Shown: one piece after another, positions 1 to 64,000 of the stretch
Layout: each line of letters starts with the position of its first letter
Position numbering within the stretch: the stretch's first letter is position 1
Source: Gemmatimonas sp.
GTDB lineage: Bacteria > Gemmatimonadota > Gemmatimonadetes > Gemmatimonadales > Gemmatimonadaceae
Reading direction: 5' to 3'
NCBI GenBank assembly: GCA_011390885.1
Contig: JAABRO010000043.1
Coordinates: 1-64,000 of the forward strand
DNA: 64,000 nucleotides
Translations under genes and position numbers: made by a program
Notes under the pieces: model-generated
The model's database searches: none
What the model was told of the DNA's origin: nothing
The model's input: the letters and a program-made list of their open reading frames with translations, nothing else

Positions 1-572
1 ACGAGCTCCTGCATGCGCGCGAGCTCCTCGGCCGTCGGCGCGCGGTTGGCGTAGCCGAGTTCGTGAATGCGCACCGTCGTCGCCCCCACGAAGCTCGCCA
101 CGTTCACGCTCACGCCCTTGGTGACCATGTGCTCGAGATACTCGCCCAGCGTCGTCCACGGGATGTCGAACCGGATGTCGCCCTGCTCCGCGAGCATCTC
201 GGCGCGCATCGTGTCGGTGATCGGTCCCATCGACGACCCTTCGCCGAACACCTCGAGCGTCACCCCCTGCATCACGTCACTCAGGCCGCGTCCGTCGTGC
301 AGCAGGCTCTCGGTGCCCCACGAGAGCATGTTGATGAAGCCGGGTGCGACGGCGAGCCCCGTCACGTCCACTTCGGTCGTGCCCTTCCATGCCGACGCAT
401 CGCCCACGGCGACGATCGAGTCGCCCACGATGGCCACGTCCCCGGTGATCGGCGCGCTGCCCGAGCCGTCGTAGATGGTGCCGCCCCGCAGCACGAGGTC
501 GGCCTGCTGCGTCGACTCGCAGGCGGTGAGGGTGAGCAGCGTGACGAAGGCGGCGAGGACCGAGCGGCGCAT
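1..572 (-). CDS. N-acyl-D-amino-acid deacylase family lipoprotein (partial)
   Basis: This is the N-terminal 190 residues of an exported amidohydrolase; the rest lies beyond the left edge. It starts MRRSVLAAFVTLLTLTACES, a lipoprotein signal with a lipobox ending in Cys18. After it comes the usual opening of the D-aminoacylase/dihydroorotase-like superfamily (ADLVLRGGTIYDGSG, then a small beta sandwich and LAVAPGFINM). The family hydrolyses N-acyl-D-amino acids or related amides with a Zn-dependent TIM barrel. Where most members have PGFID(x)H leading to the first metal ligands, this protein reads PGFINMLSWG, so the first metal-binding HxH seems to be missing; many exported family members share this. 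The metal-site residues that normally follow are outside the window. The ATG at 572 is chosen because it precedes the signal peptide. No neighbour suggests a specific substrate. Confidence 0.85.
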   Translation of the reverse strand, partial: MRRSVLAAFVTLLTLTACESTQQADLVLRGGTIYDGSGSAPITGDVAIVGDSIVAVGDASAWKGTTEVDVTGLAVAPGFINMLSWGTESLLHDGRGLSDVMQGVTLEVFGEGSSMGPITDTMRAEMLAEQGDIRFDIPWTTLGEYLEHMVTKGVSVNVASFVGATTVRIHELGYANRAPTAEELARMQEL

Positions 573-660
573 GGGGATCGGGGCGAGGGGGGGGAAGGAC
601 GATCAACGATGCGGCCCGCCCGCTCGGGGCGCCAGCGGGCAACCCAGAGGCGCGGGAACA

Positions 661-800
661 GCAACCGAGGGTTGGAGGAAATGAAGACGAACTGAAGGGG
701 AACAAGACACCGATGCTCGGCCGACGCGCCAGAGCGTCATCTCGCGTGCTCTTCTTGGTTCTTCTTCATTTCTTCCATCACTCGGTTGCCGTTGCGGTAC
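661..800. repeat. Long imperfect intergenic palindrome, copy A
   Basis: This 140-bp element lies between the D-aminoacylase start and the stop codon of the next minus-strand gene. Its ends are perfectly complementary (GCAACCGAG at 661-669, CTCGGTTGC at 781-789). The inner arms are AG-rich on the left (GGAGGAAATGAAG, then CTGAAGGGGAACAAG at 692-706) and CT-rich on the right (TTCTTCATTTCTTCC at 762-776). The same left-arm blocks recur in order in copy C at 60989-61127, with CTGAAGGGGAACAAG identical. The right arm ends 11 bp before the stop codon at 811. It could act as a transcription terminator or a REP-like element; there is no typical U-tract terminator here. The rest of 573-810 holds nothing else I recognise. 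Confidence 0.75.
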
Positions 801-810
801 TCCCGCCTCG

Positions 811-1083
811 CTACGCCAGGAACCGCCGGGCCACCTGCTCCAGCCGGTCGTCGCCGGCCGCCTCGGCCTCGACGAGCATCTCTTCCACGTACGGACGCAG
901 TGACGGCTCGCCCCAGTAGTAGCCCGTGGCCCGCTCGGCGAGCTGGGTCTCGCTCACGCGCGCCGCCTCGAGCAGAGCGCGCGCGGCGGCGCGGTCGTAC
1001 CCCGGATCGTCGCGCGGCGGCAGCCCGTAGTTGCGCCGAGGCATCTCGCCCTCGGCATCATCCCGCAGAAATGCTCGTGACAT
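811..1083 (-). CDS. Small conserved-looking hypothetical protein
   Basis: The protein has 90 residues and I recognise no family. It is hydrophilic and mostly helical, with repeated acidic and Arg/Ala-rich stretches and a PRRNYGLPPRDDPGYDRAAA segment near residue 15. There is no signal peptide or membrane segment. The start at 1083 is supported by GAGGAG seven bases upstream. The reading frame stays open further upstream, but only because of antisense GC bias across the DinB gene. It is divergent from the DinB-family gene at 1117, with a 33-bp gap that must hold both start regions. Intergenic palindrome A follows directly after its stop codon. Function unknown. Confidence 0.6.
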   Translation of the reverse strand: MSRAFLRDDAEGEMPRRNYGLPPRDDPGYDRAAARALLEAARVSETQLAERATGYYWGEPSLRPYVEEMLVEAEAAGDDRLEQVARRFLA

Positions 1084-1116
1084 GCACCATCTCCTCACCA
1101 GACGTACTGTTCCGGG

Positions 1117-1659
1117 ATGACCACCGACCTCGCCTCCCGCTTCCTCGAGCGCTCGCAGTATTACCTCGGCACCGAGTATCCCGCCAAGATCCGCGCGGCG
1201 CTCGCGACCATTCCCGCCGACCGCCTCTGGTGGCGCCCGAACGATTCGGCCAACAGCGCCGGCAACCTCGTGCTGCACCTCGCGGGCAATGTACGGCAGT
1301 GGGTGGTGAGCGGCATCGGCGGCGCACCCGACGTGCGGGCGCGCAGCGCCGAGTTCGCGGCCACCGGTGGCCAGGATCACGCGCAGCTGCTCGCGCACCT
1401 CGACGCCGCCTGCGCCGATGCCGTGGCCGTGATCGCCACCCTCGACGCCGACACCCTCGCGGCCACGCGCACCATCCAGGGGCGCGAGACCAGCGTGTTC
1501 TCGGCGCTGTACCACGTGGTGGAGCACTTTTCGGGACACACGGGGCAGCTCATTCTCATCGCCAAATGGCTCACACCCGCCGCGGTGCAGTTCTACGACG
1601 ACGCGGGTGGCCTCGCGCGCGCGACGTTCCTGCCGGACGGCGCGAGCGACATCGCCTGA
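1117..1659 (+). CDS. DinB-fold (DUF1572-like) putative metalloenzyme
   Basis: A 180-residue four-helix-bundle protein of the DinB/YfiT-like superfamily. These are cytoplasmic proteins with a three-His metal site; characterised relatives are thiol S-transferases (bacillithiol or mycothiol dependent) or are DNA-damage inducible. The expected ligands are visible as His54 (LVLHLAGNVRQW) and the HxxxH pair His137/His141 (VVEHFSGHTGQL). LVLHLAGN at the first ligand is typical of the DUF1572 branch. The length fits the family. The ATG at 1117 begins MTTDLASRFL; no strong ribosome binding site is seen. A second DinB protein lies at 62645-63139. The substrate cannot be inferred. Confidence 0.85.
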   Translation: MTTDLASRFLERSQYYLGTEYPAKIRAALATIPADRLWWRPNDSANSAGNLVLHLAGNVRQWVVSGIGGAPDVRARSAEFAATGGQDHAQLLAHLDAACADAVAVIATLDADTLAATRTIQGRETSVFSALYHVVEHFSGHTGQLILIAKWLTPAAVQFYDDAGGLARATFLPDGASDIA

Positions 1660-1719
1660 CCCGGTTCGCGACGCCGCGAGCCGACTCGACCGTTCGTCCT
1701 CCATACCGGGCTCTCCCGC

Positions 1720-2301
1720 ATGCGCACGTCCGCCCACGTTCGTTCGCTCGTCGCCGCATCGTGCCTGCTCACCATCCCGTTCGCCGACGCCATCGCAGGA
1801 TGCCCACGCTCCGGCGGCGAACAGGCGCGCCGCATCGTCTCGGCGGTCGCATTGCTTCCCGCCGCTCCGTTCATCCTTTCCCACAAGCCCCGCACCGCGC
1901 CGCTCCCCGCCGCCGGCGCCGCCGTGCGCGTGAGCCGGCGCGGCGCAGGGGATGCCGTCGACTTCGTGCGCGGCACGCTCGTCTCGCTCGACAGCGCCGC
2001 CGTGACCGTGGCGATCGGGGGCAACGTGGCCGAGCGCATTCCGATGACGTCGGTGCTGTGCGTGCAGGTGCCGCGTCGGAGCCGCGCTGCCGGCGCCGCC
2101 AGCGGCCTCGCGATCGGCGTGGCGAGCGGCGTAGCGGCGGCCGGCGTGCTCGCGCTCAGCGCATCCTCCGACGGGGAACAGCGGGAGGCGATGTCGGTCG
2201 GCGCCTTCCTGTTCGGCGCCATCGGCGGCATCGGTGGTACGCTCGTCGGCAGCGTCGTGCGTGCCACTGACTGGGATACGGCGATCGAAAACGCGCGCTG
2301 A
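1720..2301 (+). CDS. Hypothetical exported protein with glycine-zipper segment
   Basis: A 193-residue protein with an N-terminal signal-like segment (MRTSAHVRSLVAASCLLTIPFADAIA). A beta-rich middle (VRVSRRGAGDAVDFVRGTLV and VTVAIGG) resembles a small SH3-like barrel. Two Gly/Ala-rich hydrophobic stretches follow, near residues 127-150 and 160-180 (GAASGLAIGVASGVAAAGVL, FLFGAIGGIGGTLVGSVV), of the glycine-zipper kind found in envelope proteins. I do not recognise a named family. It probably sits in or near the envelope. It follows the DinB gene by 60 bp on the same strand, so they may be co-transcribed. A small GC hairpin at 2381-2399 lies downstream. Confidence 0.65.
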   Translation: MRTSAHVRSLVAASCLLTIPFADAIAGCPRSGGEQARRIVSAVALLPAAPFILSHKPRTAPLPAAGAAVRVSRRGAGDAVDFVRGTLVSLDSAAVTVAIGGNVAERIPMTSVLCVQVPRRSRAAGAASGLAIGVASGVAAAGVLALSASSDGEQREAMSVGAFLFGAIGGIGGTLVGSVVRATDWDTAIENAR

Positions 2302-2424
2302 GGCATCACGCGGGGGCGACGGCGCGGCGACGGCGCTTGTCCCTGCCCGTCTCCGGCGCGCATGTTGCGGAGCGTTCGACGCCGGCAGTCCGTGCCGGCT
2401 CCGCCATCTCCCGCCGTTCTACCC

Positions 2425-4104
2425 ATGCGCCTGCTTGTCGCCCTGCTCCTCGTGAGCCTCGGTACCGCCTCCCTGCCCGCTCAGGCCGCGAGCCGGACCT
2501 ATTCCGAGCTCGTCACGCTCTTTACAGCCTGGCGCGCCTTCGAGGAACCGCCGCGCGTGAACGGGGCGCCCGACTACTCGGCCACCACCAACGCGCGACG
2601 CCTCGACTCGCTGCGCGTGCTGCAGCAGCGGCTCGCCGCCATCGACACCACCGGCTGGTCCATTCGCGAGCAGGTGGACCACCATCTCGTGCGTGCCGAG
2701 ATGAACGGCATGCTGTATCACCTCACGGTGCTGCAGCCGTTCGCCCGCGACCCGGCCTACTACGCCTCGGTGCGCACGAGCGAGAGTGACACGCCCGCCG
2801 AGGAAGGCCCCACCATCCACGGCGCCGTGCGCCTCTGGCACTACGGCATCTGGCCGCGCACGGCGCTCGACACCGTCACGCCGCTCACCCCCGACGAGTC
2901 GCGCCGGCTCACCGAGCAGCTGCGCAGCGTGCCGCCGCTGCTGGCGCAGGCGCGCACCAACCTCGCCGGCGCGAACGCGCGCGACCTGTGGGTAGGCGGC
3001 GTGCGCGCCTTCGAGGAGCAGGACGAGGCGCTGGCCACGCTCGCCGAGCGCGTGGGCACGCGCAACCGCGAGCTCGTGCGCGCGATCACCGAGGCGCGCG
3101 CTGCCACCACGCAGTTCGCGCAGTGGCTGCGCGACGAGTCGCCGACGAAGACCGGCCCCTCGGGCATCGGCAAGGAGCAGTACACGTGGTTCCTCAAGAA
3201 CGTGCTGCTCGTGCCCATGAGCTGGGAGGAGGAGGTCACGGTCTCCCGTCGCGAGCTGGCGCGCGCGCACGCCTCGCTCCGACTGGAGGAGACGCGCAAC
3301 AAGGGGCTCCCGGCCATGAAGGTCGCGCAGACGCAGGCGGAGTACTCGGCCATGCAGAACGAGGCGCTGCCGCGCTACCTGCGCTTCATGGAGGAGAAGC
3401 AGATCCTCACCATGGAGCCGTGGATGGAGCGCGCGCTGCGCGAGCGCCTCACCAACTTCATTCCCGAGGCGAACCGCAACTTCTTCTACCAGACCACGCA
3501 CCGCGACCCGATCCCGCTCTGGACCCATCTCTACCACTGGTGGGACAACATGCGCATTCGCGTGGCGCCGCATCCGAGCCCCATTCGCCGTGGCCCGCTG
3601 CTGTACAACGTGTGGATGAGCCGCGCCGAAGGCATGGCCACCGTGATGGAAGAGTGGATGATGCACGCCGGCCTCTACGACCAGAGCCCGCAGTCGCGTG
3701 AGATCGTGTGGATCATGCTCATCACGCGCGCGGCGCGCGGCCTGGGCAACCTGTACGCGCACAGCAACGACCTCACCATGCAGCAGGCCGGCGACATCCA
3801 CGTGAGCTGGACGCCGCGCGGCTGGATGCGCCGCGATCCCCTGCTCGGCTTCGAGCAGCACCTGTACCTGCGTCAGCCCGGCTACGGACCGAGCTACGTG
3901 ACCGGCGGCCGCCTGCTCGAGGAGGTCATGGCCGAGCGCGCGCGCCAGCTCGGCGACACCTTCACCATGAAGCGATTCTTCGACGAACTGAACTCGGCCG
4001 GCATGATTCCCGTATCGCTCATCTACTGGGAGCTCACCGGCGATGATCGCATGATCCGCGAACTCGCCATCGACGCGGGGCCGCTGCCGTTCCGGGCCCG
4101 GTAG
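2425..4104 (+). CDS. Exported DUF885-like protein
   Basis: A 559-residue protein with a clear signal peptide (MRLLVALLLVSLGTASLPAQA, cleavage near residue 21). The start at 2425 is chosen because it gives this signal directly; an upstream in-frame ATG at 2362 would add an Arg-rich tail. The long helical body (TLAERVG, TRNRELVRAITEARAATTQF, MKRFFDELNSAG) and an EGMATVMEEWMMHAGLYDQ segment resemble the EGWA region of DUF885, a family of M32-like helical proteins, several annotated as exported peptidases. The HExxPGH-type metal motif of active DUF885 members is not visible; the equivalent region reads LWTHLYHWWDNMRIR. The protein may be a divergent or non-peptidase member. It is conserved in length and ends with an ELAIDAGPLPFRAR tail. 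Confidence 0.7.
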   Translation: MRLLVALLLVSLGTASLPAQAASRTYSELVTLFTAWRAFEEPPRVNGAPDYSATTNARRLDSLRVLQQRLAAIDTTGWSIREQVDHHLVRAEMNGMLYHLTVLQPFARDPAYYASVRTSESDTPAEEGPTIHGAVRLWHYGIWPRTALDTVTPLTPDESRRLTEQLRSVPPLLAQARTNLAGANARDLWVGGVRAFEEQDEALATLAERVGTRNRELVRAITEARAATTQFAQWLRDESPTKTGPSGIGKEQYTWFLKNVLLVPMSWEEEVTVSRRELARAHASLRLEETRNKGLPAMKVAQTQAEYSAMQNEALPRYLRFMEEKQILTMEPWMERALRERLTNFIPEANRNFFYQTTHRDPIPLWTHLYHWWDNMRIRVAPHPSPIRRGPLLYNVWMSRAEGMATVMEEWMMHAGLYDQSPQSREIVWIMLITRAARGLGNLYAHSNDLTMQQAGDIHVSWTPRGWMRRDPLLGFEQHLYLRQPGYGPSYVTGGRLLEEVMAERARQLGDTFTMKRFFDELNSAGMIPVSLIYWELTGDDRMIRELAIDAGPLPFRAR

Positions 4105-4153
4105 GCCGCGGCCGAAGCTGCACGCTGGACTTCCAGCACGGATCCCCGATATT

Positions 4154-4241
4154 CGAGGGAGCGACGGAGACGGCGGACGCCGGTGCTGGCGTCGCTCCCG
4201 ACCTCGCGGTCGGACACTCCCGGTCGCTCCCTCGATGGAGG
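4154..4241 (+). promoter_or_regulatory. Structured leader with alternative hairpins before cupin lipoprotein
   Basis: The segment at 4154-4165 (CGAGGGAGCGAC) is perfectly complementary to 4223-4234. Its core 4157-4166 can instead pair with 4190-4199 (CGTCGCTCCC), giving a 10-bp stem. Between these is an independent hairpin CCGACC-TCGC-GGTCGG at 4198-4213. The two large pairings exclude each other. The distal one ends three bases before the Shine-Dalgarno sequence GGAGG (4237-4241) of the gene at 4246. This layout is what an attenuator or a translational switch looks like. I recognise no known riboswitch class. It may also be a simple stable 5' UTR. Confidence 0.5.
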
Positions 4242-4245
4242 TCCC

Positions 4246-4941
4246 ATGCGCACCACCCCGATCGTCCTGCTCGCCGCCCTGACTCTTGCCTGCGGCGGCG
4301 AGCGCGCGCCAGACGCCGAGACGCCCGCCGATTCGACCACGGCCGCCGCGCCCGATCCGCGCGCCAACGTCTTCTCGAACGCGTACGCGGAGGCGTTCAC
4401 CATCACGCTCGCGCCGGGGCAGGCGCTGCCCGCACACGACGGCGGCGCGCGCACGGTCTATGCGCTGAGTGACTACACCATTCGCTACACGCAGGGCGGT
4501 GAGACGAGCGAGCAGTCGTGGAAGGCCGGCGAGGCGCACTTCCACGACGCGGGCGAGCACGCCATGGAGAACATCGGCACGACCGAGGCGAAGTTCCTCG
4601 TGGTGGCACGCACCGCCCAGACGCTGGCGCCGAGCGAACCGCACCCGGAACCCAACGCCCCGTCAGGTAGCGGCCCCATGCAGCTCCTGCTCGACAATGA
4701 CCAGGTGCGCGTCTCGGAAGTGCGCATGCCTCCGGGCGCCGAACTGCCGCGTCACCCCGGGCTTGCACGCCTGGTGTACTCGCTGAGCGACTACACCATC
4801 GGCTACGCCTCCAACGACGCCGCGGCGGAGACGCAGTCGTTCACGACCGGCCAGGCGCACTGGCACGAGGCGGACGAGCACGTGATCACCAACACCGGCA
4901 GCACCGAAGCGCGCTTCCTGCTCGTGCAGTTCAAACGCTGA
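4246..4941 (+). CDS. Two-domain cupin-like lipoprotein
   Basis: A 231-residue protein with a lipoprotein signal MRTTPIVLLAALTLACGGE (lipobox LTLAC, Cys17), so it is probably membrane-anchored outside the cytoplasm. The mature part is a tandem duplication of a cupin-like unit. The first spans about residues 40-125 (ITLAPGQALPAHDGGARTVY, LSDYTIRY, GEAHFHDAGEHAMENIG). The second spans about 145-231 (EVRMPPGAELPRHPGLARLV, LSDYTIGY, GQAHWHEADEHVITNTG). Each unit has a HxH...H cluster (HFHDAGEH, HWHEADEH) as in metal-binding cupins. GGAGG sits five bases before the ATG. Its role is unknown; a scavenging, sensing or binding function is possible. It ends 90 bp before the convergent tenA. Confidence 0.75.
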   Translation: MRTTPIVLLAALTLACGGERAPDAETPADSTTAAAPDPRANVFSNAYAEAFTITLAPGQALPAHDGGARTVYALSDYTIRYTQGGETSEQSWKAGEAHFHDAGEHAMENIGTTEAKFLVVARTAQTLAPSEPHPEPNAPSGSGPMQLLLDNDQVRVSEVRMPPGAELPRHPGLARLVYSLSDYTIGYASNDAAAETQSFTTGQAHWHEADEHVITNTGSTEARFLLVQFKR

Positions 4942-4943
4942 GC

Positions 4944-5027
4944 AAACCGCGAAATGCGGCATCGTTCCTCGATGCCTTGTTTCGTCTTCCTCTTCTTCAG
5001 CTCGTCTTCTCCCACTCGGTTGCGGTG
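4944..5027. repeat. Intergenic palindrome family, degenerate copy B
   Basis: Between the convergent cupin and tenA stop codons lies a CT-rich right arm that ends CTCGGTTGCGGT (5015-5026), five bases before the tenA stop. It resembles the right arms of copies A and C (CTTCTTCAG, then CTCGGTTGC). The left side is short: GCAAACCGCGAAATG (4942-4956) may be a left arm with an internal deletion. A hairpin GGCATC-N7-GATGCC (4958-4976) occupies the centre; the same GGCATC...GATG pair is seen at the centre of copy C. The alignment of the left side is uncertain. Confidence 0.55.
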
Positions 5028-5031
5028 TCCG

Positions 5032-5709
5032 TCAGCTGACGGACACCGGCCACGCCTCCCGGCGCCACGCCGAATCCCAGAACATCCACTCGTATACCAC
5101 CGAGCGGTCGTACGCCGCGATCATGCGCGACCGCTCGGGCGCTCCCGCCGCATCCCACGCCGCATCGGCCGCCGACTCGGCCGCGAGCACGGCGTCGCCG
5201 AACGCCGGGTCGCTGTACGTTGCGATCCACGCCGCGTATGGATTGCCCGGACGCTCCTCCGCCGCGAGCCGGAGCCCCACGTCGTAGTACACGCGGAAGC
5301 ACGGGAGCACCGCCGCCGTGCCCACCGCATAGCCATCGCGGTGCACACTCGTGTGCAGGAAGTCGGTGTAGGCCTGGCAGCTCGGCGACGCCATCGCGCG
5401 CGCCGCCTCGCCGGCATCGATGCCGAACTGCGCGAAGAACCCGCCGTGCAGCTGCCGCTCCACCACGATCGCGCCCTCGGTCGCGCGCGAGAACTGCAGC
5501 ACACGCTCGGCGTCGGGCGCGCGCGCCGCGAGCGTGGCGAGCACGCGGCCGTACTCCACGAGGTAGAGCGCGTCCTGCACCACGTATTGCGTGAAAATCG
5601 CGGCGTCGAGCGAGCCATCCACGAGCGCGCGGTTGTACGGATGCGCAAGAATGCGCTCGAGCATCGGCGCGCTGCGCGCGCGCATGATGGCCGAAAATCC
5701 GGCGTTCAT
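5032..5709 (-). CDS. tenA: TenA family thiaminase II / aminopyrimidine aminohydrolase
   Basis: A 225-residue all-helical TenA protein. The family hydrolyses aminomethyl-pyrimidine breakdown products, or thiamine itself, so the pyrimidine part can be salvaged. Family features are HPYNRALVDGSLD near residue 22, FTQYVVQDALYLVEYGRVLA with the Asp and Tyr residues that line the pyrimidine pocket, YTDFLHTSVHRDGYAVGTAAVLPCFRVYYDVG near 105-135, and the C-terminal YEWMFWDSAW. A Cys in VLPCFRVYYDVG fits the position of the TenA nucleophile seen in many members, shifted relative to the classic Bacillus Cys135. GAGGG precedes the ATG at 5709. It starts 10 bp after the thiM stop, so the two form an operon under the TPP riboswitch. 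Confidence 0.93.
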   Translation of the reverse strand: MNAGFSAIMRARSAPMLERILAHPYNRALVDGSLDAAIFTQYVVQDALYLVEYGRVLATLAARAPDAERVLQFSRATEGAIVVERQLHGGFFAQFGIDAGEAARAMASPSCQAYTDFLHTSVHRDGYAVGTAAVLPCFRVYYDVGLRLAAEERPGNPYAAWIATYSDPAFGDAVLAAESAADAAWDAAGAPERSRMIAAYDRSVVYEWMFWDSAWRREAWPVSVS

Positions 5710-5719
5710 GTGCGCGCCC

Positions 5720-6562
5720 TCACGAGAGCCGCGCGCGCGACGCGAGCGTGTCCACGTCGAGTGTGTACAGCGCGTCGAGCAGCGCCACCTGCAGCGAGCC
5801 GGGGCCCGCCGCCTGCGCCGCCGCCAGCTCGCCGGCCACGCCGAAGATCGCGAGGGCCGCCGCCGCCGCATGCAGCGCATCGCGCTCCACGGCGAGGCAC
5901 GCGCCGGTCACGGCGGAGAGCGAGCAGCCCAGGCCGGTCACGCGCGGCATGAGCGCGTGGCCGTTGCCGCAGCGCACAACACGCGCGCCATCCGTCGCGA
6001 TGTCCTCGGCGCCCGTGATCACCACCGTGGTGCCATGGCGCTGCGCCAGGATCGTGGCCGCCTCCAGCGCCGCCTCGCTGCCGGCGGTGGAGTCCACCCC
6101 CTTGGTGCCGCCCACGTCGCCGGCCACCGCGAGGATCTCCGACGCATTGCCGCGCAGCACCGTGGGACGCAGCGCGAGCAGCGCGCGCGCCGTGTCGGTG
6201 CGATACGCCGTCGCGCCAGCGCCCACGGGATCGAGCACCCACGGAATGCCGCGCTCGCCCGCGCGCACCGCGGCGCGCTGCATGGCACTCACCCACGACG
6301 GCGAGAGCGTGCCGATGTTCACCACCAGCGCGGACGAGATCGACGTGAAGTCCTCGACCTCTTCGAGCGCGTGCACCATCGCCGGCGACGCACCCAGCGC
6401 GAGCAGCGCGTTGGCCGAGTTGTTCATCACCACGTAGTTCGTGATGTTGTGCACGAGCGGTGCCGCGGCGCGCACGCCCGTGAGCGTGCGAAGCGCGGCG
6501 GCAACGAGCGGCTGTGATGCAGGGACGCGTGCGGTCGCGTCCGACGAGCTGACGTCGGTCAT
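5720..6562 (-). CDS. thiM: Hydroxyethylthiazole kinase
   Basis: A 280-residue ribokinase-like enzyme that phosphorylates 4-methyl-5-(2-hydroxyethyl)thiazole with ATP for thiamine salvage. Signature segments are PLVHNITNYVVMNNSANALLA (thiazole site and cis elements), GASPAMVHALEEVEDF, GIPWVLDPVGAGATAYR, LRGNASEILAVAG, and the C-terminal VTGLGCSLSAVTGACLAV, where GCSLSA(V)TGA is the anion hole with a Cys in the ThiM-typical position. I chose the ATG at 6562 because GGGAGG lies four to nine bases upstream, inside the end of the riboswitch; a 7-codon extension to 6583 would begin inside the aptamer. With tenA it makes a compact salvage operon controlled by thiamine pyrophosphate. Confidence 0.95.
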   Translation of the reverse strand: MTDVSSSDATARVPASQPLVAAALRTLTGVRAAAPLVHNITNYVVMNNSANALLALGASPAMVHALEEVEDFTSISSALVVNIGTLSPSWVSAMQRAAVRAGERGIPWVLDPVGAGATAYRTDTARALLALRPTVLRGNASEILAVAGDVGGTKGVDSTAGSEAALEAATILAQRHGTTVVITGAEDIATDGARVVRCGNGHALMPRVTGLGCSLSAVTGACLAVERDALHAAAAALAIFGVAGELAAAQAAGPGSLQVALLDALYTLDVDTLASRARLS

Positions 6563-6567
6563 GTGGC

Positions 6568-6643
6568 CTCCCTTCGCCGGCATTACCCGGTGCAGGTTCG
6601 ACGGGTCTGATCTCAGCCCGCGTCATTCGCGCGGGCACCCCAT
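6568..6643 (-). promoter_or_regulatory. TPP riboswitch (THI element)
   Basis: On the minus strand the sequence has all hallmarks of the thi-box: a P1/P2 start GGGGTGCCC, the hairpin GCGCGAATGACGCG, the invariant GGCTGAGATCAGACCC (CTGAGA at 6611-6616), the GAACCTG block, and the closing GGGTAATGCCGGCGAAGGGA. TPP binding to this fold represses downstream expression. The GGGAGG ribosome binding site of thiM (6567-6572) overlaps the last bases of the aptamer. With no separate terminator in the four bases before the start codon, the control is most likely at translation initiation. Confidence 0.95.
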
Positions 6644-6880
6644 GGCAGAGTGTGCAACGTCATCGGTGCGCGGAGTGGAGTCAATCCCGGTCCGTGGTGG
6701 CACGACGAGTGTGCATCGCGCGAGCACGGCGTCCTGTCCGTACCGATTCCGTGAAGCCGCCCCGCCAGCCGGTACATCGATTACGTTTATCAGAAGGGGC
6801 GCGCAAAGCGGCGTGTCCGAGCGCCGCATGCCCGCCGTTCCATTGGGCGATCACCGCAGCACACCCACCCAGGAGCCCGC

Positions 6881-7420
6881 GTGATCCCGTCCGTCTCGCT
6901 CGAGTCCACCACCGCCCGCGACACCTCGTCGTCGCTGAGCTTCCTCTCGTCCCATCGCGCCGTCAGCGTCTGCACGCGTGAGCTCGCCCGCCTGTCGGAT
7001 GCACTCACGGCCGCCGCCACCGTCTTCGCGCGCGAGCAGGGCTACGAGCCACCCACCACACGTCGCGCCCCGGATCGCTGCATCGTGCAGCTCGGACCGG
7101 TCGCCCTCACGGCCGCGTGGCTGCGCAACGGCAGCGATTCGCCCGTGGCCGGCGAGCTCATGACGATCGTGTGGCGCGGCATCATCGCCCCCCGCGGCGA
7201 TCATCTCCCCGAGCGGCTCGGCGCACGCTACGTGCCTACGCCCCCGGTCGAAGTGTGGGAGTCGACCTTCGTTGCCTCCGCCGCCAGCGAGGCCACGTGG
7301 CAGTGGCACGAGGACGACCGCGAGCAGCCCGGCATCTCCTCGATCGACCTGGCGGCCCTCTGCATGGCGCAGCTGCGCCAGGCGCTCGCCGACACGCCAC
7401 CGCAGGCGATCGCCGTCTGA
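6881..7420 (+). CDS. Hypothetical protein
   Basis: A 179-residue protein without signal peptide or membrane segment; I recognise no family. It is an alpha/beta protein with a hydrophobic beta segment IVQLGPVALTAAWLRNG near residue 70, GELMTIVWRGIIAPRGDHLPER near 95, and an acidic, Trp-containing stretch EATWQWHEDDREQPGIS near 145. It may be a small structural or regulatory protein. The GTG start at 6881 has AGGAG ten bases ahead. The 239 bp between the riboswitch and this gene carry nothing else I can support. It ends at a GC-rich hairpin shared with convergent argG. Confidence 0.6.
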   Translation: MIPSVSLESTTARDTSSSLSFLSSHRAVSVCTRELARLSDALTAAATVFAREQGYEPPTTRRAPDRCIVQLGPVALTAAWLRNGSDSPVAGELMTIVWRGIIAPRGDHLPERLGARYVPTPPVEVWESTFVASAASEATWQWHEDDREQPGISSIDLAALCMAQLRQALADTPPQAIAV

Positions 7421-7427
7421 CACCGGT

Positions 7428-7456
7428 GCGGACCGGGCGCTCGGCGCCCGGTCCGC
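7428..7456. terminator. Bidirectional hairpin between convergent genes
   Basis: Perfect 13-bp stem GCGGACCGGGCGC with a 3-nt loop, lying entirely between the stop codon at 7420 and the argG stop at 7463. There is no clear T-tract on either side, so its terminator role is inferred from stability and position. Confidence 0.7.
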
Positions 7457-7462
7457 GTGACC

Positions 7463-8938
<1,476 letters not shown>

Positions 8939-8951
8939 TCAGGGTTCACGG

Positions 8952-10103
8952 GTGTCCACTTCGACTGACCTCGGCCTGCCGGGCGCCCTGCCGGCGCGCG
9001 ACCGCGCGGCCCTCCGGCGCTGGCTCTTCGCGTCCATCATCGCCGTCTTCCTGGCGGTGGCCGTGGGCGGCATCACCCGGCTGACCGAGAGCGGCCTCTC
9101 CATCACCGAGTGGAAGCCCGTGTCTGGGGTGCTCCCGCCCATGAACGAGGCGGCGTGGCAGGTGGAGTACGAGAAGTTCCTGCAGATCCCGCAGGCCAGC
9201 ACGACGCACGCCGGCATCACGCGCAGTGCGTTCAAGTGGATCTTCTGGTGGGAGTGGTTCCACCGCATCGTGGCGCGCAGCGTGGGACTCGTCTTCGCGA
9301 TCCCGTGGCTGCTGTACATGGTGCAGGGACGCATCCCGCGCGCCCTGCGCCTCCGCCTCACCGCGCTGCCGCTGCTCACGCTCGCACAGGGCGCGCTCGG
9401 CTGGTACATGGTGCAGAGCGGCCTCGTGGAGCGCTCGAGCGTCAGCGCCTACCGCCTCACGGCGCACCTCGGACTCGCGCTCGGCATCCTGGCCGTGTGC
9501 GTGTGGACGTACAGCGAATTGCGCGAACGCTCCCGCCAAGAGCTGGACGAGTCGGCGAACACCTCGCACGGCTGGCGCCTTGGATTGCTCGGGGCGACGG
9601 CGCTGCTCGGCGTGACGGTGCTGTCGGGCGGGTTCGTGGCGGGGCTCCGGGCCGGGAAGATCTTCAACGAGTTTCCGCTCATGGGTGGTCGCGTGGTGCC
9701 CGCGGGGTACGCGACCATTGCGCCGTGGTGGGCGAACGCAGCCGAGAATCCCGTGGCGGCGCAGTTCCATCACCGTACGCTCGCGATCGTGGTCACGCTG
9801 CTCGTGCTCACGCTCGCGTGGCGTGCGCGGCACGCCGCGTTGCCATCGCTCGTGCGGCGTGGCGCACAGGCATTCGGCGCCGTGGTGGCGCTGCAGCTCG
9901 TGCTCGGCGTGACCACGCTGCTGCTCGCCGTGCCGATCCCGCTCGGTGTGCTGCATCAGTTCACGGGCGTGCTCGCGCTCACGGCTGGACTCGTGGCGAC
10001 GCAGCGGGCGATGGCGACGGCGCGCGCGCTGCCCGCGGCACCGTCGCCCGTCGAGCGACCGGCAACTCGTGAAGCCGTGATGGAGCCGGCGACGACGTAC
10101 TGA
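8952..10103 (+). CDS. ctaA: Heme A synthase (COX15/CtaA family)
   Basis: A 383-residue integral membrane enzyme that oxidises the C8 methyl of heme O to the formyl group of heme A, needed for aa3-type cytochrome oxidase. About eight membrane helices are visible. The paired His ligands appear in the family motifs: GGITRLTESGLSITEWKPVSG near residue 40, WWEWFHRIVARSVG (His about 103), YRLTAHLGLALG, AAQFHHRTLAIVV and GVLHQFTGVLALT. EWKPVSGVLPP is characteristic of the alphaproteobacterial/mitochondrial COX15 type. The GTG start at 8952 is chosen at the first plausible start before the conserved helix; the frame remains open upstream but overlaps argG. Its presence implies aerobic respiration with heme A. 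Confidence 0.93.
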   Translation: MSTSTDLGLPGALPARDRAALRRWLFASIIAVFLAVAVGGITRLTESGLSITEWKPVSGVLPPMNEAAWQVEYEKFLQIPQASTTHAGITRSAFKWIFWWEWFHRIVARSVGLVFAIPWLLYMVQGRIPRALRLRLTALPLLTLAQGALGWYMVQSGLVERSSVSAYRLTAHLGLALGILAVCVWTYSELRERSRQELDESANTSHGWRLGLLGATALLGVTVLSGGFVAGLRAGKIFNEFPLMGGRVVPAGYATIAPWWANAAENPVAAQFHHRTLAIVVTLLVLTLAWRARHAALPSLVRRGAQAFGAVVALQLVLGVTTLLLAVPIPLGVLHQFTGVLALTAGLVATQRAMATARALPAAPSPVERPATREAVMEPATTY

Positions 10104-10124
10104 GCGCGCCGGCCCGGTGGTGGC

Positions 10125-11186
10125 TCACATGTCGACGTCGGCGATGCAGCAGCCGACGCCGCAGGTGAACCAGGCCAACGCAGACTCGCTGTTCAAGGCC
10201 TGCGCGAGGAGGGTCAACCGCGCCATCACCGCCTCGGTGCCCGCCGACTTGCTGCCGACCGCGCCCTGGCCCGCTTCCACGAACGCGTTTGTGGCGTTGA
10301 CGATCCAGCCCAGCTCGCCCTCCGGAGCGCTGTCCACGACGGCCGGATTCGTGGCCACGAAGGCACGGAGAGCATCCATGACGTCCGCATCCCGGGCGAT
10401 CTCGTCCACCGTCTCCTGGGCTTTGCATGACAGGAAGCCGGCCCAACCGAACTTGTTCTTCACCGCATGGCGATGCGCGCACCAGCGGACGTCTCCCTCG
10501 ATCGAGAGCTTCTCGATGATCGGCGTGCCTGACTTGGGACCGCGAATCCCGTAGAGCGACCACCGGGCGACGCGACGGCTGGGGCCGATGCGTGCGACGT
10601 CCTTGTGCTCCTGCACATCCATGGCATCGAAGTCGTGCGCTACGAGGAAGAAGTTCTCATCCATGCCGTCCGCGACTGCGCTGCTGAGGCCGTACACGCT
10701 GTCGACGGTGGAGTTCTTCCCGACCGTGAAGATCGCCAGGACCTGCGCCCGTCCTCCCACGAGTTCGCGCAGTGCGATCTCTCGTGGCGCCATGACCGAC
10801 GACAGGGCAAGTCGCGCGTTGCGCTTGCCTTGCTTGTCCTTTCGCGGCACCGCCTTGTTGCGGAACTCGACGCGCGTGTCCCTGAGATAGGGCGCGAGGG
10901 TCACCGACTGATTGTCAGCAAGTTCAGGGAGAGTCGCGAAGGCACCGACGCAGTTCGTTCCGCAGGACGAACCGGACGCCAACGAGTCATGCAGGCCGAT
11001 CCGGCTGTAGTCGAACACTGCCCCGGCCTCGTGTGTCGCCGGCAACTCCGACGAGGCCAGCGCGCCAGCGGTCGTCGCTCCAGCCGCGCGCCCATCGCCC
11101 TCTTCGACCGAGGCGTCACCACCGCCGCAGGCGACTCCGCTGATCACGAGCGCGCCGATGGTGACCATCCGTGCCATGCTGTTCAT
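10125..11186 (-). CDS. Cys-containing lipoprotein coupled to the upstream kinase
   Basis: A 353-residue lipoprotein (MNSMARMVTIGALVISGVACGGG, lipobox SGVAC). I recognise no family. Visible features are a SGSSCGTNCVG pair near residue 72, a central basic segment (NKAVPRKDKQGKRNARLA), a KNKFGWAGFLSCKA segment near 255, and a Cys cluster at the extreme C-terminus (WFTCGVGCCIADVDM). The even number of cysteines suggests disulfides outside the cytoplasm. Its ATG overlaps the TGA of the Ser/Thr kinase as ATGA (11183-11186), so translation is coupled. A sensor, ligand or substrate for the kinase's extracytoplasmic part is a reasonable guess. By eye the gene is less GC-rich than its neighbours. It converges with ctaA. 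Confidence 0.7.
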   Translation of the reverse strand: MNSMARMVTIGALVISGVACGGGDASVEEGDGRAAGATTAGALASSELPATHEAGAVFDYSRIGLHDSLASGSSCGTNCVGAFATLPELADNQSVTLAPYLRDTRVEFRNKAVPRKDKQGKRNARLALSSVMAPREIALRELVGGRAQVLAIFTVGKNSTVDSVYGLSSAVADGMDENFFLVAHDFDAMDVQEHKDVARIGPSRRVARWSLYGIRGPKSGTPIIEKLSIEGDVRWCAHRHAVKNKFGWAGFLSCKAQETVDEIARDADVMDALRAFVATNPAVVDSAPEGELGWIVNATNAFVEAGQGAVGSKSAGTEAVMARLTLLAQALNSESALAWFTCGVGCCIADVDM

Positions 11187-14100
11187 TGCGATGCTCCGAG
11201 CGTTGGAGGAGAGAGCAGCGGACGCGCGCGCTGCGACCAGCGACGCGCCGCTTCGTCGGTCGGGCGCTGCGCGTCCAGGGAGTCCAGCAACCACAAGGCG
11301 CGGCGCAGGCCGGCCGCCTGCGCCACATAGTCGAGTGTATATCCACTCATGCCGGCGATGTCATCGAAGGCGGCCCGCAAGTCGGCGTGCGCCTGCGCGC
11401 TGTCCCCCGCCTGCACGAGCACCCACGCCTCGGCGAACACATAGTCCCAGGTGACCGAACTGCTCGAGGCACCCACACGCTGCTGCCGAAGGGCGCGCAT
11501 GCGGTCGCGTACCTCCTCGCGTCGTCCGGCAGCGAGCGCACGGTGTGCCTCATCGAGCAGCGTGCGTGCGGGGAACGATGTCACGAGCTCCGGCCCAAGG
11601 CACGGCACCGCATGCCGCAGCGCCGGCACCACCACCTGGTCCCGGACGCGCGTCGTGTCCGCGTCCGGCACGCTGGCGCGCACGGCCGCATCGAGGCGCG
11701 CCCTGCTCTTCGGCAACCGGGCGCACTGGCCGGTGACCGCCAGCACCGTGTACTCGTGCACGGCGTCGACGAGCGGGCGGGGCAGCTCCGAACCGGCCAG
11801 ATCCGGCGTCGCGGCGAGTGCACGCACCGTGTCGCCGATCAGTGCCGCGAGCGGCGCGAGCGTGGCGCCGACGCCAGGTACGGCGAGCAGGTTGGTGTCG
11901 CGCAGCGCGGCACGCGCGTGGTGTGCCGCCGAATCGAACTCCGTCCGCCGCAGGGCAAGCCGCACGCGCAGCACCGCCAGCTGTGCGCGCTGCTCCGCTG
12001 TATTCACCGCGCTGCTCGCCCGCCGCAGCGCGTCATCGACCGACGCCTCCGTGCCGCCCTGTCGACGCAGTTGGCCTGCCAGCTCCAGCGCCGCCGCATG
12101 CTCGAGCCAGCCGGCCGCCGACTTGGGGTCGCGCTCGACCCAGCGGCGCGTGAGGTCGAGGGCGAGCAGGCGTGCCCGGCGAACCGCGGCCGTGAAGGTC
12201 ACCGGTACCGCCGCCGCTCCTCCGGCCTCGAAGACCGCTCGGGGGATCGGCACGAACTCGATCGTATCGTCGCGAAGCGCCGGCAATGCGCGATACTCGG
12301 CACGCCCCGGCGTGGTCTGCCACCCACTTCGGGCCCGATGGCCCTGCGCGAACGTGGCCGCCCGGATGCTCGGATAGACCGCCGCGAGCCACGCGGACGA
12401 CGGAGCCGATTCGATCGCCTGCCGGTACGCCCGCAACGCCGCCCAGATGCTGCTCCGATAGCGGAGGCCACCCGCGTCACCAATGACGACCGTGTCGAGG
12501 CGGGTACATTCGCCCAACCCGAACCAGGCGACATACGACGCGGGATCTTCGGTGATCGCCAGCCGATAACTGTCACAGGCCCCCGCCGTTTCCGCCTGCG
12601 CCAGCCGTTGCAGGCCGTGCACGAGGTGGCCAGCCAGCTCGGACTCACTCGCCGTGGACGCCGCATGGTCCGCCAGCCCCCGCCAACTCGCCCGATCGCG
12701 CGGCCGGAGCCACGACGCCACCTGCGCCGCCCAGAAAGCGGCGTCACCGAAGGCCGGCACCTCGGCGTGCACGCGCCGGAAGCTCGCTTCGGCACTGTCC
12801 AGCGCGCCGGCCCGCAGTTGGCGATGTCCGTCCACGTACGCCCGCAACGCTGCGAGCGAGCGCGATGGCAGGACCGCAAGGCCGGGCGTCTCCGCCGCCG
12901 TCGCCCCGGCGAGCACCTCGCGCACGAGCCGCGCGGTGAGCGCGCGCAGCGCCTCGTCACTGCTGAGCAGTCCGATGGCCGCCAGCTGACGCGGCGGCTC
13001 GGCGCCACGTGTCACGGTCAGCCGCACGCGCACGGAATCGCCGAGCGGCGTCGCCGATGACACCAGACGCCACGCGCTCGCTGGGGCGCTCGCCGTGGCG
13101 ACATGCACCTCCGGCCACGCGCCGAGCTCGGCCTCCAGCGCCCCCCGTACGCGCTGCGCGAGCGTGTCGTCGCGTGGCGAGGTCAGCGCGATCGTCAGCC
13201 CCTCGACAGGGGCCGATGACGCGGACGCGACGTCGGACCACGCGCCCCACCAGCGGCTCGCGCCCCACCCGACGATCAGCAGGAGCGCCGACGCCAGGAG
13301 CACGCCTCGGGCACGCAGCCCGCCCGACCCCGCAGCACGCCGGCCCGACACGCTCGCCGAGGATCGCGAGCCGCCCATGCTCGCCGACGCCATGGCATGG
13401 GCCCCGGTACCTGGCACCCGATGCTCACCGGACATCGCAATGCCGAGCGCCGACAGGAATGCGGTCATGTCCCGGAAGCGGTCGGCGGGCACCGGAGCGA
13501 GCGCCACCTGCAACGCCTGCTCGATCGCCTCTGGCACCGCGGCGCGATGTGTGCGCACACCCATCGGGGCCGCCGCCATGCGTTGCAGCCGCAGCCCCTC
13601 CACCGTGCGTGCCGTTTGCGCCGGCACGCCCGCGAGCATTTCGTACAACACGAGCGCCAGCGAGTACTGGTCCGAGCGCGCGTCCACGGCAGGATCTGCG
13701 CAGAGTTGCTCCGGACTCATGTATTGCGCGGTGCCCACGGCCAGTCCGGCGCTTGTGAGGCGCTGCTGGAGCGCCTCGGGCTCGGAGAACGCCACCCCGA
13801 AGTCCGCCAGCAGGGCCGTGCCCTCGCGCAGCAGGATGTTGGCGGGCTTCACGTCGCGATGCACCACGTCATGCGCGTGCGCGAACGCGAGCGCCAAGCC
13901 AACCTCCCGCGTGACCTGCAGAGCATCGGCGATCGGCAACTGCGGGTCTCGCGCGAGTCGATCGGCGAGAGTCCCGTCCGGCGCCAACTCCACGACCAGA
14001 AACGGACGCCCCTCGTGCACGCCCGTGTCCTGCACATGCAGGATGTGCGGGTGTTCGAGCGCCGCGGTCAGGCGAATCTCGCGCTGGAACCGCGCCACCA

Positions 14101-14398
14101 CATTGTCGGAGAGCGAATCCGGACGGAGCAACTTCACCGCCACGTCCCGCTCCAGGCGCTGATCACGCGCCCGGTACACGGACGCGTGACCGCCCCGCCC
14201 GATCTCCTCGAGCAGCAGGTAGCGATTCGCAAGCAGCGGCGCGGACGTCACGGCGGGGCGGGGCGGGAGGAGGGAGCGCGTCCCCACGCTCGCGGAACGC
14301 GCCGATTCAATATGCGCAACATCCGGCGTTCCAGCACGCGCCCGCACAGATCGGGCGACCCCTCGGATTCCTCTATGGGCAGCGCAGCTTTTTCGCAT
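11183..14398 (-). CDS. Transmembrane Ser/Thr protein kinase with large C-terminal TPR-like domain
   Basis: Up to 1071 residues. A Hanks-type kinase domain covers about 60-325, with glycine loop GRGGHASV (67-74), VAVKLL with Lys89, HRDVKPANIL with catalytic Asp182, DFG at 199-201 and MSPEQ near 230, so it looks active. A Ser/Gly-rich linker leads to one membrane helix near 365-380. About 690 C-terminal residues should then be outside the cytoplasm; they contain repeated helical pairs rich in Ala, Leu and Arg (LRAYVDGHRQLRAGALDSAE, ALRAYRQAIESAPSSAW) like tetratricopeptide repeats. The start is uncertain: ATG 14398 gives the longest form, while GTG codons at 14287 or 14251 place the start nearer the kinase domain. 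No strong ribosome binding site decides it. It is coupled to the lipoprotein gene downstream. Confidence 0.88.
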   Translation of the reverse strand: MRKSCAAHRGIRGVARSVRARAGTPDVAHIESARSASVGTRSLLPPRPAVTSAPLLANRYLLLEEIGRGGHASVYRARDQRLERDVAVKLLRPDSLSDNVVARFQREIRLTAALEHPHILHVQDTGVHEGRPFLVVELAPDGTLADRLARDPQLPIADALQVTREVGLALAFAHAHDVVHRDVKPANILLREGTALLADFGVAFSEPEALQQRLTSAGLAVGTAQYMSPEQLCADPAVDARSDQYSLALVLYEMLAGVPAQTARTVEGLRLQRMAAAPMGVRTHRAAVPEAIEQALQVALAPVPADRFRDMTAFLSALGIAMSGEHRVPGTGAHAMASASMGGSRSSASVSGRRAAGSGGLRARGVLLASALLLIVGWGASRWWGAWSDVASASSAPVEGLTIALTSPRDDTLAQRVRGALEAELGAWPEVHVATASAPASAWRLVSSATPLGDSVRVRLTVTRGAEPPRQLAAIGLLSSDEALRALTARLVREVLAGATAAETPGLAVLPSRSLAALRAYVDGHRQLRAGALDSAEASFRRVHAEVPAFGDAAFWAAQVASWLRPRDRASWRGLADHAASTASESELAGHLVHGLQRLAQAETAGACDSYRLAITEDPASYVAWFGLGECTRLDTVVIGDAGGLRYRSSIWAALRAYRQAIESAPSSAWLAAVYPSIRAATFAQGHRARSGWQTTPGRAEYRALPALRDDTIEFVPIPRAVFEAGGAAAVPVTFTAAVRRARLLALDLTRRWVERDPKSAAGWLEHAAALELAGQLRRQGGTEASVDDALRRASSAVNTAEQRAQLAVLRVRLALRRTEFDSAAHHARAALRDTNLLAVPGVGATLAPLAALIGDTVRALAATPDLAGSELPRPLVDAVHEYTVLAVTGQCARLPKSRARLDAAVRASVPDADTTRVRDQVVVPALRHAVPCLGPELVTSFPARTLLDEAHRALAAGRREEVRDRMRALRQQRVGASSSSVTWDYVFAEAWVLVQAGDSAQAHADLRAAFDDIAGMSGYTLDYVAQAAGLRRALWLLDSLDAQRPTDEAARRWSQRARPLLSPPTLGASQ

Positions 14399-14474
14399 TT
14401 GCCAGGTGCGCGGCGCGACGTGATGCTGTAGGGGTGGTCATCCACGGCCACGTCACCGCCTGCCCGGAGGTCGC

Positions 14475-14975
14475 ATGTCTCCCTTCCCGCTCGAGGACGG
14501 CGCCACGACCGTCGCCGCGTTGACGCCGCGCCGCGATGTGACGCGCGGCGGCGAGCTGACGCTCGATGCCCGACACGAGCAGCTGGAGGAGCTGCACCTC
14601 GCCATCGCGAACCTCGCGCACGAATCCGTCAGCGCGCCACGCGAGGAGATCGAGCACGCCAGCGTCGACCCCGCCCACGCGCGCCTTGCGCGCGCACTCG
14701 ACGAGTTGGGCACGACGTTGCGGCGCGCGCGACGCGTGTTCGACGCCCTGCTCGACGCCATGCCGTCCACGCAGCGGCGCGACCAGCTGCAGGCCATTGC
14801 CATGCTCTCGCGCCAGCACGACGAAGCGGTGCGCGACCTGCACGAGGCGCAGATGGCGCTGCTCGACGGCTCGGCCGTGGCTGTGCGCATCCGGCTCGCG
14901 CGCGTCTTCCACGCGATCGGGCGCGCCGAGCAGATGCACTTCTACCTGCGGTCGCCACGCGCGGCGCGCGGCTGA
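14475..14975 (+). CDS. Hypothetical helical protein
   Basis: A 166-residue soluble protein, almost wholly helical with heptad-like stretches (RHEQLEELHLAIANLAHESV, ARALDELGTTLRRARRVFDA, QLQAIAMLSRQHDEAVRDLH), probably a short coiled coil. No signal peptide or catalytic motif is visible. GGAGG four bases before the ATG makes the start firm. It is divergent from the kinase, and converges with the nhaR-like gene with only 15 bp between stops. Function unknown. Confidence 0.65.
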   Translation: MSPFPLEDGATTVAALTPRRDVTRGGELTLDARHEQLEELHLAIANLAHESVSAPREEIEHASVDPAHARLARALDELGTTLRRARRVFDALLDAMPSTQRRDQLQAIAMLSRQHDEAVRDLHEAQMALLDGSAVAVRIRLARVFHAIGRAEQMHFYLRSPRAARG

Positions 14976-14990
14976 GCACCGCGCTCGCCG

Positions 14991-15887
14991 TCAGGCCACG
15001 ACGAGCTGTCGTGCGATCGCCTCGACGATGCGTGAGGTCTCGGCGTCCAGCTTGCGTCCCACGCTGACCGCGTAGTACAGCACGCGCGCGCCGCCCACGA
15101 GCCCCACGGGCTTCACCCCATACCGCTTCGCCGCATCCTCGGCGGCCGCCATCGGCAGGGCGAACAGGCCGTGCCCCGCCGTGCCGAAGGCCTTGAGCAG
15201 CGCGCTGTCGTCCACTTCGGCCACGAGCCGCGGGTGGATCCCCTCCACGGCCAGCCAGGCGTCGACCATCTGCCGCAGCACCGTGCCCGAGGAGGGGAGC
15301 AGGAGCGGCGCGCCATCGAGGGAGTGCGGGAAGCCGCGCTTGTACGCTTTCACCAGCGCCGGCGTGCCGAAGACGGCGATGTCCGATTCGCCCACCGCGT
15401 GGGCGCGCCCCTTCACACGACCGGTGGCCGGCGCATCGAGCAGCACGAGGTCGAGTGTATGGTCGTCCAGTGCCTCGAGCAGCGTGTCCTGCGCACCCTC
15501 TCGTACCACGAGGCGCGGAGCATCCTCGAGCGACAGCACGGGCGTGAGGAACCGGTGGACCAGCAGCTTCGGGATGCCGTCGGTCACCCCCACGCGGAAG
15601 GGGCGCGTGCGCCCGGTGGGCAGGCCGGCGAACGCATCGTGCACCTCGCGCTCGAGCGAGAACACCTCCTCCGCGAAGCGCACGAGCAGCCGTCCGGCGT
15701 CAGTCAGCCGGCGCTCCTTGCCTTCTCCTTCAAAGAGCGGCACACCCACGGCCAGTTCGAACAGCCGGAGCTGCGCGCTGACCGTGGGCTGCGTGAGGTT
15801 GAGCACGCGCGCGGCCGCCGTCACGCTGCCCGTCCGGGCAACGGTCCAGAAGTAGCGCAGATGGTTGTAGTTCACCGACGTGAGCAT
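14991..15887 (-). CDS. nhaR: LysR-family transcriptional regulator, NhaR-like
   Basis: A 298-residue LysR-type regulator. The N-terminal winged helix (residues 5-65: NYNHLRYFWTVARTGSVTAA, RVLNLTQPTVSAQLRLFE) opens with the NYNHLYYFW pattern typical of NhaR, which in E. coli activates Na+/H+ antiporter and other envelope genes in response to Na+. A periplasmic-binding-protein-like effector domain follows (VGVTDGIPKLLVHRFLTPVL, LVLLDAPATGRVKGRAHAVG, GLFALPMAAAEDAAKRYGVK). No antiporter gene lies nearby, so targets and inducer here are unknown. The ATG at 15887 is 48 bp from the stop of the upstream same-strand gene, so it may be the last gene of a short operon. Confidence 0.85.
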   Translation of the reverse strand: MLTSVNYNHLRYFWTVARTGSVTAAARVLNLTQPTVSAQLRLFELAVGVPLFEGEGKERRLTDAGRLLVRFAEEVFSLEREVHDAFAGLPTGRTRPFRVGVTDGIPKLLVHRFLTPVLSLEDAPRLVVREGAQDTLLEALDDHTLDLVLLDAPATGRVKGRAHAVGESDIAVFGTPALVKAYKRGFPHSLDGAPLLLPSSGTVLRQMVDAWLAVEGIHPRLVAEVDDSALLKAFGTAGHGLFALPMAAAEDAAKRYGVKPVGLVGGARVLYYAVSVGRKLDAETSRIVEAIARQLVVA

Positions 15888-15935
15888 GCGGCACCCGGAA
15901 TGTGTCGGCCACGCACCGTGGCCCGCCCGGGAAAT

Positions 15936-16502
15936 CTACCGATCGCCGCAGACGCCGGGGACGAACTCTCGCATGGCGAGCAGCACCGCACCGGTCACAT
16001 CCACCTCGGCGGCGATTGCGCGAGCGGGACCCAGCGTCGAGACATCGAGGATCGCGTGCCAGCGATCGCGTGCCCGCACCCGCTCCATCGCCTGCTGCAC
16101 GCAGGCCGTGAGCGGCCCCTCCAGCGCTTCCCGCTTCTCGCGCATCGTCTGGTTCAGCTGCTGCACCATGTCCTCGAGCTGCAGCTCGCGCGCCCTGAGC
16201 GTGAGCATTGCGGCCTCGCGCTGCATCGGCGCCATCTCGTGCTGCCGCGACGCGAACCAATCCAGGGCGGCACGCAGCGTATCCGACGCCAGCCGGACGC
16301 GCGTGTCGGCCAGACGGACCTCATCGTTCAGGCGCACCTCGGCCTGTTCGCGCGCGGGGATCGAATCGAAGAGCACCGCTGCGCGCACGAAGGCAATCCG
16401 CGGTGCGGCCGGGCCTCGACCCGCCCCCTGCGCCTGCGCGGTCGACGCGACCGCGCCGAACAGCACGACGGCGCAGGTCGCAACGCGCGCGAGCCGCGTC
16501 AC
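15936..16502 (-). CDS. Skp/OmpH-like exported protein
   Basis: A 188-residue protein with a signal peptide (MTRLARVATCAVVLFGAVASTAQA). The mature part begins with the Skp/OmpH pattern APRIAFVRAAVLFDSIPARE, followed by a long charged helical segment (about residues 55-130, many E, R and Q), as in Skp periplasmic chaperones that carry outer-membrane proteins. The C-terminal beta segment (HAILDVSTLGPARAIAAEVDVT) also fits, matching the strand that closes the Skp body. The Skp assignment is by pattern, not certain. Its ATG overlaps the previous stop (ATGA at 16499-16502), so it is translated together with the small membrane protein upstream. Confidence 0.7.
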   Translation of the reverse strand: MTRLARVATCAVVLFGAVASTAQAQGAGRGPAAPRIAFVRAAVLFDSIPAREQAEVRLNDEVRLADTRVRLASDTLRAALDWFASRQHEMAPMQREAAMLTLRARELQLEDMVQQLNQTMREKREALEGPLTACVQQAMERVRARDRWHAILDVSTLGPARAIAAEVDVTGAVLLAMREFVPGVCGDR

Positions 16503-16720
16503 GTCGCGACGTCGCCGCCGCAGGTCGTCACCGCTTCGTCGCCGGTGGCCACCGGCGCCTGCTCGGCACGCGCCGGTCGCGCGCCGTCGGCCTCGGACGA
16601 GCGCACCACGCGCTGCGAGGCCAGCGAGGTGGACAGCGCGATCATGAGCGCGCCGACGCCGGCGACGACGCGCACGGCCGTGAGGGCGGTGCGCAGTGGG
16701 GCGGGGGGCGTTTCGGTCAT
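16499..16720 (-). CDS. Small single-pass membrane or exported protein
   Basis: A 73-residue protein with one hydrophobic segment near residues 12-34 (TALTAVRVVAGVGALMIALS) followed by a hydrophilic tail ending VTTCGGDVAT. It could be a membrane-anchored peptide or a small secreted protein. I recognise no family. GGAG lies eight bases before the ATG. Its stop overlaps the start of the Skp-like gene in an ATGA arrangement, which supports it being real. Confidence 0.55.
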   Translation of the reverse strand: MTETPPAPLRTALTAVRVVAGVGALMIALSTSLASQRVVRSSEADGARPARAEQAPVATGDEAVTTCGGDVAT

Positions 16721-16928
16721 CCGGTCAACTCCGTGAACAGGGTTGATGCGGAACGTATCGGCGATCGCGGGCGGAACAATCGCGAAAGCCGGTCAGGCCA
16801 CCCGGTATTTCTCTATGGGTCGGATCGACGGAACCGATGCCCGGTCGCGACACGACGTCGTCCGGGATTTCCCGATGGTCACCGCGACCGCGCGAGCGCA
16901 CCCTTCCCGTTCCCTCTTGCCCGCGATC

Positions 16929-17210
16929 ATGCCCCGCTTCCGCAACCTCCCCGTCGATCTGGCGATCGACGTCCGCTCGAAGCTCGAGTTCTGGCTCGGC
17001 CACCTGCCCGGCGCCGTGTGCATGCCGGTGCAGTCCATCGACAGCGCCATCGCCTCGCGCAACGTCGCGAAGGACGCGCGCATCCTCGTGTACTGCGCGA
17101 GCGGCGCGCGGTCCGCGCAGGCGGCGAACATCCTGCGCGGACTCGGCTACAAGCGCGTCACCGACGGCGGCGCCATCGCCACCGCGCGTCCGGAGTACTC
17201 CGCCGACTGA
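16929..17210 (+). CDS. Single-domain rhodanese-like protein
   Basis: A 93-residue rhodanese domain: the DVRSK...[15 protein letters not shown] entry, the active-site loop [14 protein letters not shown] with nucleophilic Cys, and the closing [14 protein letters not shown]. Such proteins transfer sulfane sulfur from thiosulfate or persulfides to acceptors. I placed the start at ATG 16929 since the domain begins there; longer in-frame starts exist at 16875 and 16743 but would add an unrelated basic tail. Its stop codon directly abuts the stop of the convergent sulfide:quinone oxidoreductase, and its sulfur chemistry fits that locus. The 208 bp before it (16721-16928) show no other clear feature. 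Confidence 0.85.
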
Positions 17211-18418
<1,208 letters not shown>

Positions 18419-18422
<4 letters not shown>

Positions 18423-19108
18423 GAACGGGCCCTCCCTCGGGTGCCGTGAGCGGTGGTGTCGAGCTGGCGACCGAACTCGGCCGCGAAGGTGAGGAGCAGG
18501 CCGAGTGCCTGCTTCACGTGCGGATCGCGCAGGGCGCGCAGGGCGCCCCCGAGACCCACCGGTTCCGGCGCGGCCTCCGCGGCGTTGGCGAGCGAGGCGC
18601 CCATGCGTCCGATGAGCGAGACGACCTTCGGTTCGAGCACGCCGGAGGTGAGCACGGTTTCGATCGCGTCGACCTGCGCCGGCCCGATGTGCGCGCCGAA
18701 TCGCAGCGCGGCCGATGCACCGTTGAGCAGGCCGGCTTCGACGTCGACGCCGCGCGCCTGCAGGTCGCGCACGACATCGTCCATGCTGTCCACGCCCATG
18801 GCCACGAAGCCGGGCGCCTGATCCACGAGCGTGAGCAGCTGCTCCAGCTGCGGCAGGCGATCCATGAGCGTGTTGAGCGCGCGCATGGTGTCGGGTGCCG
18901 TGAGCCGCTCGAGCAGGTGCACGGCGTCGTGCAGGCGGGCGTCCACATGCACGCCACGGGCGTCGGCGCGCGCGACGAACTCGTCGGCGGAGTCGGCGAC
19001 CACGGCGAGCGCAGGCGTCACCTGCGCCGCCTGCGCGGTCAGCGACTCGATCGCCGCCGTGGCGCGCTCGAGGCGCGCCACGAGGGGGTCGAGGTCAGCG
19101 GCCTGCAT
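18419..19108 (-). CDS. DUF1641 protein
   Basis: A 229-residue soluble protein of the DUF1641 family, largely helical with long Leu/Ala/Asp-rich helices (VHLLERLTAPDTMRALNTLM, PQLEQLLTLVDQAPGFVAMG) and the family's C-terminal GLGGALRALRDPHVKQALG segment, typical of proteins encoded next to SQR-type or NDH-2-like flavoproteins. Its biochemical role is not established; a helper or membrane-recruitment role for SQR is only inferred from context. It overlaps the stop of the dioxygenase gene upstream by 14 bp and the sqr start by 4 bp, so the three are translated as a unit. Confidence 0.88.
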
Positions 19109-20522
19109 TGGCGGACGCCAGCTCGAGGTAGTTCGCCATGGTGTCGGCCACGTTCACGACCTCGTAGCCGTGGCGCTCGAGCAGCGAGACCGCATGGGCG
19201 GAACGCGCGCCACTGTTGCAGTGCACGAGCACCGGCTTGTCCTTCGGCACGTCGGCGAGACGCACGAGCAGGCGGGTGTGCGCCACGTTGATCGCACCGG
19301 GCACGTGGGCCACGTCGAAATCCACCTTGCCGCGCGTGTCGAGGATCGTGACGCCACCCTGCAGGCGACGGCGCTCGAGCTCGGCCATGTCGATGGACGG
19401 GATCGAGGCGAGCGTGCCACCGCTGGCCGCGTAGCTGGCGAGATCGGCCGGCGTCAGGTAGCCGCGCACGTCGTCGATGCCGATGCGGATGAGCGCGCGC
19501 ACCGCTTCGTCCACGCGCGCCTCGTCGACGATGAGGTACACGGGCGTGTCTTCCTCGATGAACGAGCCGGCGATGTTCACGAACTGATACTCGAGCTCGG
19601 CAAGGATGCTCGCCGGCACGTGACCGGCCAGGAACTCCTTCCGGCCGCGGGTGTCGAGGATCGCGATGTCGGTGCGGCCGGCAAGGGAGCCCAGGTTCTC
19701 CGCGTCGAGGTGCGCGATGCGCGGTACGCCGCGCAGCACCTTGGGGCCACGGCGGTTGTCGCGCTTCATGCGCGCGAAGTACGGCGGCGGCTCGGGCTGT
19801 CCGCTCAGGATGTAGTCCACGAACTCGCCTTCGCTGGCCGACGCGTGGATGGCCGGGTTGGTGCGCAGCTCGTAGCCCACGGTGGAGCTGGGGATGTCGC
19901 CGAGCGACTTGCCGCAGGCCGAGCCGGCGCCGTGCGCGGGCCACACCTGCACGAAGGGGGGGAGCGACTTGAACGCTTCCACGGAGTGGAAGAGCTGGCG
20001 CGCTCCGGGTTCCTGCGTGCCGGTCATGCCGGCGGCCTGTTCGAGCAGGTCCGGTCGTCCGAGGTCGCCCACGAAGACGAAGTCGCCCGTCACCATGCCG
20101 ATGGGGTCGGTGGCGCCGGCGCCGAGGTCCTTGACCAGGTACGAGATGTGCTCGGGGGTGTGCCCCGGGTTGTGGACGACGGTGAACTCGATGTTGCCGA
20201 CCTTGAACACGTCGCCGTGCTTGAGGAGGCGGTGCGAGTAGGCGGAGCCGAGCAGCCACTCGTAGCGCCAATCGGCGCCGCCTTCGTCGGAGGCATAGAC
20301 CGTGACGCCACGCTCGGCGAACTCCCGCAGGCCGGAGAGGTAGTCGGCGTGGATGTGGGTGTCGGCCGCGGCAACGATGCGGAGCTTGTGCTGGGCCGCG
20401 AGGTCGAAGTAGCGGTCGATGTCGCGCTCGGGGTCCATGACGATGGCCTCGCCGGTGCGGGGGCAGCCGATGAGGTAGGCGTACTGGGCGAGCTTCGGGT
20501 CGAGGATCTGGCGGACGAGCAT
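19095..20522 (-). CDS. Persulfide dioxygenase-like metallo-beta-lactamase fold protein with two rhodanese domains
   Basis: A 475-residue fusion. Residues 1-240 are an ETHE1/GloB-type metallo-beta-lactamase fold: THIHADYLSG (His56, His58, Asp60), NPGHTPEH (His121), GDFVFVGDLGRPDLL (Asp147, Asp153). Known members oxidise glutathione persulfide to sulfite with iron and O2. Two rhodanese domains follow, about 275-360 and 383-475. The second has the active Cys435 in VHCNSGARS. The first reads VYLIVDEARVD at that loop, so it has no catalytic Cys and is probably structural. The product would take persulfide from SQR to sulfite or thiosulfate. It is the first gene of the operon and is divergent from the SNF2 gene. 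Confidence 0.9.
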   Translation of the reverse strand: MLVRQILDPKLAQYAYLIGCPRTGEAIVMDPERDIDRYFDLAAQHKLRIVAAADTHIHADYLSGLREFAERGVTVYASDEGGADWRYEWLLGSAYSHRLLKHGDVFKVGNIEFTVVHNPGHTPEHISYLVKDLGAGATDPIGMVTGDFVFVGDLGRPDLLEQAAGMTGTQEPGARQLFHSVEAFKSLPPFVQVWPAHGAGSACGKSLGDIPSSTVGYELRTNPAIHASASEGEFVDYILSGQPEPPPYFARMKRDNRRGPKVLRGVPRIAHLDAENLGSLAGRTDIAILDTRGRKEFLAGHVPASILAELEYQFVNIAGSFIEEDTPVYLIVDEARVDEAVRALIRIGIDDVRGYLTPADLASYAASGGTLASIPSIDMAELERRRLQGGVTILDTRGKVDFDVAHVPGAINVAHTRLLVRLADVPKDKPVLVHCNSGARSAHAVSLLERHGYEVVNVADTMANYLELASANAGR

Positions 20523-20584
20523 GGTGACCTCGTGGGGGGGAGTGGCGGTGGGCGGCTAGCGGTGAAAAAAAAAGTGACCGCTTG

Positions 20585-20632
20585 GCTGATTGGTAGAATA
20601 GTGCGTACGAATACACATATTCGCCAATCAGC
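20585..20632. promoter_or_regulatory. Nested palindromes in the sulfide-operon/SNF2 intergenic region
   Basis: In an AT-rich island within GC-rich DNA, a perfect palindrome CGAATA-CACA-TATTCG (20608-20623) sits immediately before the right arm of a second, perfect 9-bp inverted repeat GCTGATTGG (20585-20593) / CCAATCAGC (20624-20632). The 16-bp palindrome with TATTCG half-sites resembles ArsR-family operators, the class that includes the sulfide/persulfide sensors BigR and SqrR, though I cannot show which protein binds. It lies 61-111 bp upstream of both divergent starts. No regulator gene is in this locus. I could not assign -10/-35 boxes with confidence. Confidence 0.55.
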
Positions 20633-20710
20633 GTTTCCCTGACAGGGGAACGGAGGACCGCCAGCAGGGCGCACCTCCGACACCGGCCGACCCCCGAGTA
20701 GCTTGTCCCC

Positions 20711-23700
20711 ATGCCGTCGGCCGTCGTCACCCGAAGTTTTCCCCTGCACATTCGTGAGCGCGGTGCCGATCTCGCCCACGCGGGCGCCGTGCTGCAGATC
20801 CGCACCCGTGACGATTTTGCGATCGCGACCGTTCGCGGCACGCTCGATTACAGCGTCACCATCCGGCTGAAGGGTCGCACGGCCACGCTCGCCTGCAGCT
20901 GCCCGTACGCGTCGGGCGGCGCGTTCTGCAAGCACCAGTGGGCGGTGCTCCTGCTCCTCCCGGCCGACCCGCGGCACGCGCGCTTCGTGGAGCAGCTCGA
21001 GCGGATGACCTCGGTGCAGCTCGACGTGCCCTTCACGATGCACCCCGACGCAGGCGCAGGCGACGAGGCGGCCCCCGAAACCGACGAGGCGTCGCGCACG
21101 CCAGACGCCCCGCTCATGCACGACCACGCCGCCCCCCCGGGCCTCCCCGCCTGGCAGGTCGTGCTCGACCGCGCCGCATGGCAGATGCGCGCCGACACGC
21201 AGGCGCGAACCGACGGCCCCCAGCGGCCTGCCCGCGCCGAGTGGCCCGCCGACCGCCGCATCGTGTACGTGCTCGACACTAGCATCCCGTCCGCCGGCGG
21301 CCTCACGCTCGAGGTGGCCACCGAGCGCCGCGATCGCGACGGCACGTGGGGCGACCCCAAGCGCTTCGGCTACGCCACCGACGTCTGGTTCGCCGCGCCC
21401 GAGGCGGAAGACCGCGCGATTGCCCGACTCCTGCTCGGTGCCGCGCCGCTCCCCGACTACGGACACGCCCGCAGCAGCTTCGTCATTCCGCCCGCGACGT
21501 TCGACACGCTGCTGCCGCGCCTCGGGGCCACGGGACGCCTGCGCGTGAAGTTTCCCGGCACGCCACCCGTGTGGCGGGCCGTGCGATGGGACGATGGCCG
21601 CGACGCGACCGGCGTTTCCACGCCGTGGCGCTTCACGCTCGCCATCGAGCCCGACACCGACGCCGGCCACCGGCTCACGGGCACGCTCGTGCGCGGCAAC
21701 GAGCGGTGCCCCATGGCGGCGGTGCTCCTGCTGCATCAGGGCGGCCTCTGCCTCATCGGCGACGCGCTGGCCCCACTCGAGATGGATGGCCAATGGCCCC
21801 TCATGTCCGAGCTGCTCGCTGCGCCGTCGCTCCCCATCGGCCCTGATCCCGCGCCAGCGCTCGCGCGCCTCTACGCCCTGCCACGTGTGCCCGTGCTGGC
21901 GCTGCCCGACGGGCTGCACGTCGTGGAGTCGCATGTCCGCCCCACCGTTGGCGTGCGGTTCGTGGCCGATCCACTCCCCTGGCGGCGCTACGGCACACCC
22001 ATGGCCGGCGTGCAGCTCGCCTTCCGCTATGGCCGCCTGACGGTGGACAGCACCGATCCCGGCACCACGCGCTTCTGTGCCGATTCGAAGACGCTGTACC
22101 ACCGCGATCCCGAGGTGGAACGCGCCGCGCGCGACCGGCTGCTCACCCTTGGCGCGTCCACCGTGCGTGAGCCCGGCGCCGTGGGCGCCCCGTTCGTGCT
22201 GCCGCGCAGCCAGCTCCTGCGCATCGCGCAGCTGCTCACGCGCGAGGGGTGGTGGGTGGAGGCCGACGGACGCGCGTTCCACCTGCCGGCTGGCGTGCGT
22301 GCGAACGTGCGCTCGGGGGTGGACTGGTTCGACCTCGCGGGCACCGTGGACTACGGCACCACCAGCGCCTCGCTGCGCGACGTGCTCGACGCGCGCCGAC
22401 GTGGTGCCGATGTGGTCGAGCTCGCCGACGGCAGCTACGGCATGCTCCCGCACGACTGGCTCGACCGACTCGGCCCCGTGCTGGCCGGCGGCACGCCCAC
22501 CGAGGGTGGCGCGCGCTTTCGCTCCTCGCAGCTCGCGCTGCTCGACGCGCTGCTGGCCACGCTCCCCGACATCGACGTCGACGCGCAGTTCGCGCAGGCC
22601 CGCGAAGCGCTCGCCGGCTTCGATCGCATCGTGCCCGCCGACCCGCCGCCGTCGTTCACGGGCACGCTGCGCGGCTACCAGCGCGACGGCCTCGGCTGGC
22701 TGCACTTCCTGCGCACCTTCGGCTTTGGCGGCTGCCTGGCCGACGACATGGGACTCGGCAAGACGATCCAGGTGCTGGCGCTGCTCGACGCGCGTCGCGT
22801 GGAAGGCCACGGACCGTCACTCGTGGTGGTGCCGCGTTCGCTGGTGTTCAACTGGCGCGCCGAAGCCGAACGCTTTGCGCCGCAGCTGCGCACCGCCGAC
22901 TGGAGCGGCGCGGCGCGCCTCGAAGCCGGCTTCGATGCGAGCGGTGTGGACGTGGTGTTCGTCACCTACGGCACGCTGCGCCGCGATGCCGCGGAGCTCG
23001 CGTCGATTCCGTTCGATTACGTGGTGCTCGACGAGGCGCAGGCCATCAAGAACCGCGGCACCGCCACCGCCAAGGCCTGCCGGCTGCTCACCGCGAAACA
23101 TCGTCTCGCGCTGAGCGGCACGCCGGTGGAGAACCGGCTCGACGAGCTGTGGAGCCTGCTCGACTTCCTGAATCCCGGCATGCTCGGCACGTCGGCGCGC
23201 TTCTCGAAGTCGTTGCACGACCTCTCCGCCGAATCGGGGGCCGGCGACGTGCTCGCGCGCGCGCTGCGTCCCGTGATCCTGCGCCGCACGAAGGCGCAGG
23301 TCGCGCCCGATCTCCCTGAGCGCATCGAGCGCACACTCGAGGTGGAGCTCGAGCCGAAGCAGCGCGCGTTCTACGACCAGCTGCACGCGCGCGTGCGCGC
23401 CGACGTGCTGCAGCAGGTGGACGCGAAGGGGTTGGGCCGGTCGCGCATGCACATCCTCGAAGGGCTGCTGCGGCTGCGTCAGGCCGCGTGCCATCCGGTG
23501 CTCGCCGACGCGCGCCGTCGCACGCTGCCGAGCGCGAAGCTGGAGGCGCTCGTGCCGGCGCTCGCCGATGTCGCGGCCGAGGGGAACAAGGCGCTCGTCT
23601 TCTCGCAGTTCACCGAGTTCCTCGCGCTCGTGCGCGCCGCACTCGACGAAGAGAAGATCCCGTACGAGTACCTCGACGGTCGCACGAAGGACCGGCAGGC

Positions 23701-24037
23701 GCGCGTGGAGCGCTTTCAGGGGGACCCGAGCGTGCCGGTGTTCCTGATCAGCCTCAAGGCGGGCGGACACGGGCTCAACCTCACCGCCGCCGACTACGTG
23801 TACCTGCTCGATCCGTGGTGGAATCCGGCCGTGGAGGCGCAGGCCATCGACCGCGCGCATCGCATCGGACGCACGCGGCGCGTGATCGCCACGCGGCTGG
23901 TCGCGCGCGACACGATCGAGGAGAAGATCCTCGCGCTGCAGGCCAGCAAGCGGGCGCTGGCCGATGCGATCCTCACGGCGGATCGGGGCGGACTGGCGTC
24001 GATCGGGCGGGAGGAGCTGGAGCTGTTGCTGGGGTAG
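20711..24037 (+). CDS. SWIM zinc-finger SNF2-family helicase
   Basis: An 1108-residue ATPase of the RapA/HepA-like bacterial SNF2 class. A SWIM zinc finger is at the N-terminus (CxCx8CxH with Cys62, Cys64, Cys73, His75). An SNF2 N-terminal helicase domain follows from about residue 650 (GFGGCLADDMGLGKTIQVLA, Walker A near 680; VVLDEAQAIKNR, DEAQ box near 774; LALSGTPVENRLDELWSLLD), then a helicase C-terminal domain (VFSQFTEFL, ISLKAGGHGLNLTAADYVYL, AQAIDRAHRIGRTR). Such proteins remodel nucleic acid-protein complexes, for example at stalled RNA polymerase; the SWIM finger likely adds DNA or protein binding. The ATG is at 20711. It is divergent from the sulfide operon. Confidence 0.93.
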   Translation: MPSAVVTRSFPLHIRERGADLAHAGAVLQIRTRDDFAIATVRGTLDYSVTIRLKGRTATLACSCPYASGGAFCKHQWAVLLLLPADPRHARFVEQLERMTSVQLDVPFTMHPDAGAGDEAAPETDEASRTPDAPLMHDHAAPPGLPAWQVVLDRAAWQMRADTQARTDGPQRPARAEWPADRRIVYVLDTSIPSAGGLTLEVATERRDRDGTWGDPKRFGYATDVWFAAPEAEDRAIARLLLGAAPLPDYGHARSSFVIPPATFDTLLPRLGATGRLRVKFPGTPPVWRAVRWDDGRDATGVSTPWRFTLAIEPDTDAGHRLTGTLVRGNERCPMAAVLLLHQGGLCLIGDALAPLEMDGQWPLMSELLAAPSLPIGPDPAPALARLYALPRVPVLALPDGLHVVESHVRPTVGVRFVADPLPWRRYGTPMAGVQLAFRYGRLTVDSTDPGTTRFCADSKTLYHRDPEVERAARDRLLTLGASTVREPGAVGAPFVLPRSQLLRIAQLLTREGWWVEADGRAFHLPAGVRANVRSGVDWFDLAGTVDYGTTSASLRDVLDARRRGADVVELADGSYGMLPHDWLDRLGPVLAGGTPTEGGARFRSSQLALLDALLATLPDIDVDAQFAQAREALAGFDRIVPADPPPSFTGTLRGYQRDGLGWLHFLRTFGFGGCLADDMGLGKTIQVLALLDARRVEGHGPSLVVVPRSLVFNWRAEAERFAPQLRTADWSGAARLEAGFDASGVDVVFVTYGTLRRDAAELASIPFDYVVLDEAQAIKNRGTATAKACRLLTAKHRLALSGTPVENRLDELWSLLDFLNPGMLGTSARFSKSLHDLSAESGAGDVLARALRPVILRRTKAQVAPDLPERIERTLEVELEPKQRAFYDQLHARVRADVLQQVDAKGLGRSRMHILEGLLRLRQAACHPVLADARRRTLPSAKLEALVPALADVAAEGNKALVFSQFTEFLALVRAALDEEKIPYEYLDGRTKDRQARVERFQGDPSVPVFLISLKAGGHGLNLTAADYVYLLDPWWNPAVEAQAIDRAHRIGRTRRVIATRLVARDTIEEKILALQASKRALADAILTADRGGLASIGREELELLLG

Positions 24038-24115
24038 GACCGCCCCCGGTTGCCCCGCCCCCGCGCTCCGTGCGAACGTAGATCGGCTGTCCCCTTCCAC
24101 CCGCGCCTTCCCGCC

Positions 24116-25951
24116 ATGCCCACGCCGCACGAACTCCTCGACCAGGTCGAGGCCGACCTCGCCCGCGCCGACCACGACGACTCCGCCACCGGCGTCGATC
24201 GCCGCCAGTTCATGTTCCGCGCGCTCGTGGCCACCGCCGCGACCACCTTCGGCGCCACCGCCGCCCAGGCGCAGCGCGTGCTCGGCGGCGCGGATGGCGT
24301 CGTGGGCGAGGTGCCCGCCCCGCTCACCGAGCTGCTCGCGCCGGGGCGCGTGCTGTCCCGCCTGCAGCCGCAGCTCCCCGAGCTCGGCAACGGCGAGTCG
24401 CCCGCGCTCCAGTTCCAGCCGTGGCCCGGCGGACCCGGCGCCGCCTTCGAGCACCTCATGCGCACGCGCGGCCGCGATGCGTTCGACCGCGGCACCTTCC
24501 CGCTCGCGCCGTGGTCGGGCGCCGTGCCCACCAGCGCCGACGATATCGCGTTCCTCCCCGCACATCGGCAGGCCGCGCTCATCAAGGAGCGTCGCCTCAC
24601 CTCCACGCGGCTCACCCAGATCTACCTCGACCGCCTCGAGCGGCTCGACCCCACGCTGCTCTGCGCCGTCACCATCCTGCGCAACCAGGCACTCGCCGAA
24701 GCTGCGCGCGCCGATGCGGAGATCGCCGCCGGCAACTGGCGCGGTCCGCTGCACGGACTGCCCTACGGTCTCAAGGACCTGTTCACGACCAAGGGCATTC
24801 CCACCACCTGGGGCGCGCCCGACTTCAAGGACCGCGTGATCGACGAGGACGCCGAGATCGTGGTGCGGCTGCGCGAGGCGGGGGCCGTGCTCGTGGCCAA
24901 GCTCGCCACCGGCCTCTTCGCGCAGAACGACCAGTGGTTCCGCGGACGCACCAACAATCCGTGGAATCTGTCGCAGGGCGCGAGCGGCTCGTCGGCCGGC
25001 CCGGGCTCGGCCACGGCCGCCGCGTGCGTGAGCTTCAGCATCGGCACCGAGACGCAGGGCTCGATCGTGTCGCCCTCCATCCGCAACGGCATCAGCGCGC
25101 TGCGCCCCACCTTCGGGCGCGTGAGCCGGCACGGCGGCATGGTGCTCGCGTGGAGCATGGATCGCGTCGGCCCCATGTGCCGCACCGTCGAGGACTGCGC
25201 CATGGTCTTCCACGTGATCCACGGCGTGGACGAGAAGGATCCGAGCACCATCACCGCGCCCTTCCAGTACGACCGCGCGATCGACCTGCGCGCACTGCGC
25301 ATTGGCATTGACCCCAACGCGCCGAAGCCGCTCGTGGACGGCCTGCGCGCGCTCGGCATGGAGCCGCGCGAGATCGGGGCGCGTCCCTCGCTCGCCACCA
25401 TGGGCGGCAGCGGACTCAACGTGGAGTACGCCGCCGCGTTCGATGCCTACGTGCAGCGCAAGGCGCGCGAGATCGGGCTCGACCTGAACACCGTGACCGC
25501 CGACTGGCGTCCACCCGCGCCGCCGGAAGGCACACCACCCGACCCGATGGCGCCTGCCAACTGGCCCAATCGCTTCGTGCGCGGACGCGTGATTCCCGCC
25601 TTCGAGTTCCTGCAGCAGCAGCGCCGTCGCTACATGCTCGTGTCGCAGTGGGGCGTGTTCATGAAGGAGCTCGACCTGTTCATCGGCGCGCCCACCGCCG
25701 ATGTCGCGAACAATGCGCAGACGGGACACCCGTGCGTGGTGCTGCCGTATGCGTTCGAAGTGCCGCAGGGACCGCGACCGCAGGGTGGTGCCAACGCCCC
25801 GCAACAGGCGCCCGCGCGACCCGCCCTCAATCCGCAGCCCATCTGCGGCGTGATCACGGGTGCGCTGTACAACGACGATCGCATCCTGTCCGTCGCGCAT
25901 CGCTTCCAGGAAAGCACCGACTTCCACACGCGTCGGCCCACGATCTCCTGA
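24116..25951 (+). CDS. Tat-exported amidase
   Basis: A 611-residue amidase-signature enzyme. The N-terminus has a twin-arginine motif DRRQFM (about residues 28-33) and a hydrophobic run ending AAQAQ, so it is probably exported folded. The catalytic Ser-cis-Ser-Lys triad is visible as the Lys in PYGLKDLFTT, and the Ser pair in GASGSSAGPGSATAAACVSF; SIGTETQGSIVSPSIRNG completes the signature. The protein is longer than the usual 460-500 residues, with a long leader and a Pro/Gln-rich C-terminal region (GPRPQGGANAPQQAPARPAL). The ATG at 24116 is chosen because it starts a plausible Tat leader. The substrate cannot be read from sequence. A second amidase lies at 30399. Confidence 0.88.
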   Translation: MPTPHELLDQVEADLARADHDDSATGVDRRQFMFRALVATAATTFGATAAQAQRVLGGADGVVGEVPAPLTELLAPGRVLSRLQPQLPELGNGESPALQFQPWPGGPGAAFEHLMRTRGRDAFDRGTFPLAPWSGAVPTSADDIAFLPAHRQAALIKERRLTSTRLTQIYLDRLERLDPTLLCAVTILRNQALAEAARADAEIAAGNWRGPLHGLPYGLKDLFTTKGIPTTWGAPDFKDRVIDEDAEIVVRLREAGAVLVAKLATGLFAQNDQWFRGRTNNPWNLSQGASGSSAGPGSATAAACVSFSIGTETQGSIVSPSIRNGISALRPTFGRVSRHGGMVLAWSMDRVGPMCRTVEDCAMVFHVIHGVDEKDPSTITAPFQYDRAIDLRALRIGIDPNAPKPLVDGLRALGMEPREIGARPSLATMGGSGLNVEYAAAFDAYVQRKAREIGLDLNTVTADWRPPAPPEGTPPDPMAPANWPNRFVRGRVIPAFEFLQQQRRRYMLVSQWGVFMKELDLFIGAPTADVANNAQTGHPCVVLPYAFEVPQGPRPQGGANAPQQAPARPALNPQPICGVITGALYNDDRILSVAHRFQESTDFHTRRPTIS

Positions 25952-25975
25952 TCCGCACGACCACGTGCACACCCA

Positions 25976-26010
25976 CGAGGCCCGCTCGGCATCACGCCGA
26001 GCGGGCCTCG
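25976..26010. terminator. Strong bidirectional terminator hairpin
   Basis: A perfect 15-bp stem, CGAGGCCCGCTCGGC with loop ATCAC, between the convergent amidase and DUF5916 genes. A short TTG run follows on the plus strand and GTG on the minus strand, so any U-tract is weak. Confidence 0.85.
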
Positions 26011-26028
26011 TTGCACGCGATCACGCGC

Positions 26029-28416
26029 CTACCGGCGGAAGAGGTACGCGAACTTCACGAAGAAGCCGTCGTCGAGCCGCTCGAGTCCGTCGAACGCCAT
26101 CGCGCGATCGGCGCGCAGTGTGGAGCCATACCCGAAGAACGCCACCGTGCCTGGCGACGGCTCGTAACTCGCCAGCCAGTCCATGCGCAACCGATTGCTC
26201 TCGCGCGCCGCAACCGGCGCGCCGTTCACGAGGATCGGCCGACCGCTGGCCGCATCGCGCAGCGCCGCCTGGCGCTCGTTGCGATACTCGGCCACGAGGC
26301 GGAAGAACACCCAGCGGTTGGGCTGCACCTCGGCCTTGAGACGCGGCAGGATCGTGCGCGCAAACTCGCTGCCATCCTGCCGATCGAGCTCCTGCATGGT
26401 GAGCGTGCCGAACACGCGCACTGCCGGTGACGGCCGCAGGCTGAGCGACCCGGTCACGCCGCGCGCACGCCCCTCGGTGGCTTCGGGGAAGATGGCGCGC
26501 GTGCCTTCGTTCACACTCACCGAGCCCTGCCACAGGCGCCACGTCGGCGTGGTCACGGTGACGCTGCCGAACATCGCACCGAACACCCCCTCGGCACGCG
26601 TGAACGGCAGCGACGGCGCCGACGCGTCGGGCGCACCCACGCGGTATGCCGCATAGCTGCGCCGATCGAACCGTACGAACCCGCGTTCGCCGCGCGTGGA
26701 CACATTCCAGCCGCCGCGCACGCGCATGGACGCGTTGAACTCCGCACTCCCTTCGATCGGACCGGTGGCGTCGATCAGGTCCTGTGCGCCGTACGCCGAG
26801 AACTGCCGCCCGCCGCCGAAGAGCGTGACCTGCTCCACCAGCGCGCCACGCGAACCGTAGAACGACAGCCGGTTGAAGCCACTGGCCGTGACGATCCCGG
26901 TGCGGTTCACGAAGCCGCTCCACGTCTCGAAGTCGTTGCCGATGCCGGTGAGCTTGTAGTTGAAGCCCCAGCGCCGACCGGTGCGGTCGAGCTCCGCTTC
27001 CCACAGCGGGTCCACGCGCGTGTTGGCCGATCGCGCATCGCGCGTGGCCGAGGCGCCGATCTGCGCCTGCAGGTAGTACAGCTTGCCGAACACGAGTCGC
27101 GTGTCCGCCGAGAGCACGCGATTGAAGTCGCCCGCCTCGTCGCGGCTGGTGAACGTCACGCCCGCCACCGAGTTCTCGCCCACGTCGCGGCGCAGGCGCG
27201 TGAGGTTCACGAACGCATTGCGCGCGGCGGCGAGGTTGCCACCGGCGCCCTGCCCCGCTTCGTCGAGCGCGGTGAGGTGCGCGATCGTCCACGCGCCGAG
27301 CTTGCCCGTGAGCTTGCTGCCGGCGAGCGGATTCGCGACGGTGCGCGTGTACACCAGGTTGTTCGGCGACGCGAACAGCTCGATCCCCTCGAGAAAGAAC
27401 GGCCGTCGCTCGGGAAAGAAGAGCGCGAAGCGTTCGTTGATGGTCACGAGCCCCGCGTCCGACTCCACCTGCGAGAAGTCGGGGTTCACCGTCGCGTCGA
27501 GCGTGGCACTGGTGAAGCCGAGTCGCACGTTGCCGCCCACGTCGTACCCGAAGTCGCCGCGCGTGAACGCGCCGTCGGGCGTGCGCGCACCCGGCACGTC
27601 GGCAATGATCGTGGGCTGCGCCTCCATCACCACGCCGCGCGTGATGTCGTGCAGTCCCGTGATCGTGCCCGCCTGCGCGAGGAACGACGCGTTCGCGCGC
27701 CGCACGTCGGTCCACGTGTCCTCGTAGCCGGTGCGCCGCGTGATGCGCGCCACGTTGAGCCCCCACGTGAGCTCGGCCTTGTTCTCCCAGCGCAGCGACT
27801 TGAAGGGCACGCGCAGCTCGGCGGTCCAGCCGAATGCCGTCTTCTCGCCCTTGCTCTGCCAGATGAAGTCCGGGTTGCGGTCGATGTTGCCGCCCATGCC
27901 GGTGCTCGTGGAGAAGCCGCCCTCGCTGCGCACGCCGTCGTCCTGCACACCGTACGGGTTCACGCCGAAGAAGTAGGCGCGTCGTCGGTCGTTGAACGTG
28001 TCGAGGTAGATGGTGACGGCGTCGTCGTTGCCGATGTTGTCACGATCGGACACGGTGGCGCGCACGCCCTCGGGCACGCGGTCGTAGGCGAGCACGCCGA
28101 AGTGGATGGCCGTGGCCGAGTACCACACCAGCACCACGGTGGAGTCTTCGGCCGGTCGCGAATCCACCGGCTGGTACTGGCGGAAGCCCTCGAGGCGCGC
28201 GGCGGTGGCCCACACCGGTTCGTCGAGGCGGCCGTCCACGGTGATCTCCGCGCTGGCACGCGGAATCGCGACGGCCGGGGGAGCCGCCACGGGCGTGGCC
28301 TGCGCATCGAGGCGCGAAGCGGCGGCGAGGGCACCGAACAGGGCACCGAGCAGCGCCCACGGAAACACGCGTCCCGGCGCGAGGCACCGGGACGCGGCAA
28401 CTGCGAATGAGGTCAT
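26029..28416 (-). CDS. Exported DUF5916 / carbohydrate-binding-like outer membrane protein
   Basis: A 795-residue exported protein. After a signal peptide a CBM9-like/DOMON-type beta-sandwich module starts near residue 55 (ITVDGRLDEPVWATAARLEG, VLVWYSATAIHFGVLAYDRV), followed by the DUF5916 body (FFGVNPYGVQDDGVRSEGGF, SLRWENKAELTWGLNVARIT, NERFALFFPERRPFFLEGIE) and a long beta-strand-rich C-terminus with alternating aromatics ending FGYGSTLRADRA...FAYLFRR. DUF5916 proteins are abundant in Gemmatimonadota and Bacteroidota and are thought to be outer-membrane beta-barrel proteins, sometimes linked to sugar uptake. The exact role is unknown. ATG 28416 is chosen for the signal peptide; a 12-codon longer start at 28452 is possible. 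Confidence 0.85.
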   Translation of the reverse strand: MTSFAVAASRCLAPGRVFPWALLGALFGALAAASRLDAQATPVAAPPAVAIPRASAEITVDGRLDEPVWATAARLEGFRQYQPVDSRPAEDSTVVLVWYSATAIHFGVLAYDRVPEGVRATVSDRDNIGNDDAVTIYLDTFNDRRRAYFFGVNPYGVQDDGVRSEGGFSTSTGMGGNIDRNPDFIWQSKGEKTAFGWTAELRVPFKSLRWENKAELTWGLNVARITRRTGYEDTWTDVRRANASFLAQAGTITGLHDITRGVVMEAQPTIIADVPGARTPDGAFTRGDFGYDVGGNVRLGFTSATLDATVNPDFSQVESDAGLVTINERFALFFPERRPFFLEGIELFASPNNLVYTRTVANPLAGSKLTGKLGAWTIAHLTALDEAGQGAGGNLAAARNAFVNLTRLRRDVGENSVAGVTFTSRDEAGDFNRVLSADTRLVFGKLYYLQAQIGASATRDARSANTRVDPLWEAELDRTGRRWGFNYKLTGIGNDFETWSGFVNRTGIVTASGFNRLSFYGSRGALVEQVTLFGGGRQFSAYGAQDLIDATGPIEGSAEFNASMRVRGGWNVSTRGERGFVRFDRRSYAAYRVGAPDASAPSLPFTRAEGVFGAMFGSVTVTTPTWRLWQGSVSVNEGTRAIFPEATEGRARGVTGSLSLRPSPAVRVFGTLTMQELDRQDGSEFARTILPRLKAEVQPNRWVFFRLVAEYRNERQAALRDAASGRPILVNGAPVAARESNRLRMDWLASYEPSPGTVAFFGYGSTLRADRAMAFDGLERLDDGFFVKFAYLFRR

Positions 28417-28479
28417 GGCGAATTCTAGCGAGCTGGCGGACGCACACCGCATCGCCCGTCCGCCAGCGAATCGCAGGAA

Positions 28480-29469
28480 TCAGCGCACGCGATTCGGGGC
28501 TGTCGGTGCCGGCGAGGCATACGGGCCACCCGCGTCGCTCGCTGTGGGCGGCGTCAGGCCGAGGTGCTCCGCGAAGAAGGCCAGCTGGTCCACGAACGCC
28601 TCCGGCGGGACCCGATGCCCGGACTCGTACCAGCGACGATCGGCGCGCGGTGGGGCCGCATCGTGCAGCAGCGTCGCGGCGTGCCGCGGGACGGCCTCGT
28701 CGCGCAGGGCGTTCTGCAGCAACAGCCCGGGCGCCGCAGTGCGCGCCATCCAGCCTCGCGCATCGAACGGAGCGAGCGACGCCACCCATGCACGCACCTG
28801 CGCGACCGGCAGGTCCTCATCGAAGTACCGATTCCAGGCGCCGTCCGCGTCGCGGAAGTGCTCCACGTACCCGACATCCCCCATCGCGAGCGCCACCGCG
28901 CGCAGCCGCGGTTCTGCGCCGGCCAGCAGCGCGCCGACGTATGCGCTGTGGCTGCCGCCCACGAAACCGAAGCGCAGCGAGTCCACATCGGCGCGGGCGG
29001 CCAGGAAGTCGAGCCCCCGTCGATAGTCGATGACCTGCTGCACGAGGTCGGCGCTGTCACGCGCGGTGAAATGCAGGGGCTGGCTCGGATCACGCCGCGC
29101 GAAGGGTGCGTCCACCACCAGCACGACGGCGCCGTGGCGCGCGAGGTACCGCGCCCGCGGGGCCAGCGTCGACCCGTTGCCCGGCGCGCCGTGCCCCATC
29201 ACGATCGCCGCCAGTCGGCCGCGCGATGCGGCCGGTGCGTAGAGCCGCGCCGTGACGTCACCTCCCTTCGGGCTGGGGAAGCGGACCAGCGTCTCGACCA
29301 GTCCGTCGACCTCCTCGCGGCCTTCCTCGACCCACCCGGTCGGCGCCGAGCGCACGTAGGTGAACAGCATCGAGTCGGCGGTCACGGCCTGCGCCCGGGC
29401 GGGGATCGCAAGCGCGAGGGTGCCGGCCAGGCCGGCGAACGAAGAGAGCAGGAGAGGTCGCATGGGCAT
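28480..29469 (-). CDS. Exported alpha/beta hydrolase (dienelactone-hydrolase-like)
   Basis: About 329 residues with a signal peptide (MPMRPLLLSSFAGLAGTLALAIPARA). The alpha/beta-hydrolase fold shows an oxyanion segment MGHGAPGNGST near residue 88, the nucleophile elbow FVGGSHSAYVG (GxSxS), an acidic/His part (ESGHRVPPEAFVDQL, His about 293). It probably hydrolyses ester or peptide bonds of small substrates outside the cytoplasm. The start is uncertain: ATGs at 29469 and 29463 give the signal peptide, and 29514 would add an Arg-rich n-region. No strong ribosome binding site is present. It is encoded after the DUF5916 gene's start, on the same strand, 64 bp upstream of it, so the two may be co-transcribed. 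Confidence 0.8.
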   Translation of the reverse strand: MPMRPLLLSSFAGLAGTLALAIPARAQAVTADSMLFTYVRSAPTGWVEEGREEVDGLVETLVRFPSPKGGDVTARLYAPAASRGRLAAIVMGHGAPGNGSTLAPRARYLARHGAVVLVVDAPFARRDPSQPLHFTARDSADLVQQVIDYRRGLDFLAARADVDSLRFGFVGGSHSAYVGALLAGAEPRLRAVALAMGDVGYVEHFRDADGAWNRYFDEDLPVAQVRAWVASLAPFDARGWMARTAAPGLLLQNALRDEAVPRHAATLLHDAAPPRADRRWYESGHRVPPEAFVDQLAFFAEHLGLTPPTASDAGGPYASPAPTAPNRVR

Positions 29470-29588
29470 ACGACGCAGGCGGGTGCGCTGCGGTTTGCGC
29501 CACGGACGGGTCATGCGACCCCGATTCCGTCTCGACCTGTGCGCGTGGTTACGATGCGAGACCACTTCCCGACGCCTGAGGACCAGCC

Positions 29589-30335
29589 GTGGCATCTCGC
29601 CGAACCCTCTGCTCCACCCTCGCGCTGCTCGTGCTGTTCGCCGGCCGCGTGCACGCCCAAGCATGGACCACCGCCCAGCAGGGTGCGTCGTGGTACGCGG
29701 CTTTCGTCGACCACGCCGTCACCGACCGCACCGCCCTGTGGTTCGACGGCCAGTGGCGGCGCATGGGCGTGGGCGCCGAGCCGCAGCAGCTGCTCATTCG
29801 CCCGGGGGTGCAGCGCACGCTCGCCCCGGGAGTGCGCGTGGCGGCCGGGTACGCCTTCATCGCCACGGCGCCGTACGGCGAGACGCCCATCGCGGATCCC
29901 CTGCGGGAGCATCGCACGTGGCAGCAGCTCACCCTCGCGCACCGCGCCGGCCCGCTCAGCGTCAGCCACCGCTACCGCTGGGAGCAGCGCTGGCTCGCCT
30001 CGCTCGTGGGGGCCGACGACGTGCGCACCCCCTCAGCATACCAGCAGCGCGCGCGGTACATGGTGCGCGCCCAGGGCGACGTGCCCGGACTGCAGTTTCG
30101 CGGGCGCCCGGTGCTCGGCTTCGTGTGGGACGAGCTGCTCCTGCCCGTGGGGCACGGCAACGAGTCGGTGCGCCTCACCCAGAACCGCATCGGGGGCGGA
30201 TTCGGCGTGCCGATCGACGCGCGCCAGCGGGTCGAGATCGGCTACATGAACCTCTGGAACGCCCTGCCCGCCCGCCGCGCCAACGAGGTGAACCACACGC
30301 TCACCGTGTCGTGGGTGTGGACACGGGTGCCCTGA
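29589..30335 (+). CDS. DUF2490 outer-membrane-like protein
   Basis: A 248-residue exported protein with a signal peptide (MASRRTLCSTLALLVLFAGRVHA, then QAWTTAQQGASWY). The rest is a series of amphipathic beta strands (RTALWFDGQWRRMGVGAEPQ, VRVAAGYAFIATAPYG, SVSHRYRWEQRWLA, QRVEIGYMNLWNALP) ending NHTLTVSWVWTRVP, as expected for DUF2490, a small beta-barrel of the outer membrane. Its function is unknown. The GTG start at 29589 is supported by GAGGA nine bases upstream. Divergent from the hydrolase at 28480. Confidence 0.8.
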   Translation: MASRRTLCSTLALLVLFAGRVHAQAWTTAQQGASWYAAFVDHAVTDRTALWFDGQWRRMGVGAEPQQLLIRPGVQRTLAPGVRVAAGYAFIATAPYGETPIADPLREHRTWQQLTLAHRAGPLSVSHRYRWEQRWLASLVGADDVRTPSAYQQRARYMVRAQGDVPGLQFRGRPVLGFVWDELLLPVGHGNESVRLTQNRIGGGFGVPIDARQRVEIGYMNLWNALPARRANEVNHTLTVSWVWTRVP

Positions 30336-30398
30336 TTCCTCGAGCTCCCGTCATCCACTCCCCTTGCGCCGCCCGGTGTGTCGCAGACCTTGGTCAGC

Positions 30399-32042
30399 AT
30401 GCACCGACGCGACTTCCTCCGCCACGCCACGGTCGCCTCCAGCGCCGCCGCCTTCATGCCCGAGGTGCTGCACGCGGCCACCGGGACTCCCGGAGACCGC
30501 ACGATCCGGACAGCGCGTGCCTTTGCGCCCGGGGACGCGGCCCAGCCGGCCATCGCCGACCTCACCGCCGCCGAGGCGCAGCGCCTCATGGCGGCCGGCC
30601 AGCTCTCGGCCCGTGACCTGGCGCAGGCCTGTCTCACCCGCATCGACGAGGTCGACCGCAACGGCCCGCGCGTCAACAGCGTGATCGAGGTCAACCCGGA
30701 CGCCCTCGCCATCGCCGCCGAACGCGACGCCGAGCGCGCCAGCGGCCGCGTGCGCGGCCCGCTGCACGGTCTCCCGGTGCTGCTCAAGGACAACATCGAC
30801 ACCGGCGACCGCATGCTCACCACCGCCGGATCGCTCGCGCTCACCGGCGCCCCCGCGCCGCGCGACGCGGCGATCGCGGCCCGCCTGCGCGACGCCGGTG
30901 CCGTGATCTTGGCCAAGACCAACCTCAGCGAGTGGGCCAACTTCCGCAGCACGCGCAGCGTGTCGGGGTGGAGCGCGCGCGGCGGCCAGACGCGCAACCC
31001 GTACGCGCTCGATCGCAGCCCCTGCGGCTCCAGCTCGGGCACCGGCGCCGCCATCGCCTCGGGGCTCGCCATCCTCGGCATCGGCACCGAGACCGACGGC
31101 TCCGTCACCTGCCCGAGTGCCGTGAGCGGCCTCGTGGGGCTCAAGCCCACCGTGGGCGTGGTGAGCCGCCGAGGCATCATCCCCATCTCGGCCTCGCAGG
31201 ACACGGCCGGCCCCATGACGCGCACCGTGCATGACGCGGCGCTGCTGCTCGACGCCATCGCCGGCCGCGACGACGCCGACTCGGCCACCCGAGCCTTTCC
31301 CGGCGCGCCGGCCGGCGGCTATGCCGCGGCGCTCCGCCCCGACGCCCTGCGCGGTGCACGCATCGGCGTGACCCGCAACATCGGACCGCGGCATGCCGAC
31401 GTGGCGCGCGTTTTCGAGGACGCACTGCGCGCCCTGCAGGACGCCGGCGCCGTGCTCGTGGACCCGGCCAATCTCAGCACCGCCGGCCGCTTCGACGAGG
31501 CCGAGTTCGAGGTGCTGCTCTACGAGTTCAAGGACGGCCTCGCGTCGTACTTCGCGTCGCGTGGCGACACGAGTCCGCTGCGGTCACTCGCCGACCTCAA
31601 GGCCTTCAACGAGCGCGAGCGCGACCGCGAGATGCCCTGGTTCGAACAGGAGATCGTGGACATGGCGCTCGCCAAGGGGCCACTCACGGACGCGGCCTAC
31701 CGCGAGGCGCGCGCCACCTGCCTGCGTCTCGCGCGCACCGAAGGGCTCGACGCGCTGTTCGCGACCCATCGCGTGGACGCCATCGTCGCGCCCACTACCG
31801 GACCGGCGTGGACGGTGGACGTGGTGAACGGCGACCACTACCTCGGCAGCGCGGGCTCCGCGGCCGCGGTCGCGGGCTACCCGCATCTCACGGTTCCCAT
31901 GGGGCAGGTGCAGGGCCTTCCTGTCGGCCTCTCGATCATCGGCCGCGCGTGGGACGATGCCCGCGTGCTCGGCTACGGCTACGCCTTCGAGCAGGCCACA
32001 CAGGCCCGTCGCGCGCCCACGTTTCGCGAACGCGTGCAGTAG
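30399..32042 (+). CDS. Tat-exported amidase
   Basis: A 547-residue amidase-signature enzyme; ATG 30399 directly starts a twin-arginine leader (MHRRDFLRHATVASSAAAFM). A GTG seven codons upstream (30378) would also be possible. The triad is complete: Lys in LPVLLKDNIDTGDR, and the Ser-Ser pair in SPCGSSSGTGAAIASGLAIL with IGTETDGSVTCPSAVSGLVG. The C-terminal APTTGPAWTVDVVNGDHYL and GYPHLTVPMGQVQGLPVGLS segments are typical for this subgroup, which contains exported fatty-acid- or peptide-amide hydrolases. Substrate unknown. It is unrelated at close range to the amidase at 24116 but in the same superfamily. Confidence 0.9.
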   Translation: MHRRDFLRHATVASSAAAFMPEVLHAATGTPGDRTIRTARAFAPGDAAQPAIADLTAAEAQRLMAAGQLSARDLAQACLTRIDEVDRNGPRVNSVIEVNPDALAIAAERDAERASGRVRGPLHGLPVLLKDNIDTGDRMLTTAGSLALTGAPAPRDAAIAARLRDAGAVILAKTNLSEWANFRSTRSVSGWSARGGQTRNPYALDRSPCGSSSGTGAAIASGLAILGIGTETDGSVTCPSAVSGLVGLKPTVGVVSRRGIIPISASQDTAGPMTRTVHDAALLLDAIAGRDDADSATRAFPGAPAGGYAAALRPDALRGARIGVTRNIGPRHADVARVFEDALRALQDAGAVLVDPANLSTAGRFDEAEFEVLLYEFKDGLASYFASRGDTSPLRSLADLKAFNERERDREMPWFEQEIVDMALAKGPLTDAAYREARATCLRLARTEGLDALFATHRVDAIVAPTTGPAWTVDVVNGDHYLGSAGSAAAVAGYPHLTVPMGQVQGLPVGLSIIGRAWDDARVLGYGYAFEQATQARRAPTFRERVQ

Positions 32043-32048
32043 CAGCGG

Positions 32049-32082
32049 GCAGCCGCGACTTTACGGGTACGCGCGCGGCTGC
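32049..32082. terminator. Hairpin between convergent amidase and histidine kinase
   Basis: A 9-bp stem GCAGCCGCG / CGCGGCTGC with a 16-nt loop right after the amidase stop and 10 bp before the kinase stop. No T-tract; the terminator role is inferred from position. Confidence 0.4.
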
Positions 32083-32091
32083 GTCACCCGG

Positions 32092-34371
32092 TCACGGCGC
32101 GGCGAGCACCCGCGCCACCGTGCTCAGCAGCGCCGCGTCCGTGTACGGCTTGCCGAGAAACGCGGCGGCTCCCTGCGCCATCGCCTGGCGCGCCTCGCGG
32201 CTCGTGGCCAATCCGCTCACGGCGATCAGCCGTACGCGCGGTGCGAGTCCGTGCAGCACCTGGATGAGCGCCCCACCGTCCATCACCGGCATCATGAGAT
32301 CGGTGACCACCACCACGACGTCGTTCGCGTTCGCCGCATAGGTCGCGATCGCCTCCGCGCCGTCCGCCGCCTCGAGCACGCGGTATCCGTGCGACTCGAG
32401 CGCATCGCGCGTCATCGCGCGGATCGCCGCTTCGTCATCGACCACGAGCACCGTCTCGCCGTGGCCGCGCGGCACATCGCCCCCGGTCTCGTCGCGCGGC
32501 ACGTCCTCGTACATCTCGGCCGCCGGCAGATACACGTCCACACGCGTGCCGTGCCCCGGCTCGCTCCGCACGCGCAGGAACCCGCCATGTCCCTTCACGA
32601 TCGCGAGCGACGTGGAGAGGCCGAGCCCCGTGCCCTTGCCGGTGGGCTTCGTGGTGAAGAACGGGTCGAAGATCTTTTCGAGCAGTTCGGGGGCGATGCC
32701 GGTGCCCGTGTCCTCCACCGTGAGCTGCACGTAGCCACCCTCGCGCGCATCGATCGTGCGCGCCGCTTCATCCGCGCCGATCGTGACGTTCGCGGCGCGC
32801 ACCGACAGCTGGCCACCGTCGGGCATCGCATCGCGCGCGTTCACACACAGGTTGAGCAACACCTGCTGCAGCTGCGTCTGGTCGCCGTCGATCGGTCGCG
32901 TGTCGGCCGCGACCGTGGCCTCGACACCGATGTTGCGCGGAAACGTCTCCCCCACGATGCGCAGCGTCTCCTCCACGAGCGGCGACACCGCCAGCGGACG
33001 TCGCTCCCCCTCGATGCCGCGCGCGAAGCCGAGCAGCTGCCGGATCATCGCCGCGCCGCGCGACGCCGCGCGCTCGATCACTTCGAGCCGTCGCGTGCTC
33101 TCGTCGTCGTTCGCGCGGCGCTGCAGCAGGTTCACCGACATGAGGATCGGCGAGAGCACGTTGTTGATGTCATGCGCGATGCCCCCCGCGAGCGTGCCGA
33201 TGCTCTCCATGCGCTGCGCGCGCAGCACCTGCTCCTCGAGGCGCCGCCGTTCGGTGATGTCGCGCTCCACGGCCACCCAGTGCGTGTACCACCCCGTCTC
33301 GTCCGCCAAGGGCACGATGTCGAGCTCGAGCCAGAGCTCTTCGCCCGTCTTCGTGTAGTTGAGCACCTCGGCACGCACCGGCTGCCACGTCTCGAGCGCG
33401 TGTCGGATGCGGTCGAGCGTGCGACGATCGGTGCGCGGGCCCTGCAGGATGCGCGGCGTCTTGCCGATCACTTCGTCGCGCGTGTAGCCGGTGAGCTTCT
33501 CGAACGCCTCGTTCACGTACACGATCTCCGGCCCGCGTCCCGAGATGGGCTCGGCGTCGGTGATCACCACGATGTCGTTGAGCCGCTCCACGCTCGACTG
33601 CAGCAGGCGCAGCTGTTCCTGCGCGCGGTGCGACTGCGTGGCGTCGCGGAAGTACACGGCGAGCCCGTCCGGCACCGGATACGCCTTGACCGCGAACCAG
33701 TTCGCGAACGGCGCATAGTACGCCTCGAACTCCACCGCCTGCCGCTCGCGCATCGCGCGCTGGTAGTGCTCGTGGAACGGCGTGTTCACCGCGTCGGGAA
33801 ACACCTCCCACACCACGCGGCCGATGAGCGACTCGCGATCGTGCTGCAGCAGCCGCTCCGCCTCGTGGTTGGTGTAGGTGAAACGCCACGTGTCGTCGAG
33901 CGTGAAGAAGGCGTCGCTGATGCTCTCGAGCGTGGACGACAGCCGCTCCGCTGCGCGCGCGAGCTCGAGCTCCATGCGGCGCTGGTCGGTGACGTCCTGC
34001 ACGGCCCCCTGCACGGCCACGATCCGGCCGGTGCCATCCCGCACCGCCTCGCCGATCGCGCGCACCCACACGTCCCGTCCGGCGGGCGTGCGCAGACCGG
34101 CCTGCAGGTCGAAGGGCGTGCCATCCGCTTCGCAGCGCGCGAGCGCCTCCCGGATCTGCACCTGCGACTCGGGCGTGTAGAACGCCAGCAGGTCGCCGAA
34201 CTGCGCCTGCCGGTCGAGTGGCCAGTCGTGAATCTGCGCCACCTCGCGGGACCACCGCACCGCGCGGTTCGGCAGTTCCACGACCCAGCCACCCACGCGC
34301 GCCACGCGGTTGGCCATCACGAGCAACCGTTCGCGGTCGGGCAGATTGTTGGCGGCGTAGGGGAGCGTCAT
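32092..34371 (-). CDS. Hybrid histidine kinase with three PAS domains and a receiver
   Basis: A 759-residue soluble hybrid kinase. PAS1 (about 15-130), PAS2 (about 140-250) and PAS3 (about 262-375) are followed by a dimerisation/phosphoacceptor domain with His400 in GGIAHDINNVLSPI, an HATPase (NLCVNARDAMPDGG, DTGTGIAPELLEKIFDP, GTGLGLSTSLAIVKGHGG), and a receiver from about 638 (phosphoacceptor Asp691 in VVTDLMMPVMDGG, Lys741). There are no membrane segments, so the signal is cytoplasmic. PAS3 has a LOV-like body (LTGYTRDEVIGKTPRILQGP, LNYTKTGEELWLELDIVPL), but the residue at the photoactive Cys position is Pro306. No response regulator gene is adjacent. Its start is 92 bp from the divergent gene at 34463. 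Confidence 0.93.
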   Translation of the reverse strand: MTLPYAANNLPDRERLLVMANRVARVGGWVVELPNRAVRWSREVAQIHDWPLDRQAQFGDLLAFYTPESQVQIREALARCEADGTPFDLQAGLRTPAGRDVWVRAIGEAVRDGTGRIVAVQGAVQDVTDQRRMELELARAAERLSSTLESISDAFFTLDDTWRFTYTNHEAERLLQHDRESLIGRVVWEVFPDAVNTPFHEHYQRAMRERQAVEFEAYYAPFANWFAVKAYPVPDGLAVYFRDATQSHRAQEQLRLLQSSVERLNDIVVITDAEPISGRGPEIVYVNEAFEKLTGYTRDEVIGKTPRILQGPRTDRRTLDRIRHALETWQPVRAEVLNYTKTGEELWLELDIVPLADETGWYTHWVAVERDITERRRLEEQVLRAQRMESIGTLAGGIAHDINNVLSPILMSVNLLQRRANDDESTRRLEVIERAASRGAAMIRQLLGFARGIEGERRPLAVSPLVEETLRIVGETFPRNIGVEATVAADTRPIDGDQTQLQQVLLNLCVNARDAMPDGGQLSVRAANVTIGADEAARTIDAREGGYVQLTVEDTGTGIAPELLEKIFDPFFTTKPTGKGTGLGLSTSLAIVKGHGGFLRVRSEPGHGTRVDVYLPAAEMYEDVPRDETGGDVPRGHGETVLVVDDEAAIRAMTRDALESHGYRVLEAADGAEAIATYAANANDVVVVVTDLMMPVMDGGALIQVLHGLAPRVRLIAVSGLATSREARQAMAQGAAAFLGKPYTDAALLSTVARVLAAP

Positions 34372-34462
34372 CGACTCGACGGGGTATCGTGGGGGCCGGC
34401 ACAGAGACCCCCCGCCCGCGTACTATATCACGGCGACGCCGCCGCGACTCCCACCCCTGCTC

Positions 34463-35959
34463 ATGCTGCCTCCCCTCTCCGCCCGCGCGCCACGGCCACG
34501 CGTCGCCCGCATCTCGCACCTCGGGCTCGCCGTCGCGCTCCTGTTGGCCGCGCTCGCCTCCCCGGCCGCGACCCGCCTCGATGCGCAGGCCGCGCCGGCG
34601 ATCGAGCGCCCGGTGCCCTTCGACTCGGCCGGCCGCGTGCCCACACTCTCGCCGTCGCTCGTGCGGCGGCTCGGGCTCGCCGCACCGGCCTGGCCCGTGA
34701 CCGGCGAGTTTCGCGAGGCGCGGCTCTATCGCGCAGACGACGGCGGCCATGTGCTTGTCGTGCAGCGCCTCGACGGCTCGGTCGCGCGCTTCGCCCTCTC
34801 CGACGCGGCGCTCGTGGCCGTGCGGCAAGCCGTCGGCGCCGGACTGCTCGCGCAGGGCGTGGCCGGCGAGCGCCTGACCGGCGGCAGCACCGGCCTCGAG
34901 GTCTCGCAGCCGGCCGGCAACGCCTTCGTGCGCAACCAGACGCTGCTCGGCCTCGCCGCCTACGGCCCCGCCACCGCCGCCCTGTTCAGCGGCGGTGGTC
35001 CGGCCGCCAGTGGCGGCGGCTACCTGCTCGCGGCCGGCACGTCGTTCTTCATCGCGGCCAACACGGTGAAGAACCGCACGGTAACCCGCGCCCAGGCCAG
35101 CTTGGCGTCGCACGGCGGCACACGTGGGGCGCTCGCCGGCGCGGCCGTGGCCGCGATCGCCAACGCCAACGACGGGGCCGGCTGGGGCGCCCCCATCCTG
35201 CTGGGCGCGGTGGGCGGTACCATGGGCGGGTATCTCCACGCCCGTGGCCTCAGTGACGGCGAGGCGTCCAGCGCCGGCCTCATCGCCGACCTCGGCTCAC
35301 TCACCGTGCTCGGCGTCGCCGGCGCCACCAGCGCCTTCCGCCGCGACCGGCGCCAGGTGTTCTTCGATCCCGAGCGCCCCGAGTTCGGCAGCTACACCGA
35401 AACCGACAACAACCTGCGCGCCGGTGGCAAGGCCGCGCTCGGCGCGGCGATCGGCGCGAGTGTGCTCGGCTACGCCATCGGCCCGCGCTACGCGCGCCGC
35501 GCCGCATACAACGTGACCGCCGGCGACGCCTCGCTCGTGCTCACGGCCGCCACGCTCGGCGCCATCACGACCTCCGCGATTCCGAACGACAACACCGGTC
35601 AGGAGACGGCCTTCGCGTGGGCCACCGGCGGCATGCTCGCCGGCGCGCTCATCGCCGACCGCACCATGGTCCGCACCGCCGACCGCACCTCGGCCGACGG
35701 CGCGCTCGTGCGGCTCGGCACGCTGGCCGGCGCCCTCGTGGGCGGTGGCGTGGCCGCCATGGCCGAGGCCGAGCGGCAGCCCGCGCTGATCATGGCGGCG
35801 GCCGGCGGCTACCTGGGCATGCTCGCCACCGATCACATCATCCGGCCGGCGGCCGACGCCGGCCCGCTGCGCGGCATCATGCAGGGCGCGAGCCGCTCGC
35901 TCGAAGATCGCCTGCGGGTGTCTATCGGACCGGTCACCAGTGTGCACATCACATGGTGA
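34463..35959 (+). CDS. Hypothetical exported protein with repeated Gly/Ala-rich segments
   Basis: A 498-residue protein with a signal-like N-terminus (SHLGLAVALLLAALASPAATRL). A first region (about 45-130) is beta-rich (VTGEFREARLYRADDGGHVL, RLDGSVARFAL). From about 150 on there are at least eight hydrophobic Gly/Ala segments (AAYGPATAALFSGGGPAASG, GALAGAAVAAIANAND, ILLGAVGGTMGGYLHARGLS, GAAIGASVLGYAIGPRYARR, LAGALVGGGVAAMAEAERQP) resembling glycine-zipper envelope proteins. I recognise no family and cannot predict topology well. A TACTAT sequence at 34421 could be a -10 box; no -35 is seen. Divergent from the hybrid kinase. Confidence 0.65.
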   Translation: MLPPLSARAPRPRVARISHLGLAVALLLAALASPAATRLDAQAAPAIERPVPFDSAGRVPTLSPSLVRRLGLAAPAWPVTGEFREARLYRADDGGHVLVVQRLDGSVARFALSDAALVAVRQAVGAGLLAQGVAGERLTGGSTGLEVSQPAGNAFVRNQTLLGLAAYGPATAALFSGGGPAASGGGYLLAAGTSFFIAANTVKNRTVTRAQASLASHGGTRGALAGAAVAAIANANDGAGWGAPILLGAVGGTMGGYLHARGLSDGEASSAGLIADLGSLTVLGVAGATSAFRRDRRQVFFDPERPEFGSYTETDNNLRAGGKAALGAAIGASVLGYAIGPRYARRAAYNVTAGDASLVLTAATLGAITTSAIPNDNTGQETAFAWATGGMLAGALIADRTMVRTADRTSADGALVRLGTLAGALVGGGVAAMAEAERQPALIMAAAGGYLGMLATDHIIRPAADAGPLRGIMQGASRSLEDRLRVSIGPVTSVHITW

Positions 35960-35985
35960 TGCGGATATGACTCGATAGTGAGTTT

Positions 35986-37038
35986 ATGATGTCTCGTCAA
36001 TCGCTGCAAGGCCGAGTCGCAGTGGCGCCCGCCGAGTACCGCCCCGCCTGGTGGCTCGGCCCGCACAGCGCCACCGTCTGGGGGCGGCTCGTGCGCCGCG
36101 AGCCGCTCCCCGACGTCCGCCTCGAACGCTGGGACACCCCCGACGGCGACTTCCTCGAGCTCGCCCGCCTCGCGCCGGCCGACGACCCGGCCACCACGCC
36201 GCGCCTGCTCCTGCTGCACGGCCTCGAGGGCGGGTTGCACTCGCACTACGTGCGCGGCCTCTTCCGCGAGGCCGCCGAGCGCGGCTGGGGCATGGACCTG
36301 CTGCTCTTCCGCACCTGCGGCCCCACACCGAATCGGCTCCCACGCTCCTACCACTCCGGCGAGACCGACGACCCGTGGTTCGTGCTGCAGCGCCTCGCCG
36401 CCGAGTCGCCCGCCCCGCTCGGCGTGGTCGGCGTCTCGCTCGGCGGCAACGTGCTCTGCAAGTTGCTCGGCGAGCGCGGCAGCGCCGTCCCCGACATCGT
36501 GCGCGGCGCGGTGGCGGTGTCCGTGCCCTTCGACCTCGCCCGTGCCTCGGCGTGGATCGGGCGCGGCTTCGGGGCGGTGTACGAGAAGGCCTTTCTCAAG
36601 TCGCTCATTCCCAAGGCGCAGGCCAAGATCGCGCGGCACCCCGAGCTCGCCCCGCTCGGCACGGTCGCGAACGCCCGCACGCTCTGGGCCTTCGACGACC
36701 ACTTCACCGCGCCGCTGCACGGCTTCGCCGACGCCGCCGACTACTATGCCCGCGCCAGCTCGCTCGCCTACGTGGGCGAGGCGCGTGTGCCGCTGCTGCT
36801 GCTCAGCGCCGTCGACGACCCCTTCCTCCCCGCCGAGGTGCTGGACGAGGTGCGCGCGGTCGTGCGTGGCCAGCCCCACGTGCAGGTGGAGTTTCCCGAT
36901 CGCGGTGGACACGTGGGCTTCGTGAGCGGGCGCGCACCCTGGCGGCCGCGCTACTACGGTGAATGGCGCGCGGCGGAGTTCCTGGCCGGCCGGTTCGGCG
37001 ACGCGGCGGCAACACGCCATCCGCGCCGACCGCGGTAG
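35986..37038 (+). CDS. YheT-family alpha/beta hydrolase
   Basis: A 350-residue cytoplasmic alpha/beta hydrolase of the YheT/ABHD1-3 family. Marks are the opening PAWWLGPHSATVWGRLVRRE, the oxyanion segment LLLHGLEGGLHSHYVRGLF, LLFRTCGPTPNRLPRSYHSG, the nucleophile elbow VVGVSLGGNVLCKLLGE (Ser near residue 150), a late Asp in LLSAVDDPFLP and His in DRGGHVGFVSGR. Family members act on lipid or ester substrates; the natural substrate is unknown. Two in-frame ATG codons (35986 and 35989) follow an AT-rich stretch unusual for this region. It follows the previous gene by 26 bp and ends 8 bp before the dipeptidase start, suggesting co-transcription. Confidence 0.9.
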   Translation: MMSRQSLQGRVAVAPAEYRPAWWLGPHSATVWGRLVRREPLPDVRLERWDTPDGDFLELARLAPADDPATTPRLLLLHGLEGGLHSHYVRGLFREAAERGWGMDLLLFRTCGPTPNRLPRSYHSGETDDPWFVLQRLAAESPAPLGVVGVSLGGNVLCKLLGERGSAVPDIVRGAVAVSVPFDLARASAWIGRGFGAVYEKAFLKSLIPKAQAKIARHPELAPLGTVANARTLWAFDDHFTAPLHGFADAADYYARASSLAYVGEARVPLLLLSAVDDPFLPAEVLDEVRAVVRGQPHVQVEFPDRGGHVGFVSGRAPWRPRYYGEWRAAEFLAGRFGDAAATRHPRRPR

Positions 37039-37046
37039 ATTCCAGC

Positions 37047-37835
37047 ATGCCCGCGCCCCGTCCCGCTTCTCCTGTTGCCGCGCGCCGGTCGGTGCCGGCG
37101 CTGCCTTGGGCTTCCCGACGCCCGCTGGCCCTGCCCCGGCTCGCGCTGCCGCTGCTGTTTGCGCTCGCCGCCTGCACGATCGAGGACCGCAACCCCAATC
37201 GCGCCCAGCGCGACGGTCCGGTCGCCCCGCCCTCGGCCAACGCGCCCGACGGCATCCTCGCCGGCACGCCGGCCGACGCCGACACCCTGCTCGTGGACGT
37301 CCAGTCCCTCGACAGCACGATCCGCGTGGACCTGCGCTACCGCGACTCGGTCAACTTCACCGGGGCGCCGCTGCCGGGCTATGAGGCCAACCGCGCGCTG
37401 CTGCACCGCGATGCCGCCGCGGCGCTCGCCCGCGTGCAGGCGCACCTGCGCGAGCAGGGACTCTCGCTGCTCGTGTACGACGCCTACCGCCCCGTGCGCG
37501 CGACCACGGAAATGGTGGCCTGGGCGGAGCGCACCGGACAGAGCGCGCTCATCACCGACGGCTACATCGCCGATCGCTCGCGCCACAACCTCGGCGTCGC
37601 GATCGACTGCACGCTCGTGGACCTCACCACCGGCGAGCCGCTCGACATGGGCACGCCCTACGACACCTTCAACGAATCGGCGCACACCGCCAATGCCACC
37701 GGCTTGATTGCCGAGCGGCGGCTGCGCTTCGTGACCGCGATGGCCCGCGAAGGTTTCGTGAACTACGACCGGGAGTGGTGGCATTATTCGTATGCCGTTT
37801 CGCCCGTGCTGCGCTTCGACGTGCCGGTGCGCTGA
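37047..37835 (+). CDS. ddpX: D-alanyl-D-alanine dipeptidase-like lipoprotein (M15D, VanX-type)
   Basis: A 262-residue exported peptidase. After a basic leader and lipobox (LLFALAACTIED) come the M15D marks: VDLRYRDSVNFTGAPLPGYE, LLVYDAYRPVRATTEMVAWA, the zinc motif SRHNLGVAIDCTL (SxHxxGxAxD) near residue 177-189, FNESAHTANATGLIAERRLR, and the catalytic Glu plus third ligand in NYDREWWHYSYAVS near residue 243. It cleaves D-Ala-D-Ala; outside vancomycin clusters this is used for cell-wall turnover. No van genes are nearby. ATG 37047 is chosen to give the lipoprotein signal; the longer reading frame from 36963 runs into the previous gene. Confidence 0.9.
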   Translation: MPAPRPASPVAARRSVPALPWASRRPLALPRLALPLLFALAACTIEDRNPNRAQRDGPVAPPSANAPDGILAGTPADADTLLVDVQSLDSTIRVDLRYRDSVNFTGAPLPGYEANRALLHRDAAAALARVQAHLREQGLSLLVYDAYRPVRATTEMVAWAERTGQSALITDGYIADRSRHNLGVAIDCTLVDLTTGEPLDMGTPYDTFNESAHTANATGLIAERRLRFVTAMAREGFVNYDREWWHYSYAVSPVLRFDVPVR

Positions 37836-37903
37836 CGTCGAGCGCGCTGCCCGCCTGCTTCGCTGACCGCCTGCCACGTCCCCCGACCTTCCGCTTGCCC
37901 GCC

Positions 37904-38803
37904 ATGTCCCAGTACCGCGCCTTCCTCGCCGGTCTCGCCGGCGCCGCGTCCGTCGCCCTTGGCGTCACTCTGCTGCCGTCGTCGTCCACCGCGCGTCCCG
38001 CGAACCCGGCCGTTGTCAGCCCGAGTGCCGGAAGCGCCAGCGTGCAGCAGGCCCTCCCCGCCGACGCCGCAACCGCACTCGAGCGCCTCAACACATCGCC
38101 GCGCCATGGCGAGTGGGCCACGATCGCGCAGGGCGCCGATACGGTGAACGCGTGGGTGGTGTATCCCGAGGTGTCCGAGAAGGCCCCGGTCGTGCTGGTC
38201 GTGCACGAGATCTTCGGGCTCACGGCGTGGATTCGCGCCGTGGCCGACCAGCTCGCGGCCGAGGGCTTCATCGCCATCGCGCCCGACCTCATGACCCAGA
38301 AGCACCTGCCCAGCACGCCCAACGGCCCCGAGCAGCAGGCCGCGACCACGGCAATCCGCACCCTCGATCCCGCCACCGTGCAGCGGCAGCTCGACCTGGT
38401 GGCGCAGTACGGCATGAAGCTGCCGGCAGCGCTGCCGGTGTACGGCGTGGTGGGCTTCTGCTGGGGCGGCAGCACGGTGTTCAACCATGCCGTGCACGCG
38501 CCGAGCCTCGGCGCGTCGGTGGTGTACTACGGCACGTCGCCGGCCACGCCCTCGCTAGCCAGCGTGAAGGCGCCGGTGCTGGGTCTCTACGGCGGCAACG
38601 ACGCGCGTGTGAACGCCACCATCGAAGCGGCCGAGACGGCGCTCACGGCCCGCGGCGCACGCTTCGAGAAGGCGATCTACGAGGGCGCCGGCCACGGCTT
38701 CCTGCGGCAGCAGTCCGGGCAGGAGGGCGCGAACCTGCGCGCCACGCAGCAGGCCTGGCCGCGCACCGTCGGCTTTCTCCGCGAAACCCTCGTCGCGCGC
38801 TGA
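37904..38803 (+). CDS. Exported dienelactone hydrolase family protein
   Basis: A 299-residue alpha/beta hydrolase with a leader (MSQYRAFLAGLAGAASVALG) and an Ala/Pro-rich linker, so probably exported or membrane-anchored. The DLH core shows VVLVVHEIFGLTAWIRAVAD, ADQLAAEGFIAIAPDLM, the Cys nucleophile in VVGFCWGGSTVFNHA (Cys near 186), Asp in LGLYGGNDARVNA and His in YEGAGHGFLRQQSG. Canonical DLH opens dienelactones of chlorocatechol breakdown, but exported homologues have unknown substrates. The ATG at 37904 follows the dipeptidase stop by 68 bp. Confidence 0.9.
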   Translation: MSQYRAFLAGLAGAASVALGVTLLPSSSTARPANPAVVSPSAGSASVQQALPADAATALERLNTSPRHGEWATIAQGADTVNAWVVYPEVSEKAPVVLVVHEIFGLTAWIRAVADQLAAEGFIAIAPDLMTQKHLPSTPNGPEQQAATTAIRTLDPATVQRQLDLVAQYGMKLPAALPVYGVVGFCWGGSTVFNHAVHAPSLGASVVYYGTSPATPSLASVKAPVLGLYGGNDARVNATIEAAETALTARGARFEKAIYEGAGHGFLRQQSGQEGANLRATQQAWPRTVGFLRETLVAR

Positions 38804-38850
38804 CGCGCCGACCAGACCTCGACCACCACACCGCCACACGGAGGAGCCGA

Positions 38851-39192
38851 ATGGACGCGCAGGCGTGGTGGTCGTGGTCCGATGCCGGACTCTTCATTGC
38901 GGTGTTCGTGGGGCTGCGCATCGCCTTCATCTGGCTGGCTACGCAGGCCATCGTAGCGCTCATCCCCGAGGGGAAGGTGTGCGTCACGTGTGGTGAGGAG
39001 ACGCTGCCGCTCGTGCACGAGGGCGGCTGGCACCTCTTGGGCCAGCGCTTTCACCGACGGTTCTGCCTGAGCTGCAACTGGGAAGGGCTCGCGCGCACCC
39101 CCGAGGCGAGGCGGCGTCCACGCCAGCGTCCGCCCGGCTCCAACGCGCCCGTGCGCGCGCCACGCCCTCCCCGCGCGCCCGCACGACGCTAA
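38851..39192 (+). CDS. Small membrane-anchored zinc-ribbon-like protein
   Basis: A 113-residue protein. One membrane helix covers about residues 12-35 (AGLFIAVFVGLRIAFIWLAT). It is followed by two CxxC knuckles, Cys44/Cys47 (VCVTCGEE) and Cys72/Cys75 (RFCLSCNWEG), that probably bind one zinc ion, and a basic Pro/Arg-rich tail. I do not recognise a family. GAGGAG four bases before the ATG makes the start firm. It sits between the dienelactone hydrolase and the desaturase on the same strand. A role as a small membrane adaptor is only a guess. Confidence 0.65.
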   Translation: MDAQAWWSWSDAGLFIAVFVGLRIAFIWLATQAIVALIPEGKVCVTCGEETLPLVHEGGWHLLGQRFHRRFCLSCNWEGLARTPEARRRPRQRPPGSNAPVRAPRPPRAPARR

Positions 39193-39196
39193 CTTT

Positions 39197-39219
39197 GGAG
39201 GATGGAAATCCCATCCTCC
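39197..39219 (+). promoter_or_regulatory. Hairpin over the start of the desaturase gene
   Basis: A perfect 9-bp stem GGAGGATGG / CCATCCTCC with a 5-nt loop. The left arm contains the only good Shine-Dalgarno sequence (GGAGG) and the ATG at 39202; the right arm is inside the first codons. The next in-frame ATG is at 39226. The hairpin would hide the upstream start region. It may regulate translation, or be a weak terminator of the upstream gene (no T-tract). Confidence 0.5.
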
Positions 39220-40170
39220 GAACTGATGGCGAAGGTCGAAGTCCTCGCCGACCTCGAGCCCGTGATCGATTCGCTCATGGAGCAGCACGAAGCCAAGCGC
39301 GTGCTGTGGTTCCCGAGCGAGCTGCTGGCCCCGCCGCCCGACACCGACCCCGACAAGTGGGTCAAGGATCTGCGCAAGCGTGCCGAGGGCATCAGCACGC
39401 CCATGCGCGTGGCACTCGCGCTCAACCTGCTCACCGAAGAGGGGCTCCCCCACTTCCACCGTCTGCTCGCGGTGTACTTGGGCAGCGACAGCATCTGGAC
39501 GAAGTGGACCAACCTCTGGACCGCCGAGGAGGACCGGCACGGCGCGATCCTGCACGACTACATGCACGACTCGAAGCTGGTGGACAGCCCCATCCTCGAG
39601 CGCATGCAGTTCGAGTACCTCAAGGCCGGCTTCGAGCCCGCGTGGGACAAGGATCCGTATCGCGTGTTCGTGTACACCTCACTGCAGGAGCGCGCCACGC
39701 AGGTGAGCCACGCCAACACCGGCAAGCTCGCCAGCGAGAACGAGCCGCTCATCGGGGAAGTGCTGTCGAACGTGGCCAAGGAAGAAGCGCGCCACTACGT
39801 GTTCTACCGCACGATCTTCGCCGAGGTGCTCAAGCGTGATCCCGACGCCGCGCTCGAGTCGGCGGCGCTGCTCATGCCCAGCATCGATATGCCTGGCATC
39901 AACATGCCGCACTTCCGCGAGATGGCCGACGTGATCCGTCGCGCCGGCATCTACGGACCGCGCGACTATCTCAAGATCGTCGAGGAGCTGATCAAGTTCT
40001 GGAAGATCGAGACACTCACCGGACTCAAGGAAGCCGGCCAGAAGGCGCAGGAGAAGATCCTGGCCGTGCCGGCGCGCCTCACGCGCGTGGCCGACATGAT
40101 GGAGACACGCAGCCGCGCGAAGACCTTCCAGTTCGCGGTGGCGTTCAACAAGGAGTTCGAGATGGCGTGA
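39202..40170 (+). CDS. Acyl-ACP desaturase
   Basis: A 322-residue (or 314 if started at 39226) diiron protein of the plant-type stearoyl-ACP desaturase/DesA family. It inserts a cis double bond into acyl chains bound to acyl carrier protein, using O2 and electrons from ferredoxin. The two metal-binding sets are EEDRH (Glu109-His113) and EEARH (Glu194-His198), with further Glu residues in LTEEGLPHF (about 80) and SLQERA (about 163), as the family requires. The long helices match the known four-helix core. Two starts are possible: ATG 39202 lies directly behind GGAGG with no spacer; ATG 39226 (MAKVEVLADLEPVIDSLM) aligns with the usual start of DesA-like proteins but has no Shine-Dalgarno. The hairpin at 39197-39219 covers this region. 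Confidence 0.9.
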   Translation: MEIPSSELMAKVEVLADLEPVIDSLMEQHEAKRVLWFPSELLAPPPDTDPDKWVKDLRKRAEGISTPMRVALALNLLTEEGLPHFHRLLAVYLGSDSIWTKWTNLWTAEEDRHGAILHDYMHDSKLVDSPILERMQFEYLKAGFEPAWDKDPYRVFVYTSLQERATQVSHANTGKLASENEPLIGEVLSNVAKEEARHYVFYRTIFAEVLKRDPDAALESAALLMPSIDMPGINMPHFREMADVIRRAGIYGPRDYLKIVEELIKFWKIETLTGLKEAGQKAQEKILAVPARLTRVADMMETRSRAKTFQFAVAFNKEFEMA

Positions 40171-40208
40171 GGGGCGGGGTGACTGCCCAGCGGCGCCTTA
40201 CACGGACG

Positions 40209-40243
40209 GGAGGCCCCGGCGCGCACCGCGTGCCGGGGCCTCC
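40209..40243. terminator. Terminator hairpin between desaturase and convergent small gene
   Basis: A perfect 12-bp stem GGAGGCCCCGGC / GCCGGGGCCTCC, with outer ACGG/CCGT extension after a one-base bulge, 11-nt loop. It lies between two convergent stops. Confidence 0.8.
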
Positions 40244-40257
40244 GTCACTACGCACCC

Positions 40258-40539
40258 TCACCCCTGCGCGAACACGCGCAGCCACGCCGGCCAGTTGCCG
40301 CTCAGCTCGAAGAAGTCGTCGAAGTACACGAGCCCTGCGCCCTCGAGTGCATCGATGAGTTCACCGAGCGCCGTCTCCCCCACGAGCGGCCCGATGGCGA
40401 TGAGTGCGCCCTCCACGCGGAACTCGTCCGGCGTGAGGTTGAGCGCGTCGTCGAACTGCTGGCGCGTGAGGCCGACGCGTTCGAAGGCGTCGCGGCGAAT
40501 GAGCAGCGTGGGGGCGGTACCGTCGATGGAAAGGGCCAT
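40258..40539 (-). CDS. Small hypothetical protein
   Basis: A 93-residue soluble protein with no recognised domain. It is a helix-rich acidic protein (RDAFERVGLTRQQFDDALNL, PDEFRVEGALIAIGPLVGET, LGELIDALEGAGLVYFDDFF) ending WPAWLRVFAQG. The N-terminal segment could be a helix-turn-helix-like unit, but I would not assign DNA binding. The ATG at 40539 is divergent from mnmG with 60 bp between starts. The frame remains open far upstream as an antisense of mnmG, which I disregard. Confidence 0.6.
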   Translation of the reverse strand: MALSIDGTAPTLLIRRDAFERVGLTRQQFDDALNLTPDEFRVEGALIAIGPLVGETALGELIDALEGAGLVYFDDFFELSGNWPAWLRVFAQG

Positions 40540-40599
40540 GGCGAATAGTACCGTGCCCGGCGATAGCCGCCACACCCCGGGTCGCGATAGCTTCCGCAC

Positions 40600-42540
40600 A
40601 TGACCTCGTCGTTTTCCGCCGCATCGCTCGAGGCGTCGTTCGACGTGCTCGTGGTCGGCGCCGGCCACGCAGGCACCGAAGCCGCCGTGGCCGCGGCCCG
40701 CGCCGGCGCCACCGTGGGGCTCGTGACCAGCGCGCTCGAGACCATCGGGCAGATGTCCTGCAACCCGGCCATCGGCGGGGTGGCCAAGGGCACCGTCGTG
40801 CGCGAGGTCGACGCACTCGGCGGGCTCATGGGGCGCGCCACCGACCTGGCCATGCTGCAGTTCCGCATGCTCAACCAGGGCAAGGGGCCGGCCGTCTGGG
40901 CCCCGCGCGCGCAGTGCGACCGTGGCCTGTACCGGCGCGCCGTGCGCACGCTGCTCGAAGAGCACGCAGCCATTCACACCATCCAGGGCACCGTCGCACG
41001 TCTGCTGTTCGATGGCGAGCGCGTCGCCGGTCTCGAAACGCTCGAAGGGCGCCGCTTCGGCGCGCGCGCTGTGGTGCTCACCACCGGCACCTTCGGGCGG
41101 GGCAAACTGCACATCGGCACCGACACGCAGATCGCCGGCGGACGCGCCGGCGAAGCGGCCAGCACGCACCTGGGCCAACAGCTCGACGCGGCCGGTCTCA
41201 CCACGCTGCGCTTCAAGACCGGCACGCCCCCGCGCATCGACGGACGCTCGGTGCGCTACGACGGACTCGTGGTGCAGCCCAGCGAGGTGGAGGAGCACGA
41301 CTGGAGCTGGTCGTACTTCTGGGACGCGCCGCGACGCGACGGTGAGCGCACGCGCCACCCCGCGCAGCTGCCCTGCTTCATCACGTACCTCGAAGCCGAC
41401 GGCAAGGCACTCATCGAACGCCACATCGGCGAGTCGGCCATGTACGGCGGCGCGATCGCGTCGCAGGGGCCGCGCTACTGCCCGAGCGTGGAGGACAAGG
41501 TGGTGAAGTTTCCGCACGCGGAACGTCACCAGCTGTTCCTCGAGCCCGAGGGACACGACACGACCGAGCTCTACGTGAATGGGCTCAGCACCTCGCTGCC
41601 CGCCCCCGTGCAGCTCGCCGTGCTGCGCAGCGTGCCGGGGCTCGAGGAGGTGCGCGTCACGCGCGCCGGCTACGCCATCGAGTACGACTACTATCCGCCC
41701 ACGCAGCTCGACGCGACGCTGCAGTCGCGCGCGATTGCCGGGCTCTGGTTCGCGGGGCAGGTGAACGGCACCACCGGCTATGAAGAAGCGGCCGGCCAGG
41801 GAGTGGTCGCGGGGCTCAACGCCGCGCGCTGGGTGCACGAGCGCGAGCCCATCATCCTCGGCCGCGAAACGAGCTACATCGGCGTGCTCGTGGACGATCT
41901 CGTCACGCGTGGCGTGGACGAACCGTATCGGCTGTTCACGTCGCGCAGCGAGTTTCGCCTCACGGTGCGACAGGACAACGCGCTCGCGCGCCTCGCGCCG
42001 ATCGGCGAATCGCTCTCGTTGTACGACGCGCGCGAACGCGCCTGCATCGACGCGCGCGAGGCGGCCGTGCGTGAAGCGCGTGCGCTCGCCGAGCGCGAGA
42101 ACATCACGCCGGCGCAGGCCGATCCGCTGCTCGCCGGCACCGGCACGGCCCCACTGCCGCACGCGGTGCGCATCGCCGAGGTGGCGAAGCGCCAGGGCGT
42201 GTCGCTCGGCGCGCTGTTCACCGCCGCGGGCGTGGGGCGCCAGCTCGCAGAAGATGTCGTGATCTCTGCCGAACTCGAACTCAAGTACGCGAGCTATCTC
42301 GACAAGGAACGCCGCGCCGCCGAGCGACTGCGCGCGATGGGCGGGCTGCGCCTGCCCGCCGATTTCGAGTACGCCGCGCTGCGCACGTTGAGCATGGAGG
42401 CGCGGCAGAAGCTCACGGCGCGGAGACCGGAAACGATGGCGCAGGCGGCGAGCATTCCCGGCGTCACGCCGAGCGACCTGCAGAACCTGGTGATCGAGTT
42501 GGAGCGGCGACGCCGTGCGGCGGCCGAGCTGGCAGGGTAG
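40600..42540 (+). CDS. mnmG: tRNA uridine-5-carboxymethylaminomethyl modification enzyme MnmG (GidA)
   Basis: A 646-residue FAD enzyme that, with MnmE, modifies U34 in the wobble position of certain tRNAs using glycine, GTP and methylene-tetrahydrofolate. Signature parts: the FAD motif VVGAGHAGTEAAVAAARAGA near residue 15, GQMSCNPAIGGVAKGTVVRE, GPRYCPSVEDKVVKFP, NGLSTSLPAPVQLAVLRSVP, YDYYPPTQLDATLQSR, GQVNGTTGYEEAAGQGVVAG, SEFRLTVRQDNALARL and the C-terminal helical MnmE-contact domain. Length is usual. It lies upstream of parA/parB near what is often the replication origin; rsmG, its frequent partner, is not here. Confidence 0.97.
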   Translation: MTSSFSAASLEASFDVLVVGAGHAGTEAAVAAARAGATVGLVTSALETIGQMSCNPAIGGVAKGTVVREVDALGGLMGRATDLAMLQFRMLNQGKGPAVWAPRAQCDRGLYRRAVRTLLEEHAAIHTIQGTVARLLFDGERVAGLETLEGRRFGARAVVLTTGTFGRGKLHIGTDTQIAGGRAGEAASTHLGQQLDAAGLTTLRFKTGTPPRIDGRSVRYDGLVVQPSEVEEHDWSWSYFWDAPRRDGERTRHPAQLPCFITYLEADGKALIERHIGESAMYGGAIASQGPRYCPSVEDKVVKFPHAERHQLFLEPEGHDTTELYVNGLSTSLPAPVQLAVLRSVPGLEEVRVTRAGYAIEYDYYPPTQLDATLQSRAIAGLWFAGQVNGTTGYEEAAGQGVVAGLNAARWVHEREPIILGRETSYIGVLVDDLVTRGVDEPYRLFTSRSEFRLTVRQDNALARLAPIGESLSLYDARERACIDAREAAVREARALAERENITPAQADPLLAGTGTAPLPHAVRIAEVAKRQGVSLGALFTAAGVGRQLAEDVVISAELELKYASYLDKERRAAERLRAMGGLRLPADFEYAALRTLSMEARQKLTARRPETMAQAASIPGVTPSDLQNLVIELERRRRAAAELAG

Positions 42541-42592
42541 GCTCGTCGCGGGAGCAGTTCGGCGCGTTGGCGCGCGGTACGGCAGCGTGTTC

Positions 42593-42620
42593 TTCGGTAT
42601 TTGTTCGGTACACTACCGAA
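42593..42620. promoter_or_regulatory. TTCGGTA direct repeat plus palindrome upstream of the SIMPL gene
   Basis: A perfect palindrome TTCGGTA-CAC-TACCGAA (42604-42620) is preceded by a third half-site TTCGGTA (42593-42599), 11 bp away centre to centre. This looks like a dimeric operator with an extra half-site one helical turn away. It is about 105 bp before the SIMPL start at 42723. I do not know the binding protein; no regulator gene is adjacent. Confidence 0.5.
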
Positions 42621-42722
42621 GCGTGGTCTCCATTGTTGCACCGCGTGTGCAAGCCGTGGCACTCGGAACGTCTCCTGTGGTGTAGGAACACACTTCCCCA
42701 CCATGACCCAAGGACGCACACC

Positions 42723-43481
42723 ATGAGCATGCTTCGTTCACTCCGACACGCCATCCTGCCGGCCGTGGCCATTGCGGCCGCGAGCGCCGCCCTCGTGGCC
42801 TCTCCCCTTGCCGCCCAGCCCATGATGCAGCACCAGCCCCCGCCGCAGATCACGATCACCGCGCAGGGTGACGTGCAGGTGACGCCCGACCGCGCCCGCA
42901 TTACCCTGGGTGTGGAGACGGAAGCGAAGACGGCGCAGGAAGCCGCCCAGCTGAACGCGAACGCCCAGACCCGCATCGTGGAGGCCGTGCGCAAGGCGGG
43001 CATTCCCGCGGCGAGCATTCGCACCACCGGCTACAACGTGGCCCCCAAGCAGCAGTACCTCCCCGAAACGCGCACCTGGCGGGTGGACGGCTATCAGGTC
43101 ACGAACCTGGTGGTGATCGTGGTGGAGCCCGTTGCGAAGGCCGGCGAGGTGATCGATGCGGCCCTCAACGCGGGCGCGAACCGCGTCGCGGGGCTCTCCT
43201 TCGAGGTGAAGGACCCGACACCGGCGCGCGAGCAGGCGATCACGAACGCGGTGGCGCGCGCGCGGCGCGAGGCCGAGATCGCGGCCAAGGCGGCCGGCGG
43301 CGAGGTGGCGGGGCTGCTCGAGCTGAACGTGGACAGCTACGACGCCTCGCCGCGCCCGATGATGGTGATGGAGTCGATGCGCGCCGATGCGGCATCGACC
43401 CCGATCAGCGAGGGTACGCAGGCGGTGACGGTGAGCGTGACCACGCGCTGGGCGTTTCGTGCGCCCGGCTCGAACCCCTGA
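42723..43481 (+). CDS. Exported SIMPL-domain (DUF541) protein
   Basis: A 252-residue exported protein with a signal peptide ([21 protein letters not shown]). The SIMPL domain occupies most of the rest: ITITAQGDVQVTPDRARITL, VRKAGIPAASIRTTGYNVAP, TWRVDGYQVTNLVVIVVEP, AVARARREAEIAAKAAGGEV, EGTQAVTVSVTTRWAF. The fold belongs to DUF541 (YggE) proteins, which are periplasmic and linked to oxidative or envelope stress; the precise reaction is unknown. The ATG at 42723 follows a 182-bp region that includes the TTCGGTA palindrome. Confidence 0.9.
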   Translation: MSMLRSLRHAILPAVAIAAASAALVASPLAAQPMMQHQPPPQITITAQGDVQVTPDRARITLGVETEAKTAQEAAQLNANAQTRIVEAVRKAGIPAASIRTTGYNVAPKQQYLPETRTWRVDGYQVTNLVVIVVEPVAKAGEVIDAALNAGANRVAGLSFEVKDPTPAREQAITNAVARARREAEIAAKAAGGEVAGLLELNVDSYDASPRPMMVMESMRADAASTPISEGTQAVTVSVTTRWAFRAPGSNP

Positions 43482-43552
43482 GCGCGGCCGACCCGAGCGC
43501 GCGCGACTCGAGCGCAGACCCGCGGGGCCGGCATTCGTGCTGGCCCCGTGTG

Positions 43553-43568
43553 CGTTTCACGTGAAACG
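43553..43568. promoter_or_regulatory. parS site 1
   Basis: CGTTTCACGTGAAACG has the perfect 14-bp parS core GTTTCACGTGAAAC and differs from the common TGTTTCACGTGAAACA only in the two outermost bases. ParB dimers load here as CTP-dependent clamps. It lies 252 bp upstream of parA. Confidence 0.9.
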
Positions 43569-43640
43569 TCCACCACCCTGCGGAGCGCGCGCCTTTGTGA
43601 TCCGCCCGTCGGCAGGATCACACAACGGTGCCGCGCGAAA

Positions 43641-43656
43641 CGTTCCACGTGAAACA
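43641..43656. promoter_or_regulatory. parS site 2
   Basis: CGTTCCACGTGAAACA matches 14 of 16 positions of the parS consensus; the differences are position 1 and position 5. It lies 88 bp from site 1, and probably binds ParB more weakly. Confidence 0.8.
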
Positions 43657-43819
43657 GTGCGGACGGACAGCGCGACGCCGTCCGGGCGGGCGGTGGGCAC
43701 GGTCCGGGCGGCAAGACGAGCCTGTTCATGGTCGCCAGCCGCCCACGCCCACGAAAATCGGGCGTCGATCCCCGCCCCGCGTTATACTTGACCTCCCGAT
43801 CCCCCATAGCTCCCGATCC

Positions 43820-44635
43820 GTGGCCCGCATCCTCGCAATCGCCAACCAGAAGGGCGGCGTCGGCAAGACGACCACTGCCGTCAACCTCGCCGCCTCCCTC
43901 GCCGTCGCCGAACAGCGCGTGCTCCTGCTCGATGGCGACCCGCAGGGCAACGCGACTTCCGGCCTCGGCATCAGCCGCGACGCGCTCGAGCGCGGTACCA
44001 CCTACGACCTCATGCTCGGCGAACGATCCGTCGACGAGGTCGTGCACCGCGGCGTGGGCTTCAAGCACCTCGACGTCGTGCCCGCCACACAAGACCTGGC
44101 CGGCGCCGAAGTCGAACTCGTGGACGCCGAGGATCGCGCGGACCGCGTGAAGAACGCGCTCGCCCCCGTGCTCGATCGCTACGACTATATCCTGCTCGAC
44201 TGCCCGCCCTCGCTCGGCCTCGTCACCCTGAACATGCTCGCCGCCGCGGACGCCCTCATCATTCCGCTGCAGTGCGAGTACTACGCGCTCGAGGGGCTCT
44301 CGCAGCTGCTCGGCACCGTGCAGCGGGTGCAGGAGCACCTCAACGAGAAGCTCGAGATCGGCGGCGTGCTGCTCACCATGTTCGACGCGCGCCTCAACCT
44401 CTCGCGACAGGTCGTCTCCGACGCCCGTGAGCACTTCGGCGATCGCGTCTTCGACACCATCGTACCGCGCAACATCCGCCTCGCCGAAGCGCCGTCGTTC
44501 GGCAAGCCGATCGTGCTGTACGACATCACCTCGGTGGGAGCCCAGGCCTACATGGCCGTGGCGCGCGAACTGCTCGCGCGCGATGCCGCCCTCGCCGCCC
44601 GCGACTCGGATGGCGCCGAGTCCCCCGACGCCTGA
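43820..44635 (+). CDS. parA: ParA-family chromosome partition ATPase
   Basis: A 271-residue Walker-type ATPase (ParA/Soj) that moves the ParB-parS origin complex. The deviant Walker A motif is NQKGGVGKTTTAVNLAASLA near residue 8, then VLLLDGDPQGNATSGLGI, the Walker B region YDYILLDCPPSLGLVTLNML, IPLQCEYYALEGLSQLLGTV. The GTG at 43820 (VARILAIANQ) is the natural start; the frame extends upstream through the parS region but that part is not protein-like. It is followed by parB after 14 bp. Confidence 0.96.
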   Translation: MARILAIANQKGGVGKTTTAVNLAASLAVAEQRVLLLDGDPQGNATSGLGISRDALERGTTYDLMLGERSVDEVVHRGVGFKHLDVVPATQDLAGAEVELVDAEDRADRVKNALAPVLDRYDYILLDCPPSLGLVTLNMLAAADALIIPLQCEYYALEGLSQLLGTVQRVQEHLNEKLEIGGVLLTMFDARLNLSRQVVSDAREHFGDRVFDTIVPRNIRLAEAPSFGKPIVLYDITSVGAQAYMAVARELLARDAALAARDSDGAESPDA

Positions 44636-44649
44636 CCACGGATCGAGCC

Positions 44650-45621
44650 ATGGCCACCCCACCCCCCTCTGAACCCGGACGTCGTCTCGGCCGAGGTCTC
44701 GATGCCCTGCTGGGTGCGCGCAAGCCCGCCGCCGGCTCGGCGCCGACACCTACCGAACAACCACCGGCACCGAACGATCCGGACGCGGGCACGCTCCGAC
44801 GCATCCCGCTCGGACAGATCCGCCCCAATCCCTTCCAGCCGCGCCAGGAGTTCCGACCCGAACAGTTGGCCGACCTGGAAGCGAGCCTCAAGGCGAACGG
44901 GCTACTCCAGCCGATCACCGTCCGGCCGGCGTCGGCAGGAACCGGCTTCGAACTCATCGCCGGCGAACGACGCTTCCGCGCCGCCACCCGACTCGGCTGG
45001 ACCGAGATCCCCGCGCTCATCAAGACCGTGGACGACCGGGACGCCCTGTCCCTCGCCCTCGTCGAGAACCTCCAGCGCGCCGACCTTGATCCTATAGAAG
45101 AGGCCGAGGGCTACCAGCGGCTGCAGCAGGAGTTCAGCGCCACCCAGCAGCAGGTCGCCGACGCCGTCGGCAAGGACCGCTCCACGGTGGCCAACGCGCT
45201 GCGCCTGCTGCAGCTGCCGGCCAGCGTGCGCCGACTGCTCCAGGAAGGGCAGCTCACCACCGGTCACGCACGCGCCCTGCTCGGCCTCACCTCCGAGCGC
45301 GCCATGGCCGACCTCGCCCGCGAAACCGCCGCCGCCGGCCTGTCAGTGCGCGAAGTGGAGCGCCGCGTGAAGGCGGCGCGGCCGGCCACCAGCAGCGTGC
45401 CCGGGGCGAAGCCGCCGGCCGCGGCCGCTGCCGGTGCGCCCGCCGCCTCGAGCGCCGCCGCGGCCGAAACCCGTCGCCTCGAGGAGCTGCTCCGCCGGCG
45501 CCTCCAGACGCAGGTGCAGATCGCCGCCGCGGGACGGGATCGCGGAGAGCTCCGCATTGCGTTCACCTCGAACGACGACCTGGAACGCCTGCTCGAGCTC
45601 ATGGGCGTCACGTTCGATTGA
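44650..45621 (+). CDS. parB: ParB-family chromosome partition protein
   Basis: A 323-residue ParB (Spo0J). The N-terminal ParB/Srx CTP-binding domain includes IPLGQIRPNPFQPRQEFRPE, the CTPase motif AGERRFRAATRLGWTEIP and LALVENLQRADLDPIEEAEG. The HTH for parS is around VADAVGKDRSTVANALRLLQ, with LTTGHARALLGL behind it. An Ala/Pro linker (about residues 255-275) leads to a C-terminal dimerisation helix (TRRLEELLRRRLQTQVQI) ending LLELMGVTFD. It binds the parS sites upstream of parA. The ATG at 44650 lies in the LGRGLDALLG leader typical of ParB, which contacts ParA. Confidence 0.97.
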   Translation: MATPPPSEPGRRLGRGLDALLGARKPAAGSAPTPTEQPPAPNDPDAGTLRRIPLGQIRPNPFQPRQEFRPEQLADLEASLKANGLLQPITVRPASAGTGFELIAGERRFRAATRLGWTEIPALIKTVDDRDALSLALVENLQRADLDPIEEAEGYQRLQQEFSATQQQVADAVGKDRSTVANALRLLQLPASVRRLLQEGQLTTGHARALLGLTSERAMADLARETAAAGLSVREVERRVKAARPATSSVPGAKPPAAAAAGAPAASSAAAAETRRLEELLRRRLQTQVQIAAAGRDRGELRIAFTSNDDLERLLELMGVTFD

Positions 45622-45713
45622 CACACGCCGCACCTGCGCCATCAGCAACTCCACACAAAGGCACAGGATTTCGACACACAAGGGCGTCACACACGCGCCA
45701 CACAAGCACCACA

Positions 45714-46763
45714 ATGCTGATTTCCGAGCGTTTCTCTCAGACTCGAACACGCCGCTCGGCGCTCCGCCTGCTCGCGGCCCTCGGCGCGTCCGCCCTGGTC
45801 GCGGCCTGCGGCGGTGGGACCGCGGGCAGCGCCGATGCCTTCCGCGTGGCGCTGCTCACCCCCGGCCCGATCTCGGATCAGGCCTGGAATGGCGGCGCGT
45901 ACGCCGGCCTCCTGGCCATCCGCGACTCCATGGGCGCCGAGGTCAGCCACATCCAGACGAAAACGCCAGCCGAGTTCGAGGAGAACTTCCGGCAGTATGG
46001 CGCGCAGGGGTACCGCCTCGTGGTCGGCCACGGATTCGAGTTCCAGGACGCGGCGATGCGAGTCGCCCCGGACTTCCCCAACACCGTGTTCGTCTGCACC
46101 TCCGGCAACGCCACCGCCCCGAACCTCGCGGGCATGAACTTCGCCTTCGAGGAAGCTTCCTTTCAGGCCGGCATGATCGCGGCCCAGCTCTCGACCTCCG
46201 GCGTGATCGGCGCCATCGGCGGCACCGAGCTCCCACCCGTACGCGCGAGCTTCATCGCCTTCGAGCGTGGTGCGAAGCTGGTGCGCCCCGACATCACCGT
46301 GCTCGTGGCCTACCTTGGCACCTGGGATGACGTGGCCGCCGGCAAGGAGCAGGCCCTCGCCCAGATCGCCCGCGGGGCCGACATCCTCTTCCAGAACGCC
46401 GACGCCGCAGGCCTGGGCATCTTCGCCGCCGCGCGGGAAAAGAACGTGCTCACCTTCGGCGCCAACGCGAACCAGAACGACATCGCCCCTGATCACGTGA
46501 TCGGTTCGGTGGTGATCGACCTGCCACGTGCGCTGCTCCTCGTTGCGCGCGAGGTGGAGAGCGGTGCCTTCCAGAGCACGGTGTACCAGCTCGGGCTGCG
46601 CGCCGGCGTGGTGAACCTCGTACTCAACCCGCGTCTCGAGTCGCGCATCCCGGCCGACCTGCGCGCGCGCGTCGATTCCGTGGGCACGGCCATCATCGAG
46701 GGGCGCTTCCATGACATGGATGACGTGCTGCGCCCCGCCGACCGTGCCGGCACCTCGCCCTGA
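45714..46763 (+). CDS. BMP-family lipoprotein, substrate-binding part of a nucleoside-type ABC importer
   Basis: A 349-residue lipoprotein (RRSALRLLAALGASALVAACGGG). The mature protein is a BMP/Med family periplasmic-binding protein: FRVALLTPGPISDQAWNGGA, YGAQGYRLVVGHGFEFQDAA, VFVCTSGNATAPNLAGMNFA, EASFQAGMIAA, GVIGAIGGTELPPVRASFIA, ADILFQNADAAGLGIFAAAR. Family members such as PnrA bind purine nucleosides. With the ATPase and permeases downstream it forms an importer. The 92-bp leader after parB carries three CACACAA units and no Shine-Dalgarno before ATG 45714, so translation initiation may be unusual. Nif3 and importer genes follow on the same strand. Confidence 0.93.
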   Translation: MLISERFSQTRTRRSALRLLAALGASALVAACGGGTAGSADAFRVALLTPGPISDQAWNGGAYAGLLAIRDSMGAEVSHIQTKTPAEFEENFRQYGAQGYRLVVGHGFEFQDAAMRVAPDFPNTVFVCTSGNATAPNLAGMNFAFEEASFQAGMIAAQLSTSGVIGAIGGTELPPVRASFIAFERGAKLVRPDITVLVAYLGTWDDVAAGKEQALAQIARGADILFQNADAAGLGIFAAAREKNVLTFGANANQNDIAPDHVIGSVVIDLPRALLLVAREVESGAFQSTVYQLGLRAGVVNLVLNPRLESRIPADLRARVDSVGTAIIEGRFHDMDDVLRPADRAGTSP

Positions 46764-46791
46764 CCGAGCGCCCCACGCCCCGAGCGAGCCC

Positions 46792-47598
46792 ATGACCGCT
46801 GACCGCCCCGCACGCCGTCCCACCGCCGTTCCCCTCGACGAGGTCGTGCGCGCGCTCGACACCGAGCTGCGCACGGCCGAGGTCTCGGACTACCCCGGCG
46901 CGCACAACGGGCTGCAGGTCGCCAACCGACGCGGCGTGTCGCGCGTGGCCACGGCCGTGGATGCGTCGCGGGACACGATCCGCGCCGCGGCCGACGCGGG
47001 TGCCGACCTGCTCGTGGTGCACCACGGCCTCTTCTGGGGCGGCGTGCAGCCGATCCGCGGCGTGACCTACGAGCGCCTGCGCCTGCTCTTCGACCACGAC
47101 ATCGCCCTTTACAGCACGCACCTCCCGCTCGACGCGCACCCCACGCTCGGCAACAACGTGCAGCTGGCCCACGCCCTCGGCCTCGTGCCCACGGATGGCT
47201 TCGCGCAGCACAAGGGCTTCGCGATCGGAGTGCGCGGCGACGCCGACCTCGACACGGCCGACCTCGTGGAGCGCGCCCAGCGCTATGCCGCCTCGTACGG
47301 TGGCACCGTGCGCACCTCGCTGCCGCCGCACGGCCGTCGCACCACGCGCTGGGCCCTCTGCACCGGCGGCGGCGCCAACAGCGACTCGCTGCGCGAAGCG
47401 GACGCGCTCGGCGTGGACACGCTCATCGTGGGCGAAGGTCCGCATCACACCGCCGTGGACGCGATCGAGCACGACCTCTGCATCCTCTACGCGGGGCACT
47501 ACGCCACCGAAACGCTCGGTGTGCAGGCGCTCGGCGCGTGGCTCGACCACACGTTTGCCCTCCCGCACCAGTTCCTCCTGCACCCCACGGGACTGTGA
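46792..47598 (+). CDS. Nif3-like dinuclear metal centre protein (GTP cyclohydrolase 1 type 2/NIF3)
   Basis: A 268-residue Nif3/DUF34 protein. The family forms hexameric toroids with a two-metal site; the biochemical function is not established. Metal residues appear in LLVVHHGLFWGGVQPIRGVT (His pair) and in the C-terminal LIVGEGPHHTAVDAIEHDLC and LYAGHYATETLGVQALGAWL. YSTHLPLDAHPTLGNNVQLA is another family mark. ATG 46792 has only a weak GAGCGAG upstream. It lies between the BMP lipoprotein gene (28 bp gap) and the ABC ATPase gene (10 bp gap), inside the importer operon. Confidence 0.93.
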   Translation: MTADRPARRPTAVPLDEVVRALDTELRTAEVSDYPGAHNGLQVANRRGVSRVATAVDASRDTIRAAADAGADLLVVHHGLFWGGVQPIRGVTYERLRLLFDHDIALYSTHLPLDAHPTLGNNVQLAHALGLVPTDGFAQHKGFAIGVRGDADLDTADLVERAQRYAASYGGTVRTSLPPHGRRTTRWALCTGGGANSDSLREADALGVDTLIVGEGPHHTAVDAIEHDLCILYAGHYATETLGVQALGAWLDHTFALPHQFLLHPTGL

Positions 47599-47608
47599 GG
47601 CCCTGCGC

Positions 47609-49099
47609 GTGAGCGCACCCGCCGCGTCGCCGTCCGTCCTCACATTGCGCGGCGTGCACAAGCGCTTCGGCGACGTGCATGCCCTGCGCGACGTGACGCT
47701 CGAGGTGCGGCCCGGCACCGTACACGCACTCCTGGGCGAGAACGGGGCCGGCAAGTCCACGCTCATGCGCGTGGCGTTCGGTCTCGTGCGTCCGGACGCG
47801 GGCACGATCGTGGTGAGCGGATCGCCGATGGCCACACCCTTCACGCCGCTACAGGCAATCGCGCGCGGCATCGGCATGGTGCACCAGCACTTTACGCTCG
47901 TGTCGGCGATGACGGTGGCCGAGAATGTCGCGCTGGGAGCGAGCGGGAGGTACGCACCCGACGTCGTGGCCGCGCGCATTCGCGACATCGGCGAGCGCAC
48001 GGGGCTCGTGCTCGATCCTGCCGCGCGCGTGAGCGACTTGCCGGTGAGCGCGCAGCAGCGGTGTGAGATCGTGAAGGCGCTCGCGCGCGACGTGCGCGTG
48101 CTCATTCTCGACGAGCCCACCGCGGTGCTCGCCCCCGACGAAGCCGCCGCCCTGCTGCAGTGGGTGCGCCACTTCGCCGACGCCGACCCCTCGCACGCCG
48201 TGGTGCTGATCACGCACAAGTTGCGCGATGCGCTCGCCATGGCCGACGACATCACGGTGCTGCGCCGCGGGCAGCGTGTGCTGTGCGCCGCGGCGCGCGA
48301 ATGCACGGAAGCCTCCCTGGCCGACGCCATGCTCGGCCCTGACGAGCGCGCCCGCGCGCTCGATGAGGAAGTCGTGCCGCACATGACGTCACATGACGAC
48401 AGCGTGGGCGCGCACCATGAAGTCGTGTTTGCGGATGCGCTCGACGTGCGCGACACGCGCGGCGTGATGCGGGTGAAGCGGGCGTCGTTCGCCGTGCGCA
48501 CCGGCGAGATCGTGGGCGTCGCGGCGGTGGAGGGATCGGGGCAGCACGAACTGCTGCGCGCCGTCGCCGGCCTGCTGCCCACCACGTCCGGTCGCCTGCG
48601 CGTGCCCGACGACATCGCCTTCGTGCCGGAGGACCGGCACCGCGACGCGCTGCTGCTCGATGCATCGCTCACCGAGAACCTGGCGTTGCGCGACGCGGGG
48701 ACGCGCCGCGGCCGCCTGCCCTGGGCCGAGTTCGCGCAGCGCACGCGCGACCTGCTCGACCAGCGCGACGTGCGCGCGGCGTCGGCCACGGTCCTGGCGC
48801 GCACGCTCTCGGGCGGCAACCAGCAGAAGTTCATCCTCGCGCGCGCGCTCGACGATGCACCGCCCGCGCTCGTGGTGGAGAACCCCACGCGCGGTCTCGA
48901 CTTCCGCGCCACCGCGGCGGTGCACGATGCGCTGCGCGATGCGCGCGACGCCGGCATCGCGATCCTGCTCTACAGCAGCGACCTCGACGAGGTGCTGCAG
49001 CTCGCCGACCGCGTGCTCGCGCTGCACGACGGGGAACTGCGCGCGGTGCCACGCGACCGCGACATCGTGGGGCGCGCCATGCTGGGTGCCGCCTCATGA
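47609..49099 (+). CDS. ABC transporter ATPase with two nucleotide-binding domains (nucleoside type)
   Basis: A 496-residue protein with two fused ABC domains, as in NupA/RbsA-type importers. The first has Walker A LLGENGAGKSTLMRVAFGLV near residue 43, Q-loop MVHQHFTL, a degenerate signature (LPVSAQQRCEIVKALA) and Walker B VLILDEPTAVLAPDE. The second has the altered P-loop region VAAVEGSGQHELLRAVAGLL that is typical of this class, signature LSGGNQQKFILARAL and LVVENPTRGLDFRA with Asn in place of the usual Asp-Glu pair. The second domain is therefore likely less active. GTG start at 47609 follows the Nif3 stop by 10 bp; its stop overlaps the first permease start (ATGA). Confidence 0.93.
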   Translation: MSAPAASPSVLTLRGVHKRFGDVHALRDVTLEVRPGTVHALLGENGAGKSTLMRVAFGLVRPDAGTIVVSGSPMATPFTPLQAIARGIGMVHQHFTLVSAMTVAENVALGASGRYAPDVVAARIRDIGERTGLVLDPAARVSDLPVSAQQRCEIVKALARDVRVLILDEPTAVLAPDEAAALLQWVRHFADADPSHAVVLITHKLRDALAMADDITVLRRGQRVLCAAARECTEASLADAMLGPDERARALDEEVVPHMTSHDDSVGAHHEVVFADALDVRDTRGVMRVKRASFAVRTGEIVGVAAVEGSGQHELLRAVAGLLPTTSGRLRVPDDIAFVPEDRHRDALLLDASLTENLALRDAGTRRGRLPWAEFAQRTRDLLDQRDVRAASATVLARTLSGGNQQKFILARALDDAPPALVVENPTRGLDFRATAAVHDALRDARDAGIAILLYSSDLDEVLQLADRVLALHDGELRAVPRDRDIVGRAMLGAAS

Positions 49100-50181
49100 C
49101 CGCAACCCCGACCTCGTCGGTGCTCGCAGCAAACGTTGGCCGCGAAGGACGTGGCGCCCTGGGCCAGGTCGCGCAGGTGGCCACGCTCGTCGCGATCACG
49201 ATGGGCCTGCTCGTGCTGCTGCTGGCGGTCACAGGCTACGATCCGGCCACGGCGCTGCGCGCGCTCGCGCGCGGCGCGTTCGGCTCGTGGTACGCGTTCA
49301 CGTCGGCCACACTGGTGCGCGCCATTCCGCTCGCCCTCACCGGACTGGCCGTGGCGCTCGCCTTCCGCGCCGGGCTGCTCAACATCGGCGCCGAGGGGCA
49401 GTTGCTCGCGGGCGCCACCGCAACGGCGGCGGTGCTCGGTGCGTCCGGTGCCGTGCCGCCCCTGCTCTCGCTGCCGCTGGCGCTGGCCGCGGGCATGGCC
49501 GCCGGCGCGCTCTGGGCCGGCATTGCCGCGCTGCTGCGCCAGCGCTTCGGCGTGCTCGAAGTGATCAGCACCATCATGCTCAACTTCGTGGCGCTGTACG
49601 CAGTGGGGTGGCTGGTGCGCGGACCGCTGCAGGAACCGACCCGCATCTACCCGCAGAGCGCCTCGCTCGCGAAGGCGCTCCAACTGCCGGTACTGCTCCC
49701 CGGCACACGCCTGCACCTCGGTGTGCTGCTCGCCGTGAGCCTCGCGGTGGCGCTCTGGTGGTGGCAGCGCGCCACGGCCGGCGGCTTTCGCCTGCGCGCG
49801 GTGGGCATGAACCCACATGCGGCGGCCACGATCGGACGCGTGGACGTGGCGCGGGTGAGCCTGCTCGCCTTTCTCGCGAGCGGTGCGCTGGCGGGCCTGG
49901 GTGGCGCCGTCGAACTCACTGGCGTGACATACGCGCTCTACGAGAACCTGAGCCCAGGCTACGGCTACACGGCCATCGCCGTGGCGCTGCTCGCGCGACT
50001 CAACCCGGTCGGCGTGCTCGGCACGGCCGTGCTCTTCGGCGCGCTGCAGGCGGGCGCGAATGCCATGCAACGCGACGCCGGCGTGCCGATCGCGCTCGTG
50101 AACGTGGTCGAGGCGGTGCTCATCCTGCTGGTCATCGCCAGCGATCGCCTGCGCGGCACACGCGCCGAGGCCACCGCATGA
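49096..50181 (+). CDS. ABC transporter permease (nucleoside type, first subunit)
   Basis: A 361-residue integral membrane protein of the BPD_transp_2 family (YufP/NupB-like) with about ten helices. Characteristic parts are GLAVALAFRAGLLNIGAEGQ near residue 95, GVLEVISTIMLNFVALYAVG, the ATPase-contact loop FRLRAVGMNPHAAATIGRVD, and the final GYGYTAIAVALLARLNPVGV. It pairs with the next permease to form the channel. Starts within the ATPase stop (ATGA at 49096-49099) and ends in an ATGA overlap with the second permease. Confidence 0.93.
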   Translation: MTATPTSSVLAANVGREGRGALGQVAQVATLVAITMGLLVLLLAVTGYDPATALRALARGAFGSWYAFTSATLVRAIPLALTGLAVALAFRAGLLNIGAEGQLLAGATATAAVLGASGAVPPLLSLPLALAAGMAAGALWAGIAALLRQRFGVLEVISTIMLNFVALYAVGWLVRGPLQEPTRIYPQSASLAKALQLPVLLPGTRLHLGVLLAVSLAVALWWWQRATAGGFRLRAVGMNPHAAATIGRVDVARVSLLAFLASGALAGLGGAVELTGVTYALYENLSPGYGYTAIAVALLARLNPVGVLGTAVLFGALQAGANAMQRDAGVPIALVNVVEAVLILLVIASDRLRGTRAEATA

Positions 50182-51113
50182 TCACCCCCCTCGACGACTT
50201 CCTGGCCGCCGCCGTGCGCACGGCCACACCGCTCGCCCTCGCGGCGCTCGGCGAGTGCATTACCGAGCGCAGCGGCGTGATCAACATCGGGCTCGAGGGG
50301 GCCATCATCTGCGGCGCGTTCGCGGCCACGGTCACGGCCGGCGCCGTGGGCGGCTCGTCGGGCGTGGCGGCGGGCTTTGCGGCGGGCGCGGTCGCGGGCG
50401 TGCTGGTGACGCTGCTCTTCATGCTGTTCACCGTGTACCTGCGCGCCGACCAGATCATCACCGGCACCGCGATCACACTGTTCGCGCTCGGCCTCACCGG
50501 CCTGCTGTACAAGACCGTGTACGGTACCACCGGCGTGGGGCTCACCATTCCCACCACCGGAGAGCTGCCCATTCCCGGCCTGTCGCAGCTGCCCGTCGTG
50601 GGGCGCGCCTTCTTCGCACAACCGCTCGTGACGTACGGGCTGTACCTCGTGGTGCCACTGCTGGCCTGGTGGTTCGCGCGCACGCACGCCGGTCTCGCGC
50701 TGCGCGCCACCGGCGAAAGTCCCGATGCGGCGCTCGCCGCCGGCGTGCAGCCGCGCCGCGTGCAGGCGCTCGCCGTGCTCACCGGCGGCGCATTCGCCGG
50801 CGTGGCCGGTGCCACGCTCGTGCTCGCGCAGTCGGGCACCTTCGTGGAAGGCATGAGCGCCGGCAAGGGCTTCATCGCCATCGCCATCGTGGTGCTCGGA
50901 CGCTGGTCGCCGATCGGTGTGGCGGGTGCCGCGCTGCTCTTCGGCGGCGCCAGTGCGCTGCAATACCTCTTCCAGTCGCTCGGCTGGCGCGAGGTGCCCT
51001 ATCAACTCTTCCTCGCGCTGCCGTACGTGCTCACGCTGCTGGTGCTCGCGCGCGCGAGTGCCCGCGCACAGGCACCAGCCGCACTGGCGCGCCGGGAGCT
51101 GACCCTTGGCTGA
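50178..51113 (+). CDS. ABC transporter permease (nucleoside type, second subunit)
   Basis: A 311-residue integral membrane protein of the YufQ/NupC-type BPD_transp_2 family. Marks are [20 protein letters not shown] near residue 27, [20 protein letters not shown], the ATPase-contact segment [20 protein letters not shown], and [20 protein letters not shown]. About nine membrane helices. The long upstream open frame is an artefact of GC bias; the ATG at 50178 overlaps the previous stop. Its stop lies inside the selO start region. Confidence 0.93.
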
Positions 51114-52746
51114 CGATCGCATGACCATCACGCCCCCGCTCACGTTCGACAACCGCTTCGTGCGCGAGCTGCCGGGAGATCCGGACACCTCCAACCGCCG
51201 CCGGCAGGTGCTGGGCGCCTGCTGGAGCGCGGTGGAGCCAACCCCGGTGGCCGCCCCCACGCTGCTCGCGCACGCCTACGAGGTGGCATCGCTCGTCGGC
51301 TTGAGCGACACCGACGTGGCCAGCGACGCCTTCGCGCGCGTGTTCGGCGGCAACGCGCTCTATCCCGGCATGCAGCCGTACGCCGCGTGCTACGGCGGCC
51401 ACCAGTTCGGCAGCTGGGCGGGACAGCTGGGCGACGGACGCGCCATCACGCTCGGCGAGGTGATCAACGCGGCGGGCGAGCGCTGGGAGCTGCAGCTCAA
51501 GGGGGCTGGTCCCACGCCCTACTCGCGCACCGCCGACGGACGCGCCGTGCTGCGCTCGTCCATTCGCGAGTTTCTCTGCAGCGAGGCCATGCACCACCTG
51601 GGCGTGCCCACCACGCGCGCGCTCTCTCTCGTGGGCACGGGCGAACCCGTGGTGCGCGACATGCTCTACGACGGCAACGCGCGCGCCGAGCCCGGAGCCA
51701 TCGTGTGCCGCGTGGCGCCCAGCTTCATCCGGTTCGGCAACTTCGAGATCCTCGCCGCGCGCGACGACCGCGCCCTGCTCGAGCGACTCGTGGACTTCAC
51801 CATCGCGCGTGACTTCGCGCACCTGCTCGATGCGCACGCTGCATCCGACACCGCCACGGACACCGCGCGCGCCGACGCCGTGCAGCAGCGACGCGCCGCC
51901 TGGTTTCGCGAGGTGTGCGAGCGATCGGCGCGCATGGTCGTGGCGTGGATGCGCGTGGGGTTCGTGCACGGCGTCATGAACACCGACAACATGTCGATCC
52001 TCGGGCTCACCATCGACTACGGCCCCTACGGCTGGCTCGAGGACTTCGACCCCAACTGGACGCCCAACACCACCGACGCCGCTGGCCGCCGCTATCGCTA
52101 CGGCCAGCAGCCGGCGATCGTGCAGTGGAACCTCGTGCGACTGGCGGAGGCGCTGCGTCCCGTGTTCGCCTCACCACAGCCGCTCGAGGCCGGACTCGAC
52201 GCGTTCCTCGCCACGTACGATGCGGCCTACGAGGGCATGATGGCCGCCAAGTTCGGCTTCACCGCCCCGACCGACGGGGCGCAGCAGCTCATGCGCGAAG
52301 CGTTCGCCCTGCTGCACGCCACGCAGGCCGACTACACCCTGTTCTTCCGCGCGCTGGGCGATCTGCCCGCCGTGCTGCCGGCCGACGCCACACCGCGCGA
52401 CCTGCTGGGCGACGTGTTCTACGCCGACGAGGCGCTCGTGACGCACGGCGATCGCCTCGGCCTGTGGCTGCGCCGCTGGCACGCCGAGGTGAGTGCGACC
52501 GGTGACGCCCCGAGCGCGCGTCGCGTCCGCATGCACGCCGTGAACCCCAAGTACGTGCTCCGCAACTGGCTGGCGCAGGAAGCCATCGACCTCGCCGAGG
52601 CGGGCGACGTGTCGCGCGTGCACGAACTGCTCGAACTCCTGCGCAATCCGTACGACGAGCAGCCCGGCATGGAGCGTTTCACGGCGAAGCGTCCCGAGTG
52701 GGCTCGGCACAAGGCCGGGTGCTCGATGCTATCGTGCAGTTCGTGA
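51106..52746 (+). CDS. selO: Protein adenylyltransferase SelO (YdiU)
   Basis: A 546-residue pseudokinase-fold enzyme that AMPylates Ser, Thr or Tyr of target proteins, linked to redox regulation. The fold marks are [20 protein letters not shown] near residue 96, [73 protein letters not shown]. The C-terminus ends CSMLSCSS, with the conserved Cys that corresponds to the selenocysteine of animal SELENOO. The TTG at 51106 is chosen over ATG 51121 because GGGAG lies 8 bases upstream; it overlaps the permease stop by 8 bp. Being at the end of the importer operon suggests shared expression. Confidence 0.93.
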
Positions 52747-52843
52747 GCGCCGCCGGCTGACGCGTGACGCGTCGGGCTTCACGCTCGCGGTGTTCGGCAT
52801 GCGCCGCGGCTGCTCGCCCTCGCGATCTGCGTACGGCGCGCGC

Positions 52844-53971
52844 TCAGGTCAAGCGAAACGCTGCCTCGGTCATGACGCGTCCGTTCACCTGGATCTCCAC
52901 TCGGTGCACGCCCGGGTAGTACCGGCGTGTCGTGATGGGCCGGAGCGCATGTCGCCGCGTCACCGTCCGCGACTCGCCCGGGCGCAGCGTGGTCACCCAC
53001 CCCTTGAACACTTTCGGGTTGCTGCCCCCGTCGGCGCGCACGTGGTGCACGACGTAGTCGATCGCCACGCGCTGTGACATCGCACCGCGCGCGCGCAGCG
53101 TGATCGACAGCAACACCTGCTCGCCGAGCAGTACGGCCTCTGGCGAGATCTCGAGCGACGCCTCACCCTCGAAGGCCGCACCGAGACCCCACGCCTGCAA
53201 CACGCGCACGTCGCCGCGCTTGATCAGCGTGCGGCTCGCGTGCCGCAGCAGCGCGCGTCGCTCGGGACTCGCGTCCGGAAGATGCGACTCCAGCCATGCG
53301 GCCACCACCGCCGGATGGTCGCGGGCGATGTCGTTGAGATGATTGGCCACGCTGCGCCGCACGTAGGCACTCGGATCATCCTGCAGCGCGCGCAGCAGTG
53401 GCAGGGTGGGCGACGGGTCCGCGATCAACGTCTTGAGCTGCAGCCCCCACGGAAGGCGCGGGCGACTTCCCTCGCTCACCAGTCGCCGCACGTGCGCGCT
53501 TGGATCGTGCACCCAGTCGGCCAGCGTGCGCAGCGTGAGCGCCGGGTGCTCCACGAGGAACGGCCGGATCGCGAACTCGGCGGTGAATCGCTGCGTGAAC
53601 GCATGCAGCGCCCGCAGCGCCCGCTCGGGGTGCGCGAGCCCTCGCTGCGCCACGAACTCCCCGGCCGACCAGAGCACCCACCCCGACAGTCCGCTGTCGC
53701 TCGTGGCCGAACCCGAGGCGTTGTCGTCGGGCTCGGCGGGCGCGAGGGCCGCCTCGAGCATGTCGGCCGCAGCCTCGAACCGTTCGGGCAGCGTCTCGCC
53801 AAGCGCGCGGGCGATGTGCAGCACGCGCGCCTTGAGTTCGAGCGCATCGAGCCCTGCGGTGGCGAGTGCCACGAAGCGCTCGCCATCGAACCCCGGCCAC
53901 GCGCGCGACAGGTGGCCGGCCGCCGAGCGGACGGCCGCGGCATCGAAGCGGTTCTTGAACGGTTCGGGCAT
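52844..53971 (-). CDS. alkC: AlkC-type DNA alkylation repair glycosylase
   Basis: A 375-residue HEAT-repeat protein of the AlkC/AlkD glycosylase class that removes 3-methyladenine and 3-methylcytosine type lesions. The start MPEPFKNRFDAAAVRSAAGH and repeats such as [78 protein letters not shown] are AlkC-like. The last part (about 265-375) is the Ig-like domain that AlkC has and AlkD lacks (EAVLLGEQVLLSITLRARG, VAIDYVVHHVRADGGSNPKV, HRVEIQVNGRVM). ATG 53971 is chosen for the MPEPFKN start. Convergent with selO, divergent from the permease gene. Confidence 0.9.
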   Translation of the reverse strand: MPEPFKNRFDAAAVRSAAGHLSRAWPGFDGERFVALATAGLDALELKARVLHIARALGETLPERFEAAADMLEAALAPAEPDDNASGSATSDSGLSGWVLWSAGEFVAQRGLAHPERALRALHAFTQRFTAEFAIRPFLVEHPALTLRTLADWVHDPSAHVRRLVSEGSRPRLPWGLQLKTLIADPSPTLPLLRALQDDPSAYVRRSVANHLNDIARDHPAVVAAWLESHLPDASPERRALLRHASRTLIKRGDVRVLQAWGLGAAFEGEASLEISPEAVLLGEQVLLSITLRARGAMSQRVAIDYVVHHVRADGGSNPKVFKGWVTTLRPGESRTVTRRHALRPITTRRYYPGVHRVEIQVNGRVMTEAAFRLT

Positions 53972-54058
53972 GACACACGGAAGGCGAAGGGGGCAACGGG
54001 TCGAATCTGGCGACGCACGCACCATTGCGCAGGAGACACCCGTCCGCCATCGTCTCGC

Positions 54059-55363
54059 GTGCCCGTGCCCACCACCACCGCCGAACCGCTCAAGCGCGAA
54101 CTCGGACGCATCGCGCTCGCGCTGCTCGCGCTCAACAGCATGATCGGCGCCGGCATCTTCGGCCTGCCGGCCGATGCGGCGCGCCTGACGGGGCTGTTCA
54201 GCCCGGTGCTCTTCCTCCTGTGCGGCCTGCTCATGGCCACGCTCATGCTGAGCTTCGCGCAGGCGTCGAGCTACTTCCAGGGCACCGGCGGGCCGATCCT
54301 GTACGCGGGCACCGCATTCGGCCCCTTCGTGGGCTTCCAGACCGGCTGGCTGCTCTACGCCGGCCGCGCCACGGCGATCGCCGCCAACGCCAACCTCTTC
54401 GCCACCTATCTCGGCACGTACATCCCCGCCGTGAATGACGGCGCGGGACGCATGCTGGTGATCGTGGGCATCGGCCTGCTCTTCGCCGCGCTCAACGTGA
54501 CGGGCGTGAAGCAGGGCATGGGCGCCATTCTCGCGATCAGCGTGGCCAAGTTCGTGCCACTCGTCGTGTTCGTGCTCGTGGGGCTCACGTACGTCAAGCC
54601 GGTCATGTTCGCCGACACCGTCGTGCCCTCCTTCGGCACGCTCGGCGAGGCGGCGCTCATCGTGTTCTACGCGTTCGTTGGCTTCGAAGGCGCGCTCGTG
54701 CCGGCCGGCGAGTCGAAGGATCCACGGCGCGACCTGCCCAAGGCGCTGCTCGTGACCGCGCTTGGTGGCACGCTCCTGTATGTGGGCATCCAGATCGTGA
54801 GCGTCGCGCTCACCCCCGACCTCGCGGGCTCCACGCGTCCGCTCGCCGACGCCGCCGCGGTGTTCATGGGCGCCGCCGGTGTGGCCATGGTCTCCTTCGC
54901 CGCGATGGCGTCGATTCTCGGCAACTACGCGTCGTCGGTGCTGGCCGCGCCGCGCATGACGTACGCGCTCGCGCGCGAAGGGTCGCTGCCTCCGGCGTTC
55001 GGCGCCGTGCACGCCACGTGGAAGACACCGCACGTGTCCATTCTCGCCTTCCTCGTACTGGGTGTGTCGCTGGGCGTGAGCGGCACGTTCACACAGCTCG
55101 CCGTGCTGAGTGCGCTCACGCGGCTCATCGGCTACACCACCAGCCTGGCCGCGCTGCCGCGCCTCAAGGCGCGCTTCGGCCACGAGGCGCAAGCCATGCG
55201 CCTGCCCGGCGGGTTCCTCGTGCCGGCGCTCGGCCTCGCGATCTGCACCTGGCTCATGCTGCAGGTCAAGTTCGAGGCGGTGTGGAAGACGGCGGCACTG
55301 ATGGCGCTCGGCACCCTGCTCTACGTGATCGCGCGGCGGTCAGCGGCGCCTGCATCGCGCTGA
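54059..55363 (+). CDS. APC-superfamily amino acid permease
   Basis: A 434-residue integral membrane transporter with about 12 helices. The first helix carries the APC motif [20 protein letters not shown] near residue 20; later marks are [40 protein letters not shown] and [20 protein letters not shown]. It probably imports amino acids. Start: GTG 54059 ([16 protein letters not shown]), with GTG 54065 also possible; no ribosome binding site is close to either. Its 3' end overlaps the convergent NUDIX gene by 43 bp. Confidence 0.85.
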
Positions 55364-55749
55364 TCGCACAGCACGGTCGCGCAGATCACATCGCTCGGGG
55401 CCAGGGCGTACGCGCCGAACTCATCGGCCGCCACCCACGCGAGTGCCGAATGCTCGAGGGCCGTGGGCGCCCCACGAGCCTCGACCTCCACGAAGGTGAT
55501 CTCGAACGGACTGCCGGCGTCGTGCATCACGCACCGTTCGGCCCCGAGCGATACCAGCTCGAGCCCCAGTTCCTCCCGGAGTTCGCGCGCCAGCGCCTCG
55601 ACGTCCGTCTCCCCCGGCTCCACCTTGCCACCGGGAAACTCCCACTGCCCGCCGTGACGCTTGTGGGCCGGACGCTGTCCGAGCAGCCAGCGGCCGTCAC
55701 GCTGGATGAGAGCGGCGAGCACGCGAATGGTGGGCGGGTTGGCAGACAT
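55321..55749 (-). CDS. NUDIX hydrolase, MutT-like
   Basis: A 142-residue NUDIX enzyme resembling MutT/8-oxo-dGTP diphosphatase. The box [20 protein letters not shown] continuing with ELGLEL (about 40-65) has all consensus Gly, Glu and Arg residues. [20 protein letters not shown] leads into it. Such enzymes clear oxidised nucleotides. Its ATG at 55749 and the GH20 start at 55890 are divergent, with 140 bp between. The 3' end overlaps the permease gene on the opposite strand by 43 bp (55321-55363). Confidence 0.92.
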
Positions 55750-55889
55750 TGACCGAAGGTACGCGTCGAATCCTGGCGGGGCGATGCGGCGCGCGAAACG
55801 GATGGGGGGCGGGCACACCGCGCGCCAGCGATCGTGGCGCGACCCTTCCCCGCTCGGGACACCACGCGCGCCGCGGAGTAAGATGAGGA

Positions 55890-57485
55890 ATGCGACTCCC
55901 CCCCCGCCTCCCCGTCCTGCGCATGCTGCCCCTGGTGGCGGCGCTCCTCGTCCCCGCACCGATCACCGCTGCCGTCGCGCAGGGTGCCGCGCCGCGCCAC
56001 GCCATCATTCCGGCGCCGAACCGCATCGAGTTCGCGCGCAGCGGCACGTTCACCATCACCGACTCCACCCCGGTGTTCATCGCCGCCGACGCGGACGATG
56101 ACACCGAACGGGTGGGCCGGCAGCTTGCCACCATGCTCGGCCCCGGCGCCACACGGGCCGCGCGACGCCTGCCCGAGGCGGTGCGCGCGCCCGCGGGTGC
56201 CATCCGCCTCGTGCGCGACGAGCGCTTCGAGGACGCGGGGGCCGAGGGGTACGTGCTCGACGTGCGCACCGATGGCGTGACCATTCGCGCGCGCGAGGCC
56301 GCCGGCCTCTTCTACGGCGTGCAGACGCTGCGTCAGCTGCTCCCCTGGTCGATCGAGCACCGTGCCGCGCTGGCCCGTCGCCTCGTGCTGCCCGTGGGCG
56401 AGGTGGTCGATGTGCCACGCTTCGCGTGGCGCGGCGCCATGCTCGACGTGGCGCGCCACTTCCTGCCGCCTGCCGATGTGAAGCGCTATCTCGACGTGAT
56501 GGCGCTCTACAAGCTCAACATGCTGCACCTGCACCTTGCCGACGACCAGGGGTGGCGCCTCGAGATCCTGTCGCGACCCAACCTCACGCGGCACGGCGCG
56601 AGCACGCAGGTGGGTGGCGGCGCCGGCGGCTTCTACACGCAGGCCGAGTACCGTGATCTCGTGGCCTACGCCGCCGCGCGGCACATCATGATCGTGCCCG
56701 AGATCGACATGCCGGGGCATACCAACGCGGCCCTCGCGAGCTATCCGGAACTGACCTGTGATGGCGTGGCCCCACCGCTCTACACGGGCATTCGCGTGGG
56801 CTTCAGCGCGATGTGTCCGAGCAAGGAAAGCACGTACAAGTTCGTGGAAGACGTCGTGCTCGAACTCGCCGAGCTCACGCCGGGCCCGTACCTCCATCTC
56901 GGCGGCGACGAGGTCGAGAAGCTCACGCGCGCCGAGTACCTCGGCTTCATCGAGCGCGTGGAGAAGATCGTGCGCGCGCAGGGCAAGAACATGATCGGCT
57001 GGGGCGAGATCGCGCCCGCCAATCTTGATCCCAGCACCATCGTGCAGCACTGGCGCAGCGACGCGCGCGCGAGCCGTGACTCGGCGCACCTGCACGCCGA
57101 GCGCGGCGGCTCCGTGATCATGTCCCCCGGCAACCGCACGTACCTCGACATGAAGTACGACAGCACCACGGTGCTGGGGCTGCGCTGGGCGGGGCTCATC
57201 TCGGTGCAGCACGCGTACTCGTGGGAACCGAGCACGTTCCTGCCACGCGTGCCAGCCGACAAGGTGATCGGCGTGGAGGCGCCGCTGTGGGCCGAGACGC
57301 TCGAGAAGCGCGCCGACTACGAGTACCTCGCCTTTCCGCGCCTCATCGCGATCGCGGAGCTCGGCTGGAGCCGCGCAAACGTGCGTGGCTGGGACGGCTT
57401 TCGCGCGCGACTCGGCGAACACGGACCGCGGCTGCAGGCGCTCGGCGTGAACTTCTACCGGTCGCCCGAGATTCCGTGGAAGTGA
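55890..57485 (+). CDS. Exported beta-N-acetylhexosaminidase (GH20)
   Basis: A 531-residue glycoside hydrolase with a signal peptide ([21 protein letters not shown]). A GH20b N-terminal domain (about 40-165) is followed by the TIM-barrel: [78 protein letters not shown] with catalytic Asp-Glu near residues 340-341, [33 protein letters not shown]. It removes terminal GlcNAc or GalNAc by a substrate-assisted mechanism, and could serve chitin or wall turnover. The short downstream hairpin at 57501 ends the unit. Confidence 0.95.
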
Positions 57486-57500
57486 TGGCGCGCTGAGCAC

Positions 57501-57529
57501 GGGAGCGCGCGCACGAAGGGCGCGCTCCC
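57501..57529. terminator. Terminator hairpin between GH20 and convergent BlaR1 gene
   Basis: A perfect 10-bp stem GGGAGCGCGC / GCGCGCTCCC with a 9-nt loop. No T-tract; placed between convergent stops. Confidence 0.7.
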
Positions 57530-57552
57530 GATCTCACCGCGTGCTTCGCGCG

Positions 57553-59418
57553 CTACCGCGCCAGCCTGAACACGAACGGCTGCTGCACCACCTGCCGGAC
57601 GGCGCGTCCATCCTTGTGAGCAGCGGTGTAGCGAATCGCGGGCAACGCCGCGCGCACGGACTCCGTGAAGGCGTCGTGATCCGACCTGAGCACCTTGAAG
57701 GTGGACATTTCTGCTCGTCCATCGATGCCAAGCTCGAAGTGCGCCAGCACCGTGCCCTCCACGCCCGCGGTGCGAAGCACGGCCGGATACTGCAGGCCGG
57801 CGCTGCCCTGCATGCTCGCCGGCTCGTCCACCTGGAACTCGAAGTACGTGTCGGGCTTCGGGTCGACCGCGTCCGCGAGGTCCGGCCGCCATGGCGCCAT
57901 CACGCCTTCCCACGCACGCCCGAGCACGGTGGCGGTGCCGCCATTCGTCGAGCGCAGCACCTGCGACGAGCGATCGAGCGCGAACACGAACGGCTGCTGC
58001 ACGACCTGATCCACCGCGCGCCCGCCCACCTCCGCGGGCTGGTACCGCGCCGTGGCCAGCGCCTGTCGCACCGCCTCCGCGAACGCCGCATGCTCGGAGC
58101 GCAGAATCTCGAGGGTGGACGGATCCACCCGACCGTCCGTGCGCACCACGAACTGGGCGAGCACGCGTCCTTCCACTCCGGCCGTGCGCAGCACCGGCGG
58201 ATACGACAGCGGGATCGCGCCGATCATCGCCGCCGGCCGCTCCACCTGGAACTCGAAGTACGGTGTCGGCGCCTCGGGCAACATTCCGTTCGGCATCGGC
58301 GCCACCTCGGCGTTCGGCGCGGCCACCGGCATCTCGCCGGTCGCGACATTCGGCGTCGGCGCCGCGGGCGACTCCGGCGGTGCGACGCTGCCGGGAATGT
58401 CCGTGCTGCACGCCGCCGCGATGGCCGCGACCGCGAGCGCTCCGAACAGCACGCGCTGCGCCCGTGCGCGACGAGCTGACGAAACCGCGTGGAACTGCTG
58501 CATGGCCACGATCCTCCGGCGAAGGTGAGAGCGGGTCGGCGTCAACGACGACGCGAGCCGCAGCGGTGAACTGCCCGTCGCATGCTGCTGCGTCATGAAG
58601 AGCAGGAGCTTGCCGTAGGTGACGTGGGCCTCGCGCGAGGCCTCGCGCGACGTCGAGCGCGCGGTGGCGAGCGCCAGCGTGCGCGCATCGCAGTCGAGTT
58701 CGATCGCCAGTCGCAGTCGGCGCGCGATCCACCATGCACCGACATTCCACGGCACGAGTGCCACCGCGATCGCGGCCATCCACACGGCGCGTGGATCGGC
58801 CGCTCGGCAGTGCTCGCGCTCGTGCTGCAGCACGAGTGTGCGCAGCGACGCGTCGAGGGTGAGCACCCAGGCCGGCAGCACGATGCGCGGATCGCGCCAT
58901 CCAACCGAGGCCGGACCGAACGACGCACTCACCAGCACGGACTCGCCGTCCACGCGCCGCGGCGTGGCCGATGCCGTGATCGTGCGTACGCGCCATGCCG
59001 CCAGCGCGAGCTGCGCGAACAACCACACCGACGCCACGCTCCAGAGCAGCAGCAGCGCATCATCGAGCGAGAGCCCGATCAGCGACGCCGCGCGCGACGC
59101 TCCCTGCAGCGCCGCCGCCCGCACGTCGTGCACAGCGGCCGCCAGTGTGGACAGGAACGGAGCCGACGTGTCGGGCCCGACCGGGATCGCGCCGCCCACT
59201 GCCGGCCCGGCGACCACGCTGACCGACCTGGGGCCGGACGACGTGAAGGCGCGTGCGACCGGCACGAGCACCGGCCAGATCACGGCCGCGACCAGCGCGA
59301 ACCGCCACGCGCCGCGCGTTTCGCGTCCCCGCGCGTGCTGCACGCGTTCGACCGCCAGCGCAGCCACGCCGGCCAGCACGGCGAACACGCTGGCCGCGAA
59401 CATCCAGGTGGCGATCAT
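57553..59418 (-). CDS. BlaR1-type M56 membrane peptidase fused to two TonB C-terminal domains
   Basis: A 621-residue protein. The N-terminal half is a BlaR1/MecR1-like M56 domain with several membrane helices (about 1-25, 40-58, 120-142, 210-230) and zinc motif HEREH (199-203), with IELDCDARTL near 240 as third-ligand region. A further helix near 322-337 (VLFGALAVAAIAAAC) is followed by a Pro-rich linker. Two copies of a TonB C-terminal-like domain follow, about 387-482 and 525-620, clearly duplicated (both start YFEFQV, contain VLRTAGVEG and end QVVQQPFVF). BlaR1 proteases cleave BlaI repressors upon a signal. Here the usual penicillin-binding sensor is replaced by TonB-like domains. GGAGG lies seven bases before the ATG. 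The blaI gene lies upstream, 37 bp away. Confidence 0.92.
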   Translation of the reverse strand: MIATWMFAASVFAVLAGVAALAVERVQHARGRETRGAWRFALVAAVIWPVLVPVARAFTSSGPRSVSVVAGPAVGGAIPVGPDTSAPFLSTLAAAVHDVRAAALQGASRAASLIGLSLDDALLLLWSVASVWLFAQLALAAWRVRTITASATPRRVDGESVLVSASFGPASVGWRDPRIVLPAWVLTLDASLRTLVLQHEREHCRAADPRAVWMAAIAVALVPWNVGAWWIARRLRLAIELDCDARTLALATARSTSREASREAHVTYGKLLLFMTQQHATGSSPLRLASSLTPTRSHLRRRIVAMQQFHAVSSARRARAQRVLFGALAVAAIAAACSTDIPGSVAPPESPAAPTPNVATGEMPVAAPNAEVAPMPNGMLPEAPTPYFEFQVERPAAMIGAIPLSYPPVLRTAGVEGRVLAQFVVRTDGRVDPSTLEILRSEHAAFAEAVRQALATARYQPAEVGGRAVDQVVQQPFVFALDRSSQVLRSTNGGTATVLGRAWEGVMAPWRPDLADAVDPKPDTYFEFQVDEPASMQGSAGLQYPAVLRTAGVEGTVLAHFELGIDGRAEMSTFKVLRSDHDAFTESVRAALPAIRYTAAHKDGRAVRQVVQQPFVFRLAR

Positions 59419-59455
59419 GTGCGCGCCTCCACGATGATGCAGCCCGCCTGCGTCT

Positions 59456-59893
59456 TCATGCGTCTCCCTCCTCACGATATGGAGAAGTGCCGCGGCGCCG
59501 GACGGGTGTGCGGTCAGGTGGTGCGTTGAGCGACCGCGCCAGCGCCGCCAGCTCCTCGGCCGAGAGCTGCTCCTGCTCCACCAGCCCCGCCACGAGCGCT
59601 TCCGGCGAGCCGCCGAACAGCGACGACACGAGGCGCGACAGCGCACTGCGCTGCGCCGCCTGCCGCGCCACGCGCGGGAAGTAGCGATGGGCCCGCCCCT
59701 CTTCCTCGCGCGACACGTACTGCTTCCCTTCGAGATTGCGCAGGATGGTGAGCACCGTCGTGTACGCAAGCGACACGCCTTGCTGCGCCTCGAGGTGCGC
59801 GCGCACCTCCGCGACCGTGCCGGAGCCGAGCTCCCAGAGCACCGCCATGACGTCGAGTTCGCGCTCACCGAGCGCGGTGAAATCCTGGACCAT
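59456..59893 (-). CDS. blaI: BlaI/MecI/CopY-family transcriptional repressor
   Basis: A 145-residue winged-helix repressor. ALGERELDVMAVLWELGSG is the family's first helix, VAEVRAHL and SLAYTTVLTILRNLEGKQYV form the helix-turn-helix, and EEEGRAHRYFPRVARQ the wing. The C-terminal part (LVSSLFGGSPEALVAGLVEQ) is the dimerisation domain. It presumably represses its own operon and is cleaved when BlaR1 is signalled. The operators in the promoter region are described separately. GGAG is eight bases before the ATG. Confidence 0.95.
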   Translation of the reverse strand: MVQDFTALGERELDVMAVLWELGSGTVAEVRAHLEAQQGVSLAYTTVLTILRNLEGKQYVSREEEGRAHRYFPRVARQAAQRSALSRLVSSLFGGSPEALVAGLVEQEQLSAEELAALARSLNAPPDRTPVRRRGTSPYREEGDA

Positions 59894-59925
59894 GCGTGAG
59901 ACTCCGCGTGCGGTGGGGGACTTTC

Positions 59926-59983
59926 TACTATCTGCATAGTATTATCGGGCCGCGATCGCCCGTTGTCAACTATTCGCGTAGTA
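59926..59983 (-). promoter_or_regulatory. blaI-blaR1 promoter with two BlaI-type operators
   Basis: On the minus strand a sigma70-like promoter reads TTGACA (59964-59969), 17-bp spacer, GATAAT (59941-59946). A perfect palindrome TACTAT-CTGC-ATAGTA (59926-59941) covers the start-site side and touches the -10 box. An imperfect second palindrome (59968-59983, half-site GTAGTA) touches the -35 box. Their centres are 42 bp apart, four helical turns. TACTA/TAGTA half-sites match the known BlaI/MecI operator. The layout predicts autorepression. Confidence 0.9.
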
Positions 59984-60047
59984 GGACCGGGCCGTCACTC
60001 CACCGGGTAGCTTCCGGAGTCCGTCCCCCACTGCACCCGGAGCGCCC

Positions 60048-60938
60048 GTGTTCAACCTGCGACGCCTCGCCCTCGCCGCGGCGACGATGCTGCCAACCGC
60101 CACGCACGCCCAGGCATCCCTCGCGCCGCCCGACCTGCGCGGCAAGACCGTGCTGATCACCGGCTCCACCGACGGGCTCGGCCGCGAGCTGGCGCTCACC
60201 ATCGCCGGCGCCGGCGCGCACGTCATCGTGCACGGACGCAACGCCGAACGTGGTCGCGCCGTGGTGGACGAGATCACGCGCGCGGGCGGCCAGGCGCGGT
60301 TCTTCGCGGCCGACTTCGCGTCACTCGGCGCCGTGCGCGCCTTCGCGGACACCATCGCGCGCGCGTACCCGAAGCTCGACCTGCTGATCAGCAACGCCGG
60401 CGTGCTCGTGCCGCAGGGTCAGGAGCGCCGCACGAGCCTCGACGGCCACGAGCTGCACTTCGCGGTGAACTACCTGCCGGGGTGGATCCTGGCGCATCGG
60501 CTGCGCCCAGCGCTCGAGGCGGCCAGCCCCTCGCGCATCATCTCGGTGGCGTCCATCGCACAGTCGCCGATCGACTTCGACGACGTGATGCTCGAACGCC
60601 CCGGCGCGGCCGCGCGCGGCTACGGCCAGAGCAAGCTGGCACAGGTCACCATGACGAGCCTGCTCGCGCCCGACTTCGCCGCCGCCGGCATCACCATGGT
60701 GTCGCTGCACCCGGCCACGATGTTGAACACCACCATGGTGCGACAGAGCGGCATGCCCGCGCGCACCACGGTCGCCGAAGGGCACGACGCCGTGATGGCG
60801 CTCGTGCGCGCGACGACGCTCGAACCCGGTGCTTACTTCAACGGCACGCGGCGCGCGACACCGCATGCGCAGGCGAGCGATCCCAATGCGCAGGCGGCCC
60901 TGCGAGCGCTGAGCATACGGCTCACCCGGGTGCCGTGA
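60048..60938 (+). CDS. SDR-family oxidoreductase with N-terminal signal-like segment
   Basis: A 296-residue short-chain dehydrogenase/reductase. The NAD(P) motif TGSTDGLG is at 38-45, ISNAG near 115, a Ser in IISVASIAQS near 166-169 and YGQSK (Tyr192, Lys196) form the catalytic set, so it should be active. The first 22 residues (MFNLRRLALAAATMLPTATHA) look like a signal peptide, which is unusual for SDR enzymes. The GTG start at 60048 has GGAG nearby and gives that segment. If exported, the cofactor supply would be an open question; the segment might also just be a cytoplasmic extension. Divergent from blaI. Confidence 0.88.
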   Translation: MFNLRRLALAAATMLPTATHAQASLAPPDLRGKTVLITGSTDGLGRELALTIAGAGAHVIVHGRNAERGRAVVDEITRAGGQARFFAADFASLGAVRAFADTIARAYPKLDLLISNAGVLVPQGQERRTSLDGHELHFAVNYLPGWILAHRLRPALEAASPSRIISVASIAQSPIDFDDVMLERPGAAARGYGQSKLAQVTMTSLLAPDFAAAGITMVSLHPATMLNTTMVRQSGMPARTTVAEGHDAVMALVRATTLEPGAYFNGTRRATPHAQASDPNAQAALRALSIRLTRVP

Positions 60939-60988
60939 TGCACGAGCCCGTTGCGTGCACGGCCCACAAAGCGACCGGCACGGCAGAC

Positions 60989-61127
60989 GCAACTGCAACT
61001 GCAACCGAGTGAGACAAGAAATGAAGCACACTGAAGGGGAACAAGGCATCCGAGCCGCGATGTCTTCTTCCCCTTCAGTATTTCTTCACTTCTTCAGTCG
61101 CTCAGTTGCGGTTGCGGTTGCAGTTGC
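60989..61127. repeat. Long imperfect intergenic palindrome, copy C
   Basis: A 139-bp element between the convergent SDR and serine hydrolase genes. The left end has three tandem hexamers (GCAACT, GCAACT, GCAACC) then GAG; the right end has CTC then four hexamers AGTTGC, GGTTGC, GGTTGC, AGTTGC. Inside, CTGAAGGGGAACAAG (61031-61045) pairs with CTTCTTCCCCTTCAG (61064-61078) with one mismatch, and AAGAAATGAAG-like and CTTCTTC-like arms flank it. The whole could form a hairpin of over 50 bp with bulges. It has nearly the same length and order of blocks as copy A. Confidence 0.8.
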
Positions 61128-61166
61128 AGTACCCGCAGCTGTGCCATTCCCGACGCCCGGCACCGA

Positions 61167-62603
61167 TCACGGCCGCGCGACCCGCGCGAAGCGCACACCA
61201 CGCACGCGGCCCGCGTTCAACGTGAACGTCGAGTCGGACGTCCGCACCAGCTGCAGCTCCCCCACACCCAGCGTGTCGTCGCCCAGGGCGCGCAGCAGGC
61301 GCACCGGTCGCCGCGGCACGAGCAGCTGCAGCCCGCCCCGCTCGACGTCGCGAATCTCCCACGTCACGTCGAGCTCCTCGCTGTACCAGCGACCGCTGAA
61401 AGCCGCGCGCTGCGCGGGTGTGATCGCGCGCACACTGTCGGCACGCACCGTCGCTCCAGTCGCTGGCGCGGCCGCAGGCGCGCGCACGGCGGGCGAGAGC
61501 GCCGGCCCAAGCACGATCTCCGCCACGCGATGCCCAAGCGCCGTCGTGTTGGCGGTGGACACGTTGCACAGCAGCGCCACACTCGTGTGCTGCGCCGGAT
61601 AGCGAAAGAGCACGCTCCGGAACCCGCCCGTGGCCCCCGTGTGCGACACCTCGCGCACCCCGCGCCACGTGTCCACGCTCACGCCATACGCATACGTGAG
61701 CGCCGAATCGGTGGCCAGACGCCCCGGCACTTCCATGGCGCGCACGAACGCCTCACCACCCACGCGGCCGGTGTAGAAGTTCTCGTCCCACCGCTGCAAC
61801 TCCTCGAGCGTGGTCACCACACCACCTTGGCCCACGAGGTCGTTGGCCCAGACGCTGAGCGCGTACCCGCCGCCCCGTGGCGCGTACGCGGCGGCCCGAC
61901 CCGGAATGAGCTCGGTGTGGTCGTCGAGAAAGCGCGTGACCGGCATGCCGAGCGGACGGAAGAACACCGAGTCGGCGAACGCGCGCAGCGAGACGCCACT
62001 CACCCGCTCCACGATCATGCCGAGCACGATGTACGACGTGTTGCTGTAGGCGTACGCCGAACCCGGCGGGAAGTTGAGCGCCTTCTGCCTGGCCGCGAGC
62101 GCGAGCACGTCGTCGGGCCGATAGCCATCGTCGAAGCGCATGCCGGCGAGGTCCACGAGCGCCCACCAGTCGCGCATGCCGCTCGTGTGGTGAATGAGCT
62201 GCCGCACCGTGACCGGCCCGGCGTCATGCATGGGATCGAGCTCCGGCACGTGACGGCGCACCGGGTCGTCGAGCGACAGCTTGCCCTCGCGCGCCAGCCA
62301 CAGCACCGACGCGGCCGTGAACTGCTTGGAGAGCGAGCCCGTGGTGAACGGCGTGCGTGGCGTGATCGGCGCCGCGTGCTGCAGGTCGGCCAGCCCGTAG
62401 CCACGCGCAAAGGCAATCGTCCCGCCGCGGTACACGCCCACGGCACAGCCTGGCGATCCCGGCACCGAGTACGTGGCGAACACGCTGTCGATGCGCGCCG
62501 ACTGCGCCGCGTCGAGCGCGATGGCTTGTGCTGACAACGCGGCCGGCATGCTCACGGCCGCGCTCAGCACCATCATGAAGAACACGTCACGCCCCGAACC
62601 CAC
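61167..62603 (-). CDS. Exported serine hydrolase, class C beta-lactamase-like
   Basis: A 478-residue protein of the beta-lactamase/DD-peptidase (S12) superfamily. A leader (VFFMMVLSAAVSMPAALSAQ) suggests export. The active-site sets are SxxK in TGSLSKQF (Ser90, Lys93), YxN in AYAYSNTSYIVLG and HTG in VSHTGATGGFRSV. A C-terminal beta-rich module (about 390-478: FSGRWYSEELDVTWEIRDVE) is typical of non-lactamase relatives acting as esterases or peptidases. Start: GTG 62603 with GGGAGG five bases ahead; the frame remains open upstream of that. Substrate unknown. Copy C lies downstream. Confidence 0.92.
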   Translation of the reverse strand: MGSGRDVFFMMVLSAAVSMPAALSAQAIALDAAQSARIDSVFATYSVPGSPGCAVGVYRGGTIAFARGYGLADLQHAAPITPRTPFTTGSLSKQFTAASVLWLAREGKLSLDDPVRRHVPELDPMHDAGPVTVRQLIHHTSGMRDWWALVDLAGMRFDDGYRPDDVLALAARQKALNFPPGSAYAYSNTSYIVLGMIVERVSGVSLRAFADSVFFRPLGMPVTRFLDDHTELIPGRAAAYAPRGGGYALSVWANDLVGQGGVVTTLEELQRWDENFYTGRVGGEAFVRAMEVPGRLATDSALTYAYGVSVDTWRGVREVSHTGATGGFRSVLFRYPAQHTSVALLCNVSTANTTALGHRVAEIVLGPALSPAVRAPAAAPATGATVRADSVRAITPAQRAAFSGRWYSEELDVTWEIRDVERGGLQLLVPRRPVRLLRALGDDTLGVGELQLVRTSDSTFTLNAGRVRGVRFARVARP

Positions 62604-62644
62604 GCGCACCTCCCGCGCGAAGGAAGTGCCGACGTCAGCCGCCC

Positions 62645-63139
62645 TTACGACTCGTCGGCGGAGGGACCATACAGCCCCGGCACGGGGATGTCGAGCAGGC
62701 GGAGGTACACCGTGAGCTGCGCGCGGTGATGCACGATGTGGTTGTACACGAACGTGCGCAGCACCTGCCCCTTGGGCATGGTGAAGATCACGTGCGCGCC
62801 GCTGCGCATCGTCCACGGCTCGGCCAGCGTGGCCTCGGTCGCTGCGGCGACGGCAGGCCGGCCCTCAGCCAGGTACCGGTCCATGCGCGCCACCAGCTCC
62901 TCGCCACTGCTGAAGGGGGCTGGCTGGTACGGTGACTTCTCGAAGTCGAGCTCGGATGCGTTCAGCGTGATCGTGAGCCAGCTGTACATCTCGGCCACGT
63001 GCACGCCGAGCGCGCCCAGCGACATGGACTTCGGGTGCGGCGTGTAATCGGCCTGGTCGGCCGGCAGCAGCGCCAGAATTCGGCGCGTGTTGTTCGCTTC
63101 CTGCTCCAGCTCGGCGAGCAGCGCGGGGATGAGGCTCAT
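62645..63139 (-). CDS. DinB-fold putative metalloenzyme
   Basis: A 164-residue protein of the DinB superfamily. The metal-site histidines are His47 (LGALGVHVAEMYSW) and the NHIVHHRAQL motif (His134, His138). GAHVIFTMPKGQVLRTFVYN precedes the last pair, typical of this group of putative thiol transferases. GGAG seven bases before the ATG supports the start. It is downstream of a ring-cleaving dioxygenase gene on the same strand by 29 bp, so the two may form an operon. Confidence 0.85.
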   Translation of the reverse strand: MSLIPALLAELEQEANNTRRILALLPADQADYTPHPKSMSLGALGVHVAEMYSWLTITLNASELDFEKSPYQPAPFSSGEELVARMDRYLAEGRPAVAAATEATLAEPWTMRSGAHVIFTMPKGQVLRTFVYNHIVHHRAQLTVYLRLLDIPVPGLYGPSADES

Positions 63140-63168
63140 GACGGCACTCCAGTCGGTGTAGGGATGGC

Positions 63169-64000
63169 TCAGCGCGGCAGCGGCTTCAATCCGGCCTCGA
63201 TCCGCGCCCGCTGCGGCTCGAGGAACGGAGGAAGCGCGAGACGCTCGCCGAGCGTCATGGGATCTTCGTCGGCGTGGAACCCGGGACCGTCGGTGGCCAG
63301 CTCGAACAGCGTGCCGCCCGGCTCCCGGAAGTACAACGACTCGAAATAGTACCGCTCCACGAGCCCGGAGTTGGGCACACCACGCGATCGCACATGGTCG
63401 AGCCACGCCACCTGCGCGTCATGGTCGGCCACGCGGAACGCCACGTGATGCACGCCGCCGAACCCTTGCTGCGCGCGCGGCAGCTCCGGGCGCGGCAGCA
63501 CGTGCACCTCGGCGGCGGCGCCACCCGGCCCCATGCTGAACACGTGCACCGAACGGCCGGCCTTGTCCGGATCGTCGTACGTGCCCGCCTCGCGCATACC
63601 CATCACCTCGGTGAGGAAGCGCGCGGTGGGATCGAGCGCGCGCACGTGCAGCAGCACGGGACCGAGGCCCCGAATGGCCCGCTCGCGCGCCACCGGCGCG
63701 GTCGGCCACCAGGCCTCCTCGGCGGCGGCCAGCGCCGGCTCCCCCGCCGGCGGCACGGCCGCGCCCTCCGGGTCGGCCACCAGTGCGAACGGCTGCCCTT
63801 CAGCGTCGGCGACGCGCAGCACATCGCGGCCGGCGCGCGTCGTACGCCCGCGCACCACCATGCGCGGATCCTCGCGCAGCCGCTGCTCCCACCACGCGAG
63901 CGCGTCGATCGACGGCACGCGCAGCCCCGTCTCCGCGACTTCGCCCACGCCCGCCTGCCGGGCCGGCACATGCGCCCACTCGAAGAAGGTGAGTTCGGTG
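63169..64000 (-). CDS. Ring-cleaving dioxygenase / VOC-family protein (partial)
   Basis: The C-terminal 276 residues of a glyoxalase-fold (VOC) protein; the gene continues beyond the right edge, since the frame stays open to the last base with TELTFFEWAHVPARQAGVGE, a sequence typical of the MhqO-like ring-cleaving dioxygenases. Metal ligands of the second VOC domain are visible: LLHVRALDPTARFLTEVMGM, GGVHHVAFRVADHDAQVAWL (His), LYFREPGGTLFELATDGPG (Glu). Such enzymes cleave hydroquinone-like aromatics or are annotated as glyoxalase relatives. The part that would hold the first VOC domain is mostly outside. Confidence 0.88.
   Translation of the reverse strand, partial: TELTFFEWAHVPARQAGVGEVAETGLRVPSIDALAWWEQRLREDPRMVVRGRTTRAGRDVLRVADAEGQPFALVADPEGAAVPPAGEPALAAAEEAWWPTAPVARERAIRGLGPVLLHVRALDPTARFLTEVMGMREAGTYDDPDKAGRSVHVFSMGPGGAAAEVHVLPRPELPRAQQGFGGVHHVAFRVADHDAQVAWLDHVRSRGVPNSGLVERYYFESLYFREPGGTLFELATDGPGFHADEDPMTLGERLALPPFLEPQRARIEAGLKPLPR

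Follow-up and report, generated by a model that had tools for sequence, protein, structure and literature searches.

Long palindromes after stop codons in Gemmatimonas: a lineage-specific family with shared sites and species-specific arms

Three intergenic elements of a Gemmatimonas genome, named A, B and C here, belong to a lineage-specific family of palindromes, and on a reading that we hold with about even confidence they are hairpins closing transcript 3' ends from either side, likeliest as a bidirectional terminator or an exonuclease barrier. They lie in a stretch of 64,000 nucleotides, called the window here, which covers bases 1-64000 of contig C43 in the 4.07-Mb, 62-contig genome (G000) of a host that we take to be a soil bacterium.

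Copies in the window

Copy A reaches from 647 to 809 at its full extent, with arms at 657-692 and 758-793 in which 31 of 36 positions are paired, a loop of about 65 nt, and pairing that continues outward through 647-665 and 791-809. Copy C is a palindrome at 60989-61127, with arms at 60989-61050 and 61059-61127 around an 8-nt loop, (GCAACN)n hexamers outermost and weaker pairing that reaches about 60977-61145. The blocks that the initial annotation had reported as common to A and C are all present and in identical order; they form the 5' purine-rich arm of A (661-706, plus strand) and comprise GCAACCGAG at 661 and 61001, GAAATGAAG at 678 and 61018, and the 15-mer CTGAAGGGGAACAAG at 692 and 61031, the last with no other occurrence in the window. 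Both copies also fold back on themselves as had been claimed, with RNA folding energies of -71 kcal/mol for A (z -6.7) and -83.5 kcal/mol for C (z -11.2), which none of the shuffles equalled. Among the long inverted repeats of the window C ranks first (score 32.4) and A second (23.5), and the best score in 60 shuffles of the window averaged 16.8 and reached 23.0 at most, so that by pairing alone C stands far above chance and A barely above it. A covariance model of the family matched A at 654-796 (E 1.5e-18, A being among the model-building copies) and C with E 3.7e-22.

Copy B had been taken for a degenerate third palindrome. It is a family member, but what is left is a single pyrimidine-rich right arm (4980-5026, plus strand), and the sister species G060 has a complete palindrome at the matching locus (G060:C238) whose right arm is 85% identical to B. 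Of the full copy that the sister species has, only the right arm survives here as B. The left half is absent, its place being occupied by a cupin-like gene (4246-4941, plus strand, Pfam match below cut-off), and the truncated end of B carries a small local hairpin at 4950-4984 (CGAAATGCGGCATCG / CGATGCCTTGTTTCG).

The three elements had been described as lying after the stop codon of a minus-strand gene, and such stops do adjoin them: that of a gene for 90 amino acids with no Pfam match (811-1083) abuts A, that of a TENA/THI-4 gene (5032-5709) abuts B, and a beta-lactamase-family gene (61167-62609) ends 40 nt after C. The strand is incidental, since the elements are palindromic and B and C, each in a convergent gap, also adjoin a plus-strand stop, that of the cupin-like gene at B and that of a short-chain dehydrogenase gene (60048-60938), which ends 51 nt before C. 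No Rfam family was matched at the sites of A, B and C at gathering thresholds, and a scan for canonical promoters and terminators in window positions 1-20000 stayed at chance level. The sole Rfam match of the window was a TPP riboswitch (RF00059, 61 bits) at 6552-6652 on the minus strand, upstream of the genes for hydroxyethylthiazole kinase and TENA.

Copies and structure in the genus

The genome and its relatives were searched with the covariance model, as the initial annotation had proposed, and positions were tabulated against stop codons; further copies were found in the same context. The suggestion of a lineage-specific, REP-like repeat at gene ends was borne out by additional copies here and in two of four congeners, nearly all of them after stops. 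BLAST of the own genome gave additional copies on contigs C9, C16, C20 and C33, and a pattern search with the family ends gave 12 palindromes in the congener G024. The covariance model, built from eight G024 and six own copies, matched at least six full copies in the own genome, which has B besides, at least about 20 in G024 (about 22 matches, some of which are halves), at least about 14 in G060, whose genome is incomplete (64%), a single weak one in G050 and none in G059; all counts are lower bounds from 150 candidates scored per genome, in MAG assemblies of varying completeness. The model-building copies match by construction, and most G024 copies and all G060 copies were outside the model. 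An exact outer-arm pattern run over 84,980 species matched only the Gemmatimonas MAG S07.Bin085, which is a lower bound given the narrow pattern. One convergent gap in G024 (C56:27739-28152) has three copies in tandem, two of them full and the third weaker, at a spacing of 143 bp.

The units are 110-280 bp long with stems of about 30-110 pairs, and their ends are constant, with GCAACNGAG in most copies and at least one GCAACN hexamer outside it in many. In an alignment of 14 sequences 90% of the cells pair, and pairing falls to 37-51% when the partner columns are slid by 1-3. Changes on both sides were found in 13 of 31 pairs and in 25 cells (6.4 and 9.7 in shuffles, with none of 500 as high). 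The structure was derived from the same alignment, which favours the percentage paired and less so the two-sided changes. Pairing is maintained by covariation.

The purine-rich arm comes first (5') in all 41 copies examined, a polarity that is partly built in since the search model favours purine-first copies. A strict rule of this kind is weakened by pyrimidine-first palindromes, which an unbiased scan found in G016 and G022 and which occur in the own genome as well, where a palindrome of a second family (L168:2071-2186, at G000:C33:106470) is pyrimidine-first and lies between convergent genes.

Placement at gene ends

Genes were called with a home-made codon-bias caller and no annotation. 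Both neighbours were called for 41 copies, of which 24 sit in convergent, 15 in co-directional and 2 in divergent gaps (one of the latter doubtful). As a baseline, gaps of at least 60 nt were counted in stretches sampled from eight genomes, and of these 329 gaps 38 are convergent (12%) and 101 divergent (31%). The convergent excess (24/41 vs 38/329) has p about 7e-13, and 21 of 38 copies remain convergent when tandem neighbours are collapsed by hand. Co-directional copies lie closer to the upstream stop than to the next start (one doubtful gene call). Mostly commonplace genes surround the own copies, among them those for GcvP, CoaE, MacB/FtsX permeases, a tRNA-synthetase-like protein, a TonB receptor, TENA, hydroxyethylthiazole kinase, a short-chain dehydrogenase and a beta-lactamase-family protein.

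Palindromes can extrude as cruciforms, and the strong convergent bias would also suit a site that works at the DNA level between convergent genes, where supercoils meet, as a cruciform or as a target of a nucleoid protein or topoisomerase. We consider such a site improbable, for the species have no long protein-like motif in common other than GCAACCGAG and a scatter of arm positions, and the purine-first polarity favours, though not strictly, an RNA strand.

Sites and arms in sister species

Matching loci in other genomes were identified from flanking-gene matches. The loci of A and of the C9 and C16 copies carry a palindrome at the matching G060 locus (three of six own full sites), the B locus has its complete palindrome there, the C33 copy has one at the matching G024 locus, and three further site pairs of G024 and G060 carry palindromes in both. 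Sharing of at least four of seven sites has a probability of about 0.002 even with only about 200 convergent gaps, by rough gap counts. G024 has no element at locus A, and G060 has one in the convergent gap that corresponds to positions 7421-7462, where the window has none. Arm similarity within genomes was 29 in G000, 37 in G024 and 45 in G060, compared with 16-23 between genomes; at matching sites it was 10-29, with averages of 15-22, no higher than for random between-genome pairs (seven pairs). The arm sequences cluster by genome, not by site. Shared sites with arms that are alike within a genome point to sites that were kept with homogenisation inside each genome, or to the same sites having been re-seeded repeatedly.

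The main rival of the RNA 3'-end reading is a selfish element tolerated at gene ends, and both the gain and loss of copies and the presence of tandem copies agree with it. The palindromes would then be non-autonomous mobile elements of MITE or REP kind, found after stops since selection removes the others, with pairing as a requirement of the mobilising enzyme, and the placement after stops could reflect merely where insertions are tolerated. This is a serious possibility, though the smaller chance in our judgement. Copy number differs between sister species, matching sites are empty in one species and filled in another, neighbouring copies are near-identical in G024 (C29, 7842/8000; C56, 27889/28032), and the G024 copy at C29:36926-37050 has a 20-bp direct repeat (CACCTCACGTCGTCGCGCCG) on either side, a duplication-like flank seen at no other copy. 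Against mobility, several sites are common to different species, and the initial idea of a substrate for an unseen transposase found no backing: the Y1 (RAYT) transposase PF01797 was detected in none of the five genus genomes (G060 being only 64% complete) by a search that was positive in E. coli and four others, no transposase family was matched among 14 flanking-region proteins near own copies, and the flanks gave no general sign of target-site duplication, their longest shared stretch being 6.6 compared with 6.2 for mismatched pairs. No TA is conserved at the element ends in the alignment. Homologues of SbcD, a nuclease that cuts long palindromes, are present, above the cut-off in one of five genomes.

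Arm words and wider relatives

The arms are strings of words of 6-12 nt. Several G060 copies have an extra outer shell of GACGCGAAGG-like words, which lengthens the palindrome to as much as about 280 bp, and one 301-nt G060 stretch has a folding energy of -239 kcal/mol. In the own genome GACGCGAAGG-like words form separate palindromes on C7, C19 and C33, and at C33:179304 one convergent gap contains both the nine-mer and the inner words, ordered as they are in G060, below the palindrome threshold used. This second own family (C7:75832-75952, C33:139113-139244, C19:5069 and C3:4467) is built of GCGAAGGCGCGAAGGGCGCGA words, which are those of the outer shell of G060 copies. A 211-bp hairpin with unrelated arms (GTCCACGGGGTGGGGGCGGG) lies on C3 (L164:1845-2055), 38 nt past a plus-strand gene, in a stretch with a folding energy of -188 kcal/mol.

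Arms made of such word strings and nested shells would also be expected from mutation alone, in which quasi-palindromes are perfected by template-switching during replication and purine-rich words multiply by slippage, with neither function nor mobility, and the local extension of pairing into the flanks of A fits this as well. A purely mutational product nevertheless leaves unexplained why the same long words occur at unlinked loci of one genome and why convergent gaps are preferred, and we regard it as quite unlikely.

With the covariance model run over 148 genomes of the family, matches were obtained in 34 genomes from 14 of 35 genera. Twelve inspected loci of other genera carry long hairpins made from other words, e.g. 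AAGCAGAGAG, GACTGAAGAAGG and GAAGACGAG, some with nested word shells, and the weak matches there may be analogous rather than homologous, the model being rich in purine words. In the unbiased scan of 864 kb sampled from eight genomes, long palindromes numbered 24 (G016 alone having 17 of them), against none in shuffles; they lie mostly at gene ends, some being pyrimidine-first. Tandem nine-mers of GACGCAGAGG type (GACGCAGAGGACGCAGAG) occur at 113 places in G016 and at 15-33 in each of G034, G096 and G174, with none for the reversed pattern. One palindrome of another genus (G039:C270:4246-4342) has the same GCAACYGAG ends, with arms of GATTAAGTGAGG.

Proposed role

A bidirectional RNA 3' end is preferred because position, symmetry, covariation and site sharing are all explained by it. 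The transcribed palindrome would form a hairpin at 3' ends, between convergent genes or after operons, the RNA would be the working form, and the hairpin would stop RNA polymerase or protect the 3' end. Copies within a genome may be kept alike by gene conversion or by re-seeding. The same gene ends with different words in sister species suggest working RNA hairpins that are kept alike in each genome by copying. For the terminator family that the initial annotation had listed as an option, position and structure fit, and termination itself is predicted. No U-tract follows the stems (0-5 T per 8-nt window, mostly 2-3), and this lack (at most 5 T in 8) speaks against a 3'-end role, as do stems far longer than termination needs, the gain and loss of sites, and G050 and G059, which hold almost none. 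By nearest-neighbour values of a published hybrid set, the RNA:DNA hybrids of the 3' arm are weaker than those of the 5' arm and of random window stretches; a purine arm followed by a pyrimidine arm would give a weak hybrid during transcription of the second arm, which could replace the missing U-tract.

We tentatively go further and suggest a class of gene-end palindromes in Gemmatimonadota whose sites are inherited and whose arms are rewritten as a set in each species, with nested shells of purine-rich words (GCAACN, GACGCGAAGG, GAAGACGAAC), bidirectional 3' ends formed with no U-tract, and concerted evolution with no transposase; taken as a whole this is speculative and may well prove wrong. 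If it is true, a poorly studied phylum ends many genes with a repeated, fast-changing hairpin and not with U-tract terminators, gene ends that carry different palindromes from one sister species to the next offer natural replicate experiments, and the question is raised how copies in a genome stay alike with no recognisable transposase.

Comparison with known systems

The usual terminator stem is far shorter than the stems of about 30-110 pairs found here. Intrinsic terminators, including bidirectional ones, resemble the elements in having a hairpin right after the stop and an enrichment in convergent gaps, but here the family sequence is repeated and the U-tract of a canonical intrinsic terminator is missing.

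REP/BIME elements of the GTAG and CGTC families are 20-40 bp long with an unpaired tag, and the GTAG families are tied to RAYT transposases (PMC3733652). They are likewise repeated palindromes found mostly downstream of genes, between unidirectional or convergent ORFs, are species-specific and have a suspected RNA role (PMC3733652). The present elements share the downstream and convergent placement (24/41) but not the REP/RAYT size, tag or transposase, being 110-280 bp long with no conserved GTAG/CGTC tag outside the stem, in a genus whose genomes gave no Y1 transposase. ERIC/IRU (127 bp) and other bacterial MITEs are A+T-rich and mostly have a target-site duplication and TA at their ends (PMC2229807). 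The likeness lies in imperfect, non-coding intergenic palindromes of 100-150 bp with a suspected transcribed hairpin (PMC2229807), whereas here the ends are GC-rich, hexamer number varies and shared sites have differing arms; the general target-site duplication of MITEs such as ERIC, Correia and RUP is lacking, with the one 20-bp repeat as exception.

Inverted repeats are enriched downstream of bacterial stop codons in general, and in the accessible parts of two surveys the position relative to genes is the same as here, the repeats there being short and perfect (PMC13155455, PMC6060812). Those parts describe no layered families, and 'Gemmatimonad' is absent from the text of PMC13155455. No description of this palindrome family was found in the open-access literature searched, which is weak evidence given that scope. 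Nor did that literature describe repeats of this length, nested shells of words, sites common to several species with arms peculiar to each, or the absence of the transposase and duplication that usually accompany such repeats. The elements behave like REP and ERIC repeats, yet by these comparisons they stand outside both classes.
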